A DNA stretch of 44,946 bases from Bifidobacterium breve (GTDB lineage Bacteria; Actinomycetota; Actinomycetes; Nanopelagicales; Nanopelagicaceae). The stretch covers positions 1-44,946 of the forward strand of contig CAMAPO010000009.1 in assembly GCA_945860245.1 (NCBI GenBank), given 5' to 3'. The notes below the pieces were generated by a model. That model worked only from the letters and a program-made list of their open reading frames with translations, was not told the DNA's origin and searched no databases. The position numbers and the translations under genes are program-made. Of the stretch, positions 1-44,946 are shown piece after piece (the stretch's first letter is position 1; every line of letters begins with the position of its first letter).

Positions 1-528
1 GATATTTTAGAGACGATGACTCCATTGCAATTTAACGCGTTCCGCGGGTACCTCTCCTCTTCAAGTGGCTTCCAATCCGCCCAATTTAGAAAAGTTGAAG
101 CACTGCTGGGACGCAGAGATTCAAAGATGGCCGCGCATCTACCTTTAGATGTTCAGGCAGAAATTAATGAGATCGCCTCACGTAATTCGATCTGGGATTC
201 AACACTGGCTTATCTTTCAAAGCGTGGCCATAAGATCCCCGTTGAAATTTTAAATCGTGACAAATCAACTCATTACCAATCAGATCCAAGGGTTATAGAA
301 GCTTTACTAGAAGTTCATCGCAGCGATCCTGAGTCAGCAATGGTCTGTGAAAGGCTGATGGATATCGATGAAGGTTTGCAAGAGTGGCGCTACCGTCATG
401 TAAAAATGGTGGAGCGCACGATCGGGCAGAAAACTGGCACTGGTGGTTCTGATGGAGTTAAGTACTTAGCGAGTACTTTATTTAATCCAGTTTTTAAAGA
501 TCTTTGGGATATCCGCTCGCAGTTTTAA
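1..528 (+). CDS. kynA: Tryptophan 2,3-dioxygenase, 3' part (5' end outside window)
   Basis: This is the C-terminal 175 residues of a haem dioxygenase that opens the indole ring of L-tryptophan to give N-formylkynurenine, the first step of the kynurenine pathway. The reading frame is open from base 1, so the gene is cut by the window and the first ATG inside it is internal. Seen in sequence: the family hallmark LETMTPLQF followed by YLSSSSGFQS near the start of the fragment, then WRYRHVKMVERTIG with the proximal haem-ligand His, and the substrate-carboxylate loop GTGGS about 25 residues before the end. The end (DLWDIRSQF) fits the normal family C-terminus. Its TAA overlaps the stop of the convergent membrane-protein gene by 4 nt. 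The identification is firm; whether kynureninase lies upstream cannot be seen. Confidence 0.95.
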   Translation, partial: DILETMTPLQFNAFRGYLSSSSGFQSAQFRKVEALLGRRDSKMAAHLPLDVQAEINEIASRNSIWDSTLAYLSKRGHKIPVEILNRDKSTHYQSDPRVIEALLEVHRSDPESAMVCERLMDIDEGLQEWRYRHVKMVERTIGQKTGTGGSDGVKYLASTLFNPVFKDLWDIRSQF

Positions 529-854
529 ATTCTTCCGGTGTAGTACAAAAATAGAATAATTAGTATCGATAGAACTGCAGCACCAGCAATAAGTGCAAAC
601 TGAAGCCACTTCGGTATTCCAGCTTTATCGGCAGCTTTCTGCGCATAAGTTCTTGTAGTGACCATAACTCTAGAGGCCCACGCAAATTCAGATGCCAAAA
701 TACCAAGTCCTGCAATCACAATTAAAACTCCTGGGCCAGGAGCAACTAAAGCGATTGCACCTAAAACAGTTACTGTCCCGCCCACAATTCCGATGACTGC
801 GCGCCAGAATAAACGTCCGGCTTTTGTCTTTTTAATCCAAGTTCTAATTCTCAT
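525..854 (-). CDS. Small PGPGW-family transmembrane protein
   Basis: A 109-residue membrane protein of the actinobacterial PGPGW family (TIGR02611-like), whose function is not established. A basic N-terminus (MRIRTWIKKTKAGR) leads to two closely spaced hydrophobic segments around residues 18-55, separated by the APGPGVLIVIAGLGILA motif that names the family, followed by a short amphipathic stretch with aromatic residues and a third hydrophobic segment at about residues 84-106. The start is the first ATG, preceded by an A-rich stretch rather than a good ribosome-binding site. The gene is monocistronic here and converges on tryptophan dioxygenase with a 4-nt overlap. Family call is confident; no role is inferred. 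Confidence 0.8.
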   Translation of the reverse strand: MRIRTWIKKTKAGRLFWRAVIGIVGGTVTVLGAIALVAPGPGVLIVIAGLGILASEFAWASRVMVTTRTYAQKAADKAGIPKWLQFALIAGAAVLSILIILFLYYTGRI

Positions 855-1051
855 TTTTTCTTTTCTATAAGTTTCATTTTTAGGGCAAGTTTATTCGGAC
901 ACGCCCGAACTTCTCGCATAAAAAGGGGTGGGGGTTGCAACTTTTTTTGACTTCAGAGATACTTACGGGGCATTCGAAAGAATGAAAAGGATCGGGAGAG
1001 TACTTCTCAAACGAGTTTCTAAATCAGAAACCTTTGCCGTACAGCTTTAAA

Positions 1052-2446
1052 ATGATTACACAATCGCATCACGCGGAAACTTTTAGATCTTCACCAGCAA
1101 CATCCACGCCGATATCGCCTGAGAAAGTAGCCGCTTTACTGGCCTCAGAATGGCAACTATTTACTAAGAGCACCAAGGGCTCCGCCGTCGAGAGCGCGCG
1201 TGCATTGAAGTCGCTCCCCCTTGGAGTCACATCTAGCTTCCAACATTGGGATCCTTATCCAATCTCTATCGTCTCCGCTAAAGGCGCGTGGATGAGAGAT
1301 GTTGATGGTCGAGAACTCCTAGATCTCTCAATGGGCTTTGGCGCAATGCTCGCCGGACATTTAAACCCAGTAGTCGTAGAAGAAGCCAAGGCAGCCCTTG
1401 ATACCGGAATGCTCTTTGTAACTCCATCTCCTAGTTCAACTGATGCCGCAGAGCGAATCTGTCGCCGCTTCGGAATTGATCAGGTGCGTTTTACGAATTC
1501 AGGGACCGAATCAACGATGTACGCAGTGCGAGTAGCGCGATCTGCCAGTGGTAAGAGCGACATTGTTAAAGTCGAAGGCGGCTATCACGGTAGCTACGAT
1601 CCATTTGTCGTATCGGCAAAACCTAAAGTTGAATCGGCAGGAGATGCAGATTTCCCAACTCCTGTTGCAGATTCAAATCTAGTAGCGGGAAAAGTCTTTG
1701 TAGTTCCTTACAACAACGCTGACTCTCTAGCAGCAATTTTTGAAAAGCATTCATCAACAATCGCTTGTTTCATTGTTGAGCCCGTCTTGGAAAATATTGG
1801 AATTATTCTTCCAGATGCGGGATATCTAGAACGTGTTCGCGAACTCTGTGATCAATACGGAATCATTTTAATTTTTGATGAAGTAAAGACTGGTCTGACT
1901 GCTGGCCATCAAGGTGCAGCGCAAAGACTTGGTGTACGACCAGATTTAATTACCCTTGCTAAATCAATTGGCGGCGGTTTAACTTTGGCGGCCTTTGGCG
2001 GTAAGAAGAAATATATGGATTATATAAGTAACGGCAAAATGGCCCACTTCGGTACATTTAACGGAAATCCCCTAGCCATGGCTGGTGTTCGCGCTGTAGA
2101 TAAAATTTGTAATGCAGAGACTTTGGCTGCAGCGGAAGCTCTAAACAGACAAGCGCTAGAGCGAATCTCTGAAATTATTGATGAGTATCAACTTCCGGCG
2201 CATACCGTTGGGTTCGGAGTTAAAGGCTGTATTACTTGGTCTACAGCGCCGGTTCGTAACTATCGTGATTACAAAGCAACTGATTTTGCAGTCGCTGAAC
2301 TCTCTTGGCTCTGGTCGCTAAACCGCGGCATCATTACGCCTCCCGGCTTAGATGAACAGTGGTTAATTAGTTTGGCTCACGGACAGAGAGAGATCGACAT
2401 ATTGGTCGAAGATTTCCGTTCATTTGCAGCAGCGCTTCGTGGTTAA
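1052..2446 (+). CDS. Class III aminotransferase, glutamate-1-semialdehyde aminomutase-like
   Basis: A PLP-dependent fold-type I enzyme of about 464 residues related to glutamate-1-semialdehyde 2,1-aminomutase. Seen: TNSGTES near residue 150 (phosphate binding), the YHG triad in GGYHGSYDP, the cofactor-binding Asp in FDEVKTG (about D276), the Schiff-base lysine in LAKSIGGG (about K304), and the FGTFNGNPLAMA block typical of the GSAM branch. I chose ATG at 1052; a TTG at 1034 would add six residues and neither start has a clear Shine-Dalgarno. The N-terminal 60 residues are longer than in HemL, and the gene is not among haem genes, so a catabolic or amino-sugar transaminase is as likely as a true HemL. 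The gene ends in a 4-nt convergent overlap with the kinase at 2443. Confidence 0.75.
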   Translation: MITQSHHAETFRSSPATSTPISPEKVAALLASEWQLFTKSTKGSAVESARALKSLPLGVTSSFQHWDPYPISIVSAKGAWMRDVDGRELLDLSMGFGAMLAGHLNPVVVEEAKAALDTGMLFVTPSPSSTDAAERICRRFGIDQVRFTNSGTESTMYAVRVARSASGKSDIVKVEGGYHGSYDPFVVSAKPKVESAGDADFPTPVADSNLVAGKVFVVPYNNADSLAAIFEKHSSTIACFIVEPVLENIGIILPDAGYLERVRELCDQYGIILIFDEVKTGLTAGHQGAAQRLGVRPDLITLAKSIGGGLTLAAFGGKKKYMDYISNGKMAHFGTFNGNPLAMAGVRAVDKICNAETLAAAEALNRQALERISEIIDEYQLPAHTVGFGVKGCITWSTAPVRNYRDYKATDFAVAELSWLWSLNRGIITPPGLDEQWLISLAHGQREIDILVEDFRSFAAALRG

Positions 2447-3078
2447 TCAATAGCAACAACGAAATCGGCGCGGATACGTCCGCGCTCGATTAACTTTGCA
2501 TTTACTTCATCAGTGCCTTTAGCCCAAGCTTTTGCTGCTTCTGGCTCTTTACCATAGGCAATATGTCGCGAGATCAGCCTTGAAATTCGTTTGTCATCAT
2601 CGACATCAACCATCCAACTCTCATCTAGCAAATCGTTACATACTTCCCATCCGCCCTCATCGTGTAATAAATAGTTACCTTCTATAATTACTACTTTGGT
2701 TGCTGATGTCACGACCCCCTGGGCGGCGATAGATTCTTCTATCGCGCGATCAAAGATTGGATAGTAAATATTTTGGGTCTGTTCGGAGCGGATACGTTTC
2801 ACAAGTGATATGAATCCAGCGACATCAAAGGTATCTGGTGCGCCTTTGCGATCTGCCCGCTTTAAATCTTTAAGAACTTTATTACTTAGGTGGTACCCAT
2901 CCATTGGTACTACCGTTACGAATTCTTTGGGAAGTTTGGCCATTAAAAACTTGGAGAGGGTGGATTTGCCTGCACCTGGCTTACCAATAATTCCAATTAA
3001 GACACGTTCGGTAGAATTCTCAAGATGGTTCTGAATTCGGGCAAGTGCAGCCACTTGGCTAGCTAACTGTTCAGGCAT
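2443..3078 (-). CDS. P-loop sugar/nucleoside kinase (FrcK / uridine-kinase-like)
   Basis: A 211-residue P-loop kinase of the uridine kinase/phosphoribulokinase fold. The Walker A motif GKPGAGKST is at residues 32-40 and MDGYHLSN near residue 60 is the substrate-binding signature of the YggC/FrcK/pantothenate-kinase-like group; the following DTFD and the IIEGNYLL strand near 130 are also conserved in it. FrcK-type kinases often accompany FrcABC sugar importers in other bacteria, and an importer of that type is encoded in this window, so a sugar is a possible substrate, but that is inference. The gene is divergent from D-ribose pyranase. A TAAACT hexamer lies 6 nt upstream of the ATG with no Shine-Dalgarno, which suggests a leaderless message. 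Confidence 0.7.
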   Translation of the reverse strand: MPEQLASQVAALARIQNHLENSTERVLIGIIGKPGAGKSTLSKFLMAKLPKEFVTVVPMDGYHLSNKVLKDLKRADRKGAPDTFDVAGFISLVKRIRSEQTQNIYYPIFDRAIEESIAAQGVVTSATKVVIIEGNYLLHDEGGWEVCNDLLDESWMVDVDDDKRISRLISRHIAYGKEPEAAKAWAKGTDEVNAKLIERGRIRADFVVAID

Positions 3079-3084
3079 TTTTCA

Positions 3085-3090
3085 AGTTTA
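3085..3090 (-). promoter_or_regulatory. -10-like hexamer of a probable leaderless promoter
   Basis: TAAACT is followed by six bases (TGAAAA) and then the ATG of the P-loop kinase. At this distance transcription would begin at the start codon itself. No convincing -35 box is visible. Confidence 0.5.
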
Positions 3091-3129
3091 GCGCTTGTGC
3101 GAAGGCGATTACTAGGGGATTATAAATTC

Positions 3130-3519
3130 ATGATAAAAAATGGAATTATCAATGGCGACCTTGCATCCCTGCTGGCGAGATTTCGCCACGTAAATACGAT
3201 CGCAATTGTCGATGGGCCTTTCCCTACTTATCCCAAGGTAGAAACGATTGATTTGGCACTTGTTATGGGAACCCCGACAGTTTCCCAAGTACTCGATGCG
3301 ATTTTGCCGCACCTAGATTTAACTGGGATGTACATAGCCGCCGAATTTGAAGCAAAAGTTGATGCCGCCATAGTTGCTGAATATAAGAAGCACCACGGTG
3401 GGTTAAAGGCGACGGTAATTCCGCATGAGGATTTCAAAGTCAAGGTTGGGCAAACGCTAGGAATAATTCATACTGGCGATGCCGTTCCTTACAGCAGCGT
3501 TATTTTACGATCAGGCTGA
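3130..3519 (+). CDS. rbsD: D-ribose pyranase
   Basis: A 129-residue RbsD/FucU-family pyranase that interconverts the beta-pyranose and beta-furanose forms of ribose so that ribokinase can act. Residue H20 and D28, which correspond to catalytic His20 and Asp28 of Bacillus RbsD, are present, and the N-terminus (KNGIING) and the C-terminal block TGDAVPYSSVIL match the family. I chose ATG 3130 over an upstream GTG (3097) because a good ribosome-binding site (AGGGGAT, 3114-3120) sits 9 nt before it and the protein then starts exactly like other RbsD proteins. Its last 20 bases overlap the end of the convergent ribokinase gene, so the two functional partners face each other instead of forming an operon. 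FucU-like mutarotase activity is possible. Confidence 0.85.
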   Translation: MIKNGIINGDLASLLARFRHVNTIAIVDGPFPTYPKVETIDLALVMGTPTVSQVLDAILPHLDLTGMYIAAEFEAKVDAAIVAEYKKHHGGLKATVIPHEDFKVKVGQTLGIIHTGDAVPYSSVILRSG

Positions 3520-4420
3520 AATCCATCTCTTCAATCTTTGGATAAGAAGATTGCGCGCCTTTGCGCGACACGCTCTTTGTTGCACAATCGATTCCAAATT
3601 GCACAGCACTTTCTTCTGTCGCACCTGTTGCAATAGCCGCTGCAAAGGCACCGATAAAGCAATCACCAGCACCTGTTGTATCTGTTGCGCTAACTTTTTT
3701 AGCAGCGAATCTTTTTACTTTTCTATCTGTCGAAACCAAGGCAGCACCTTCGCTTCCTAAAGTCACAATGGTGCGACCCTTTTCGCGAAGTGATGCAATT
3801 ATTTCATCTGTATCTGGTGCGCGGTGGGCCTTATCAAGTTCGGCAAATTCAATTTCATTGGGGATCAACCAATCGGTTATCTCTAATAAATCATCAGTAA
3901 GTAGCTGATACGGCGCCGGATTTAAAATAGTTGCTATCCCCAGCTCCTGAGCGGTACGAAAAGCTGCCAGTGTTACTTCCTGTGGGATTTCGCATTGCGC
4001 AATTAAAACGCTGACGTTCTTCAACTTTTTTACCTCATCAATTGCATCCTGCGGCGTTAATTTAAAGTTAGCGCCCGGAACAATGGAAATTCGATTCTGT
4101 CCTTGACCATCCACCCAGATATGGGCAACGCCGGTGTGTGTATCTAGGCGCAATACTGAGGAGGTATCCATCTGACAATCTTTAAAATTCTGCAAACTTT
4201 CATCGCCGAAACCATCTTTGCCGATGCCGGTAATCATGGTTACCTTCGCACCAGTACGAGCAGCCATAACCGCTTGGTTGGCGCCTTTGCCGCCAAAGCC
4301 AGTTGTGAAGCTCTCACCAAATCTAGTTTCTCCAGCAGCCGGCAAGATGTCGGCGTAGACCGTTAAATCCATCATTGTGCTGCCGATAACAGCGATCTTA
4401 GTATCAGCGAAATTTTTCAT
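3500..4420 (-). CDS. rbsK: Ribokinase-like PfkB sugar kinase
   Basis: A 306-residue PfkB-family kinase that most resembles ribokinase (ATP + D-ribose to ribose 5-phosphate). Seen: the N-terminal substrate/lid region GETRFGESFTTGFGGKGANQAV, which is the PfkB signature 1, NPAPY near the middle, IPNEIE, and the C-terminal anion hole/catalytic motif GAGD at residues 250-253 with D253 as the base. It is the last gene of a leftward operon with a class I aldolase and a Gfo/Idh oxidoreductase (2 nt gap to the latter), and it is tail-to-tail with D-ribose pyranase. The rbsD neighbour favours ribose, whereas the aldolase/oxidoreductase partners would also fit another pentose or a keto sugar. Confidence 0.8.
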   Translation of the reverse strand: MKNFADTKIAVIGSTMMDLTVYADILPAAGETRFGESFTTGFGGKGANQAVMAARTGAKVTMITGIGKDGFGDESLQNFKDCQMDTSSVLRLDTHTGVAHIWVDGQGQNRISIVPGANFKLTPQDAIDEVKKLKNVSVLIAQCEIPQEVTLAAFRTAQELGIATILNPAPYQLLTDDLLEITDWLIPNEIEFAELDKAHRAPDTDEIIASLREKGRTIVTLGSEGAALVSTDRKVKRFAAKKVSATDTTGAGDCFIGAFAAAIATGATEESAVQFGIDCATKSVSRKGAQSSYPKIEEMDFSLIVK

Positions 4421-4422
4421 AA

Positions 4423-5574
4423 TTAGATCGTGATCTCTGAATGAGTCTCGTGAGATTTCATTGCCGCCGCAAATGTTTTATGCGAATTTATAACTTCTTC
4501 AATTGAAGCACAAGCAAAACGATCGCCTAACTTGCCTTCACGTTCTGCAAAGTATGCCGCCCACATTTGCAGAAGAGCATCTGGAAAACCAAATTCAAAG
4601 ATATGTCCGGTAATTACTGGCCAATTTGTAACGTGGCCAGGTTGGATTTCAGACCAGACTTGTTCGCCATTTTTTAAAGCGAAGGTGTGATAAACCGCAG
4701 GGTTCTTGGTGCTAAAACGAACGCCACCAGTCATGCCCAGTGCACTGAAGAAGAAGGTGTTGCTCTCTCCTGGCGCAATTCGTTTCATCTCCCAGAACAT
4801 TGGAAATTCACGTTTATCGCCTGGGCTCTTGGCGCGCATGGCAAGAACTGCGTTATCAAAGGTATCGCACGCAACTTCTTCGCCGTTAGCACTTTCCCGA
4901 TGAGTAACGATGTCATCTAAAATCGCAAATACCTTTATGGGTTTGTAACCCAGGCGCAATGGAATATGCGCCGCATGCATTCCGAGATCACCAATTACGC
5001 CGATATCGCCACAGAACTTACGTTGGCGCTTCCAGTTAATCTTCTTTTTGCGATCGATATCTGAAGAATGCAAAAGCCCAGATCGAACTTCCACAATTTC
5101 TCCCAGGTTTCCAGATAAGACTTCACGAACTGCCGCTTGCGCTCCTGGATAGAAAGGTAGTTCGCTAGATACTCGCACAAAATTCTTCTTACCTGCAAGG
5201 GCTGCGGCAATTTTCTCGGCGGCGGCTAGATCGATTCCAAATGGCTTTTCACCTAAGAAATCTTTTCCCGAATTAATCGTGGCGATATAAATTTCTTCAT
5301 GAAGATGGTGCGGCACGGCTATATAAACAACGTCTACATTGGGGCTAGCCAATAACTCTTTATAATCACCATAAGACTCGGATACGCCAGCGTTGGTAAA
5401 GAATTCTCTAACCGCATCTGAAGTATCGGCGATTGCAGTTATAACTGGGCGAATTGGATGTTCAAGAAGAGCATGCCAGCGTCCGACCAACGCCAGTAAC
5501 TCACGGCCCATCAGGCCGCCGCCGATAATTCCGACTTTTACAACTTTTTGCTTTGACATTTCAAGAGTTGACAT
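4423..5574 (-). CDS. Gfo/Idh/MocA-family NAD(P)-dependent oxidoreductase
   Basis: A sugar or cyclitol dehydrogenase of about 383 residues. The N-terminal Rossmann fold carries GIIGGGLMG, and the EKPFGIDL motif contains the family Lys (EKP) that contributes to catalysis; a second conserved block GDIGVIGDLGMHAAHIPLRLG contains the Asp-x3-His pair. The substrate is not evident. Three in-frame ATGs (5583, 5574, 5559) occur because a 12-base element, CTTGAAATGTCA, is repeated at the start; the TGA of the upstream aldolase lies next to the second ATG (TGAAATG), which favours translational coupling and is why I chose 5574. D-apiose dehydrogenase (ApsD) also belongs to this superfamily, so an apiose role is possible but has no direct support here. 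Confidence 0.75.
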   Translation of the reverse strand: MSTLEMSKQKVVKVGIIGGGLMGRELLALVGRWHALLEHPIRPVITAIADTSDAVREFFTNAGVSESYGDYKELLASPNVDVVYIAVPHHLHEEIYIATINSGKDFLGEKPFGIDLAAAEKIAAALAGKKNFVRVSSELPFYPGAQAAVREVLSGNLGEIVEVRSGLLHSSDIDRKKKINWKRQRKFCGDIGVIGDLGMHAAHIPLRLGYKPIKVFAILDDIVTHRESANGEEVACDTFDNAVLAMRAKSPGDKREFPMFWEMKRIAPGESNTFFFSALGMTGGVRFSTKNPAVYHTFALKNGEQVWSEIQPGHVTNWPVITGHIFEFGFPDALLQMWAAYFAEREGKLGDRFACASIEEVINSHKTFAAAMKSHETHSEITI

Positions 5575-5575
5575 T

Positions 5576-6406
5576 TCAAGCATTAACAATCTTTAGCGCA
5601 TCGGTGGCAGAAGTTCCCTTGTGCAACATCGCCATTAACGCCTGTGTCATCTTCGCTGGTTTTGGATGAGCGATGATATTGCGACCGTAAACAATTCCCG
5701 CCGCTCCTTGCTTTAATACTTCTGCGGTGCGATTTAACAACTCTTCATCAGATACTCGTCCGCCACCACGAACCAGAACCGGAATCGAACCAGCGGTCTG
5801 AATAACGTGATGGTAATCCGCTGCAATATCCGTTGGATCTGCCTTGATTACATCTGCGCCGAGTTCAATTGCTTGGCGAACTAAAGGAAGAACTTTTTCA
5901 AGTTCACCATCTGATGTATATCCCCCAGTTGCGGCACCCTTCATCACAAGTGGTTCAACCATAAGCGGCATTCCGTAATGCTCGCACTGCGCCTTAAGAA
6001 CCATAATGTTGCGAATACAGGCATCACGTAGTTCGGGACGGCCGGGCAAATCGAGCAGGTTTACTACAACAATGGCTGCATCTAGACGCACTGCCTGCAA
6101 AACTGGTTCTTCTAGCAAAATACTAAAGAGATGATCCGGAATCACTTTCCCGTAAACATTTGCTACATCTGTGCGCATAACCAGGGCCGGTTTATTTGGA
6201 TTTGGGTTGTTCTGTAGCAACTTAGCTTGCCCAATAGTTAACTGAATCGCATCCGGTGCTGCTGTGATTAAAGTATTAACTGCCGCCTGCATATCCTCAA
6301 TTCCTGCAAGGAAAGTTCCTTCGCCAAAGAAGCCGTGGTCAACTGCAATATCGAAGCAGCGGCCATTATTAAATAAGCGCTTTAGGCGAATTGATACGTC
6401 AGACAT
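5576..6406 (-). CDS. Class I aldolase of the DhnA / FbaB / LsrF family
   Basis: A 276-residue TIM-barrel aldolase of COG1830 type (DhnA class I fructose-bisphosphate aldolase, LsrF and deoxyribose-phosphate-aldolase-like enzymes). Seen: FDIAVDHGFFGEG at the N-terminus, which is the family signature, GADVIKADPTD with the probable Schiff-base lysine K188, and the phosphate-binding strands PVLVRGGG and GAAGIVYGRN. It begins a leftward three-gene operon followed by a Gfo/Idh dehydrogenase and a PfkB kinase, a combination that suggests oxidation, phosphorylation and aldol cleavage of one sugar. The start ATG has a ribosome-binding GGAG 8 nt upstream. The true substrate could be fructose 1,6-bisphosphate, a deoxy-sugar phosphate or a keto-acid phosphate. 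Confidence 0.8.
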   Translation of the reverse strand: MSDVSIRLKRLFNNGRCFDIAVDHGFFGEGTFLAGIEDMQAAVNTLITAAPDAIQLTIGQAKLLQNNPNPNKPALVMRTDVANVYGKVIPDHLFSILLEEPVLQAVRLDAAIVVVNLLDLPGRPELRDACIRNIMVLKAQCEHYGMPLMVEPLVMKGAATGGYTSDGELEKVLPLVRQAIELGADVIKADPTDIAADYHHVIQTAGSIPVLVRGGGRVSDEELLNRTAEVLKQGAAGIVYGRNIIAHPKPAKMTQALMAMLHKGTSATDALKIVNA

Positions 6407-6450
6407 TTAAGTAACTCCATCTTCACTGGTCAATTTGTGAACCCTGCAAG

Positions 6451-6456
6451 TAGTCT
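6451..6456 (+). promoter_or_regulatory. -10-like hexamer of a probable leaderless promoter
   Basis: TAGTCT is separated by six bases (AGAACC) from the ATG of the phosphomannose-isomerase-like gene, and no Shine-Dalgarno is present. The intergenic region is only 56 bp and must also serve the divergent aldolase operon. Confidence 0.5.
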
Positions 6457-6462
6457 AGAACC

Positions 6463-7497
6463 ATGTCACAGAGTTCAACTACCCCCGCCAAACTTCCATC
6501 TAATCAATTTGACCACTTTTATCGCGGCGGAAATCGCATCGGCGCGCTGCGAAACGGTCCGGGCGGTCCAATGCGTCCCGAAGAATGGATCGGTTCGATT
6601 ACAACTCGCTTTGGCGAAGCCGAGCAAGGACTTTCACATTTATCTGACGGAACTCTTTTACGCGATGCAATTAAGGCCGACCCAGATGGTTGGTTGGGAG
6701 CGGATCACGTTAAGGATTTCGGTTTATCTACCGAGATATTAGTTAAGTTACTTGATCCAGATCAACGGCTACCAGTTCATTACCATCCCAATAAAGCATT
6801 TGCGAAAACGCACTTAGGTTTAGATCACGGAAAGACTGAGGCTTGGATTATTTTAGAAGCACCGGTTGGGTCTGGGGTTGGTTTAGGATTTGTAGCTAAG
6901 CAAAATAAAGAAGATCTTTTAAAATTAGTTCGTGCCCAAGATTCTGCAGCCTTGCTGGCATCTTTGCGCCGTACCGAGGTAAAAGTTGGCGATGCGGTAC
7001 TAGTACCAGCAGGAGTCGCACACGCGATTGATGCCGGCATATTTGTACTTGAGTTGCAGGAGCCAGCAGATCTCTCTGCGCTTTTAGAGTGGGAAGGTTT
7101 TGCTGTAGATGGCATCAAAGATGGCCATCTTGGTTTAGGTTTCGAAACTGTCACAGATGCGCTAAAACTTGACCCGTTAAGCGATACAGAATTTGAATCA
7201 CTAATTACTCACACCACATTTTCTGGTGGGAGCATGCGAACCGTTCTTCCACTGAAATCAGATGGTTACTTCCGCGCCCATTTAGCCCCAGGAAGCGGTG
7301 AATTACCTCCAGGATTTGCCATAGTTCTAGTTTTAGATGGAAGCGGTGAAATCACATTCGCAAGCGCGCCGACTATGGCGATTACAAAAGGTGACGCCGT
7401 TGTTATCCCATTCTCTGCCGGTGCTTACTCAATATCTGGTCCCAACGCGATCATCTGCCGACCACCACTTGCGGAGCTGGCGCGAGTCGCTGAGTAA
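6463..7497 (+). CDS. Type I phosphomannose-isomerase-like cupin
   Basis: A 344-residue protein of the class I mannose-6-phosphate isomerase family, a zinc cupin that interconverts aldose and ketose phosphates. Seen: the zinc-ligand block LPVHYHPNKAFAKTHLGLDHGKTEAW around residues 105-130 (two His and the Glu of KTEAW) and a third ligand region VPAGVAHAIDAG near 185, followed by LELQEPAD. The N-terminus (FYRGGNRIGALRNG) is typical of an actinobacterial subgroup that sits beside sugar kinases rather than in mannose-nucleotide clusters. The TAA directly abuts the ATG of an FGGY kinase, so the two probably act in sequence on one sugar, isomerase with kinase. The exact substrate is not visible in the sequence. 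Confidence 0.75.
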   Translation: MSQSSTTPAKLPSNQFDHFYRGGNRIGALRNGPGGPMRPEEWIGSITTRFGEAEQGLSHLSDGTLLRDAIKADPDGWLGADHVKDFGLSTEILVKLLDPDQRLPVHYHPNKAFAKTHLGLDHGKTEAWIILEAPVGSGVGLGFVAKQNKEDLLKLVRAQDSAALLASLRRTEVKVGDAVLVPAGVAHAIDAGIFVLELQEPADLSALLEWEGFAVDGIKDGHLGLGFETVTDALKLDPLSDTEFESLITHTTFSGGSMRTVLPLKSDGYFRAHLAPGSGELPPGFAIVLVLDGSGEITFASAPTMAITKGDAVVIPFSAGAYSISGPNAIICRPPLAELARVAE

Positions 7498-8814
7498 ATG
7501 ATGCAAGAAATTTTAATCGGCGTTGATATTGGTACATCACGCCTCAAAGCGGTCGCAACCGATTTAAATCTGCAAGTTTTATCCGAATATGCAGAGCCAA
7601 CGCCGTGGAAACATGAGAAGAATTGCAGCGAGATAGATATGGCGCTGCTCGCTAAAACGGTGATTACCGTTGCTTCCAAGGCTGCTGCAATGGCTGGCGG
7701 AAAAGTCATCGCGATCGGATTTACCGGATTTAGTGAGACCGGAGTTTTAATGGATGCCGCCGGTAGGTCGCTATCTCCTGGATTGGCCTGGCATGATCCA
7801 CGCGGAATTACCGAACCAATTATTAAAGAGCTTGGTGACTTTGAATTTCGGGCTCGCGCTGGTGCGCAGTTAAATCAAATAGTCACAATCTCTAAAACGC
7901 TCTGGCTCAATGAGAATTATCCTGAGTCAAAGAGAGCAAAACATTTTCTCTCAGCACCCGAATGGGTGGCTTACTGCCTCGGGGCAGAGCCAGTTAATGA
8001 ACTCTCTTTAGTTAGCCGAACCGGTTACTTCGATGTGGAAGCGCGCAAACCGTGGGAAGAAGCGATCGCTTTAGTTGGTGGAGGGAAAGACTTCTTAGCC
8101 AGGCTAGTTGTCGCAGGCGAACCAATCGGAATTGTAAATAGCGATGCGCCAGAAAATTTACGTGGTGCGGTGATAACAATTGCAGGGCATGACCATTTCA
8201 CCGCTGCTTATTATTGTGGTGCCATCAACGAGGGCTCACTCTTTGATTCAATGGGAACTGCTGAAGCACTTTTACGAACCTTTAAAGCACCACTTAAGCG
8301 AGATGCAATTGCCGAGTTAGCAGCTGCAAACGTCGGACTTAGTTGCTCAGTAATTGCCGACCATTACACCTTGCTCGGTGCGCTACCAACTGGGCTAACT
8401 TTGGAACGCGCTTGTTCTCTAATCGGCGTAAATTCACTTGATGAGAAAATTGCACTCGGAACGGCAGCGCTAGCCATCGATCCCACCGCAAGTGCGATGC
8501 GTGTGGTTAATGATTATCACGGACTTTCAGTGACAAATTTAGATGATTCTGTCTCACCTGCTGCGCTCTTTCGTGCGACGGTCGAACATTTAGTCGATGA
8601 CTCTGCAGAAATGATTGCGCTAATTGAGAAATTTACTGGGAAAGCAGAGAGCGTAGTTATTGCAGGTGGATGGATAAAGAATCCAGCAATCGCTTTCGCA
8701 AAAGAGCGGCAATTTGGCAAGTACCGAGTCTCTGATGCAACCGAAGCTGGTGCCACCGGTGCGGCAGAGTTTGCAGGTATTGCCGCAGGAAAATTTAAGT
8801 TAAAAGCTAATTAA
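7498..8814 (+). CDS. FGGY-family carbohydrate kinase
   Basis: A 438-residue FGGY kinase, shorter than xylulokinase or glycerol kinase (about 480-500). The N-terminal phosphate-1 motif GVDIGTSRLKA is at residues 7-17, TGFSETGVLMD near 80 follows the GQM-type substrate loop, AGHDHF near 230 carries the catalytic base Asp, and VIAGGWIKNP near 385 is the C-terminal adenosine motif. It starts immediately after the stop of the phosphomannose-isomerase-like gene (TAA-ATG-ATG; a start at the second ATG is equally possible), so both are cotranscribed. A ketose such as fructose, a pentulose or a hexulose is a reasonable substrate class; nothing in the sequence narrows it. It ends back-to-back with the ROK kinase gene without an intervening base. 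Confidence 0.8.
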   Translation: MMQEILIGVDIGTSRLKAVATDLNLQVLSEYAEPTPWKHEKNCSEIDMALLAKTVITVASKAAAMAGGKVIAIGFTGFSETGVLMDAAGRSLSPGLAWHDPRGITEPIIKELGDFEFRARAGAQLNQIVTISKTLWLNENYPESKRAKHFLSAPEWVAYCLGAEPVNELSLVSRTGYFDVEARKPWEEAIALVGGGKDFLARLVVAGEPIGIVNSDAPENLRGAVITIAGHDHFTAAYYCGAINEGSLFDSMGTAEALLRTFKAPLKRDAIAELAAANVGLSCSVIADHYTLLGALPTGLTLERACSLIGVNSLDEKIALGTAALAIDPTASAMRVVNDYHGLSVTNLDDSVSPAALFRATVEHLVDDSAEMIALIEKFTGKAESVVIAGGWIKNPAIAFAKERQFGKYRVSDATEAGATGAAEFAGIAAGKFKLKAN

Positions 8815-9582
8815 TTACCTATATTGTTCTAAAGTCCATGCGCGGACTCCGCCAGCAACGCCAGCAGCATTTGGAACGATAACAATTTCATCGCCCATGC
8901 GATCTAAATCTGCCTGACGAATACAGCGGGCATTTCCGCCACCGATATAAAGGCGATCCCACATAAATACTGGGCGAAGTTCATCAACCATTGTGCGGAT
9001 ACGACGAGACCAGAAAGCATTTCCAAGACGGCGACGTTCGTGCTCACCAATCCAAGTGTCATAAGTAGTAGCGCGGCGAACAGGTGCTTGTGAAAACTCA
9101 ATATGTGGTGAGAGCGATCCCCCATAAAAAATCGCAAAGCCAAGGCCCGTACCAAGAGTGATTACCACTTCATATCCTGATCCAGAAATAATTCCTGCGC
9201 CATGAACTTCAGCATCATTTAATACGCGAGTTGGCATCTCTAATTTTTTGGTGAGCACGCTCTGCATATCAAAACCACTCCATTGCTCTTGGAGTTCAGG
9301 ATCTACACGTGTGCGCGGTCCGCTCTTGGTCATGTAATGCGGGGTTGCAATAACTACACCGTGGCGAATCATTCCGGGCATGCCAATGGTCGCGCGATAA
9401 GTAGTTGGTAGCGAATCGCAAATATCTTTCATCGTATCTACAAATCGCTGTGGTGAAAGCGGATAAGGAGTTTCGATACGACCCGGCTTTGAATGCATTG
9501 TTCCTGCTTCGTCGAGAACACAACTCTTAAGAAAGAGTCCACCGCAGTCGACAGAGAGGGTTAAGCGTTCATCGTTTGCCAT
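8815..9582 (-). CDS. ROK-family sugar kinase, polyphosphate-glucokinase-like
   Basis: A 255-residue ROK protein resembling actinobacterial polyphosphate/ATP glucokinases. Seen: the phosphate-1 loop VDCGGLFLKS at the N-terminus, GMPGMIRHGVV near residue 85, the catalytic Asp in LNDAEVHGAG near 138, and the ATP-site strand ITLGTGLGFAIF near 160; the Cys-rich zinc motif of ROK repressors is absent, as in PPGK. The family consensus DxGGT is changed here to DCGGL, which is unusual and may alter phosphoryl-donor or substrate use. I chose ATG 9582 over an upstream TTG because GGGAAG lies 8 nt before it. It lies 53 nt behind araD and is probably the last gene of the araB-araD unit. Confidence 0.7.
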   Translation of the reverse strand: MANDERLTLSVDCGGLFLKSCVLDEAGTMHSKPGRIETPYPLSPQRFVDTMKDICDSLPTTYRATIGMPGMIRHGVVIATPHYMTKSGPRTRVDPELQEQWSGFDMQSVLTKKLEMPTRVLNDAEVHGAGIISGSGYEVVITLGTGLGFAIFYGGSLSPHIEFSQAPVRRATTYDTWIGEHERRRLGNAFWSRRIRTMVDELRPVFMWDRLYIGGGNARCIRQADLDRMGDEIVIVPNAAGVAGGVRAWTLEQYR

Positions 9583-9635
9583 TTGCCAATCTTCCCACAA
9601 TCAGTACAGCAATAGAAATTCAGAGATATATAGGC

Positions 9636-10298
9636 TTATTTACCGCGTTGACCATAGATATTTTGATATCTGTCATACAACTTATCAACGCTTGCCTGAT
9701 CGATTAATTGCAGTGGTCCTAAAGTCTTTGCGATCCAGGTTGTCTTAGCAACATCTTCACACATAACGGCAGATTTGACTGCCGCAGTGGCATCGTTACC
9801 GATTGCAAAAACACCATGGTTCTTCATTATTACTGCAGATGATCGATGTCCGGTAAGAGTTTCAACAACTCCTTTGCCGATTGCATCATTACCAATTAGC
9901 GCAAATGGACCCAGCGGAATTTCTCCACCAAATTCATCAGCCATCGCAGTTAGCGCACAAGGAATTGCGCTATGAATTGCGCTCCAAGCCGCCGCGTAAT
10001 TTGAATGGGTATGAACAACGCCACCAACTTCTGGCATGTGTCGGTAGATATAGGCGTGAGTAAAGGTATCGCTGGAAGGAGAGAGTTCTCCTTCGATAAC
10101 TTTTCCATCTAAATCACAGATAATCATTTGGAATGGTTTTAAATCTTCATAGCTAACGCCGCTAGGTTTAATCATAAAACTCTTTCCATCAGCCATACGT
10201 TCTGAAACGTTGCCGGCGGTCCAGGCAACTAGACCGTATCGCTGTAGATCAATATTTAGCTTACATACTTTACTTTGCAGATCTTCTTTAGCCGCCAT
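9636..10298 (-). CDS. araD: L-ribulose-5-phosphate 4-epimerase (class II aldolase/adducin fold)
   Basis: A 220-residue member of the AraD/FucA family, zinc enzymes that cleave or epimerise ketose phosphates. Seen: TAGNVSER at residues 27-34 and KPSGVSYEDL near 45 (phosphate binding), SSDTFTH near 77 with the acid residue, the zinc ligands in VHTHSNYAAAWS near 96, and MKNHGVFAIG near 158 with the third zinc His. It begins directly after the TAA of araB (TAA-ATG), so the pair converts L-ribulose to L-ribulose 5-phosphate and on to D-xylulose 5-phosphate. Because D-apulose-4-phosphate aldolase also has this fold, an apulose role cannot be excluded, but AraB beside it favours the arabinose reaction. 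Confidence 0.8.
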   Translation of the reverse strand: MAAKEDLQSKVCKLNIDLQRYGLVAWTAGNVSERMADGKSFMIKPSGVSYEDLKPFQMIICDLDGKVIEGELSPSSDTFTHAYIYRHMPEVGGVVHTHSNYAAAWSAIHSAIPCALTAMADEFGGEIPLGPFALIGNDAIGKGVVETLTGHRSSAVIMKNHGVFAIGNDATAAVKSAVMCEDVAKTTWIAKTLGPLQLIDQASVDKLYDRYQNIYGQRGK

Positions 10299-11984
10299 TT
10301 ATTTTACCGATCCAATCAGGGCGCGATCTCGTATCGCGCGCAGTGAATGCATTGCCCCATTGTGGCCGAAACTTTCATAAAGATCGTTATAGATCTCATA
10401 AAGTTCGCTATAAACCTGGGAGTTTGCTGGATTTGGTTGATAGCGCTCGTCGGCAATGCCACCCATCGCAGCTGCTGCGCTCTGCACATCTTTATAAGCA
10501 CCGGCGGCAACCGCCGCATGAATTGCGGAACCAAGTGCTGGACCTTGACTCGATTTAATGATGGTGATTGGCATATTTAAAACATCAGCATAAATCTGCA
10601 TTACAAACTTATTCTTAATCAAGCCACCAGCGGCGATAAACTCTTTTACTGGTACCCCAGATTCATTAAAGGTTTGCACAATCTTGCGCGCACCAAAAGC
10701 TGTTGATTCGACGATCGCTCGATAAATCTCTTCCGGTCTTGTGGAAAGAGTTAGCCCCATGATCAACCCGGAAAGTTGATGATCAACCAAGGTAGAGCGA
10801 TTACCGCTCTGCCAATCAAGGGCAACTAAGCCATGTGCACCGACTGGTTGTGCGCTAGCTAATTCAGATAGATAGGTATGTATATCTAGACCCTTAGCAG
10901 ATGCAGCCGCGGTGTATTCGTTAGGTGCATAATTATTTGCAAACCAACCAAATATGTCACCGACTCCAGATTGTCCTGCTTCGTAACCAAGTGCGCCCAC
11001 GATGATTCCGCCGTCTACAACTCCACACATTCCCGGCACTTCTGCAAATTTTTCTGAGACCATCACGTGACAAGTAGATGTACCCATAATTGCAACCATC
11101 TGTCCCGGATTAACCGCGTTCGCTGCAGCAGCGGTGACATGCGCATCAACATTTCCTACTGCTACTGCAATACCCTCTTTAAGTCCGGTCCACGCCGCCG
11201 CTTCAGCGGTCAGCGTTCCAGCGACTGCGCCAAGTTGGCCAATTTCATGTTCAAGTTTTTCAGAAACAAAATTGCCAAACTTCGGATTCAAGGAGGCCAA
11301 ATACTCTTTACTTGGATATTTCCCATCCTGATAAATACCTTTATATCCTGCCGTGCCAATATTGCGCACATACTTTCCACAAAGCTGCCAGATAATCCAA
11401 TCAGCGGCTTCCACCCATTTATCCATCGCCTCATAGACTTCTGGCGCTTCTTCCATCAATTGAAGTGCTTTAGCAAATTCCCATTCAGATGAGATCTTTC
11501 CTCCGTATCGAGAAATCCAAGGCTCTTTTCTGGCATGCGCTGCCTGATTTATGCGGTCGGCGTGCGATTGCGCCGAATGGTGCTTCCACAACTTCACAAA
11601 TGCGTGTGGGTTCTTAGAAAATTCGGGGAGTTCACAAAGTGGAGTGCCATCAGATTTAACGGGTAGCACGGTGCAGGCTGTGAAATCAGTAGCGATTCCG
11701 ATGATGTCATTACGTGAAATACCAGATGCTTTTAAAACAGCAGGGATGGTATTTTTTAAAACATCAACATAATCCGCCGGTACTTGTAGCGCCCAATCAG
11801 GTGGAAGTTTGGCACCCGAAGCGGGAAGAGTTTCTTCAATAACCGCGTGTGGGTATTCATAGACTGAAGTAGCGATCTCTGCGCCATCTGAGACTCGCAC
11901 TAGTAGCGCGCGGCCAGAGAGAGTTCCGTAATCAACACCAATTACATATTTATTAGCAAAATTATCGGCTACTGAATCTGGCAC
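10299..11984 (-). CDS. araB: Ribulokinase (FGGY family)
   Basis: A 561-residue FGGY kinase whose length and motifs match ribulokinase, which phosphorylates L-ribulose with ATP. Seen: GVDYGTLSGRALLV at residues 16-29, the AraB-type variant of the phosphate-1 loop, TDFTACTVLPV near 108, HKLWKHHSAQ-like LWKHHSAQSHADRIN near 133, the catalytic Asp in VGNVDAHV near 280, and AAGGLIKNKFVMQIYADVL near 440. The start is GTG at 11984 with a TAGGCT hexamer 6 nt upstream and no ribosome-binding site, suggesting a leaderless message. AraD follows without a gap. No L-arabinose isomerase is present in the window, so L-ribulose must come from elsewhere or the isomerase gene is unlinked. Confidence 0.85.
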   Translation of the reverse strand: MPDSVADNFANKYVIGVDYGTLSGRALLVRVSDGAEIATSVYEYPHAVIEETLPASGAKLPPDWALQVPADYVDVLKNTIPAVLKASGISRNDIIGIATDFTACTVLPVKSDGTPLCELPEFSKNPHAFVKLWKHHSAQSHADRINQAAHARKEPWISRYGGKISSEWEFAKALQLMEEAPEVYEAMDKWVEAADWIIWQLCGKYVRNIGTAGYKGIYQDGKYPSKEYLASLNPKFGNFVSEKLEHEIGQLGAVAGTLTAEAAAWTGLKEGIAVAVGNVDAHVTAAAANAVNPGQMVAIMGTSTCHVMVSEKFAEVPGMCGVVDGGIIVGALGYEAGQSGVGDIFGWFANNYAPNEYTAAASAKGLDIHTYLSELASAQPVGAHGLVALDWQSGNRSTLVDHQLSGLIMGLTLSTRPEEIYRAIVESTAFGARKIVQTFNESGVPVKEFIAAGGLIKNKFVMQIYADVLNMPITIIKSSQGPALGSAIHAAVAAGAYKDVQSAAAAMGGIADERYQPNPANSQVYSELYEIYNDLYESFGHNGAMHSLRAIRDRALIGSVK

Positions 11985-11990
11985 CCAAAG

Positions 11991-11996
11991 AGCCTA
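11991..11996 (-). promoter_or_regulatory. -10-like hexamer of a probable leaderless araB promoter
   Basis: TAGGCT is followed by six bases (CTTTGG) and the GTG start of araB. The 75-bp gap to the divergent ApnO-like gene must hold both promoters. No -35 box is convincing. Confidence 0.45.
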
Positions 11997-12059
11997 CCGC
12001 AGTGCTTATTCGTACTGCTAGAGTGTAAAAACTTAAAACTTTTAGACTATGGAGTTCTA

Positions 12060-12905
12060 ATGACTGTTGTAACGATTCTTGGTGCTGGCGGCAAGATGGG
12101 TAACCGAATTACCAAGCCGCTTCTTGAGACAAAGAAGTATCAGCTTCGCTTCGTCGAGAAATCTGAAGCCGGCCAAGCCCGAATCCGCGAAGCTGGGTTA
12201 CAAGTTATGGATTTAGATGAAGCGCTTAAAGGGACTGATGTCGTAATTTTTACAACACCAGATGCTTTAGTTCGACAGATATCAGATGAAGTCGTGCCCA
12301 AGTTAGATCCCGGTACCAAGATTCTATTTTTAGATCCTGCCGCGATTGCCGCCAGCCGCGTGAAAAAGCGCGAAGACATCAGTTGCTTTGTCTGCCACCC
12401 AACTCATCCTCCAGTATTTAGCTTGCTTGGTGAGACTGATCCGGCGGCGCGCAGAGATTATTGGGGTGGAGGACTTGCTACTCAAGCGCTTGTATTTGCA
12501 ATTGCTTGGGGTACCGAAGAAGAAGCAGACTTGGTCGAAACAATTGCTACTGAAATGTTCGCACCGATTAGCGCTAGCCACCGAATAACTGTGCAGCAAA
12601 TGGCGTTACTAGAGCCAGCGCTTAGCGAAACTTTGATAAATGGCTGCGTAGAAGTTATTACCCAAGGCCTACAAAAAGTTATAGCTCTTGGAGTTCCAGA
12701 AGCTGCGGCAAAAGATTTCTGCATGGGGCATTTGCAAATAAGTATTGCGCTCTTATTTGAAGAATTAAATTGGAAGTTATCTGATGGCGCGCTGATGGCG
12801 CTAAAGCATGCACAAGGTTCGCTCTTTCGTGATGACTGGGCAGATATTTTCGAACCAGAAAATGTTCTTGCCAGCGTTAAGCAAATCACCGGCGGGGATA
12901 AGTAA
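12060..12905 (+). CDS. D-apionate oxidoisomerase-like dehydrogenase (ApnO-like)
   Basis: A 281-residue NAD-dependent protein with an N-terminal Rossmann domain (ILGAGGKMGNRI) and an all-alpha C-terminal domain of the phosphogluconate-dehydrogenase-like type. The mid-protein CHPTHPPVF and SHRITVQQMALLEP, and the C-terminal DGALMALKHAQGSLFRDDW, match the family that includes ApnO as I remember it; ApnO converts D-apionate to 3-oxo-isoapionate. The assignment gains from the neighbours: a TIM barrel of OiaC type 8 nt downstream and an ApnL-like lactonase at the end of the operon. Start: ATG with GGAG 6 nt upstream. A paralogue acting on a different branched or linear aldonate is the main alternative. 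Confidence 0.6.
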   Translation: MTVVTILGAGGKMGNRITKPLLETKKYQLRFVEKSEAGQARIREAGLQVMDLDEALKGTDVVIFTTPDALVRQISDEVVPKLDPGTKILFLDPAAIAASRVKKREDISCFVCHPTHPPVFSLLGETDPAARRDYWGGGLATQALVFAIAWGTEEEADLVETIATEMFAPISASHRITVQQMALLEPALSETLINGCVEVITQGLQKVIALGVPEAAAKDFCMGHLQISIALLFEELNWKLSDGALMALKHAQGSLFRDDWADIFEPENVLASVKQITGGDK

Positions 12906-12913
12906 ATTTAAAG

Positions 12914-13732
12914 ATGAAACTTGGCGTTTCTAGCTTTACCTTTCCTTGGGCGATCGGCGGCATTGAAGCTGATCACCCGGTGGCGATGGACGCCTTCGAG
13001 CTATTGGAGAAAGCGCACGCACTTGGTGCTGATGTTTTGCAGATCGCTGATAACTTGCCGATTGGGCATTTAAGTGATGGTGAATTAAATAGATTGAAAA
13101 GAGCAGCTGATGCCTTCGGTATTTCCTTAGAAGTCGGCACACGAGGTATCAGAAATGAGAATGTTGATCGCTACTTGACGATCGCGCAAGTTCTTGGCTC
13201 TCCTATTTTGCGCATAGTTATTGATAGCAAAGGGCACGAGCCAGATATCGCTGAAATATGCCAATTATTAAGACCATTTGAGGCCAAATTCAAATCTGCA
13301 AATATTAAATTAGCGATTGAAAATCATGATCGTCTAACTTGTGCCGAATTTAACGAGATTATCGATCTCCTTGGTTCGGATTGGGTGGGCATTTGTTTAG
13401 ATACGGTAAATTCTTTAGGAGCGGTGGAAGCACCAAATACAGTTGTGCCAGCACTAGCTCCCCGTGCCATCAATGTTCATATGAAGGATTTTGAAATAGT
13501 GCGCACCAATGGCCAAATGGGATTTACGGTGCAAGGCACGGCGCTCGGTAAAGGACGCTTAGACGTCCCTGCAGTTATTGCCGCCGTTGGTGGCAGCGCA
13601 CGTGAAATTACTTCAGTTATTGAACTCTGGACTCCACGCCAAGATAGTTATTTAGTGACTGTGGAGTTAGAAGATATCTGGGCAAAGGAAAGTGTGGCAT
13701 TTTTACGTAAATCAATAGGATTAAAAGTATGA
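12914..13732 (+). CDS. Sugar isomerase/epimerase-like TIM barrel, candidate 3-oxo-isoapionate decarboxylase
   Basis: A 272-residue xylose-isomerase-like TIM barrel (AP endonuclease 2 superfamily). It begins MKLGVSSFTF as usual in this superfamily, has the metal-ligand strands ENHDRLT (about residue 136), ICLDTVNSLGAVE (about 158) and INVHMKDFE (about 185), and ends with the Glu-containing strand VIELW. Known members include IolE, hydroxypyruvate isomerase and OiaC, which decarboxylates 3-oxo-isoapionate to L-erythrulose. Position directly after the ApnO-like gene and in the same operon as an ApnL-like gene makes OiaC the best guess, but this rests on context. The stop overlaps the SDR start by 4 nt (ATGA). 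Confidence 0.55.
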   Translation: MKLGVSSFTFPWAIGGIEADHPVAMDAFELLEKAHALGADVLQIADNLPIGHLSDGELNRLKRAADAFGISLEVGTRGIRNENVDRYLTIAQVLGSPILRIVIDSKGHEPDIAEICQLLRPFEAKFKSANIKLAIENHDRLTCAEFNEIIDLLGSDWVGICLDTVNSLGAVEAPNTVVPALAPRAINVHMKDFEIVRTNGQMGFTVQGTALGKGRLDVPAVIAAVGGSAREITSVIELWTPRQDSYLVTVELEDIWAKESVAFLRKSIGLKV

Positions 13733-14445
13733 AGCTCAGTGGATATAACGTAGCAATAACTGGTGGTTCCGGTGGAATTGGATCTGCTCTAGCAAAGGGC
13801 TTACTTGAAGATGGCGCAACCGCATTTAACTTAGATTCTGTTAAACCTGACGATCAAAAATCTAACTTTATCGAAGTTGATTTAGTCGATGAAGGTTCGG
13901 TAGAAGAAGCTTTTGCCCAGATTGAAAAACTAGATGCAATAATCGTTTCGGCGGGTGTGCAATTAGTCGGCAGTGATTCCAAAATTGGCGAAGTAACTTT
14001 AGATACTTGGAAGCGCACCCTCGATGTAAATATGACGGGAGCATTTTTATCCATTAAATATGCCATGCCACTCTTAATTAAATCCGGTCGCGGTTCAGTT
14101 ATCTTGATCGGTTCCCCAACCGGTATGACGATGGAGGGCGCTGGTTACACCGCTTATGGCGCATCAAAGGCGGGCATGATGGGTTTATCGCGAATTATCG
14201 CGGTGGATTATAAGGAAGTTGGTGTGCGATCAAATGTGGTCGTTCCCGGCACGATGGCCACACCGCTGATAAAAAAGATTTGGGATGATCCTGAAAAAGG
14301 GCCAGATCTAATTCGGCGAACTCCACTAGGGCGGATGGGTGACCCACGCGATTTGGTCGGATTGGTTAATTGGTTAGTCTCCACGGATTCATCATTTGCC
14401 ACGGGCGCTTCATATGCAGTCGATGGCGGAATGACTGCGCGGTGA
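13729..14445 (+). CDS. Short-chain dehydrogenase/reductase
   Basis: A 238-residue classical SDR. The cofactor loop TGGSGGIG is at residues 11-18, the SAG strand near 74 corresponds to the NNAG motif, the catalytic Ser lies in ILIGSPTGM near 128, and Y143-x3-K147 (YGASK) completes the active site; DGGMTAR at the C-terminus is the usual end. The acidic residue after the second strand (NLDS) suggests NAD rather than NADP, which fits oxidation. It is embedded between the OiaC-like and ApnL-like genes with 4-nt overlaps on both sides, so it should act in the same pathway; one reasonable role is oxidation of apiose to apionolactone, and another is reduction of a 3-oxo intermediate. Confidence 0.75.
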   Translation: MKLSGYNVAITGGSGGIGSALAKGLLEDGATAFNLDSVKPDDQKSNFIEVDLVDEGSVEEAFAQIEKLDAIIVSAGVQLVGSDSKIGEVTLDTWKRTLDVNMTGAFLSIKYAMPLLIKSGRGSVILIGSPTGMTMEGAGYTAYGASKAGMMGLSRIIAVDYKEVGVRSNVVVPGTMATPLIKKIWDDPEKGPDLIRRTPLGRMGDPRDLVGLVNWLVSTDSSFATGASYAVDGGMTAR

Positions 14446-16223
14446 GCACTAACAATTGGCCCGATACAACTCGGGTTTCTCATGGTGGCTTCACCTTAGA
14501 TTTAGCGCGTGATGCAATCCGAAATATTAGATATGAAGGCGTGCAACTTATTGATCTGCTTTATACAGCAATTCGTCCTTTAGATTGGTCAACCCTAAAA
14601 GCTGATGAGTATTCAGCAGATGTGCAGATTATTGGAAGCGATTGTGTAATTACAATTACTGAGGCATTTGCTGGGGCGCTAGCAGCACAAACAAAAATTA
14701 ATCTTTCGAGCAGTAATACTTTTTCAGTTGGATATGAGTTAAAAGGCTTATCTGAATATCCAGTCAGTCGTTGGGGGGTTTGTTTCTGCCTCAACACCGC
14801 AGAATGGATGGGATCTAGTGTGGCCTCATCAGGAAATACTTACTTACTTGCGCAAGATATTTCTCCACAACGCGTTATCGATGGAGTAATACAAGGACTT
14901 TTCCCCGCTTCGAACGAGATGCACTTTGTCGCACCAGACCAGCGTTATATAAAGGTACTTTCTGTTGGCAAGGTTTTGGAAGCCGAAGATCAGCGCAACT
15001 GGACAGATAACACTTACAAGATTTATAGCGGCTCATTAAGTGAGCCATTTCCATTTATTATGAGCGCCGGTGCTGTCTGGACGCAGAGCGCTGACTTTGA
15101 AGTGGGCGTTTCTAAGCGAGTCGAGGCCGATCCAAGCAAGATTTTGCTCCGTGAAATTGAGGCGCTGCCAAGTATCGGGCTCCAATTTAATGCTGATCCC
15201 CTGCTATCCCCTGATGATCTGGAAAAGGCTTTTGTTCTGCTAGAAATTGATCATCTTCGGATCAATGAAGAGTCGCTAACTCCTCAGAAGATTGCTACCA
15301 CGGCAGCAAATGGCCTCATCTTGGAAGTCGCCTTGCTCTCTTCTAACGATGGTGATGCATTGAAGGCAGAGGTTTTGCAACTGAGCGAAAGAGTTCCGGC
15401 CGGCTCACGCCTGCTTATACAAAGAGAAGGCCGTAAAGTTGTTGGCGAAACAGATCTACCAAGGAATGAATCTCTCAATACTTATATTCCGGGATCGGAT
15501 GCTTTCTTAGTTGATCTACAGAACGCAAAAAATAGCTTTGGAAATTCTGTTTCTTACTCGATGGCACCAACAGTGCACTCTTTTGATACCGAAACTATCT
15601 TCAAAACTCTCTCTACTCAGCAAGAGTCAACTCAGTTTGCGCAAAAAAACATTGCACCGCAAGTCTTCATCTCGCCCATTACCTTTTCAACTCGCGGTAA
15701 TCCTAATTCTGGACATTCCAGAGATCAACGACTTATTTATGCAGAACCAGAAATGGCACTGCATATTCGCACTATTGAAGGAGCCGCTTGGACCCTTGGT
15801 TCAATTTTTGCACTTGCGAGCGCGGGCGCATTCTCTGGCACTTGGCACGAACTATTTGGTGAATTTGGAATTACTTATTCGCAATCGGACTCCATAAAAT
15901 TCTCACCCACTTTTCACGCCATATCCGCCCTTGGTGCGCATCGCACACATCAAATTACGATCGCTACATCCCGTGATAATTCGTGGGTAGCATTTGAAAA
16001 TCGCGAAATGAAATCAATTCTTGTGGCATCACTTCGACCATGGACTGTAGAAATCACTGCAAATGTATTAGTCGGTTATAAATCCATTCAGAGTCTGCGG
16101 GGCGATGATTGCGAAAAAGCGAGCCAAATTATGGATTGGTGGTCATATGCTGAGACAAGCCCAATATCGGCCGACTTTCCGTTGACCCTGATGCCCTTCG
16201 AGATAGCCCTCATTCGGGGGTAA
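14442..16223 (+). CDS. D-apionate lactonase-like protein (ApnL-like)
   Basis: A large soluble protein of 593 residues with no signal peptide. I take GTG at 14442 as the start because it overlaps the SDR stop (GTGA) and upstream sequence in frame is the SDR gene read in another frame. By eye the protein has a beta-rich first third (RYEGVQLIDLL, VITITEAF), a middle part around residues 250-450 compatible with a TIM barrel, and a C-terminal beta region; EDQRNWTDNTYKIYSG near residue 185 looks like an active-site block. This three-part plan matches the D-apionate lactonase family as I remember it, which hydrolyses apionolactone to apionate. A different glycoside-processing protein remains possible. 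It ends in a hairpin overlapping the stop. Confidence 0.55.
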   Translation: MSTNNWPDTTRVSHGGFTLDLARDAIRNIRYEGVQLIDLLYTAIRPLDWSTLKADEYSADVQIIGSDCVITITEAFAGALAAQTKINLSSSNTFSVGYELKGLSEYPVSRWGVCFCLNTAEWMGSSVASSGNTYLLAQDISPQRVIDGVIQGLFPASNEMHFVAPDQRYIKVLSVGKVLEAEDQRNWTDNTYKIYSGSLSEPFPFIMSAGAVWTQSADFEVGVSKRVEADPSKILLREIEALPSIGLQFNADPLLSPDDLEKAFVLLEIDHLRINEESLTPQKIATTAANGLILEVALLSSNDGDALKAEVLQLSERVPAGSRLLIQREGRKVVGETDLPRNESLNTYIPGSDAFLVDLQNAKNSFGNSVSYSMAPTVHSFDTETIFKTLSTQQESTQFAQKNIAPQVFISPITFSTRGNPNSGHSRDQRLIYAEPEMALHIRTIEGAAWTLGSIFALASAGAFSGTWHELFGEFGITYSQSDSIKFSPTFHAISALGAHRTHQITIATSRDNSWVAFENREMKSILVASLRPWTVEITANVLVGYKSIQSLRGDDCEKASQIMDWWSYAETSPISADFPLTLMPFEIALIRG

Positions 16224-16245
16224 AGGCGTTAAATAAAGCCTTTAC
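16220..16245 (+). other. Stem-loop overlapping the lactonase stop codon
   Basis: Perfect 8-bp inverted repeat GTAAAGGC / GCCTTTAC with a 10-base loop; the TAA stop of the lactonase gene lies in the left arm. No U-run follows (the next bases are AGGGGAGGG), so it is not a canonical intrinsic terminator. It may be an RNA processing or stability element between the catabolic genes and the transporter genes. Confidence 0.5.
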
Positions 16246-16358
16246 AGGGGAGGGTAACGGTTCTGTAACGATCTGAATTTCACCTAAAAACCCTTTTTTT
16301 CGCCCCAGACCCTATGTAGTATCAGGTTCGATTCACCCACCTATAGGAGGAAATATAT

Positions 16359-17423
16359 ATGGCAAAGCTTTTCTCACGCCGCACTGCAGCAATTGTTGCT
16401 GTAGCCGCAGCGTCAATGCTCGTGCTATCTGCATGTTCAAATAGCGATGAAGCCAGCGACAAAGTTGCTGTTTCACTAATTACAAAAGATCAGTCAAACC
16501 CATTCTTCGTTGCAATGATCAAGGGTGCTACTGCTAAGGCAGAAGAACTCGGCGTAGATCTAACGGTTACATCTGGAGTAGATGAATCAGATTACGCAGG
16601 TCAGATCGCAGCGGTTGAAAACGCAATTTCTGCAAAGCACGCTGGTATCTTGATCGTTCCAGTATCAACAGAAGTTAACGCAGCAATCACCAAGGCCCGC
16701 GAAGCTGGTCTATACGTAATTGCCCTTGACACAGCACCAGATCCTGCTGACATCGTTGACATCACCTTCGCAACAGATAACCGTGAAGCTGGTCTCTTAA
16801 TCGGTCAGTGGACAGCTGCAAAGCTTGCTGGCAAGAAGGCAACAATTGCACTTCTCGACATCTTCGATGACCGCATTGTGTCTGTTGACTACATGCGCGA
16901 TAACGGATTCCTTGCAGGTATGGGAATTGATGTTAAGGATCCAAACGTCATGGGTGACGAAGACAAGAAGGGCAAGTACTCAGGCGGAGATTACGAGATC
17001 GTTGGAAACGTAGCGACAGGCGCTAACGAAGACGGCGGCCGTACAGGTCTTGAGCAACTTCTTGCTAAGAACAAGAACATCAACGTTGTTTACACAATCA
17101 ACGAGCCAACAGCAATCGGTGCTTGTGCTGCAGCAGCTGCTGCTGGCGTAAAGATCGATGTAATGGTTTCTGTTGACGGTGGCGGCGCTGGTATCGGTGC
17201 TGTTAAGTCAGGTTGCATCAATGCAACTTCACAGCAGTACCCATTGTTGATGGCTGATCTTGGTGTTCAGGCTATCTACGACATCGTGAAGAACGGTACA
17301 AAGCCAACTACTTCAGAAGGCCTTGACTTCTTCAACACCGGCGTTAAGTTGATTACTGATGACCCACAAGATGGAGTTCCATCAGAGACAACTGAATACG
17401 GTCTAGCAAACGCTTGGGGTTAA
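16359..17423 (+). CDS. ABC sugar transporter substrate-binding lipoprotein (RbsB/FrcB type)
   Basis: A 354-residue periplasmic-binding-protein-like lipoprotein of the ribose/fructose family (Peripla_BP_4). The signal peptide has a basic n-region (KLFSRR), a hydrophobic core and the lipobox LSAC at residues 23-26, so the mature protein should be lipid-anchored outside the membrane. The first lobe begins VAVSLITKDQSNPFFVAMIKGA, as in RbsB, and VVYTINEPTAIG and VMVSVDGGGAG are the second-lobe strands. AGGAGG (16344-16349) 9 nt before the ATG is the best ribosome-binding site in the window, and a strong terminator after the gene suggests it is made in excess over the permease. The ligand is unknown; proximity to the apionate genes makes apiose or a related pentose a candidate. 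Confidence 0.88.
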   Translation: MAKLFSRRTAAIVAVAAASMLVLSACSNSDEASDKVAVSLITKDQSNPFFVAMIKGATAKAEELGVDLTVTSGVDESDYAGQIAAVENAISAKHAGILIVPVSTEVNAAITKAREAGLYVIALDTAPDPADIVDITFATDNREAGLLIGQWTAAKLAGKKATIALLDIFDDRIVSVDYMRDNGFLAGMGIDVKDPNVMGDEDKKGKYSGGDYEIVGNVATGANEDGGRTGLEQLLAKNKNINVVYTINEPTAIGACAAAAAAGVKIDVMVSVDGGGAGIGAVKSGCINATSQQYPLLMADLGVQAIYDIVKNGTKPTTSEGLDFFNTGVKLITDDPQDGVPSETTEYGLANAWG

Positions 17424-17460
17424 CCCTTGCTCTTTAGTGAATAACTAAAGAAGAGTGTTG

Positions 17461-17495
17461 AAAAAGGGCGGCTGCTTCGGCAGTCGCCCTTTTTT
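17461..17495 (+). terminator. Strong intrinsic terminator between binding protein and permease
   Basis: A long GC-rich stem (AAAAAGGGCGGCTGC pairing with GCAGTCGCCCTTTTTT, one mismatch) closes a TTCG tetraloop and ends in six Ts. A weaker AT-rich hairpin (17430-17455) precedes it. Located in mid-operon, it would make most transcripts stop after the binding-protein gene, with read-through for permease and ATPase. Confidence 0.9.
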
Positions 17496-17609
17496 AACTA
17501 AAACGGCAGTTGTAATAAGGTTTTAGCACTAGGGTTCGGCTACCTAGCGGTAAACAAAGAAGTAGAGAAAAATTAATATCCGTAAATTTACACTTCGAAA
17601 GGATCACAA

Positions 17610-18653
17610 GTGAGTCAAGATACGGCCACATACGATGCAGCGGCAGAGTTTCATGACCGCGCATCTCTTAGCCAAAAAGCGCAAGCACTCCTACATAAAT
17701 ATCCATGGCTGAGCTCGACAATGGTGCTAGTTGTAGCATCGATAATCTTTAGTTTTTTCAATGAAAACTTTTTAACACCATCTAACTTCTCACTTATCCT
17801 TCAACAAGTAGCGATCGTTGGCGCAGTAGCCGCCGGACAGACGCTAATTATTTTAACTGCCGGTATCGACCTTTCTTGTGGCGCTATCGCAGTCTTTTCA
17901 TCAATGACGATGGCGAAGTTAGTTCAAGGAACACCTGGCGAAGGTGAACCAGTCGGCTGGGCTATCTGGTTAGCATTCCCAGCCGGACTACTTGTCGGCA
18001 TGCTCGGAGGCGCAATAAATGGCTTCTTAGTAACAAAGGTGAAATTGCCACCGTTTATCGTGACCTTGGGTACTTACAATGTATTCCTTGCGCTGACTCT
18101 GACCTTAACTAAGGGAACTGTTCCTTCAATTGAGATGGATCCATTCCTATTAACACTTGGTCACTATGTAAATCTCGGACCATTCCGAGTCACAACGGGC
18201 GTTCTCTTTATGTTCGCGATGTATATGGTCTTGGCCTTCGTTCTGCGTTACACCTCGTGGGGACGCCACGTATACGCAGTCGGTGATGATATTGATGCCG
18301 CGCGCTTGGCAGGTATCTCAGTTAACCGCGTTCTAATGAGCGTTTACATGGTTGCCGGTCTTACCTTCGCACTCGCAGCTTGGATCGTAATTGGCCGCGT
18401 AACAGTGGCCAGCCCAAATACCGGTGGCGATCTAAACCTTGATGCGATCACTGCGGTAGTTATTGGCGGAACATCGCTATTCGGTGGCCGAGGAACAATC
18501 TTTGGTTCGCTAATCGGAGCGATAATCGTGGGTGTTTTCCGTAATGGTCTAACACTTGCTGGTGTGGATCTTTATTACCAGCTCCTTGCAATCGGACTTC
18601 TTATTATCTTCGCGGTCTCTGTTGACCAGTGGATCAGAAAGGCACGCAAATGA
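17610..18653 (+). CDS. ABC sugar transporter permease (RbsC/FrcC type)
   Basis: A 347-residue inner-membrane permease of the branched-chain-amino-acid/ribose permease family, with an unusually long cytoplasmic N-terminus (about 35 residues) followed by about nine hydrophobic segments. Seen: GQTLIILTAGIDLSCGA near residue 78, the conserved RbsC-type block with the Asp, PPFIVTLGT near 148, and GDDIDAARLAGISVNRV near 225, which corresponds to the EAA-like coupling loop that contacts the ATPase. The start is GTG 17610 with GAAAGGA about 6 nt upstream. It overlaps the ATPase gene by 4 nt (ATGA) and follows the binding-protein gene after a terminator. Confidence 0.9.
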   Translation: MSQDTATYDAAAEFHDRASLSQKAQALLHKYPWLSSTMVLVVASIIFSFFNENFLTPSNFSLILQQVAIVGAVAAGQTLIILTAGIDLSCGAIAVFSSMTMAKLVQGTPGEGEPVGWAIWLAFPAGLLVGMLGGAINGFLVTKVKLPPFIVTLGTYNVFLALTLTLTKGTVPSIEMDPFLLTLGHYVNLGPFRVTTGVLFMFAMYMVLAFVLRYTSWGRHVYAVGDDIDAARLAGISVNRVLMSVYMVAGLTFALAAWIVIGRVTVASPNTGGDLNLDAITAVVIGGTSLFGGRGTIFGSLIGAIIVGVFRNGLTLAGVDLYYQLLAIGLLIIFAVSVDQWIRKARK

Positions 18654-19444
18654 GTAAGTCACCAATTCTTCAAGCAGTTGGGCTAACTAAGTCCTACGGT
18701 CGCGTCGTCGCACTTGATGGCTCAGATCTAGAACTATTTCCAGGTGAAGTTCTCGCAGTAGTCGGCGATAACGGAGCTGGTAAATCGACCATGATTAAAT
18801 GCTTATCTGGTGCTGAAATTGCTGATGAAGGTCAGATAATTCTTGATGGCCAACAAATGTCATTTAAGCGACCACAAGATGGGCGTCATGCCGGAATCGA
18901 AACTGTGTACCAGACACTTGCTGTTGCACCGGCTCTCGATATCGCATCGAATCTCTTTCTCGGTCGTGAAATGCGCAAGAAAGGTCCACTCGGCTCTGTT
19001 CTTCGTATGATCGATAGCTCTGGAATGCGCAAGGCTGCTAAAGAACATATCTCAGCCCTTGGTATCGGAACAATTCAGAACATCACACAGGCTGTAGAAA
19101 CACTTTCTGGTGGACAGCGTCAAGCAGTTGCCGTTGCTCGCGCTGCGGCGTTCGGTCAGAAATTAATCATCCTTGATGAGCCAACAGCGGCTCTTGGTGT
19201 TCGTGAGTCACGTCAGGTACTCAAGTTAATCGAGTCTCTTCGTGATCGCGGTATGCCAGTTATCTTGATCTCACACAACATGCCTCAGGTCTTTGAAGTT
19301 GCAGATCGCATCCAGATTCAACGCCTCGGAAAGCGTGCTGCTGTAGTTACCCCAAAGAGCCACAGCATGAACGATGTTGTTGCGATTATGACTGGCGCTA
19401 TGACAGTCGATAAGAAAGACCAAGCACTCAAATCAGTTCGCTAA
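18650..19444 (+). CDS. ABC sugar transporter ATPase, single-domain (FrcA type)
   Basis: A 264-residue ATP-binding subunit. I chose ATG 18650, which overlaps the permease stop (ATGA), rather than a TTG 21 bases upstream inside the permease gene. Walker A is GDNGAGKS near residue 38, the signature motif is LSGGQRQAVAVARA near 144, and Walker B is KLIILDEPTAAL near 165, with the H-loop His in LISHNMPQV. Ribose importers of RbsA type have two fused ATPase domains (about 500 residues); this protein has one, as in FrcA of fructose importers, so a homodimer should power the permease. The GMC oxidoreductase follows after 27 nt. Confidence 0.9.
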   Translation: MSKSPILQAVGLTKSYGRVVALDGSDLELFPGEVLAVVGDNGAGKSTMIKCLSGAEIADEGQIILDGQQMSFKRPQDGRHAGIETVYQTLAVAPALDIASNLFLGREMRKKGPLGSVLRMIDSSGMRKAAKEHISALGIGTIQNITQAVETLSGGQRQAVAVARAAAFGQKLIILDEPTAALGVRESRQVLKLIESLRDRGMPVILISHNMPQVFEVADRIQIQRLGKRAAVVTPKSHSMNDVVAIMTGAMTVDKKDQALKSVR

Positions 19445-19471
19445 TCTCCAAGTAAAAATAGAAGTAAAACA

Positions 19472-20965
19472 ATGGCCGCTCCGATTCGCATTGAATCGGA
19501 TGTGGTCATTGTTGGTTCTGGGATGGGCGGCGCGACAACTGCTTTTGCGCTGGCAAATAAAGGTGTAAAGACGCTGGTTTTAGAACGTGGTGAAAGGATG
19601 CCACGCGAACCAGAGAATTGGTCTCCTTCAGAAATCTTTATGAAGACTCGATACAAGCCCAATGAGAAATGGCTTGATGAGAAGAATAAAGAGTTTGTCC
19701 CTGGCGTTCATTACTTCGTCGGCGGAAATAGCAAAGTTTATGGAGCATCACTGCCCCGTTTTAGCCGCTTCGATTTCACAGTTATCAAGCACCAAGAAGG
19801 AACTTCACCTGCCTGGCCTTTTACATATGAAGATTTAGAGCCCTATTACTACGGCGCCGAAGAGCTATACCGAGTCCACGGTGATGCCCAGAATATCTAC
19901 GGCAACGATCGCAAGAGGCCATTTCCCTATCCGGCAATGCAACATGAGCCATATGTAGAAGAGCTTGGAGAGCGCTTACGTAAAGCAGGTGTTAAGCCAC
20001 ATACCAATTCAATGGGTATTGATTTAGGACCAGGCGGAAAATGTATTCGCTGTAAGACCTGCGATGGCTTTGTTTGTAAAATAGATGCCAAGAGCGATGC
20101 CGAGGTCAATGCTCTAAATCCGGCTATTGCAACTGGCCACGTTACTTTAGCGACTTCGGTTCAAGTAAATCGGATTGTTTTATCTGAAGATGGAAAATCA
20201 GTTAGCCACCTTGAGGCAACTCGCAACGGTGAACCGCTTGAGATTTACGGAAAGAACTTTGTTATCTCTGCTGGTTCAGTAAATACTGCAGCGCTATTGC
20301 TGCGATCTGGGGTTGCTAATTCTTCTGATCAAGTTGGCCGCAATTTTATGATGCATAACAATAGCCATATCGCAGCCGTTGATATGCGCCGCAAGAACGA
20401 TGTAACTTTCCAGAAGACACTTTCCTTCACTGATTGGTATCTAGATGGTGGCAAGGGTTATCCACTCGGCGCTGTGCAATTAATCGGAAAAGTTCAAGGC
20501 ATTATGATGAAATCCTTTGCGAAGGTAGTCCCGCTGCCGCTACTTAATTTAATTTCAGACCACAGCGTTGAATTTGTGGTTATGAGCGAAGATCTGCCCC
20601 ACCCCGAAAACCGTGTGACCATCGCTGAAAATGGGGCTATCAAGATCGCCCGTCGCGCAGTTGGAATGAAGACACATATGGAACTCCTGCGCCGTGCTAA
20701 AAAAGTATTACGTAAGGCTGGCTATCAAGGAATCTTTAGACAACCCTTTGATATCTCAATGAACTCGCATCAATGCGGCACAACTGTTGCCGGTCTTGAT
20801 CCCCGCACCAGCGTGGTCGATGGCTACTGCCGCAGCCACGATCATCACAATCTTTATCTGATTGATGGTGGATTCTTCCCATCATCTGCGGCTATGAATC
20901 CAGCGCTGACGATCGCCGCACAAGCGCTGCGCGTTGTTGCCGAATCTGATCTTGCCAAAGTTTAA
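19472..20965 (+). CDS. GMC-family FAD-dependent oxidoreductase
   Basis: A 497-residue glucose-methanol-choline oxidoreductase. Seen: the FAD dinucleotide loop VGSGMGGATTA at residues 13-23, LERGERMP, VGGNSKVYGASL near 88 (GMC signature), and the C-terminal SHQCGTTVAGLDP with the catalytic His/His-Asn region extending to LIDGGFFPSSAAMNPALTIAA. A cluster of four cysteines (CIRCKTCDGFVC, near residue 188) is typical of bacterial sugar/polyol-oxidising GMC enzymes and may bind a metal. No signal peptide is visible, so it should be cytoplasmic. It directly follows the sugar importer and points to oxidation of the imported sugar at C1 or C3. It overlaps the convergent aroE-like gene by 4 nt. Confidence 0.85.
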   Translation: MAAPIRIESDVVIVGSGMGGATTAFALANKGVKTLVLERGERMPREPENWSPSEIFMKTRYKPNEKWLDEKNKEFVPGVHYFVGGNSKVYGASLPRFSRFDFTVIKHQEGTSPAWPFTYEDLEPYYYGAEELYRVHGDAQNIYGNDRKRPFPYPAMQHEPYVEELGERLRKAGVKPHTNSMGIDLGPGGKCIRCKTCDGFVCKIDAKSDAEVNALNPAIATGHVTLATSVQVNRIVLSEDGKSVSHLEATRNGEPLEIYGKNFVISAGSVNTAALLLRSGVANSSDQVGRNFMMHNNSHIAAVDMRRKNDVTFQKTLSFTDWYLDGGKGYPLGAVQLIGKVQGIMMKSFAKVVPLPLLNLISDHSVEFVVMSEDLPHPENRVTIAENGAIKIARRAVGMKTHMELLRRAKKVLRKAGYQGIFRQPFDISMNSHQCGTTVAGLDPRTSVVDGYCRSHDHHNLYLIDGGFFPSSAAMNPALTIAAQALRVVAESDLAKV

Positions 20966-21825
20966 GAAAGACCTAAGACGCGCGTCAGTTCATTATGCAA
21001 ATCTTTGGGATCTACCGCAACACCGGTCCAATACTCAATTGCGATAACCGCTTGGTTTACCACCATCCCTAAACCTTGCAGAGTCTTTGCTCCGCGCTTG
21101 CCAGCTTCGGTAAGAAAATAGGTCTGCGGTGGATTTACGATTACATCGGCCGCCAACATTCCGGGGCGAATTGAGTCAAAGTTAATATCTTGTTGCCCTT
21201 CGGTATTAACCATTCCCATAGAAGTTGAATTAATTACTACTTCGGCGTCCTGCGGAATTTCGTAAGTCTTATTCCACTCCACAAATTCAGCGCTAGCGTT
21301 TGTTTTATCATTTAAAAGCGCAGTTAACTCTTCGCCGCGAGCGCGTGAGCGGTTTACAACATAGAACTTACTTGCACCGGCGAGCGCCAATTCAACGGCG
21401 ATGGCACGTGCCGCACCGCCAGCACCGAGCAGCACAATAGTTTTTCCGGTGGCGGGAGTTATCTCTAGAAATGATTTAAGAAATCCTTTGCCGTCGGTAT
21501 TTTCGCCAATTAACTTGCCGCCTCGATTTACTGCGCAATTGACCGCACCAATCAGTGCAGCCGATTCCCCTAGGCCATCTAAATGCTTTATAACTGCGAC
21601 TTTGTGTGGGATCGAGCAGTTAAAACCCTTCCAATTCATCGCCTTTGCGCCCGCTACAGCCTCTGCCAGCTGGTCAGGGTTCACTTCACAATTGACGTAT
21701 CGATAGTGCAGGTTATTGGCCTTATACGAGGCTTCCACCATTGCAACCGTTGGATTTGAGTCAGAACCTTGCGAGAAACTGCCAGTTAATTCGTGGCGGA
21801 AAGATCCGCCGATATCCATAGTCAT
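20962..21825 (-). CDS. aroE: Shikimate dehydrogenase-like protein
   Basis: A 287-residue NAD(P)-dependent shikimate/quinate dehydrogenase homologue. The N-terminal catalytic domain has GFNCSIPHKVAVIKHLD near residue 73, with the catalytic Lys of the N-V-T-x-P-x-K type motif changed to NCSIPHK, and ENTDGKGF near 108; the cofactor loop GAGGAARAIA is near 135 and NSTSMGM near 210 is the NADP-side motif. Because the N-terminal motif has Ser-Ile where Thr-Val/Ile is usual, and because the gene sits among inositol and sugar-oxidation genes, a catabolic YdiB-like or polyol substrate is possible. Two starts 6 nt apart (ATG 21825 or 21819) cannot be distinguished. It is divergent from the IolE-like gene with a 34-bp gap. 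Confidence 0.75.
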   Translation of the reverse strand: MTMDIGGSFRHELTGSFSQGSDSNPTVAMVEASYKANNLHYRYVNCEVNPDQLAEAVAGAKAMNWKGFNCSIPHKVAVIKHLDGLGESAALIGAVNCAVNRGGKLIGENTDGKGFLKSFLEITPATGKTIVLLGAGGAARAIAVELALAGASKFYVVNRSRARGEELTALLNDKTNASAEFVEWNKTYEIPQDAEVVINSTSMGMVNTEGQQDINFDSIRPGMLAADVIVNPPQTYFLTEAGKRGAKTLQGLGMVVNQAVIAIEYWTGVAVDPKDLHNELTRVLGLS

Positions 21826-21847
21826 GTTCAGACCTTACCGCGCAAGT

Positions 21848-21853
21848 TATGAT
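21848..21853 (+). promoter_or_regulatory. -10-like hexamer of a probable leaderless iolE-like promoter
   Basis: TATGAT, one mismatch from the consensus TATAAT, is separated by six bases (CAGCCA) from the ATG of the IolE-like gene, with no Shine-Dalgarno. The gap to the divergent aroE start is 34 bp. Confidence 0.6.
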
Positions 21854-21859
21854 CAGCCA

Positions 21860-22774
21860 ATGACCGCGACATTTTTACAACGGATCGCATCAGCGCCTAT
21901 TTCTTGGGGAATCTGTGAAGTCCCAGGTTGGGGCGCAATGTTGCCAACAAAACGAGTTCTATCTGAGATGACCAGCCTTGGTTTACCCGCCACAGAACTT
22001 GGTGCACCAGGTTTTTTCTCCGATGATTCAGCAGAACTTAAAGATCAATTAGCAGAATTTAAAATGTCAATGATCGGTGGCTTCACTCCAGTTGTCTTGC
22101 ACGATAAATCGCAAGAAAAAGCCACTATTGATGCGGTACTAAAGACAAGTAAGAAATTTCAAGAGATCGGCGCAACGCACTTGGTTTCATCCCCAGTGCA
22201 AAGTTGGGATTGGGCTAACCCAGAAGAACTGACCAGCGATGAAGTAAAGCAATTCTTTAAAGTTCTTGCCGAAGTAGATCAAATTTGTAAAGATCACGGA
22301 CTTGTTCAAGTAGTCCATCCCCACTTACAGACCGTGGTTGAAACCAAGCGAGATATTGACCGCGTAGTCGAAAACTCAGATGTGATGTGGTGTTTGGATA
22401 CTGGGCATATGACCATCGGTGGCCAAGACACCGTTGAGTTCGCTAAGAAATATTCCAGTCGAGTCGGCCACGTTCACTTAAAAGATGTAAATATGAAATC
22501 TGTGCCACCAGTACTCGCTCGCCAACAGAGCATTATGGAAGGCGTACAGAAGGGTTTATTTACTCCGCTGGGTCAAGGCGATGTCCCAATTCTTGAAACT
22601 ATTCTGGCGCTAGAAAGTGCTGGATACCAAGGTTGGTATGTCATTGAACAAGATGTGGCAATCACCGGTGAAATGCCTGGGCTTGGCGAAGGTCCGATCA
22701 CAGGTATGAAACAATCAGTGGATTATTTACATAACGTTGTTGCACCTGCTGTAGCAAATTTAAAAACCAAATAA
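21860..22774 (+). CDS. iolE: Inosose dehydratase-like TIM barrel (IolE-like)
   Basis: A 304-residue xylose-isomerase-like TIM barrel. The N-terminus IASAPISWGICEVPGWG is characteristic of actinobacterial IolE-type 2-keto-myo-inositol dehydratases, and the metal-binding strands are VVHPHLQTVVE (about residue 158), WCLDTGHMTIGG (about 180) and VGHVHLKDVN (about 205), with WYVIEQD near the end providing the last Glu. I chose ATG 21860, not an upstream in-frame TTG, because the upstream residues lie antisense to aroE and the protein then begins like its family. An IolG-like dehydrogenase follows after 21 nt, which supports the cyclitol pathway. A keto-sugar dehydratase or isomerase acting on a product of the GMC enzyme is the alternative. 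Confidence 0.75.
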   Translation: MTATFLQRIASAPISWGICEVPGWGAMLPTKRVLSEMTSLGLPATELGAPGFFSDDSAELKDQLAEFKMSMIGGFTPVVLHDKSQEKATIDAVLKTSKKFQEIGATHLVSSPVQSWDWANPEELTSDEVKQFFKVLAEVDQICKDHGLVQVVHPHLQTVVETKRDIDRVVENSDVMWCLDTGHMTIGGQDTVEFAKKYSSRVGHVHLKDVNMKSVPPVLARQQSIMEGVQKGLFTPLGQGDVPILETILALESAGYQGWYVIEQDVAITGEMPGLGEGPITGMKQSVDYLHNVVAPAVANLKTK

Positions 22775-22795
22775 GAAAACAAACAGGGAGTAAAA

Positions 22796-23779
22796 GTGTC
22801 TGATATTCGCGTAGGTGTCATCGGTGTAGGAGTCATGGGAGCAGGTCATGCGCGTTATCTGACTGAACATGTAGATGGCGCAGTTGTTACAGCTCTCTTT
22901 GACCTAGATGGCCCACGTATGGATTCATTGGCTAAAGAACTCGGCGCCAAATCAGGTCAAGCCATAAACCAACATGCATCAGTCGAAGCGCTGGTCAGCG
23001 ATTCAAATGTAGATGCGGTCATTATCTGTTCGCCCGATGGACTACACCCTGAACACTTAACTCTTGCCATCAACGCAGGCAAGCACACTCTTTGTGAAAA
23101 GCCGCTCGCGCCTAAATCCGCCGATGCTAAAAAAGTTGCAGATTTAGCAAATGCCTCCGGTTTAAATATCACTCTCGGATTTATGCGCCGCTTCGATCCA
23201 AGTTATATCGAACTTAAGAAGGAAATTGAATCTGGCAAGTACGGCAAAGTACTGCACTTGAGATGTATTTCTCGAAATGTAAGTTCCCCTAGTGCGACAA
23301 CCGCTATGTTGCTAACAAACGTTGCTGTACACGAAGTTGATATTGCTCGTTGGTTGTTGGGCGAAGAATTTGTTTCTATGTCTACTGTTGCAATGAAGCG
23401 CAGCAAATACGCTAATGATCAGTTACAAGATCCGCTTACAGTACTAGCTCATACAAAATCCGGTGTCTTGATGACCATCGATATCGCAGCTAACAGCACA
23501 TACGGTTATGAAGTTCGCATGGAAGCGCTTATGGAGAATGGCTCCCTTGAGATCGATAACCTCGGCGGACTTTCCATCTCATACGATTTCAATCTGCCTG
23601 CCCGCAAACATGGCAAACTTTATGAAAATTGGATGGGTCGTTTTGAACAGGCTTATATAAATGAGCTAACCGCATGGGTTGGTTCAATTAAGACCGGTGT
23701 GCGCCATCCAGATCTTGCAACAGCCAATGATGGTCTTGCCTCATCGATTGCTTGCGAAATGGGCGTTGCTTCGCTTTAA
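22796..23779 (+). CDS. iolG: Inositol 2-dehydrogenase-like Gfo/Idh/MocA oxidoreductase
   Basis: A 327-residue NAD-dependent dehydrogenase. The Rossmann loop GVIGVGVMGAGHARYL is at residues 8-23, CSPDGLHPEH near 81, CEKPLAPKSADAKK near 101 carries the catalytic-site EKP Lys, and GFMRRFDPSY near 128 followed by HEVDIARWLLG (about 182, Asp and His pair) is the pattern of inositol 2-dehydrogenases. The start is GTG 22796 with AGGGAG 5 nt upstream. It lies 21 nt after the IolE-like gene, so oxidation of myo-inositol to 2-keto-inositol and dehydration would be consecutive steps. IolB, IolC and IolD are not in the window. Confidence 0.78.
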   Translation: MSDIRVGVIGVGVMGAGHARYLTEHVDGAVVTALFDLDGPRMDSLAKELGAKSGQAINQHASVEALVSDSNVDAVIICSPDGLHPEHLTLAINAGKHTLCEKPLAPKSADAKKVADLANASGLNITLGFMRRFDPSYIELKKEIESGKYGKVLHLRCISRNVSSPSATTAMLLTNVAVHEVDIARWLLGEEFVSMSTVAMKRSKYANDQLQDPLTVLAHTKSGVLMTIDIAANSTYGYEVRMEALMENGSLEIDNLGGLSISYDFNLPARKHGKLYENWMGRFEQAYINELTAWVGSIKTGVRHPDLATANDGLASSIACEMGVASL

Positions 23780-24063
23780 AGCGCATCCATAACTGTAATC
23801 GTTTCACCAAATACATAATTTGATCCGATCGCCTGCCAGGCTTTGCTGTTCTCGTTAACCATATGTGCATCCCAAGATGGGCGATCGCTCCAGATCTCCC
23901 AAACATTAACTACATCTGGTTTCTGGGTATCGCGATAGATATCAATAAATTCACAACCAGCTTCAGTGCGGATTACCGCAATATGGCTCTTGAGTTTTGA
24001 AACAAACTCATCAAATTGGCCCGGCTTTACATTTACCACTACGAATAAAAATACTTTGCTCAT
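23776..24063 (-). CDS. Antibiotic-biosynthesis-monooxygenase (ABM) domain protein, YgiN-like
   Basis: A 95-residue single-domain dimeric ferredoxin-like alpha/beta barrel protein of the ABM family. Typical features are FVVVNVKPGQFDEFVSKLKSHIAVIRTEAGCEFIDIYRD at the N-terminal half and VVNVWEIWSDRPSWDAHM in the second, where the family has Y/W-E-x-W and the HMxxxH-like region. Known relatives include quinol monooxygenases and L-rhamnose mutarotase-like or LsrG-type epimerases, so a role as an epimerase for a keto-sugar product near the inositol genes is possible. Convergent with the iolG-like gene (4-nt overlap sharing TTAA). It ends 9 nt after the start of the following membrane-protein gene's stop; both are leftward. 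Confidence 0.7.
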   Translation of the reverse strand: MSKVFLFVVVNVKPGQFDEFVSKLKSHIAVIRTEAGCEFIDIYRDTQKPDVVNVWEIWSDRPSWDAHMVNENSKAWQAIGSNYVFGETITVMDAL

Positions 24064-24072
24064 GAGCAGACC

Positions 24073-25746
24073 TTACCCAACAAGCCAGCCTGCGATATCA
24101 ACTCCCATAACAACTAAAACCATAAGAATGAAGATTGCAACCCCGCCTGCGCGATAGATTTTGCGACCATTGACTGCTGTTTTCCAATCACCTTCAGGCT
24201 GATCGGAAATGGCGTCCAAGTAGTGAAGTATGAATCCCGGCAGGGCCATCACCACAAAGCTCCACTTCAAAAAGGCCTCTGGGCTACTAAATGCTCCTTC
24301 AATAAGGTTGGCAGCAAGTGCCATCACAAAAATCATGACAACGGTCTTGAGCACACCTTTTGGTAGGTAAATCTTCTTCTTAGGAAGATTATCTTCAAGG
24401 CTAAGTGATGTGATTTGTGGAAGTGCAAACAAGATAGTTCCCAGCACAAGATTTAGTAATGAGCCCACAAATGGCGAGGCCATAATGAAAAAGACAACAA
24501 TCTTGAAAATGAGCGATCGGACTTTTTGGTTCTGTGATGGAATTCTGATTTCAACATGAAGTGCGCGAAGACGTATTGGATAGTGCTCAACAGCGATGTC
24601 TTCTAGCGCTACACGGATAATTAGTAGTACCACTGCAATCCATGCGAGCTCAGTTCCATAATCAGTAATAGGTAGTTCAAGCCGGGCTAAACCATTCATG
24701 GCAGCGACCATTTTTGTGACAACCCAGAATGTCAGCAGAGTACCTACTGCATAATCCGTGACTCTCTCCCACAAATCATCTTGGTTGCGTACCAACCGAC
24801 GGAATGGACGAAATGCACTTGCAAGTAGTGCGGGTGCAAAGAATAGAACCATCACACCGATTGCTGTTAAAAACTCTGGTCGGTTTGTAATATGTCCGGT
24901 TAATAAAGCTGCAAGGAAGAAGATGGTTCCTGCGATGAAGCCTGCAAAAGCATCATAGATTGCAACCGCCATAATCAAGGCAACTATGGTCCAGGTTGGA
25001 GGAAGTGCTTGCCCTCCAGTATTTACCGCAGCGATGATTCCTAGGATGAACCCAATAGGCATTAGCGCGCTAGCCCATGATCCAATGATTGCCCGAATTG
25101 TATTTCCATCTAGAACCGTGCGCGTTAACAGAGGCGAGAATCGATTAAATCGATGAGCTAATGTGACAAATACGTAATCAGATTCATCTGTAAACCTGTT
25201 GTCCCAACTTTTAGAGAGATCGCCCCTACCTGGCTCATTCTTAAGTAACTTTAAAGCGCCGGAGGAGACAGACTGTAAAGATTCTTGGTCTTGGTCCTGC
25301 TGGTCATCACTCTCTCTTTGATTACGCTTAACTGAAGTCAGCGCTGCCAGGGCCGCAAAAGCAGCCAATTGCAGGCTTTTGGTGGTTTCTGAATCCTTTA
25401 AAGGATTATATGGTTTTAAGCCAGTCTTAACTTCCTCAACAGGTACAGGTTCAACGAAGTCACCTTCTTCATTAACTTTCAAATTAGGACACTTGTTATC
25501 CCACTGAACAACTCCGTTTTCATCTTTACAAAACTGTATCTCTTTCTGACTAACAGTTCCGTTGTCATCGTAGACCTCAATAGTGATGGAGTGAAACCCG
25601 GGTGGAACATCATCAGGGATCTCAATGTCTAAGTCTTCTGCTTCGGATTGAGTTAGGCGGTCAATAACAATTTTTTGTTCGTCTGCAAAGCCCGGCAAAA
25701 CAGACAGGTTTAGAAGAAAAATAGTAAGGAGGAGTATTTTCTTCAT
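24073..25746 (-). CDS. Polytopic membrane protein with signal peptide, partner of the giant stalk protein
   Basis: A 557-residue protein of unknown function. It starts with a clear Sec signal peptide (MKKILLLTIFLLNLSVLPGFADE), then about 90 residues of extracytoplasmic domain with two cysteines (QFCKDENG, NKCPN) that could form a disulfide, a Pro/Glu-rich linker, a charged polar stretch (residues about 135-165, rich in Asp/Gln) and about ten hydrophobic segments from residue 215 to the end. No family motif is recognised. Its ATG overlaps the stop of the upstream 1191-residue gene (ATGA), so the two are translationally coupled and probably work together at the cell surface, for example as an anchor or export partner. 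That role is inference. Confidence 0.75.
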   Translation of the reverse strand: MKKILLLTIFLLNLSVLPGFADEQKIVIDRLTQSEAEDLDIEIPDDVPPGFHSITIEVYDDNGTVSQKEIQFCKDENGVVQWDNKCPNLKVNEEGDFVEPVPVEEVKTGLKPYNPLKDSETTKSLQLAAFAALAALTSVKRNQRESDDQQDQDQESLQSVSSGALKLLKNEPGRGDLSKSWDNRFTDESDYVFVTLAHRFNRFSPLLTRTVLDGNTIRAIIGSWASALMPIGFILGIIAAVNTGGQALPPTWTIVALIMAVAIYDAFAGFIAGTIFFLAALLTGHITNRPEFLTAIGVMVLFFAPALLASAFRPFRRLVRNQDDLWERVTDYAVGTLLTFWVVTKMVAAMNGLARLELPITDYGTELAWIAVVLLIIRVALEDIAVEHYPIRLRALHVEIRIPSQNQKVRSLIFKIVVFFIMASPFVGSLLNLVLGTILFALPQITSLSLEDNLPKKKIYLPKGVLKTVVMIFVMALAANLIEGAFSSPEAFLKWSFVVMALPGFILHYLDAISDQPEGDWKTAVNGRKIYRAGGVAIFILMVLVVMGVDIAGWLVG

Positions 25747-28700
25747 TTTTTGCCCTTAACATTTACAGTTACCTTAATCTTTTGACCAGGCTTTAATCCT
25801 GTCACAGTTGCCTTCGCCGAATTCTTGGAAGGCGCGCTTGTAGTTGGTGTTGGAATAATCTTTGTCGCTCCTGGAATTTTTGCAGCGGCAGCGACTGCTG
25901 CGGTTGCAACCTTTGACGCAAAACCTGCATCTTCCGCTGCCTTTGTTGCGGCGACAGTTTTATTTATTGATTCTATTTTTACCGCAGACACTTCTGCTGA
26001 CTGGGTTTGTGCGATCTGCGCTGCAGTTTCTGCGGCTGACTGTGCTTTTTCTTGAGCAACAGATGTTGACTCAGCTTTTGTATTTGCCGCATCGGCGCTT
26101 TTTTGTGCTTCAGAGACTTTAGCCGTAATTTCCTCGATCTTCTTATCGATGGCTGCTCTTTCTGCAATATCTTTTGCCTTAACTGATGCTTCGGCTAAAG
26201 CTATCTTTTCCTCTAAAGCTTTTACGACGGCGTCGGCGCTCTTCTGAGCTTCAGTTGCAGCCGCGATCTTTTCATTTGTTACCTTTAGGGCTAAATCAGC
26301 GGCAATCTGCGCATCCGTGGCGGCATCTGCTGCCTCTTTTTGTTTAGTTGCAATTCTGGCGGTGGCATCAGCTGCCGCTTTTATAGCATTATCTGACACT
26401 GCTTTTGCAGTCTTAGCTTTGGCTACAGCAGTGTTTGCAGCTTTGTTAGCCGCCGCCTTTGCAGCCGCAGCGATTGTATTTGCCTTTTCCGCACTTGCTG
26501 TTGCAGCAGATTTAGATCCTAGTTGACCAATTGCAATATCTACCGACTTGGATGCATTGGCCGTCGCAACCTTTGCAGTCGCGGCGGATTTCGCTGCCGC
26601 CGCTGCTGCTTTAACTGTGTTGACAGCGGTGCTCGCCGCTTTTACTGCTGTGGTAGTTGCCGCCGCTTTTGCAGCAGCCGATGTTGTCGCACTCTTAAGC
26701 GCTTCTTCCGCTTTCTCCGCTGCAGCTACCGCTACTTGCTGTTCATCTGCCGCTGCTTTTGCTGCAACTGCAGTATTTGCTGCCGCTATGTCCGCTGCTG
26801 CCTTTTTTACAACTGCCTCTGCCGCTTTATCGACTGCCGCTTTTGCAGCCGCTTCTGCCGCACTTTTATCAACTGCAACAGTATCTGCGACAACTTTCGC
26901 GGCCGCATCTGATGCAATTTTGTCTGCAATAACTTTCGCAGCGGCGGCTTCACATGCGGCATTACAAACAGGTGCCACATACACTGGCACGATCGCCGGT
27001 GTTGTCAATGGAACTGCTGAAACCGCTGAAGAGTTGTTTACTGCATCCTTTACAATTACATAAGCCTTATAGGCTGTTGCAGCAGTTAGGGTCGTCGCAT
27101 TTATGGTATTTGCTGCAGCGATTGCTGACGTTGTTCCTTTCGCAATGGCGGTGCCTTGGGCAGCAATCGTTGCTGCATCTGGTGGGTTGTCTGATGCTAG
27201 ATAAATAAGGTAGTAATAGGTACCCGCTTCATTCGAAGTAAAATTTATATCCGCAGAAGTAAACGTAATTGTCGATGCACTTGTTAGTGAAATTACAGGT
27301 GCAGTCGTATCAGTAATCGTTACTAATGTTGATTTTGGGGAATCAGTTAACGTGGTTTGTGCGTTCCCTGCTGTATCTGCCATAGAAAATGAGCCTGATG
27401 CAGCGATTGTCGCGGTGGCGGTATCTCCAAGCAAAGTCGCGGTAGATACAGCAGTGATAGTACAAACTGTTGGTGAAGTTTGGACAATTCCGGATATTGC
27501 AGATATGTCCGTGTAAGTGAAATCTGCTCCACTCGTTGTTGAAAGTGTTGAGCAGTCGATTGCTTCATTTCCGGTAACGGTAAAGGTAACCGTTGCTGAT
27601 CCACTTGTAGCAGCAGAAGCTGCAAGAGTAAGTGCGGGTGCGGTTGTATCCAAAATATATGCCTGTGTGGCTGTTGTGCCAATATTTCCTGCAGCATCGC
27701 GTACCTGGAACTTAATTGAGCTACTTCCACTTAGTGTTGCGCCAGCCCATGAAACAGCAGTCGTTGAAACTGATGCTGAAATATCTGTGTAGGTTGACCC
27801 ACCATTAACTGACCCCCAAAGGGTTTCACCAGTACCAAGTCCTGCACTCAAAGTGGCAGTAATGGTTTGCGAGTCGTTTGATGTTGTGAAATCTGAAGCG
27901 GAGCTTCCGGTGTCAGCTGAGATATCAATAGCGCTAATGGTTTGAGTTGGTGCCGTTGTATCTAAAACATAAACCTGGGTTGCTGTTTCTCCCGCATTAC
28001 CTGCAGCATCACGAACTTGGAACTTAATTGAACTGCTTCCGCTTAGCGTTGCACCAGCCCACGATACAGCTGTGGTGGAAGTGACTGAACTTGTGATGTC
28101 TGTGTAAGTAGATCCACCGTTGACTGACCCCCAAAGGGTTTCACCAGCACCAAGTCCTGCACTCAAAGTGGCAGTGATGGTTTGTGAAGCAGTTGAAGTT
28201 GTGAAGTCAGATGCGGAGCTTCCAGTGTCAGCTGAGATATCAATACCGCTGATGGTTTGAGTTGGTGCAGTGGTATCAATAACTATGGATTGATTTGTGG
28301 CAAGCGATCCTGCGCTGGCAAGTCCTGGGAGGGTAAGAGTTGCAGAATTATCCGAGGTGTCTTTGATAGTCCCACTTAGCGAAGATGTCGCTGCGTAATT
28401 CAAATCAGCTGCTGTATCAGTTGCTTGGACTGTGTAGGTGAAAGTTAAAGTGTTGGTGCCCGATCCAGATAAATAAGTGGCATTTCGGCTAGTTGGCGTT
28501 GTATCAAGTGCCAATGTAGGAGTACCTGTGACTATTACTGCCTCACTCATCGCAACTAGAATTGTGATGGTATCTCCAGCTTTATATGTTCCGTTGGTTG
28601 AGGTAACGCCCGTGACTGTAGGTGGAGTTGTGTCTGGTACAGAAGTAATTACAGTAGTTAGGCTTGAAGTTCCAGTTGCTGACGTAGCACCAGATGTTCC

Positions 28701-29318
28701 AACCACAATTGTTCTTAGAAACCTTCCTATATCGCTGCTTGTCGCCACGTATGTTTCAGCAGTCGCACTTGAAATATCTTGGCAACTACTCAGATCTGAG
28801 TTAGAAGTACACCGTTGCCATCTATAAGTCTTTGTCGGGGTTGGATATCCATTAAATGAAACTTGCGAGGTTAGTGTTTGACCATCACTTTTTGTTCCAC
28901 TCGGAGCTGTTGAAGCCGCAACTGATGTCGATTGTGCCAAGTTACCAGTAGAACAACTTGCTCTCGAACCTGACGACCCTGACCAGTTGCTCGGCCCGGT
29001 TCCAACACCATTAATCGCCTTAATATAAATATAAATACTCTGGCTCGAAGCTAGACCTGAGGCTCGATAAAAATCTTGAGTAAAAATCAATGGTTTTGTT
29101 GGACGGGGTGGATCAAATTCTATGAAAGTCGAATTATCGAAAGAGTAGGAGTAATTTATGATTGTGTTTCCACCATCATTTATGCTGAAATTTAGACTGC
29201 ATTGTGATCCACTGCCAGATGCTGAGAATGAAGTCGCAGAACCTGGAACTGTTGTGGCGCTTAAGGGTTCTTGGAGCATCATTCCATCGCCCACGCTGAT
29301 CAATGTTGTTAAAAGCAA
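25743..29318 (-). CDS. Very large secreted protein: Ig-like domains plus long Ala-rich coiled-coil stalk
   Basis: About 1191 residues (1201 if translation starts at ATT 29348, see findings). The N-terminus is hydrophobic (LLLLTTLISVG) and looks like the core of a signal peptide. Domains in order: a fibronectin-like region (about 25-115, four Cys overall), an Ig/Big-like domain with W-x-R-C (about 140-225), a Big-like domain on TPPTVTGV (about 235-350), two near-identical repeats starting DTTAPTQTI (about 350-555), two further Big-like repeats (about 555-780), then about 370 residues dominated by Ala, Lys, Asp, Glu, Ser and Thr that should be one long alpha-helix or coiled coil, and a basic C-terminus (GLKPGQKIKVTVNVKGKK). 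No catalytic motif and no LPXTG are seen. It is coupled to the membrane protein gene downstream. Surface adhesin or stalk is inferred. Confidence 0.75.
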   Translation of the reverse strand: MLLTTLISVGDGMMLQEPLSATTVPGSATSFSASGSGSQCSLNFSINDGGNTIINYSYSFDNSTFIEFDPPRPTKPLIFTQDFYRASGLASSQSIYIYIKAINGVGTGPSNWSGSSGSRASCSTGNLAQSTSVAASTAPSGTKSDGQTLTSQVSFNGYPTPTKTYRWQRCTSNSDLSSCQDISSATAETYVATSSDIGRFLRTIVVGTSGATSATGTSSLTTVITSVPDTTPPTVTGVTSTNGTYKAGDTITILVAMSEAVIVTGTPTLALDTTPTSRNATYLSGSGTNTLTFTYTVQATDTAADLNYAATSSLSGTIKDTSDNSATLTLPGLASAGSLATNQSIVIDTTAPTQTISGIDISADTGSSASDFTTSTASQTITATLSAGLGAGETLWGSVNGGSTYTDITSSVTSTTAVSWAGATLSGSSSIKFQVRDAAGNAGETATQVYVLDTTAPTQTISAIDISADTGSSASDFTTSNDSQTITATLSAGLGTGETLWGSVNGGSTYTDISASVSTTAVSWAGATLSGSSSIKFQVRDAAGNIGTTATQAYILDTTAPALTLAASAATSGSATVTFTVTGNEAIDCSTLSTTSGADFTYTDISAISGIVQTSPTVCTITAVSTATLLGDTATATIAASGSFSMADTAGNAQTTLTDSPKSTLVTITDTTAPVISLTSASTITFTSADINFTSNEAGTYYYLIYLASDNPPDAATIAAQGTAIAKGTTSAIAAANTINATTLTAATAYKAYVIVKDAVNNSSAVSAVPLTTPAIVPVYVAPVCNAACEAAAAKVIADKIASDAAAKVVADTVAVDKSAAEAAAKAAVDKAAEAVVKKAAADIAAANTAVAAKAAADEQQVAVAAAEKAEEALKSATTSAAAKAAATTTAVKAASTAVNTVKAAAAAAKSAATAKVATANASKSVDIAIGQLGSKSAATASAEKANTIAAAAKAAANKAANTAVAKAKTAKAVSDNAIKAAADATARIATKQKEAADAATDAQIAADLALKVTNEKIAAATEAQKSADAVVKALEEKIALAEASVKAKDIAERAAIDKKIEEITAKVSEAQKSADAANTKAESTSVAQEKAQSAAETAAQIAQTQSAEVSAVKIESINKTVAATKAAEDAGFASKVATAAVAAAAKIPGATKIIPTPTTSAPSKNSAKATVTGLKPGQKIKVTVNVKGKK
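27651..28276 (-). repeat. Two tandem copies of a ~310-bp repeat encoding one Ig-like domain each
   Basis: The blocks 27651-27960 and 27961-28276 are nearly the same in DNA over long runs, each coding for the DTTAPTQTI...ADTGSSASDFTTS...WGSVNGGSTYTDI domain. They are adjacent, same strand and in frame, so the protein gains or loses one domain per recombination event. Confidence 0.85.
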
Positions 29319-29464
29319 AAGTGAAAGAAAACGATTCTTTGATCTAATCTTTTGGCCACTTATAAGAATCAGTTTTACATCCTTTGTTAACCACTGAAGG
29401 GTGAGGTATTAAATGTAAATCAGGGGTGATAGATGTGCCACTAAAAACAACTATCTAAGGGCAA

Positions 29465-29490
29465 TTTCACCCGTAAATTTCACCCGTAAA
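29465..29490. repeat. Perfect 13-bp tandem repeat in the intergenic region
   Basis: TTTCACCCGTAAA occurs twice head to tail (29465-29477 and 29478-29490) just outside the tRNA-Arg terminator. It could be a regulator binding site or a replication-slippage scar. Apart from this repeat and the terminator, the 218-bp gap between the stalk gene and tRNA-Arg shows nothing recognisable. Confidence 0.7.
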
Positions 29491-29529
29491 AGAAGAAAAG
29501 CCTTCCGGTGTGAAAGGCACCGAAAGGCT
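29488..29529 (-). terminator. Intrinsic terminator after tRNA-Arg
   Basis: On the minus strand AGCCTTTCGGTG pairs with CACCGGAAGGCT (one mismatch) around a 7-base loop, followed by TTTTCTTCTTTT. It begins 8 bases after the 3' end of the tRNA and fits rho-independent termination of that transcript. Confidence 0.85.
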
Positions 29530-29536
29530 CATCTCG

Positions 29537-29609
29537 TGCGCGCGAAGGGATTCGAACCCCTAACCTTCTGATCCGTAGTCAGATGCTCTATCCGTTGAGC
29601 TACGCACGC
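29537..29609 (-). tRNA. tRNA-Arg (anticodon ACG)
   Basis: A 73-base cloverleaf with a 7-bp acceptor (GCGTGCG/CGCGCGC, one G-U), D arm GCTC...GAGC, anticodon stem TCTGA/TCAGA with loop CTACGGA giving anticodon ACG, and a TTCGAAT T-loop in AGGGG/CCCTT. The discriminator is A and no CCA is encoded. The ACG anticodon would be edited to ICG by TadA and reads CGU, CGC and CGA. It is followed by an intrinsic terminator. Confidence 0.95.
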
Positions 29610-29660
29610 CTATTTACTTGTATTACAGGTTAACACCCGCCTGCGAATAGTACAGGCTTT

Positions 29661-30935
29661 TCAAAGCCCTCCCAAACCTAGTAATTCTTCGCGCAAAATC
29701 GCCTTCTTGCGGGGTTTACCAAGAGGTTCACCGGCCGCTACTTCTGCTGCATTAATTGCTTCCCAATGAGATTGGGAAACAAATTTCTTATCTTTTAGTA
29801 AATCACTAACATCGCCGTTACTTTTAGCCGACTTTAAGCCATCAACCAAATGCTTCATTACTTCTGACGCGTCAGATTTATTTGTACCGATTACACCGGA
29901 AGGGCCACGCTTTGCCCAGCCAACAACATAAAGGCTTTCACTGACACAACCGTCAGTATTTACAACTTTGCCGTGTTGGTAAGGAATTCCAGGGATGCTC
30001 GCTGCTTCGTAACCAATCGCTGTAATTACTAAGCCACATTTGACTGTGAAGCGCTCATCGCTTCCCGTCTTTTGGAATACAACTTCTTCTACTCTATCGG
30101 AGCCCTTTATCTCAACAGGTGTGGCTAAGAACTGAAATTTCATTGTGCGGTCGTGGCTTGTTATCTCTTTCTCAGATATCAATAGCATCGCATCTAGATT
30201 GCTCTTTGTATCTTTTTCAATGGCATCGCCAGCGCGAACGATTGCTGCTTCGATATCTGATTTATTGATCAGAACGTTTGTATGTTCTAATTTGGGAAGT
30301 TCGCGGAGTTCGGGTGAAGTGAATGCAGCATTTTCTGGTCCGCGCCGAGCGCTAATTATTACCTCACGGATTGTTGACTCCTTAAAGGTAGCGATCGCAT
30401 GATCTGCTGTATCTGTTGGGTCTAATTCACTTGGCTCAAGTGCCAACATGCGCGCCACATCCATTGAAACATTGCCTGCGCCAATCACAACGGCGGTCTT
30501 GCAATCAAGAGGGACTTTAACGCTATGAAAATCAGGATGAGCGTTATACCAAGGCACAAATTCCGCGGCCGAGATAGATCCTGGTAGATCTTCGCCAGGA
30601 ATCCCAAGTTTCTTGCCGACAGCAGATCCTGTTGCAATCACAACAGCGTCATACATCTCTTTTAATTGCTCGATAGAGATATCGGTACCCAGCTCAACGC
30701 CGCCAAATAAACGGAAGTTGCCCGCCGTTGCCACTTTCTCAAAGACCTTTGAGACTGTTTTGATCTTCGGGTGATCTGGCGCAACACCGCTTCGAACCAA
30801 GCCCCAAGGTGTCGGCAGACGCTCGATCATATCGATCGTAAATTGCAAATCGTCGGTCTGTAAGTTCTGCAACGCTTGCGCTGCAAAGTAGCCCGCGGGA
30901 CCTGCGCCAACGATTGCTACTTTATAAGTCGTCAT
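29661..30935 (-). CDS. fprA: Ferredoxin/flavodoxin-NADP+ reductase, adrenodoxin-reductase type (FprA-like)
   Basis: A 424-residue FAD/NADP-dependent reductase that moves electrons between NADPH and ferredoxin. The FAD loop VAIVGAGPAGYFAAQAL is at residues 6-22, the signature TPWGLVRSGVAPDHPKIK near 42, the NADP-binding VIGAGNVSMDVARML near 162, SARRGPENAAFTSPELREL near 205, and the C-terminal GWAKRGPSGVIGTNKSDASE block near 350. A TATACT hexamer lies 5 nt before the ATG and there is no Shine-Dalgarno, so the message may be leaderless. It stands alone between tRNA-Arg and the envelope gene cluster and has no cotranscribed partner. Confidence 0.9.
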   Translation of the reverse strand: MTTYKVAIVGAGPAGYFAAQALQNLQTDDLQFTIDMIERLPTPWGLVRSGVAPDHPKIKTVSKVFEKVATAGNFRLFGGVELGTDISIEQLKEMYDAVVIATGSAVGKKLGIPGEDLPGSISAAEFVPWYNAHPDFHSVKVPLDCKTAVVIGAGNVSMDVARMLALEPSELDPTDTADHAIATFKESTIREVIISARRGPENAAFTSPELRELPKLEHTNVLINKSDIEAAIVRAGDAIEKDTKSNLDAMLLISEKEITSHDRTMKFQFLATPVEIKGSDRVEEVVFQKTGSDERFTVKCGLVITAIGYEAASIPGIPYQHGKVVNTDGCVSESLYVVGWAKRGPSGVIGTNKSDASEVMKHLVDGLKSAKSNGDVSDLLKDKKFVSQSHWEAINAAEVAAGEPLGKPRKKAILREELLGLGGL

Positions 30936-30940
30936 ATTTA

Positions 30941-30946
30941 AGTATA
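30941..30946 (-). promoter_or_regulatory. -10-like hexamer of a probable leaderless fprA promoter
   Basis: TATACT is followed by five bases (TAAAT) and the ATG of the FprA-like gene. The gap to the upstream glycosyltransferase gene is 29 bp, so the promoter overlaps the end of that region. Confidence 0.5.
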
Positions 30947-30964
30947 TCCAAAAGCAGCATCAAT

Positions 30965-31729
30965 TTATAACTTTCCAAAAATAAATTTGTACAAGTTTTT
31001 TGTTCCTGCAAATTTCTGGAAATTTTTGAAATAGAAAGCAGTTCGGATTAATGGGGCAGTGACACCAAAAACTCTTTGAAACACCATCGCACGAGCTCTC
31101 AAATCTGACTCAGTCCCCCAGCGGCTGCCTGAACTTTCTTCAGGGTGAATTGCAATAGTTAGTGGCAAGAAGGTGGCTTTACCACCTTTCTTTAGTAGAT
31201 CGGTAATGAATATGTACTCATCGCCTAAGTAATTTTCTGCGCCAGCACCAAAGTTTTCATCGAAGGCAACGCCTTTATTTCTTACACTTTCTACACGAAC
31301 AATCATTTCGTACGTTGCGGCTTTGGCAGAATTAAATTTTGTTAACTTAACTTCCTTTTTTGGGTAAATCTTACGGAGTACACCTTTGGTATCAACGGCT
31401 TGAGCGAGCACCAAATCACAGTTTGGATTAGATTCTAAGTAAGAGATTGCAGACTTGATACCCTCGCTTACGAAAACGATCTCATCATCGGCAAATAACA
31501 AATACTTCGTTTGGGTGCTACTTAAAACTACATTTCGGCTCTTGGCCACGCCTATTTCATTTGAATTCACAGAACTGAATTCGAAGTTAGTCGGTAGCGG
31601 ATATTTAGTATTCGTAGGATTTTGGATTGAGATGAATACTTCGTGGGGAACATTAACTTCCGGTGCGGAAATATTTTTTAAACGATCGGCAAGAGTGGAG
31701 TAGCCAATAGTAAGGAGGTTATCTCTCAT
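30965..31729 (-). CDS. Glycosyltransferase family 2-like protein
   Basis: A 254-residue GT-A fold transferase. By eye it has the nucleotide-binding N-terminal strand (HEVFISIQN), EIGVAKSRNVVLSS near residue 58, the metal-binding acidic motif FADDEIVFV near 78 (DxD variant ADDE), and a later FGAGAENYLGDEYIFI near 157, which resembles the ED acid/base region. No membrane segment is visible, so it should act at the cytoplasmic face. It starts one base after the TAA of the CDP-alcohol phosphotransferase gene, in one leftward unit with two such enzymes, and should add a sugar to the same envelope polymer. Donor and acceptor are unknown. Confidence 0.75.
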   Translation of the reverse strand: MRDNLLTIGYSTLADRLKNISAPEVNVPHEVFISIQNPTNTKYPLPTNFEFSSVNSNEIGVAKSRNVVLSSTQTKYLLFADDEIVFVSEGIKSAISYLESNPNCDLVLAQAVDTKGVLRKIYPKKEVKLTKFNSAKAATYEMIVRVESVRNKGVAFDENFGAGAENYLGDEYIFITDLLKKGGKATFLPLTIAIHPEESSGSRWGTESDLRARAMVFQRVFGVTAPLIRTAFYFKNFQKFAGTKNLYKFIFGKL

Positions 31730-33355
31730 TTAAGCAATTCTTGATTTTTCGCCGGCAATCCACTGAATTGATGAGACCACCAGGAATAGCGCTCCGAAAT
31801 ACCAGACCAGAGGCGCGATTGACCATGAGAAAATTATAAAGACTCCAAGTATCGCGATGCGGCCGATTATGAAAGTGCCCGCATAGGAGAGCCACTTTGG
31901 TTTGTGTTCTCCCTGTAGCGCGCGATATAAATTGTCGTAATGACCATAGATAATTGCAAAGAGAAGCAAGAAAGCAGCTGGGCGATTTAAGTCGGTTATT
32001 ACCGTTAAACAAATGACAATTGCGCCTTCAATGGCGCGCAGGATTGAAGGTTCTAACCAATCAAACCTATTGGTTGATTTAGGTTTCTTAAAAGTATCCA
32101 ATTGATCATCAATCAAATCTTTATTCACACGCTCTTTCGGCCAACTACGAGTCACACGAATACGAGCTCTGAAAACTACAATGATCGATATAGCGGCCAG
32201 AATTGGCATAACAGTGAAGGTAAAAGCAGCGCCACCGATAACCGCTGATGCGCTTATCACTAGCCATCGTTCGCCTATTGGAAATTGGATTACTTTCTTC
32301 GCCCAATATTGCAAGCGAGACTTCTTTGCTTTCTTTATAGGAACAAATCCATCGTTTGCTAATTTGACATCAATGATTGGCAAATCGGTGCTTCTTACCT
32401 TATTAATCCGCGCAAAGTTGTAATCAGATAGATGCCTTACAGCCTGAAATACCATCATCGCCATTGCTGGAATCCAAAGGTCTCGGCCATCTCTCGCTGC
32501 GCCATATGCCAACCCAAAGAAAACCAAATATTCCTTAATTCGATCAGTAATAGCATCTAACCAAGCACCAAGTTGTGAAAAACGTCTGGTGTATCGCGCT
32601 AATTCACCGTCGACACAGTCGACGATGATGCTCAATTGCAAAAGTAGTGCGCCGATGAAAATGGACCAAAAATCACCACGACTAAATTCGTATGCTGAGA
32701 GCAGACCGATGGCAAAAGAGATTAATGTTACTTGATTCGGTGTGACTCGTAAACGGACCGCGGCCCATGTAAATAATTTAGAGAACTTGCGCAATACAAA
32801 GACTGAAAAGAAGCCATCGTTTGCACGGTTGGCCATCTTGAGGCGAAGCCTGTCTACATTAATCGATTCAATCTCTGACCTTACTTTAGAACGCAGTTCA
32901 CTATCACCGCTTCGTATGTAAGTAGCAAAGACTAATTGAGCACTGGCAACGTGAATGTTGGCTCTAACCAAAGCAACCAGTATCAAGTCCAGAGAATGAG
33001 CGTTGATACCAGACCTTTCCATTTTATCTAGAGCCGCTATCACCTCTTTACGTTGGTTCTGCGAAAGTCTGAGAGCACCTACAAAGGTGCTGTTGCCGCC
33101 GCCGGCGGTATGGAAGGAAGAACCTGCGCCAACAACTCTGTCACCAACTACTCGAGTTTCACCATTGTATAAAGGAGCTACCAACGCTGTTGCGGTCTTT
33201 CTTGGATAGTCAGTTAGCAGTTCTAGATGTGGCTGGCTAAATACTGAATTTTCGTCAATTAAAATTAAATCTGAGTTGCTATCAACAAAAGCTTTAGCAA
33301 TATCGGAAATTTTCGTACCGTCATTTACTTTGATCGTCCGAAAATCTATCTTCAT
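31730..33355 (-). CDS. CDP-alcohol phosphotransferase with N-terminal nucleotidyltransferase-like and C-terminal membrane domain
   Basis: A 541-residue integral membrane protein. Residues 1-180 are soluble and look like a degenerate NTP-transferase domain; residues about 200-390 hold the CDP-alcohol phosphatidyltransferase domain with the complete motif DxxDGxxAR(x8)GxxxDxxxD (DCVDGELARYTRRF...GAWLDAITD); residues 390-541 form several further membrane segments, similar to the DUF5941-type region of Streptomyces homologues as I remember it. The reaction is transfer of a phospho-alcohol from CDP-alcohol to a second alcohol with release of CMP. With the separate nucleotidyltransferase at 35065 it suggests CDP-activated inositol, glycerol or another polyol. 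A TATATT hexamer lies 6 nt before the ATG. Confidence 0.8.
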   Translation of the reverse strand: MKIDFRTIKVNDGTKISDIAKAFVDSNSDLILIDENSVFSQPHLELLTDYPRKTATALVAPLYNGETRVVGDRVVGAGSSFHTAGGGNSTFVGALRLSQNQRKEVIAALDKMERSGINAHSLDLILVALVRANIHVASAQLVFATYIRSGDSELRSKVRSEIESINVDRLRLKMANRANDGFFSVFVLRKFSKLFTWAAVRLRVTPNQVTLISFAIGLLSAYEFSRGDFWSIFIGALLLQLSIIVDCVDGELARYTRRFSQLGAWLDAITDRIKEYLVFFGLAYGAARDGRDLWIPAMAMMVFQAVRHLSDYNFARINKVRSTDLPIIDVKLANDGFVPIKKAKKSRLQYWAKKVIQFPIGERWLVISASAVIGGAAFTFTVMPILAAISIIVVFRARIRVTRSWPKERVNKDLIDDQLDTFKKPKSTNRFDWLEPSILRAIEGAIVICLTVITDLNRPAAFLLLFAIIYGHYDNLYRALQGEHKPKWLSYAGTFIIGRIAILGVFIIFSWSIAPLVWYFGALFLVVSSIQWIAGEKSRIA

Positions 33356-33361
33356 AGTCTT

Positions 33362-33367
33362 AATATA
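33362..33367 (-). promoter_or_regulatory. -10-like hexamer of a probable leaderless promoter
   Basis: TATATT is followed by six bases (AAGACT) and the ATG of the large CDP-alcohol phosphotransferase. It overlaps the intergenic gap (21 bp) after the upstream membrane protein gene. Confidence 0.5.
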
Positions 33368-33376
33368 TCCTTACTT

Positions 33377-34147
33377 TTACTCGCTGTGGGTGCGCGCCCT
33401 TGCAAATCTCATAAGTGCAGTTGAAATATTAGAAAAATTTGAGTTTTGCATTCTTAAACCAAAGAAGAGGACGATCGTATTTGGTTTACTGATTTCACCT
33501 GTGTAACTGAAATAGATCAACATTGCTAAGAGAATTAACATTGCGATGCCAGAGATCAAAATTCCGGTTTCTCCAGATTTAATACGGGTTCCAATCCTCA
33601 CAATATTGGGGATAGGTTCCTTTCTATTCCTCGCAACCACAAATCCACGTTGCGCGTCAATCTGATTCCTAAATAGCTTTCCGTACACTTGAAAAATGGC
33701 GAGTACCACCAAAAGATTAATTACTCCGAAAACCCAATTTAAATAGGTGAAGAATAGAATTATCACTCCGAGTTGTGTGAATGTACTAAGCAAGTTTGTT
33801 AATTCAAAGGCAAGTGACCAACGCCAATTTTCTTTCGCCCCAGTAATCTCGTTATTAGATGCTTTAAATGCTTTATCAAAGAATCTGACTCGGTAAATCC
33901 GTTGGACAAAGTGACCACCTCGCGTGACGCCAAAGAATAAGAAGAATACTGTTACTAGAAGAACAAGCATCGTTTGACTGATTGTGCCTTCATCTAAAAT
34001 AATTTTTGTAAATAACTTTGCGACAGCCAATTCTGATACCGAAATCATCGCCGCAATAAGAACAAGTCCTAGCAGAATTAATCTGTATTTTCTGGTCGAG
34101 AAAAGTTCGGTGAGTGCATATAACATCTCTTTGGCTACAAATCGCAT
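33377..34147 (-). CDS. ABC-exporter-like transmembrane domain protein lacking an ATPase domain
   Basis: A 256-residue membrane protein with about six hydrophobic segments. Its layout resembles the transmembrane half of type IV ABC exporters: two helices (RLILLGLVLIAAMISVSELAVAKLF and MLVLLVTVFFLFFGVTRGGHFVQRI), a long charged cytoplasmic stretch, two more helix pairs (GVIILFFTYLNWVFGVINLLVVLAI and GILISGIAMLILLAMLIYFSY) and a final GLRMQNSNFSNI segment, where a nucleotide-binding domain would normally follow. The protein ends there with no Walker motif, and no ATPase gene lies in the cluster. It could be a degenerate exporter, a subunit powered by an unlinked ATPase, or an unrelated helix bundle. 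Located between two CDP-alcohol phosphotransferase genes. Confidence 0.6.
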   Translation of the reverse strand: MRFVAKEMLYALTELFSTRKYRLILLGLVLIAAMISVSELAVAKLFTKIILDEGTISQTMLVLLVTVFFLFFGVTRGGHFVQRIYRVRFFDKAFKASNNEITGAKENWRWSLAFELTNLLSTFTQLGVIILFFTYLNWVFGVINLLVVLAIFQVYGKLFRNQIDAQRGFVVARNRKEPIPNIVRIGTRIKSGETGILISGIAMLILLAMLIYFSYTGEISKPNTIVLFFGLRMQNSNFSNISTALMRFARARTHSE

Positions 34148-34148
34148 T

Positions 34149-34922
34149 TTAGTTATTCCTCAATTTAGAAGACGTTACGATAGCGGTAATATGTCCCAAA
34201 GTAACAAATATCGCAATTCCAAGAGCAATAGTTAGCGTTTGGTTAAAGCTCCCAAAAATCGCAATGAAGATAGTGAATTCAACTGAGTGAAACATTCGTT
34301 GGGCAGGCAAATAGTTAAATACTTTTCTTATAGACCGTAGCAATCCTTTAATTGGAAGGTTAACGCCCTTAGTGTCTTGAATTTTATTTAGCCCTGAAAA
34401 TGCTCGGGCGACATGAACGGCGTCATTGAGTCCCTTGTTAATGATGACAAGAATCGCAAGGAGGGCGCCAAAATATGGATAGATTGAAGTTGTTATTGGC
34501 TCTGCTGGCCATCCGGCAAGGCGAAGCCCTAAGCAGAGTGGCAATAGACATTCGGCTAAGTAATGCCCTAATTTATCTAAGAAGATACCCATTGGAGATT
34601 TTGTATTTCTCCATCGTGCGACTTCGCCATCACAGCAGTCAATCAGCATTTGAAGTTGGCTCAAGAGGAGTGCAAGGGCAATTCCAGCCCATCCTTGAAT
34701 AAGCAGCGCTGGTCCAATCGATGCACCTGTAACAATCATTAACCAAGTAACACCATTTGCAGATATGGAAGTACGCAGTAATATGCGAGTTAAATAAGGC
34801 GAAAGTCTGCGTAGGTAGAGATCTGCTATCCAGTGTTCAGATGTTGAACGTCCAGTTACTGAAACTGGTTGTGAAATTTCGCGGATCTGGGCAATCGTCG
34901 GGCGAGCTGGTCTGTCTGTCAT
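34149..34922 (-). CDS. CDP-alcohol phosphotransferase with altered last catalytic Asp
   Basis: A 257-residue membrane enzyme of the CDP-alcohol phosphatidyltransferase family. The motif region reads DCCDGEVARWRNTKSPMGIFLDKLGH: the four metal-binding residues up to the third Asp are present, but the fourth Asp, which serves as catalytic base in characterised members, is His. Five or six membrane segments surround it. The first 40 residues (TIAQIREISQPV) are polar and cytoplasmic. It begins the leftward unit that continues with the ABC-TMD-like protein, the large CDP-alcohol phosphotransferase and a glycosyltransferase, and faces a CTP-type nucleotidyltransferase gene across a 142-bp gap. Either a subfamily that uses His, or an enzyme with reduced activity. 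Confidence 0.78.
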   Translation of the reverse strand: MTDRPARPTIAQIREISQPVSVTGRSTSEHWIADLYLRRLSPYLTRILLRTSISANGVTWLMIVTGASIGPALLIQGWAGIALALLLSQLQMLIDCCDGEVARWRNTKSPMGIFLDKLGHYLAECLLPLCLGLRLAGWPAEPITTSIYPYFGALLAILVIINKGLNDAVHVARAFSGLNKIQDTKGVNLPIKGLLRSIRKVFNYLPAQRMFHSVEFTIFIAIFGSFNQTLTIALGIAIFVTLGHITAIVTSSKLRNN

Positions 34923-34960
34923 CTCACTTCACCTACAGCCTTGCATCTGGCGAGAGATCT

Positions 34961-35031
34961 TAAGCAGTGGATGCATATCCAAGATGCAAAGATTTCCCGT
35001 CATAAGCGGTAATCTATCGTGCTTAAGCGGT
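34961..35031 (+). promoter_or_regulatory. Three TAAGCRGT boxes at 42- and 21-bp spacing in the divergent intergenic region
   Basis: TAAGCAGT (34961-34968), TAAGCGGT (35003-35010) and TAAGCGGT (35024-35031) lie in the same orientation between the divergent CDP-alcohol phosphotransferase and nucleotidyltransferase genes. The starts differ by 42 and 21 bp, that is whole multiples of two helical turns, so all face the same side of the helix. This fits a regulator binding cooperatively, but no protein is known. Confidence 0.5.
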
Positions 35032-35064
35032 ATTTTCGGCATGGTTAGGTCTAGAGGATAAAAA

Positions 35065-35760
35065 ATGGCGATTCAAGTTGTAATTCTGGCGGCCGGTATG
35101 GGAACTAGATTAGGAAAGCCTTGGCCTAAGCCACTTACAGTCTTATCTGATGGTCGCTCGATAATGCAACAGCAGATGGAAAATGTTTCAAAGGTCTTTG
35201 GAGATAAGGCTCGTATAACTGTGGTCGTAGGATTTAAGTTAGAGATGATTATTGAAGCCCATCCAACAGCATCTTTTGTATACAACGAAGTTTATGACCA
35301 AACAAATACTTCCAAGAGTCTCTTGAAAGCCTTGATAGCAAGTCAGGAATCAGGCGTACTTTGGTTAAATGGAGACGTCGTATTTGATGCCAAAGTTTTG
35401 GAAAGAGTAGCTTCTCGCATCGAATCTGAAAAATCATTTGTCTGTGTAAATACATCTGCGACGGCGGAAGAAGAGGTCAAATACACAGTTGACGATAAAG
35501 GATTTATCAAAGAGCTATCAAAGACAGTGCAAGGAGCACTCGGCGAAGCGGTTGGTATCAATTTCATATCTGCAAGCCATAAAAATGATGTTATTACTCA
35601 ACTAAAAGCCTGCGGCGACCAAGATTACTTTGAGCGCGGGTTGGAACTTGCAATTGAAAAGAATGGCATTGAGATAGAACCGGTAGATATTTCAGATTTA
35701 TTTGCGGTCGAAGTAGATTTTCAAGCAGATCTTGACCGAGCAAATCAAGGCCTGAAGTAA
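35065..35760 (+). CDS. Sugar/alcohol-phosphate nucleotidyltransferase (NTP transferase)
   Basis: A 231-residue GT-A fold nucleotidyltransferase of the LicC/inositol-1-phosphate cytidylyltransferase group. Seen: the nucleotide-binding signature LAAGMGTRLGKPWPKPL at residues 8-24, the acceptor site YNEVYDQTNTSKSLLKAL near 75, and the catalytic metal Asp in WLNGDVVFD near 97; VEVDFQADLDRA at the end gives the second metal ligands. It would convert an alcohol or sugar phosphate and CTP (or another NTP) to the activated form used by the two CDP-alcohol phosphotransferases across the divergent promoter. AGAGGA 6 nt before the ATG is a good ribosome-binding site. It ends directly against the stop of the convergent fusion gene. 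Confidence 0.78.
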   Translation: MAIQVVILAAGMGTRLGKPWPKPLTVLSDGRSIMQQQMENVSKVFGDKARITVVVGFKLEMIIEAHPTASFVYNEVYDQTNTSKSLLKALIASQESGVLWLNGDVVFDAKVLERVASRIESEKSFVCVNTSATAEEEVKYTVDDKGFIKELSKTVQGALGEAVGINFISASHKNDVITQLKACGDQDYFERGLELAIEKNGIEIEPVDISDLFAVEVDFQADLDRANQGLK

Positions 35761-37602
35761 TTAAAGTGAGACTCGGCGAAGTCCTTCTTTAATCGCCATC
35801 TCAACTTCAGAAATCTTTAAATCTGAGATTTTAATCGTCTCGGTGATCGGTTCGATTTCGCGCCAATCCAGTTTTGGATTGATCGGTGTTGGGCTTATAA
35901 CTTGAACGTCTGCACCAAGTGCATAATCAATATATTTAATTCCATCACCGTGGACATATTCTTCAAATCCTTTAAATACGACTAGCGCGCAAGGAATACC
36001 ATAGCTCTGACAGGTGATCAGTACGTGCATCGCACTTGTCACAACGCTCTCATATTTAATAAGTGTTTCAATGAAAGAGATAATTTCGTCAGGATGTGAA
36101 AGTTGAACCGATAATTCATCACAGTTATCTGGGAGTTTTACTGGTGCTTGCAGATGTGTGTAATGGCGTACCAAGGCGATCCTGCCGTTTGTCACACCAC
36201 GGGCTAATGGAAGTATTCTTGAGAGAACTATGCCTGGGTCTCCAAAATTCTCAACCCTTGGTCCCCCGGATTGCACAATCAAGTCTGCAGTATGTGGTCC
36301 TCGCACAGAAACGAAATCTGCCTTTGGGTTTATGGCATGTTTAAATGAACTTACCCCTGTCCCAATTACGACAGAATTACTTTTAATAAATCTGCCTACC
36401 GAACCCAGGCTAACTATATGCTTATTCGGCGCTCGAGTTGTTAACCCTTGAAAGATGATTTTGCTGTCGGTGTAATGACTAAAGATAAATGGCGTTAACC
36501 AATCTCCAAAATTCCCAGGATAAGGATTTTCCCACCAGGAAAGTTTGACTTTATTACTGCTTGGTTTAGCCGAATATTGCAAGAAACTTGATGCCACTTT
36601 TATTGCAGCGCTTTCATATCTATTTGGAAGCACTTTTTGCCGGAAAATCTGAATTGCCTCTTGATATTTGGTGATATCTCCGGCTTTGCCAGCCAATAAC
36701 AAGTCCCGCACGGCATCACCGCTGAGATTATTATGCTTCTTGCCCGTCAAGAATCCAGTTACTCCAGATGCATCCACTAGTAAACGTAACCTTGCCGAGA
36801 AGTTTTCTGGCAATTTCTCTTCAATTAGTTTGGCTAATTCCAGAAGTTGTTTTTTTAGCCCGAGCTTCTTCTTTGAATTCCCCGTGTGCTGTTCTACTTT
36901 TTTCTTAAAATTATCTACTTGCCCACTAGAACCAAATCTAAAGAAGACTTCGTGGCTCTCTAGGGTTCCTGCGCCCTTATCAACGGCGCAGTTAGAAGGG
37001 ATTATCTGGAATGTCATATTAGGAGAATTGGCTCTCCAGGCTTCTTCAAAGAAGAAGTCATCAGTTGCTCTTACCGTTGCTGCTGTTTCAAACTCTGCAG
37101 CTGCTGCCACCATCTTTCGTGCCTGTGCAGTTGTATTTATTCCCCAAAAGCAAGGTTCCCAGAATCTTCCACGGCTCTGATATCCAATACTAACTGGAGC
37201 GCTGAACCCGCGTTGAAAACCAATAATGTCTGCAGTTGAGTGAAGAATGAAATCGGGAATTGAAAAAATCTCGCAGTCGACATCAATCCAAAATACTTTC
37301 TTATTTGGATTTGCCGCACAAACTTCAGCTATAAATCCAACTTTCTTCCGGCAAATATCTGCCCAGTCTTCATCTTTACGCTTTGAGATTTGGCGTAATT
37401 CATAAGCAATGCCAAGCTCTTCTAGATTTGCCTGGAGCCGCAAAGCATGGCTCTTGTAATACTCATCCCCTGTGAAAAATGAACAGATGATGGCGTTTGA
37501 AATTTTCGCCTGCGTCGCACTTTTTAGAGCCGCACCTGATGCAAATTGGTCTTCGAGGGCATCAAGAATCTGGTTACCGTCGAAATCAAGGCTGCTCATC
37601 AC
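35761..37602 (-). CDS. Bifunctional glycosyltransferase / polysaccharide pyruvyltransferase-like fusion
   Basis: A 613-residue soluble protein with two parts. The N-terminal 250 residues resemble a nucleotide-sugar glycosyltransferase: FWIDVDCEIFSIPDF near residue 105 is a DxD-type metal site, and YQSRGRFWEPCFWGINTT and ATDDFFFEEAW follow. A Lys-rich linker (about 240-290) leads to the C-terminal 300 residues, which match polysaccharide pyruvyltransferases: WWENPYPGNFGDWLTPF, LGSVGRFIKSNSVVIGTGV, SVRGPHTADL, NFGDPGIVLSR and a TSAMHVLITCQSYGIPC block. It would add a ketal pyruvate and a sugar to an envelope polymer. A TATAAC hexamer is 5 nt before the GTG (37602); ATG 37599 is the other start. 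Confidence 0.75.
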   Translation of the reverse strand: MMSSLDFDGNQILDALEDQFASGAALKSATQAKISNAIICSFFTGDEYYKSHALRLQANLEELGIAYELRQISKRKDEDWADICRKKVGFIAEVCAANPNKKVFWIDVDCEIFSIPDFILHSTADIIGFQRGFSAPVSIGYQSRGRFWEPCFWGINTTAQARKMVAAAAEFETAATVRATDDFFFEEAWRANSPNMTFQIIPSNCAVDKGAGTLESHEVFFRFGSSGQVDNFKKKVEQHTGNSKKKLGLKKQLLELAKLIEEKLPENFSARLRLLVDASGVTGFLTGKKHNNLSGDAVRDLLLAGKAGDITKYQEAIQIFRQKVLPNRYESAAIKVASSFLQYSAKPSSNKVKLSWWENPYPGNFGDWLTPFIFSHYTDSKIIFQGLTTRAPNKHIVSLGSVGRFIKSNSVVIGTGVSSFKHAINPKADFVSVRGPHTADLIVQSGGPRVENFGDPGIVLSRILPLARGVTNGRIALVRHYTHLQAPVKLPDNCDELSVQLSHPDEIISFIETLIKYESVVTSAMHVLITCQSYGIPCALVVFKGFEEYVHGDGIKYIDYALGADVQVISPTPINPKLDWREIEPITETIKISDLKISEVEMAIKEGLRRVSL

Positions 37603-37607
37603 TCAAA

Positions 37608-37613
37608 GTTATA
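37608..37613 (-). promoter_or_regulatory. -10-like hexamer of a probable leaderless promoter
   Basis: TATAAC is followed by five bases (TTTGA) and GTG, then ATG, of the fusion gene. No ribosome-binding site is seen. Confidence 0.45.
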
Positions 37614-37658
37614 GGAACGAGTTAAATACCTGCCGCACTCAAAGCAAATAGAAGTTAT

Positions 37659-37747
37659 ACGTTAGGTGAACAGAGCGGAGATGTCCGAGCCAGCGAACGT
37701 CAGTTATTTGTGGTTGGTTCCACGTTAAGGTGAAAGAGAGCGGAGAC
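37659..37747. repeat. Imperfect direct repeat of the tRNA-Ser 3' end and flank (att-like)
   Basis: ACGTTAGGTGAACAGAGCGG plus AGAT (37659-37682) resembles ACGTTAAGGTGAAAGAGAGC plus GGAGAC (37722-37747), two small gaps or changes in 24-26 bp. The second copy covers the last seven bases of the tRNA-Ser gene. Such a partial duplication next to a tRNA is what site-specific integration leaves behind, though no integrase gene is present here. Confidence 0.45.
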
Positions 37748-37829
37748 GAGGAGATTTGAACTCCTGAAGGCTTTTACACCTTACCTCGTTAGCAGTGAGG
37801 CGCACTCGACCGGGCTATGCGACGTCTCC
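37741..37829 (-). tRNA. tRNA-Ser (anticodon GCT)
   Basis: An 89-base tRNA with an acceptor stem GGAGACG/CGTCTCC, a G discriminator, a long variable arm (AAGG...CCTT) as in type II tRNAs, loop CTGCTAA giving anticodon GCT (codons AGU/AGC), and a T arm AGGAG/CTCCT with TTCAAAT. No CCA is encoded. In the anticodon stem CCTCA/CGAGG the closing pair is A31-C39, a mismatch. It lies on the minus strand at the border of the envelope gene cluster. Confidence 0.93.
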
Positions 37830-37859
37830 AAGTACAGGTGAGAGTTTACAGGTAGTTGG

Positions 37860-38852
37860 CTATCGGGTGAAACGCTTCTCCTGCATTAGCGCGTCCCAAA
37901 TAACCGCTTGGGCAGCAAGGGCATCCTGAGAATTCTGAGCCTGATTAAGGGCGTTGATATCTACGCGATCGCAGACTTCTTCTAAGTAAGTAATAATTTC
38001 GATGCTGCGAGTAAGTGCGCGCACCGGATCTTCGCGGAATGGAAATTGATCAAGCAAAATCGGATCTGACCAATTAATACTGCGCAGTGCCAACATATAT
38101 TCAATAGTTTCAAATAAGTGAACAGATGCAACTGGCAGGTCATCATCCCAACCACGCCAATTATCGTTTAGCTCAGCGCTAACCAACTTACCGTGGCGGT
38201 GGATAAGCAAAAGTGATTCCGCAGGGGTTTCTTGCGCCATCAGTGAATGGCCGAAGTCCATAACAATTCCGACGTTATCAACTTTCATCTCGCTTATAGC
38301 AAGAAGCGTTTTGGCAGCTGTTGCAAGGGTCATGCGAACGCGTGGTTCTTTGCATTTGTATTCAATGGCAAATTGCACCTTTGGATTTTCGTTTGCTAGA
38401 TCGCGGATACCGTTGATGGTGTAATCCCAGATCTGTAAATAATTTGCTTGCAATGGGAAATCAAAACCATCTTGGCCGGGCCAGAATTTAACGTAAGTCG
38501 CGCCTAGAATTTCAGCGGCTGCGATTGCTTCACGTACTCGGTCTTTGGTTTGTGAGCGCAACTTGGTATCCGGGTTGGTAAATGAGCCCTTTACATACTC
38601 GCGCATATAAATATGTGGAGTTGTGGCGCGGCAGATAAGTCCGTTGTCATCGAGCATCTTCTTGATCTCAACTGCAGTGCGCTCTGGAATATCGAATGGG
38701 ACGTTGATATCAAGGTGTTTTAGGCCAGGGACTTTGGCGGCATCTTCAATCATTTGTTTGCTGGTACGAGTTGGGCCGTAACCATCTCCGGCATAACGGT
38801 CAACGAATTGGCCAAATGCCCAGATGCCTGCGCCGTAAGTTAGTTTTCCCAT
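37860..38852 (-). CDS. Xylose-isomerase-like TIM barrel, candidate D-apiose isomerase
   Basis: A 330-residue TIM-barrel isomerase of the AP-endonuclease-2 superfamily. It starts YGAGIWAFGQFVDRYAGDGYGP, and carries FAIEYKCKEPRVRM near residue 162 (metal Glu), VGIVMDFGHSLMA near 198 (metal Asp/His), and LVSAELNDNWRGWDDDLPV near 230 (Glu, Asp). The last part (VHLFETIEYMLAL, ILLDQFPFREDP) resembles L-rhamnose-isomerase-like and apiose-isomerase-like proteins. It is the final gene of a leftward operon with split transketolase and an FGGY kinase, which is the gene set of the known D-apiose isomerase pathway. Another pentose such as D-lyxose or L-arabinose is the main alternative. Confidence 0.6.
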   Translation of the reverse strand: MGKLTYGAGIWAFGQFVDRYAGDGYGPTRTSKQMIEDAAKVPGLKHLDINVPFDIPERTAVEIKKMLDDNGLICRATTPHIYMREYVKGSFTNPDTKLRSQTKDRVREAIAAAEILGATYVKFWPGQDGFDFPLQANYLQIWDYTINGIRDLANENPKVQFAIEYKCKEPRVRMTLATAAKTLLAISEMKVDNVGIVMDFGHSLMAQETPAESLLLIHRHGKLVSAELNDNWRGWDDDLPVASVHLFETIEYMLALRSINWSDPILLDQFPFREDPVRALTRSIEIITYLEEVCDRVDINALNQAQNSQDALAAQAVIWDALMQEKRFTR

Positions 38853-38916
38853 TTTTAGCCTGCTTTCTATTCTTATATTGAGATCTTATGATGTTTACTC
38901 GGTCGTGAATAGGGCT

Positions 38917-40338
38917 TTACTCATCTTTCATGCGCGATGCCGCCAAGGCTTTTCGCCAGGTTTTAAGCCTTTCTTGCCGCTCTGGTTCTGAGATTTTCGG
39001 TAGATACTCGTCGTATTTCAATTCAATCTTCTCCAGATCTGAAAGTGTGACAAGACCTGCACCGAGTGATGCAACCATCGCTGCACCGAATGCAGATAGT
39101 TCAAGAAGTTGTGAAGATTTAATCTTCTTGCCACTTAGATCTGCCAGCATCTGCATCAGATATCTGTTGCGCGCACCTCCGCCATCGGCGTAGAGAGTTT
39201 CAATCGTGATATCCGATTTAGCAAAATCTTCAAGAACATCATTAATTTGTGCTGCAGTTGATCTCAGCGCTGCAGCAGCTAAATCTGATCTCGTCGAGCC
39301 GCGGGTAAGCCCGGTAATAATTCCGGTTGCTTCGCGATCCCACCAAGGTGCACCTAACCCGCTAAATGCTGGAACTAGCTCCACTTGTTCTGTTGATTTT
39401 GGCGCCAACTCCGCTAATTCATCTGGAGTTGTGCCGAGAAGTTCTGCCAACCAGACCAAGGTTGAACCAGTGGAGAGAATATTGGCTTCGGCGGCTTGGG
39501 TTATCTGACTATCGATTTGCCAAGCGATTGTCTGTGGTTTTGTTTTTGTAAGACCCATAATTGAAGTTCCGGTACCGAAGGTAGCTTTAAAGTTTCCAGA
39601 CTTCCAACCTTGGTGAGCAAAGAGGGCGGCATGAGAGTCGCCCATAATTCCAGATAGCGGTACCTCGTTACTTAGCCCGAGCGCCTGCATATTTGTGCAA
39701 ATGTGTTTTTCATTAGATGCACAAACTCGAGGTAGTTGCGATTCATCAATAGCAAATACCGAAAGAAGTTCTGGGCTCCATTGACCGGTGTTGATATCCA
39801 ATAACTGAGTGCGGCTAGCGCTGCCTGCTTCAACAATATGTCCCGCACCCAGTTTGAATACGATCCAAGAGTCAATTGTTCCGATACAAATATTGGCGCT
39901 TTGATATTTATTATTTTCAAATAACCATTGCGTCTTGAGGGCGGAGAACATCGGATCTAATTCCAGGCCGCTGATTGCCTTAACTTGGGCAGCGTTTTTC
40001 AACTGTTTTTCCGCAAGTTCTGATGCTCTGCGATCTTGCCAGGTGATTACCTTGGTGAGGGCCTTACCAGTGTTGCGATCCCAAAGTAAAACTGATTCGC
40101 GCTGAATACTTAAGCCAACTGCAGCGATTTTATGAGCGCTAGTTATCTCTTTACTTGCAGTAACGACAGATTGCCAGATCTCTTCAGGATCTTGCTCTAC
40201 CCACCCAGCTTTCGGAAAAGTTGTCGCAATTTTAACTTCAGCCTGAGCAACGACTTTTCCACTTACATCTATCGCAAGTGCCTTTGTAGATCCGCTACCT
40301 TGATCGATAGCTAAAATTATGGGGGGGTTATCTGCCAT
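38917..40338 (-). CDS. FGGY-family carbohydrate kinase, candidate D-apulose kinase
   Basis: A 473-residue kinase close to glycerol kinase and xylulokinase in layout. Seen: ILAIDQGSGSTKALAIDV at the N-terminus, SIQRESVLLWDRNTGK near 80 (the Q-R-E substrate loop of glycerol kinases), TWQDRRA near 105, MGDSHAALFAHQG near 230 with the catalytic Asp, the ATP-site TFGTGTSIM near 258, and YADGGGARNRYLMQMLADL near 395. Two Pro codons near the start are CCC CCC within a run of seven Cs. The gene overlaps the end of the second transketolase gene by 11 nt, so translation is coupled; the TIM-barrel isomerase follows. Sequence alone does not fix the substrate. Confidence 0.75.
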   Translation of the reverse strand: MADNPPIILAIDQGSGSTKALAIDVSGKVVAQAEVKIATTFPKAGWVEQDPEEIWQSVVTASKEITSAHKIAAVGLSIQRESVLLWDRNTGKALTKVITWQDRRASELAEKQLKNAAQVKAISGLELDPMFSALKTQWLFENNKYQSANICIGTIDSWIVFKLGAGHIVEAGSASRTQLLDINTGQWSPELLSVFAIDESQLPRVCASNEKHICTNMQALGLSNEVPLSGIMGDSHAALFAHQGWKSGNFKATFGTGTSIMGLTKTKPQTIAWQIDSQITQAAEANILSTGSTLVWLAELLGTTPDELAELAPKSTEQVELVPAFSGLGAPWWDREATGIITGLTRGSTRSDLAAAALRSTAAQINDVLEDFAKSDITIETLYADGGGARNRYLMQMLADLSGKKIKSSQLLELSAFGAAMVASLGAGLVTLSDLEKIELKYDEYLPKISEPERQERLKTWRKALAASRMKDE

Positions 40339-41278
40339 TTTTCAAAAGTTCTCGCGCCGCAGCGGCGATGGCATCGGCTGTAAGTCCAAAGTGTTCTAAT
40401 AAATAGGAAGCAGATCCAGTTGGCGCAAATGAATCAATGCCCATCAACTTCATCGGAGTCGGATGGTTCTGGACCACAAACTCAGCGATTGCGCCACCGA
40501 CTCCGCCGCGGGTTACTGATTCCTCAGCGGTGATGATTGCTTTCGTTTCTTTAGCTGCCGCCAGTATTTCTGCAGTATCAAGAGGTGAAACGGTTGAAAG
40601 ATTAATTACGCGTGCCGATATTCCATCAGCCTTTAACTGTCCTGCCGCCGCGATTGCGCGAGAAACCACAGTGCCGGTAGCGATAATGGCTATGTCACTG
40701 CCATCGACAATGCGCATCGCTTTATTGGGAATAAACGCTGGGCTCTGACCTTGTGAAACAGATGGAACTTTGAAGCGACCAATGCGCATAAAGACTGGGC
40801 CTTCTGTATTTGCCGCCCAACGAACTGCACCTTCAGTCTGCGCTTCATCCGCTGGTAAAACAATTGGCAGCGAATCAAGAGCGCGCATCCAAGCAATATC
40901 TTCAATTGAGTGATGTGTTGGGCCGAGTTCACCGTAAGAAATACCTGGGCTCATGCCGCAGAGTTTTACATTGGTGCGGGTATAAACAACGTCAGCTTTG
41001 ATCTGTTCTAGAGCGCGGCCAGTTAAAAACGGAGCGGCAGCGCATACAAATGGTGTAAATCCAGCATTCGCTAGCCCGGCAGCGACGCCGACCATATTTT
41101 GTTCTGCGATTCCGACATCGATTAAACGATCTGGAAAAAGGTCGCGGAATTCGCCTAAATTACTTGATCCGACTGAGTCGTTGCAGACAACAACAATCTT
41201 TTGGTTTTCATTTGCGAGGGCAATTAAAGTCTTGGCAAAAATTATACGATTATCAAACTCTTCAAGTTTTTCGCTCAT
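40328..41278 (-). CDS. Transketolase, C-terminal subunit (split transketolase; apulose-4-phosphate type candidate)
   Basis: A 316-residue protein containing the pyrimidine-binding and C-terminal domains of a thiamine-diphosphate enzyme. DRLIDVGIAEQNMVGVAAGLA near residue 50 carries the catalytic Glu that activates the cofactor aminopyrimidine (GIAEQNM), GPTHHSIEDIAWMRAL near 118 is the canonical TKT block, and AEESVTRGGVGGAIAEFV near 252 lies in the C-terminal domain. It is encoded after the N-terminal subunit with an ATGA overlap. Full-size transketolases are single chains of about 660 residues; split ones occur in actinobacteria and archaea, and the AptA/AptB pair of the apiose pathway has this layout. 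Confidence 0.8.
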   Translation of the reverse strand: MSEKLEEFDNRIIFAKTLIALANENQKIVVVCNDSVGSSNLGEFRDLFPDRLIDVGIAEQNMVGVAAGLANAGFTPFVCAAAPFLTGRALEQIKADVVYTRTNVKLCGMSPGISYGELGPTHHSIEDIAWMRALDSLPIVLPADEAQTEGAVRWAANTEGPVFMRIGRFKVPSVSQGQSPAFIPNKAMRIVDGSDIAIIATGTVVSRAIAAAGQLKADGISARVINLSTVSPLDTAEILAAAKETKAIITAEESVTRGGVGGAIAEFVVQNHPTPMKLMGIDSFAPTGSASYLLEHFGLTADAIAAAARELLKNGR

Positions 41279-42087
41279 AGTTTTCCCAATTGCGCTAGCG
41301 CCTCGGCATATTGCTCTGCAGATGGAACTTTATGGTGCCACTCAGCTTTGCCTTCCATAAAGTCAACGCCTTTACCCTTTGTGGTCTGGGCGATAACAAC
41401 ACGAGGTTTTGTCTGTGGATCGGTAAAAGCTTTTAATAAAGCTACATAATCGTGGCCATCTGCAACTACAACTTCCCACCCAAATGATTCAAATTTCTTA
41501 TCAAGCGGATCAAGTTCATTTGTCTTTGAAGTTGGGCTACCTTGCTGAAGACCATTTCGGTCTATGACTGCAATTAAATTGGTAAGTTTGCGGTGGCCGG
41601 CAAACATAGCGGCTTCCCAATTGCTGCCTTCTTGCAATTCACCATCGCCCATAATTACAAAAGAGCGGCTGCCGTTTTTCTCTAATTGCGCGCCGATAGC
41701 TGTGCCGACTGCGATAGGAAAACCATGACCAAGTGGACCAGTATTTGATTCAACGCCTGGAACCTTGTTGCGGTTGGGGTGGCCATTTAAATTACTTAAA
41801 GGTCGCGCAAAAGTTTTTAGATCTTCAACAGGAAAAAAGCCACGCACCGCCAAGGTTGAATAAAGGGCAACCGCGGCATGGCCTTTACTTAAAATTAAAC
41901 GATCGCGATCAGCTTTATTTGGATCTTTTGGATCAACTCTTAAAACTGCGCCAAAGAGCGTTGCCAAGATATCTGTAACAGAGAAGTCGCCGCCGATATG
42001 GCCCATGCCGGCGCCTTTTATTGTGTGAAGGATTTGTAGGCGGATTTCTCGCGCTAAATCAGCGATTTCCTGCGTACTCATCGACAT
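41275..42087 (-). CDS. Transketolase, N-terminal subunit (split transketolase; apulose-4-phosphate type candidate)
   Basis: A 270-residue protein with the pyrophosphate-binding domain. Seen: GAGMGHIGGDFSVTDILATLF near residue 27 (His-binding region), DRLILSKGHAAVALYS near 62, GPLGHGFPIAVGTAIG near 118, and the thiamine-diphosphate/Mg motif GDGELQEGSNWEAAMFAGHRKLTNLIAVIDRNGL near 148 (GDG...N spaced about 28). It opens the operon and its start has AAGG 4 nt before the first ATG; a second ATG two codons on is possible. In the apiose pathway such a pair transfers the two-carbon unit of apulose 4-phosphate to glyceraldehyde 3-phosphate, giving xylulose 5-phosphate and dihydroxyacetone phosphate. 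A housekeeping-type paralogue is the alternative. Confidence 0.8.
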   Translation of the reverse strand: MSMSTQEIADLAREIRLQILHTIKGAGMGHIGGDFSVTDILATLFGAVLRVDPKDPNKADRDRLILSKGHAAVALYSTLAVRGFFPVEDLKTFARPLSNLNGHPNRNKVPGVESNTGPLGHGFPIAVGTAIGAQLEKNGSRSFVIMGDGELQEGSNWEAAMFAGHRKLTNLIAVIDRNGLQQGSPTSKTNELDPLDKKFESFGWEVVVADGHDYVALLKAFTDPQTKPRVVIAQTTKGKGVDFMEGKAEWHHKVPSAEQYAEALAQLGKL

Positions 42088-42163
42088 AGTGCCTTAACTC
42101 TATGCGTAAATAGATCAGGGTCAATACCAATTTTTTGATGGTTACTTATTATTGCTAGTTCTG

Positions 42164-42169
42164 TACTCT
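42164..42169 (+). promoter_or_regulatory. -10-like hexamer of a probable leaderless pepP promoter
   Basis: TACTCT lies 7 nt upstream of the ATG of the aminopeptidase gene, and no ribosome-binding site is present. The divergent gap to the transketolase operon is 89 bp. Confidence 0.45.
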
Positions 42170-42176
42170 TAGCGAT

Positions 42177-43634
42177 ATGAATGAGAAGGTCGAAGCCCCC
42201 GAAGTTAACGAAGTGCGATCTTACGATGTTGCACCGCCTGCGGGTTATGCAGAATTTATGCGCACCGGTTGGGCGCCCTCAAATCTTGAAGGCTTGCAGC
42301 CACTTGAGGTTGTTACTTACGCATTTACTCGTCGCCAAGTTTTATCTGCAGCTTTTCCAAATATTCGCCTAGTGATTCCCTCAGGTAATTTCAAGACTAG
42401 ATCTAATGACACTGAATATGCTTTCCGTCCACATAGCGCATTCGCTTACTACAGCGGCGTGCAAGGATCTGATGCGGTTCCAGATTCAGTATTGGTGATG
42501 GAACCAAATGAAGCTGGTGGCCACGATTCATATCTTTATCTCCATCCACGGTCAACTCGCGAAACCGATGCTTTTTATACCGATCGCAAATATGGCGAAC
42601 TCTGGGTAGGCCGCCACTTCACACTTGATGAAGCCAATACGGTTTATCAAATCCCAACTCGCGATGTAGAAAAGATTGAAGACCTGCTTCGTTTTAGTAA
42701 AGAGACTCTGTTGATTCGCGGCGAAGATGCGCTGATGGATAAATTGATCTCAAAAAACGCGCGAGAGCCAGAATTTCTGACCTTTACATCTGAACAACGT
42801 TTGGTAAAAGATGGCTATGAAGTTAGCGAATTGCAGGCTGCTGTGGATGCAACTGGTCGTGGATTTAGCGATGTAATCGCAGCGATGCCTGCCGCAGCCG
42901 GACATCCACGCGGCGAAAGAATTGTAGAAGGTGCTTTCTTTGGTCGTGCCCGTTTAGAAGGTAATGACATTGGGTACACAACTATTGCGGCTGCGGGATC
43001 ACACGCCTGCGTGCTGCACTGGATCCGCAACGATGGTGCGGTTCGTAATGGCGAATTGTTGCTCCTTGATGCCGGTGTGGAGATGGATTCTTATTACACT
43101 GCAGATATAACTCGCACTTTGCCAGTAAATGGAAAATTTACGCCTACACAACGCGCCTTGTATATGTTGGTTTATGAAGCGCAATTAGCTGGCTTTGCTG
43201 CGATAAAACCAGGAGCCCAATTCTTAGATATTAACCGGGCATCACAACGCGTTCTTGCACAAGGTTTGGCAGATATGGGCGTCTTAACAGTTAGCGCTGA
43301 AGAGTCAATGAAGCCTGAAGTTGGGTTGCATCGCCGCTGGACTTTGCACGGGGTTAGCCATCACCTTGGCCTTGATGTGCACGATTGCGAACATGCGCGT
43401 CAAGATATGTATCGTGAAGGAATTTTGCGCGAAGGTATGGTTTTAACTGTTGAACCAGGGCTTTATATCCAGCCAGATGATGAACTATTTGCACCGGAAT
43501 ATCGCGGAATTGGTATCCGCATCGAAGATGATGTTGTGGTTACCGCAGATGGCTACCGCAATTTAAGCGAGAATATTCCGCGCCACCCAGATGCGATCGA
43601 AGAGTGGATGAAAACGATCCAACAATCAATATAA
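42177..43634 (+). CDS. pepP: Xaa-Pro aminopeptidase (aminopeptidase P)
   Basis: A 485-residue metallopeptidase that removes the residue before a proline at the N-terminus of peptides. The N-terminal AMP_N domain covers about residues 35-190 (FRPHSAFAYYSGVQGSDAVP). The M24 catalytic domain shows all five metal ligands: LLLDAGVEMDSYYTADITRT (two Asp, about 300-312), HGVSHHLGLDVHD (His, about 400), TVEPGLYI (Glu, about 425) and RIEDDVVV (Glu, about 445). Length and domain order are those of actinobacterial PepP proteins. It is a single gene; the ABC exporter follows after 9 nt, so they may be cotranscribed. No signal peptide; cytoplasmic. Confidence 0.93.
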   Translation: MNEKVEAPEVNEVRSYDVAPPAGYAEFMRTGWAPSNLEGLQPLEVVTYAFTRRQVLSAAFPNIRLVIPSGNFKTRSNDTEYAFRPHSAFAYYSGVQGSDAVPDSVLVMEPNEAGGHDSYLYLHPRSTRETDAFYTDRKYGELWVGRHFTLDEANTVYQIPTRDVEKIEDLLRFSKETLLIRGEDALMDKLISKNAREPEFLTFTSEQRLVKDGYEVSELQAAVDATGRGFSDVIAAMPAAAGHPRGERIVEGAFFGRARLEGNDIGYTTIAAAGSHACVLHWIRNDGAVRNGELLLLDAGVEMDSYYTADITRTLPVNGKFTPTQRALYMLVYEAQLAGFAAIKPGAQFLDINRASQRVLAQGLADMGVLTVSAEESMKPEVGLHRRWTLHGVSHHLGLDVHDCEHARQDMYREGILREGMVLTVEPGLYIQPDDELFAPEYRGIGIRIEDDVVVTADGYRNLSENIPRHPDAIEEWMKTIQQSI

Positions 43635-43643
43635 GATTGAATA

Positions 43644-44570
43644 ATGAGCCAATCGCTAATTCACGCTCGAGGGTTAACTAAAAAATTCGGTGATTTTACC
43701 GCTGTTAATGGGATTGATTTCGATGTAGTTAAAGGTGAATCCTTCGGATTGTTAGGCCCTAATGGGGCTGGAAAATCCACTGCCATGCGCATGATCGGCG
43801 CCACCTCACAGCGCACATCCGGTGATCTCACGATTCTAGATAAAGATCCAGATAAATTTGGACCACAAATCCGTGCCCACTTAGGCGTGGTTCCACAACA
43901 AGATAATTTAGATACTCACTTAAGTGTTACTGACAATCTTTACATCTACGGTCGCTACTTCGGGCTAAGCCGTAAATTTCTTAAAGGCAAAATTGAAGAG
44001 CTATTAACCTTTGCCCAACTTGAAGAGAAGCGAAATGCCAAAGTTGAATCGTTAAGCGGTGGGATGAAGCGCCGTTTAACCATTGCGCGCGCACTTGTCA
44101 GCGAACCCGAGATTTTGATGCTTGATGAGCCGACCACTGGGTTGGATCCACAAGCACGACATATCCTGTGGGATCGCTTATTTAGGTTGAAAGATGATGG
44201 TGTAACTCTGATGATTACAACTCACTTTATGGACGAGGCTGAACAACTCTGTGATCGCTTAGTTGTTATGGATAAAGGTTCAATTATGGCCGAGGGAAGT
44301 CCGGCACAACTTATTAAAGATTATTCAACGAAAGAAGTTCTGGAAGTTCGTTTTGGCTCAGAGCGCAATGCGCATATGGCAGATGAGCTGCGCCAACTCT
44401 GTGATCGAATAGAAGAGTTGCCGGATCGCATCTTGATGTATACCGAAGATGGGGAAGAGTTACTTGAACGCGTCTATAAGAAGAGTTTCCACCCAAAGAC
44501 TTCACTTGTGCGCCGTAGTTCATTGGAAGATGTCTTCCTGCGCTTGACCGGAAGAACGCTGATCGATTAA
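43644..44570 (+). CDS. ABC-2 type exporter ATPase (NodI/DrrA-like)
   Basis: A 308-residue ATP-binding subunit. Walker A GPNGAGKST is near residue 39, the Q-loop is VVPQQDNLD near 86, the signature is LSGGMKRRLTIARAL near 136, and Walker B plus D-loop is ILMLDEPTTGLDP near 156, with the H-loop in TTHFMDEAEQL. The C-terminal 80 residues beyond the ATPase core (EVLEVRFGSERN...SLEDVFLRLTGRTL) match the DrrA/NodI extension. The stop TAA shares its last A with the ATG of a membrane protein gene, its obvious permease partner. The substrate cannot be told: drug, lipid and polysaccharide exporters all have this type. Confidence 0.9.
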   Translation: MSQSLIHARGLTKKFGDFTAVNGIDFDVVKGESFGLLGPNGAGKSTAMRMIGATSQRTSGDLTILDKDPDKFGPQIRAHLGVVPQQDNLDTHLSVTDNLYIYGRYFGLSRKFLKGKIEELLTFAQLEEKRNAKVESLSGGMKRRLTIARALVSEPEILMLDEPTTGLDPQARHILWDRLFRLKDDGVTLMITTHFMDEAEQLCDRLVVMDKGSIMAEGSPAQLIKDYSTKEVLEVRFGSERNAHMADELRQLCDRIEELPDRILMYTEDGEELLERVYKKSFHPKTSLVRRSSLEDVFLRLTGRTLID

Positions 44571-44946
44571 TGAGTTCTCTCCAAGCCAGACAAGGTTCAC
44601 TCAAGATTGTTAACTCCGCAAAGGTGGCCGCGCGTGGCGCTCTCTTTGTTACGGAAGCTCGATTGCGCAACATGCTCAAATGGGTTTGGTTAATAATCTC
44701 AATTGCGATCGCTAACCCCGTTCTATATCTAATTTCTATTGGACTCGGCCTTGGTTCTTTCATTGATGGGAACACTGGCGCAGTAGGCGTCGATGGCGTT
44801 TCGTACCTAACTTTTCTTGCTCCAGCGCTGCTTGCAACCGCTGCGATTCAGGGAGCGATGGATGAGAGTGTCTACCCAACCCTCGAAGGATTTAAATGGC
44901 CTAAGAATTTTTACTCAATGAATGCAACTCCACTGAGTGGAAATCA
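44570..44946 (+). CDS. ABC-2 type exporter permease, 5' part (3' end outside window)
   Basis: The frame from ATG 44570 stays open to the end of the window, giving 125 residues of a longer protein. After about 35 polar residues (KVAARGALFVTEARLRNMLK, the amphipathic N-terminal helix typical of ABC-2 permeases) comes a hydrophobic segment (WVWLIISIAIANPVLYLISIGLGLG), an extracytoplasmic loop (FIDGNTGAVGVDG) and a second segment (YLTFLAPALLATAAIQGAM), then ESVYPTLEGFKWPKNFYSMNATPLS, which fits the NodJ/DrrB family. It overlaps the ATPase gene by one base (TAATG), so the two form one transporter. Confidence 0.85.
   Translation, partial: MSSLQARQGSLKIVNSAKVAARGALFVTEARLRNMLKWVWLIISIAIANPVLYLISIGLGLGSFIDGNTGAVGVDGVSYLTFLAPALLATAAIQGAMDESVYPTLEGFKWPKNFYSMNATPLSGN

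Follow-up and report, generated by a model that had tools for sequence, protein, structure and literature searches.

Known routes of apiose degradation

Apiose is a branched pentose of duckweed walls and rhamnogalacturonan II, and the reaction steps of both an oxidative and a non-oxidative route for its breakdown are known from the literature. The OiaC branch of the oxidative D-apiose route, as Carter et al. reportedly described it in 2018, comprises ApsD, ApnL, ApnO, and OiaC, followed by an L-erythrulose kinase and isomerases. The non-oxidative route uses ApsI, the kinase AplK, and AptA/AptB. A version of this route occurs in E. coli SE15, and strains carrying the E. coli apiose cluster grew on D-apiose (PMC13001218). 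Here, we analyze a window (the whole stretch of DNA under study, 44,946 nucleotides) in which two gene sets probably serve the branched pentose D-apiose or its oxidized forms. Protein families, orthology, conservation, and gene neighborhoods are shown directly; every substrate named below, and the function given to the SDR and to the ApnL homologue, is inferred.

The host is a small-genome actinobacterium, as the initial annotation had proposed: the genome measures 1.39 Mb, its kin are actinobacterial, and one relative is titled as coming from Lac Pavin. The habitat is probably freshwater.

The putative oxidative cassette

Four open frames on the + strand make up the cassette, the first two separated by 8 bases and each later pair overlapping by 4 bases:
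12060-12905, + strand: ApnO-like oxidoisomerase, PGDH_C family (PF16896, 164 bits; PDB 5t57, E 1.7e-67)
12914-13732, + strand: OiaC-like decarboxylase (putative), xylose isomerase-like TIM barrel (PF01261)
13729-14445, + strand: SDR (SDR family match), probable aldose (apiose) 1-dehydrogenase
14442-16223, + strand: divergent ApnL homologue (NF049900), predicted as a probable lactonase with an altered active site

The open-reading-frame list begins the fourth frame at an upstream TTG (14370); the GTG start at 14442, given in the initial annotation, fits the 593-aa frames of the orthologues. The four genes and their annotated order were confirmed: seven further genomes carry all four at the same location, and dN/dS is at most 0.13 for every gene in the computable pairs, save one near-identical OiaC pair (0.77 at a dS of 0.01). 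Full-length ApnO orthologues occur in nine of 201 genomes of the order, a tenth match being a fragment, and the cassette-bearing genomes form one clade. The cassette consists of real genes under purifying selection within this clade of related genomes.

The first protein is a PGDH_C-family dehydrogenase, kin to proteins of apiose clusters, with 42% identity to PDB 5t57 and 34-35% to three actinobacterial ApnO proteins. It retains 49 of 56 family-conserved columns; the other seven are changed in all eight rows and include A65T, before a conserved PD, and C115T, in HPCHP. Clade-shared columns are kept at 53/62 here versus 55/68, 57/65, and 54/56 in other clades, and the stem of the clade's ApnO is a long isolated branch of 3.14 changes per column. 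Among 80 named ApnO loci (four of the clade, 76 outside), the Gfo/Idh family was found at 50, the OiaK-type kinase family at 50, the RLP family at 48, and ApnL at 45, the last counted via two clusters of similar proteins. In NCBIfam spot checks of these loci, OiaK was the best match for all four kinases tried, one exceeding the cut-off (843 versus 700), and OiaX for both RLPs tried, one exceeding the cut-off (790 versus 700); the sole proteobacterial ApnL tried scored 1052 versus a cut-off of 750. An apiosidase-family gene adjoins ApnO at locus L094 and lies one gene apart from it at L166. Domain, structural match, and the clusters of relatives bear out the ApnO family assignment.

The OiaC family assignment is supported as well, through PF01261, the position next to ApnO, and 29 of 30 columns conserved in 23 ApnO-linked OiaC rows, while an NCBIfam search gave no match. 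In the tree, the protein groups clearly neither with ApnO-linked OiaC nor with ApnO-less relatives, and OiaC-like proteins are found also at loci lacking ApnO. OiaC was present at all six actinobacterial ApnL+ApnO loci examined and the SDR at four, these loci having been picked for the presence of ApnL.

The initial annotation listed the SDR in the operon, correctly, and gave it no step. Its best NCBIfam match is aldose dehydrogenase (150 bits, under the cut-off of 341), and beyond the clade it is closest to SDRs encoded in four actinobacterial OiaC-ApnO-SDR-ApnL clusters (178-189 bits; the rest at most 94), which makes it the likely first dehydrogenase of the cassette.

Judged by sequence, the product of the last gene is homologous to ApnL without being clearly an ApnL itself. 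It has no Pfam family match and scores 70 bits (E 1.5e-19) against NF049900, the ApnL model with a curated cut-off of 750 bits; none of 394 genomes of the class reaches this cut-off, so the model is narrow. The protein retains 33 of 57 columns conserved across the ApnL superfamily and 27 of 46 columns common to all other ApnL clades, versus 86-100% in those clades. It has lost LHP, TELNR, and D439, which 61 other rows of the ApnL family conserve, and keeps E180, E182, D183, R185, W187, D189, K193, and Y195; its AlphaFold2 model has a pLDDT of 84.6. The proposal of an ApnL-like lactonase is supported as homology; the low score and lost motifs amount to half of what the initial annotation had named as refuting its reading. 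A second ApnL homologue of the genome (G000:C4:11410-13179; matched by NF049900 at 239 bits along almost the full length of the model) belongs to the same superfamily and, unlike the one in the window, lies with a Gfo/Idh-type enzyme and an SDR. The genome has no second ApnO.

In the predicted sequence of reactions, the SDR would oxidize apiose to apionolactone, the ApnL homologue would open the lactone to apionate, ApnO would oxidize and rearrange apionate to 3-oxo-isoapionate, and OiaC would decarboxylate the latter to L-erythrulose. The step list of the initial annotation is partly supported, given that the lactonase is divergent, the first dehydrogenase went unnamed, and a kinase is missing. 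That annotation noted the kinase and isomerase step after L-erythrulose as absent from the window; a Dak-type (Dak1) kinase is missing from the window and also from all eight cassette genomes tested, four of them single-contig at 99%. No extra RpiB was found, and the cassette is devoid of RLP and of an OiaK-type kinase.

Two further groups of genes flank the cassette:
9636-11984, - strand: AraD and AraB, divergent neighbors (NCBIfam ribulose-5-phosphate 4-epimerase, 344 bits, and ribulokinase, 794 bits, both above cut-off)
16359-19444, + strand: sugar ABC transporter with binding protein, permease, and ATPase (Peripla_BP_4, ABC_tran)

The transporter is not specific to the cassette, as it remains where the cassette was lost (L033, L034). 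Its permease best matches the ribose type, under cut-off, and its binding protein shares just 27% identity with the counterpart in the E. coli apiose cluster. AraD and AraB are predicted L-arabinose genes whose membership in the cassette is conjectural.

A second operon, of probable non-oxidative type

The initial annotation overlooked a second apiose-type operon at 37860-42087:
41275-42087, - strand: transketolase N half, AptA-like (Transketolase_N; 45% identity to E. coli SE15 AptA, 63% to Deinococcus)
40328-41278, - strand: transketolase C half, AptB-like (Transket_pyr and Transketolase_C; 39% to E. coli AptB)
38917-40338, - strand: FGGY kinase, apulose-kinase-like (36% identity across 495 columns with the kinase of the E. 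coli apiose cluster)
37860-38852, - strand: TIM-barrel sugar isomerase, ApsI-like (PDB 3ktc, 'Xylose isomerase', E 3.5e-92)

A split transketolase, an FGGY kinase, and an isomerase in one operon are the gene set of the non-oxidative apiose route, which this operon, its four genes present in eight genomes, resembles; its enzyme activities are predicted. The isomerase would yield apulose, the kinase apulose 4-phosphate, and the split transketolase DHAP and xylulose 5-phosphate; taken together, these steps would lead all the way into central metabolism. The best NCBIfam match of the kinase is glycerol kinase (390 bits, under the cut-off of 590); the FGGY protein at 7498-8814 and AraB are each about 22% identical to the E. 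coli apiose-cluster kinase. Elsewhere, a homologue of the isomerase lies next to TktN, TktC, and FGGY genes on plasmids of Streptomyces (three) and Rhizobium (one), and one such plasmid locus adjoins pectinesterase and GH28 genes. In Deinococcus, the transketolase and kinase are accompanied by SDRs that share 60-62% identity with the SDR pair of the E. coli cluster, and in Roseibium (L137), TktN, TktC, and FGGY lie upstream of ApnO-SBP-ABC-Gfo-ApnL with one 327-aa frame between. Split transketolases serve other clusters too. Scored by the kinase of this operon alone, it co-occurs with the cassette in 7/7 versus 0/14 genomes, which counts once and is no independent proof because the cassette genomes form one clade.

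Apiose is the best candidate substrate, a call already made in the initial annotation and backed by the families, the gene neighborhoods, and this second operon. L-erythrulose is a ketol donor for transketolases, and the split transketolase is therefore the best local candidate for its use.

Alternative readings

A substrate other than apiose, another branched or linear sugar lactone such as one of hamamelose type or one from an unknown algal sugar, is unlikely. ApnO would then form another 3-oxo acid and the altered ApnL would open another lactone, as the isolated ApnO branch, the changed ApnL motifs, and the lack of a Dak kinase and of apiosidase (none in 11 cassette or remnant genomes) would suggest. 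A precedent, reported from Ochrobactrum, is a hamamelose route that involves an RLP (PMC8914248). However, the cassette has neither RLP nor an OiaK-type kinase, its OiaC and ApnO keep clade-shared columns to the same degree as other clades, and the second operon, at a distance of 22 kb, provides an apiose-type signature of its own. Rather improbable is a single new apiose route spanning both gene sets, in which L-erythrulose would stay unphosphorylated and act as ketol donor for the transketolase, giving a kinase-free exit, with the altered ApnL as a lactonase of new specificity. A comparable combination is seen in S. meliloti (L296) and Shinella (L300), where split transketolase genes accompany SDR and OiaC-like genes and the gene tables, which are incomplete, list no kinase within 6 kb.

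It is very unlikely that the cassette feeds AraB/AraD, with a hexonate oxidized and decarboxylated to L-ribulose and thence converted to xylulose 5-phosphate. AraB does begin on the opposite strand, at a distance of 75 bases from ApnO, AraB and AraD are at least 88% identical among cassette genomes, and AraA was not found in four of nine of these, the window's own included. Yet those four are 74-97% complete and the other five have AraA; AraB occurs in 30 of 201 genomes versus nine with full-length cassette ApnO; and beyond the clade, ApnO has no AraB-AraD pair beside it, only weak AraB matches (27-69 bits, three loci) being seen there. Least credible of all is a relic lacking a full pathway. 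Genome G193 does hold only a remnant and G136 only an ApnL end fragment, and among the four genes, conservation relative to the window is lowest for the ApnL homologue (64-84%), but all eight full-length ApnL frames are free of stops and the low dN/dS values extend to all four genes, apart from the OiaC pair noted above.

If the apiose reading is correct, a sugar of plant walls serves actinobacteria that have small genomes and probably live in freshwater, and two routes for it are kept in 1.4 Mb. Since apiosidase is absent from the 11 genomes tested, these bacteria would then rely on other organisms to release free apiose. Among the papers searched, none joins 'apiose' with 'Nanopelagic', and those on apiose, freshwater, and Actinobacteria, PMC6302742 included, seemed not to bear on the subject, judging by titles and abstract openings.

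Comparison with known systems

Like the oxidative OiaC branch, the cassette has adjacent members of the ApnO and OiaC families, and its ApnL homologue lies within the operon, as at the actinobacterial loci L083 and L087. It differs in having an SDR instead of a Gfo/Idh dehydrogenase and an ApnL far under cut-off, and its genomes differ in lacking a Dak kinase (eight genomes tested) and an extra RpiB. Unlike the E. coli cluster, the second operon is a four-gene set without sugar transporter genes, and where E. coli has two SDRs it has an isomerase, as in Streptomyces and Rhizobium. With the SE15 route it shares the split transketolase (45% and 39% identity) and the FGGY kinase (36%).

Two gene sets and their distribution

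Apiose, or its oxidised forms, is our best call for the substrate of the two gene sets in the window, mainly because of the gene neighbourhoods of ApnO relatives and the content of the second set. The sets are as follows:

12060–16223, + strand: set A (the cassette), a near-touching quartet encoding a PGDH_C dehydrogenase (ApnO-like), a xylose isomerase-like TIM barrel (OiaC-like), an SDR and a protein of 593 aa that has no Pfam family (the ApnL homologue)
37860–42087, − strand: set B, with genes for the two halves of a split transketolase, for an FGGY kinase and for a TIM isomerase

The window corresponds to contig C9 in a genome of 1.39 Mb (47 contigs, 93% complete) that we infer to be a freshwater Planktophila (acI). 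The four named loci whose ApnO is 95–98% identical lie on MAG contigs with Actinobacteria or Actinomycetota in their titles; one comes from Lac Pavin. Among 201 genomes of the order, ten match ApnO (one as a fragment) and ten the ApnL homologue (two as fragments). The arrangement araBD–cassette–ABC transporter recurs in seven other genomes; the G058 contig stops right after the cassette. All four cassette genes are under purifying selection. All that remains of the cassette in genome G193 is the start of ApnO joined to the end of ApnL, with stops, while G136 retains only the ApnL end and has also lost AraB and AraD. Both still carry the sugar ABC transporter, which is thus not tied to the cassette.

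On the criteria of score and frame length, the set B kinase is present in all seven cassette genomes at least 90% complete versus none of 14 others; it was not found in G170, G190 and G136 (74–82% complete). The whole of set B was checked in the window and seven more genomes, G193 included. In a tree of the 3.6-kb tpi region, the nine cassette genomes and G193 form one clade (support 100/99), and the co-occurrence of sets A and B therefore counts as one event, not as statistical proof. In G002 (L254:6066–8898), the kinase is a tandem duplicate. Identity to the window orthologues is 93–99% for ApnO and 97–99% for the ApsI-like isomerase, versus 64–84% for the ApnL homologue.

The cassette proteins

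The ApnO-like protein matches PDB 5t57 (231 bits, 42% identity), which we take to be an ApnO, and 3c24; it is 34–35% identical to three actinobacterial homologues. We surveyed the neighbourhoods of the best 80 of 532 relatives in named genomes, four from the clade of cassette-bearing genomes and 76 from elsewhere (at most 45% identical). By clusters of similar proteins, a Gfo/Idh enzyme and an OiaK-type kinase were each nearby in 50 of these 80 loci, a RuBisCO-like protein in 48 and ApnL in 45; OiaC was near ApnO in 16, four of them in the clade. An NCBIfam spot check returned OiaK for 4/4 kinases (843, 537, 478 and 463 bits; cut-off 700) and OiaX for 2/2 RuBisCO-like proteins (790 and 444 bits; cut-off 700), and one proteobacterial ApnL reached 1052 bits, above the cut-off of 750. 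An apiosidase-family gene adjoins ApnO in Fibrisoma and lies one gene off in Paenibacillus, and a weaker match (69 bits) occurs near ApnL in the actinobacterial cluster L084; none of the 11 cassette or remnant genomes has an apiosidase.

Two observations count against the ApnO reading. In a quick-method ApnO tree with long-branch warnings, the clade has no firm placement and its stem measures 3.14 changes per column; and its ApnO differs at seven of 56 columns conserved across 92 other rows. Compared clade by clade, excluding ten rows outside four clades, it keeps 53/62 columns versus 55/68, 57/65 and 54/56 elsewhere; other ApnO clades lose a similar share.

The ApnL homologue scores 70 bits against NF049900 (cut-off 750). 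As 13 of 394 class genomes match this model and none reaches the cut-off, we call it narrow. Column loss in the homologue is more telling than the low score: 61 other ApnL rows (two genomes appear twice) have 57 columns with at least 90% conservation, of which it keeps 33, and it keeps 27/46 shared columns in a clade-by-clade control, versus 24/28, 27/27, 27/30 and 25/27 in four other clades. LHP, TELNR and D439 are gone; the core E-x-E-D-x-R-x-W-x-D-x-x-x-K-x-Y is retained. The predicted structure (pLDDT 84.6) combines an N-terminal part rich in beta strands with a TIM barrel part resembling arabinofuranosidases and GH39 enzymes.

Forty SDR-like stretches were found in the searched loci. Against the cassette SDR, the clade's own score 389–460 bits, those of four actinobacterial OiaC–ApnO–SDR–ApnL clusters (counted twice, in short and long loci) 178–189, and every other at most 94. 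A reference search found no Gfo/Idh gene in these four clusters; therefore, the SDR is probably the first dehydrogenase, standing in for ApsD, a Gfo/Idh enzyme.

The OiaC-like protein keeps 29 of 30 conserved columns (alignment without the short piece L096 and six repeats). Its tree gives the clade no firm place between ApnO-linked and ApnO-less groups, and we favour the OiaC reading because ApnO adjoins. Nine of 40 matching plasmid records were examined for its settings. Erwinia and Pantoea plasmids have the order Dak kinase, TIM isomerase, OiaC-like, PGDH_C protein. OiaC-like, split transketolase and SDR genes occur together in Pararhizobium, Shinella (two), S. meliloti and Salipiger; three of these five loci have Dak genes and none has ApnO within 6–7 kb. 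Paracoccus and Marivivens loci have no ApnO or transketolase annotated nearby, and the latter has a Dak gene. The five loci with a split transketolase (L266, L295, L296, L299, L300) also carry a TRAP transporter; this recurrent alphaproteobacterial unit, which lacks ApnO, looks like an uncharacterised pathway.

For the step after the putative product L-erythrulose, the actinobacterial clusters L084 and L087 include genes for a Dak kinase and an RpiB-type isomerase, and L084 has a TIM-family isomerase in addition. Dak1 is absent from all eight clade genomes tested, four of them closed, and RpiB is single-copy in each.

Neighbouring and additional loci

AraB and AraD are retained at 9636–11984, and no AraA was found in the window's genome, G104, G170 or G190 (74–97% complete). 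The sugar-binding protein gene at 16359–17423 has a dS of 0.14–0.36 versus 0.32–2.6 in other genes of the same pairs, as is typical of genes expressed at very high levels. A GMC oxidoreductase gene (19472–20965) immediately follows the sugar ABC transporter and is retained with it in both genomes seen without the full cassette (G193, G136). Two large genes at 24073–29318 (557 and 1191 aa) have no Pfam match at 1e-6.

Contig C4 of the same genome (L004:2513–14219) carries a second ApnL homologue (239 bits) beside a Gfo/Idh enzyme and an SDR; close by lie an amino-acid-type ABC transporter, MtnA, MtnK, an aldolase–SDR fusion and a RuBisCO-like protein. The Gfo–ApnL–SDR unit recurs in G483 and G426 with rhodanese-like and IlvD-like genes, both named by eye.

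Set B and known apiose systems

The set B transketolase halves are 45% and 39% identical to ECSF_RS02710 and ECSF_RS02715 of E. coli SE15, and the kinase 36% to ECSF_RS02700. PMC13001218 names these genes aptA, aptB and aplK, reports growth on D-apiose of strains carrying the cluster, and describes Escherichia as lacking apsI, with two oxidoreductases in its stead; that account fits the window's isomerase in the oxidoreductases' place. Deinococcus has transketolase and kinase of the set B type together with E. coli-type SDRs. Those split transketolases that accompany OiaC-like genes stand further from set B (35–37% identity for the one compared). In Roseibium (L137), transketolase and kinase lie upstream of an ApnO–binding protein–ABC transporter–Gfo–ApnL series, from which one frame separates them. 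The complete four-gene set B also occurs on one Rhizobium rhizoryzae plasmid and three Streptomyces plasmids, and pectinesterase and GH28 genes adjoin one of the Streptomyces sets.
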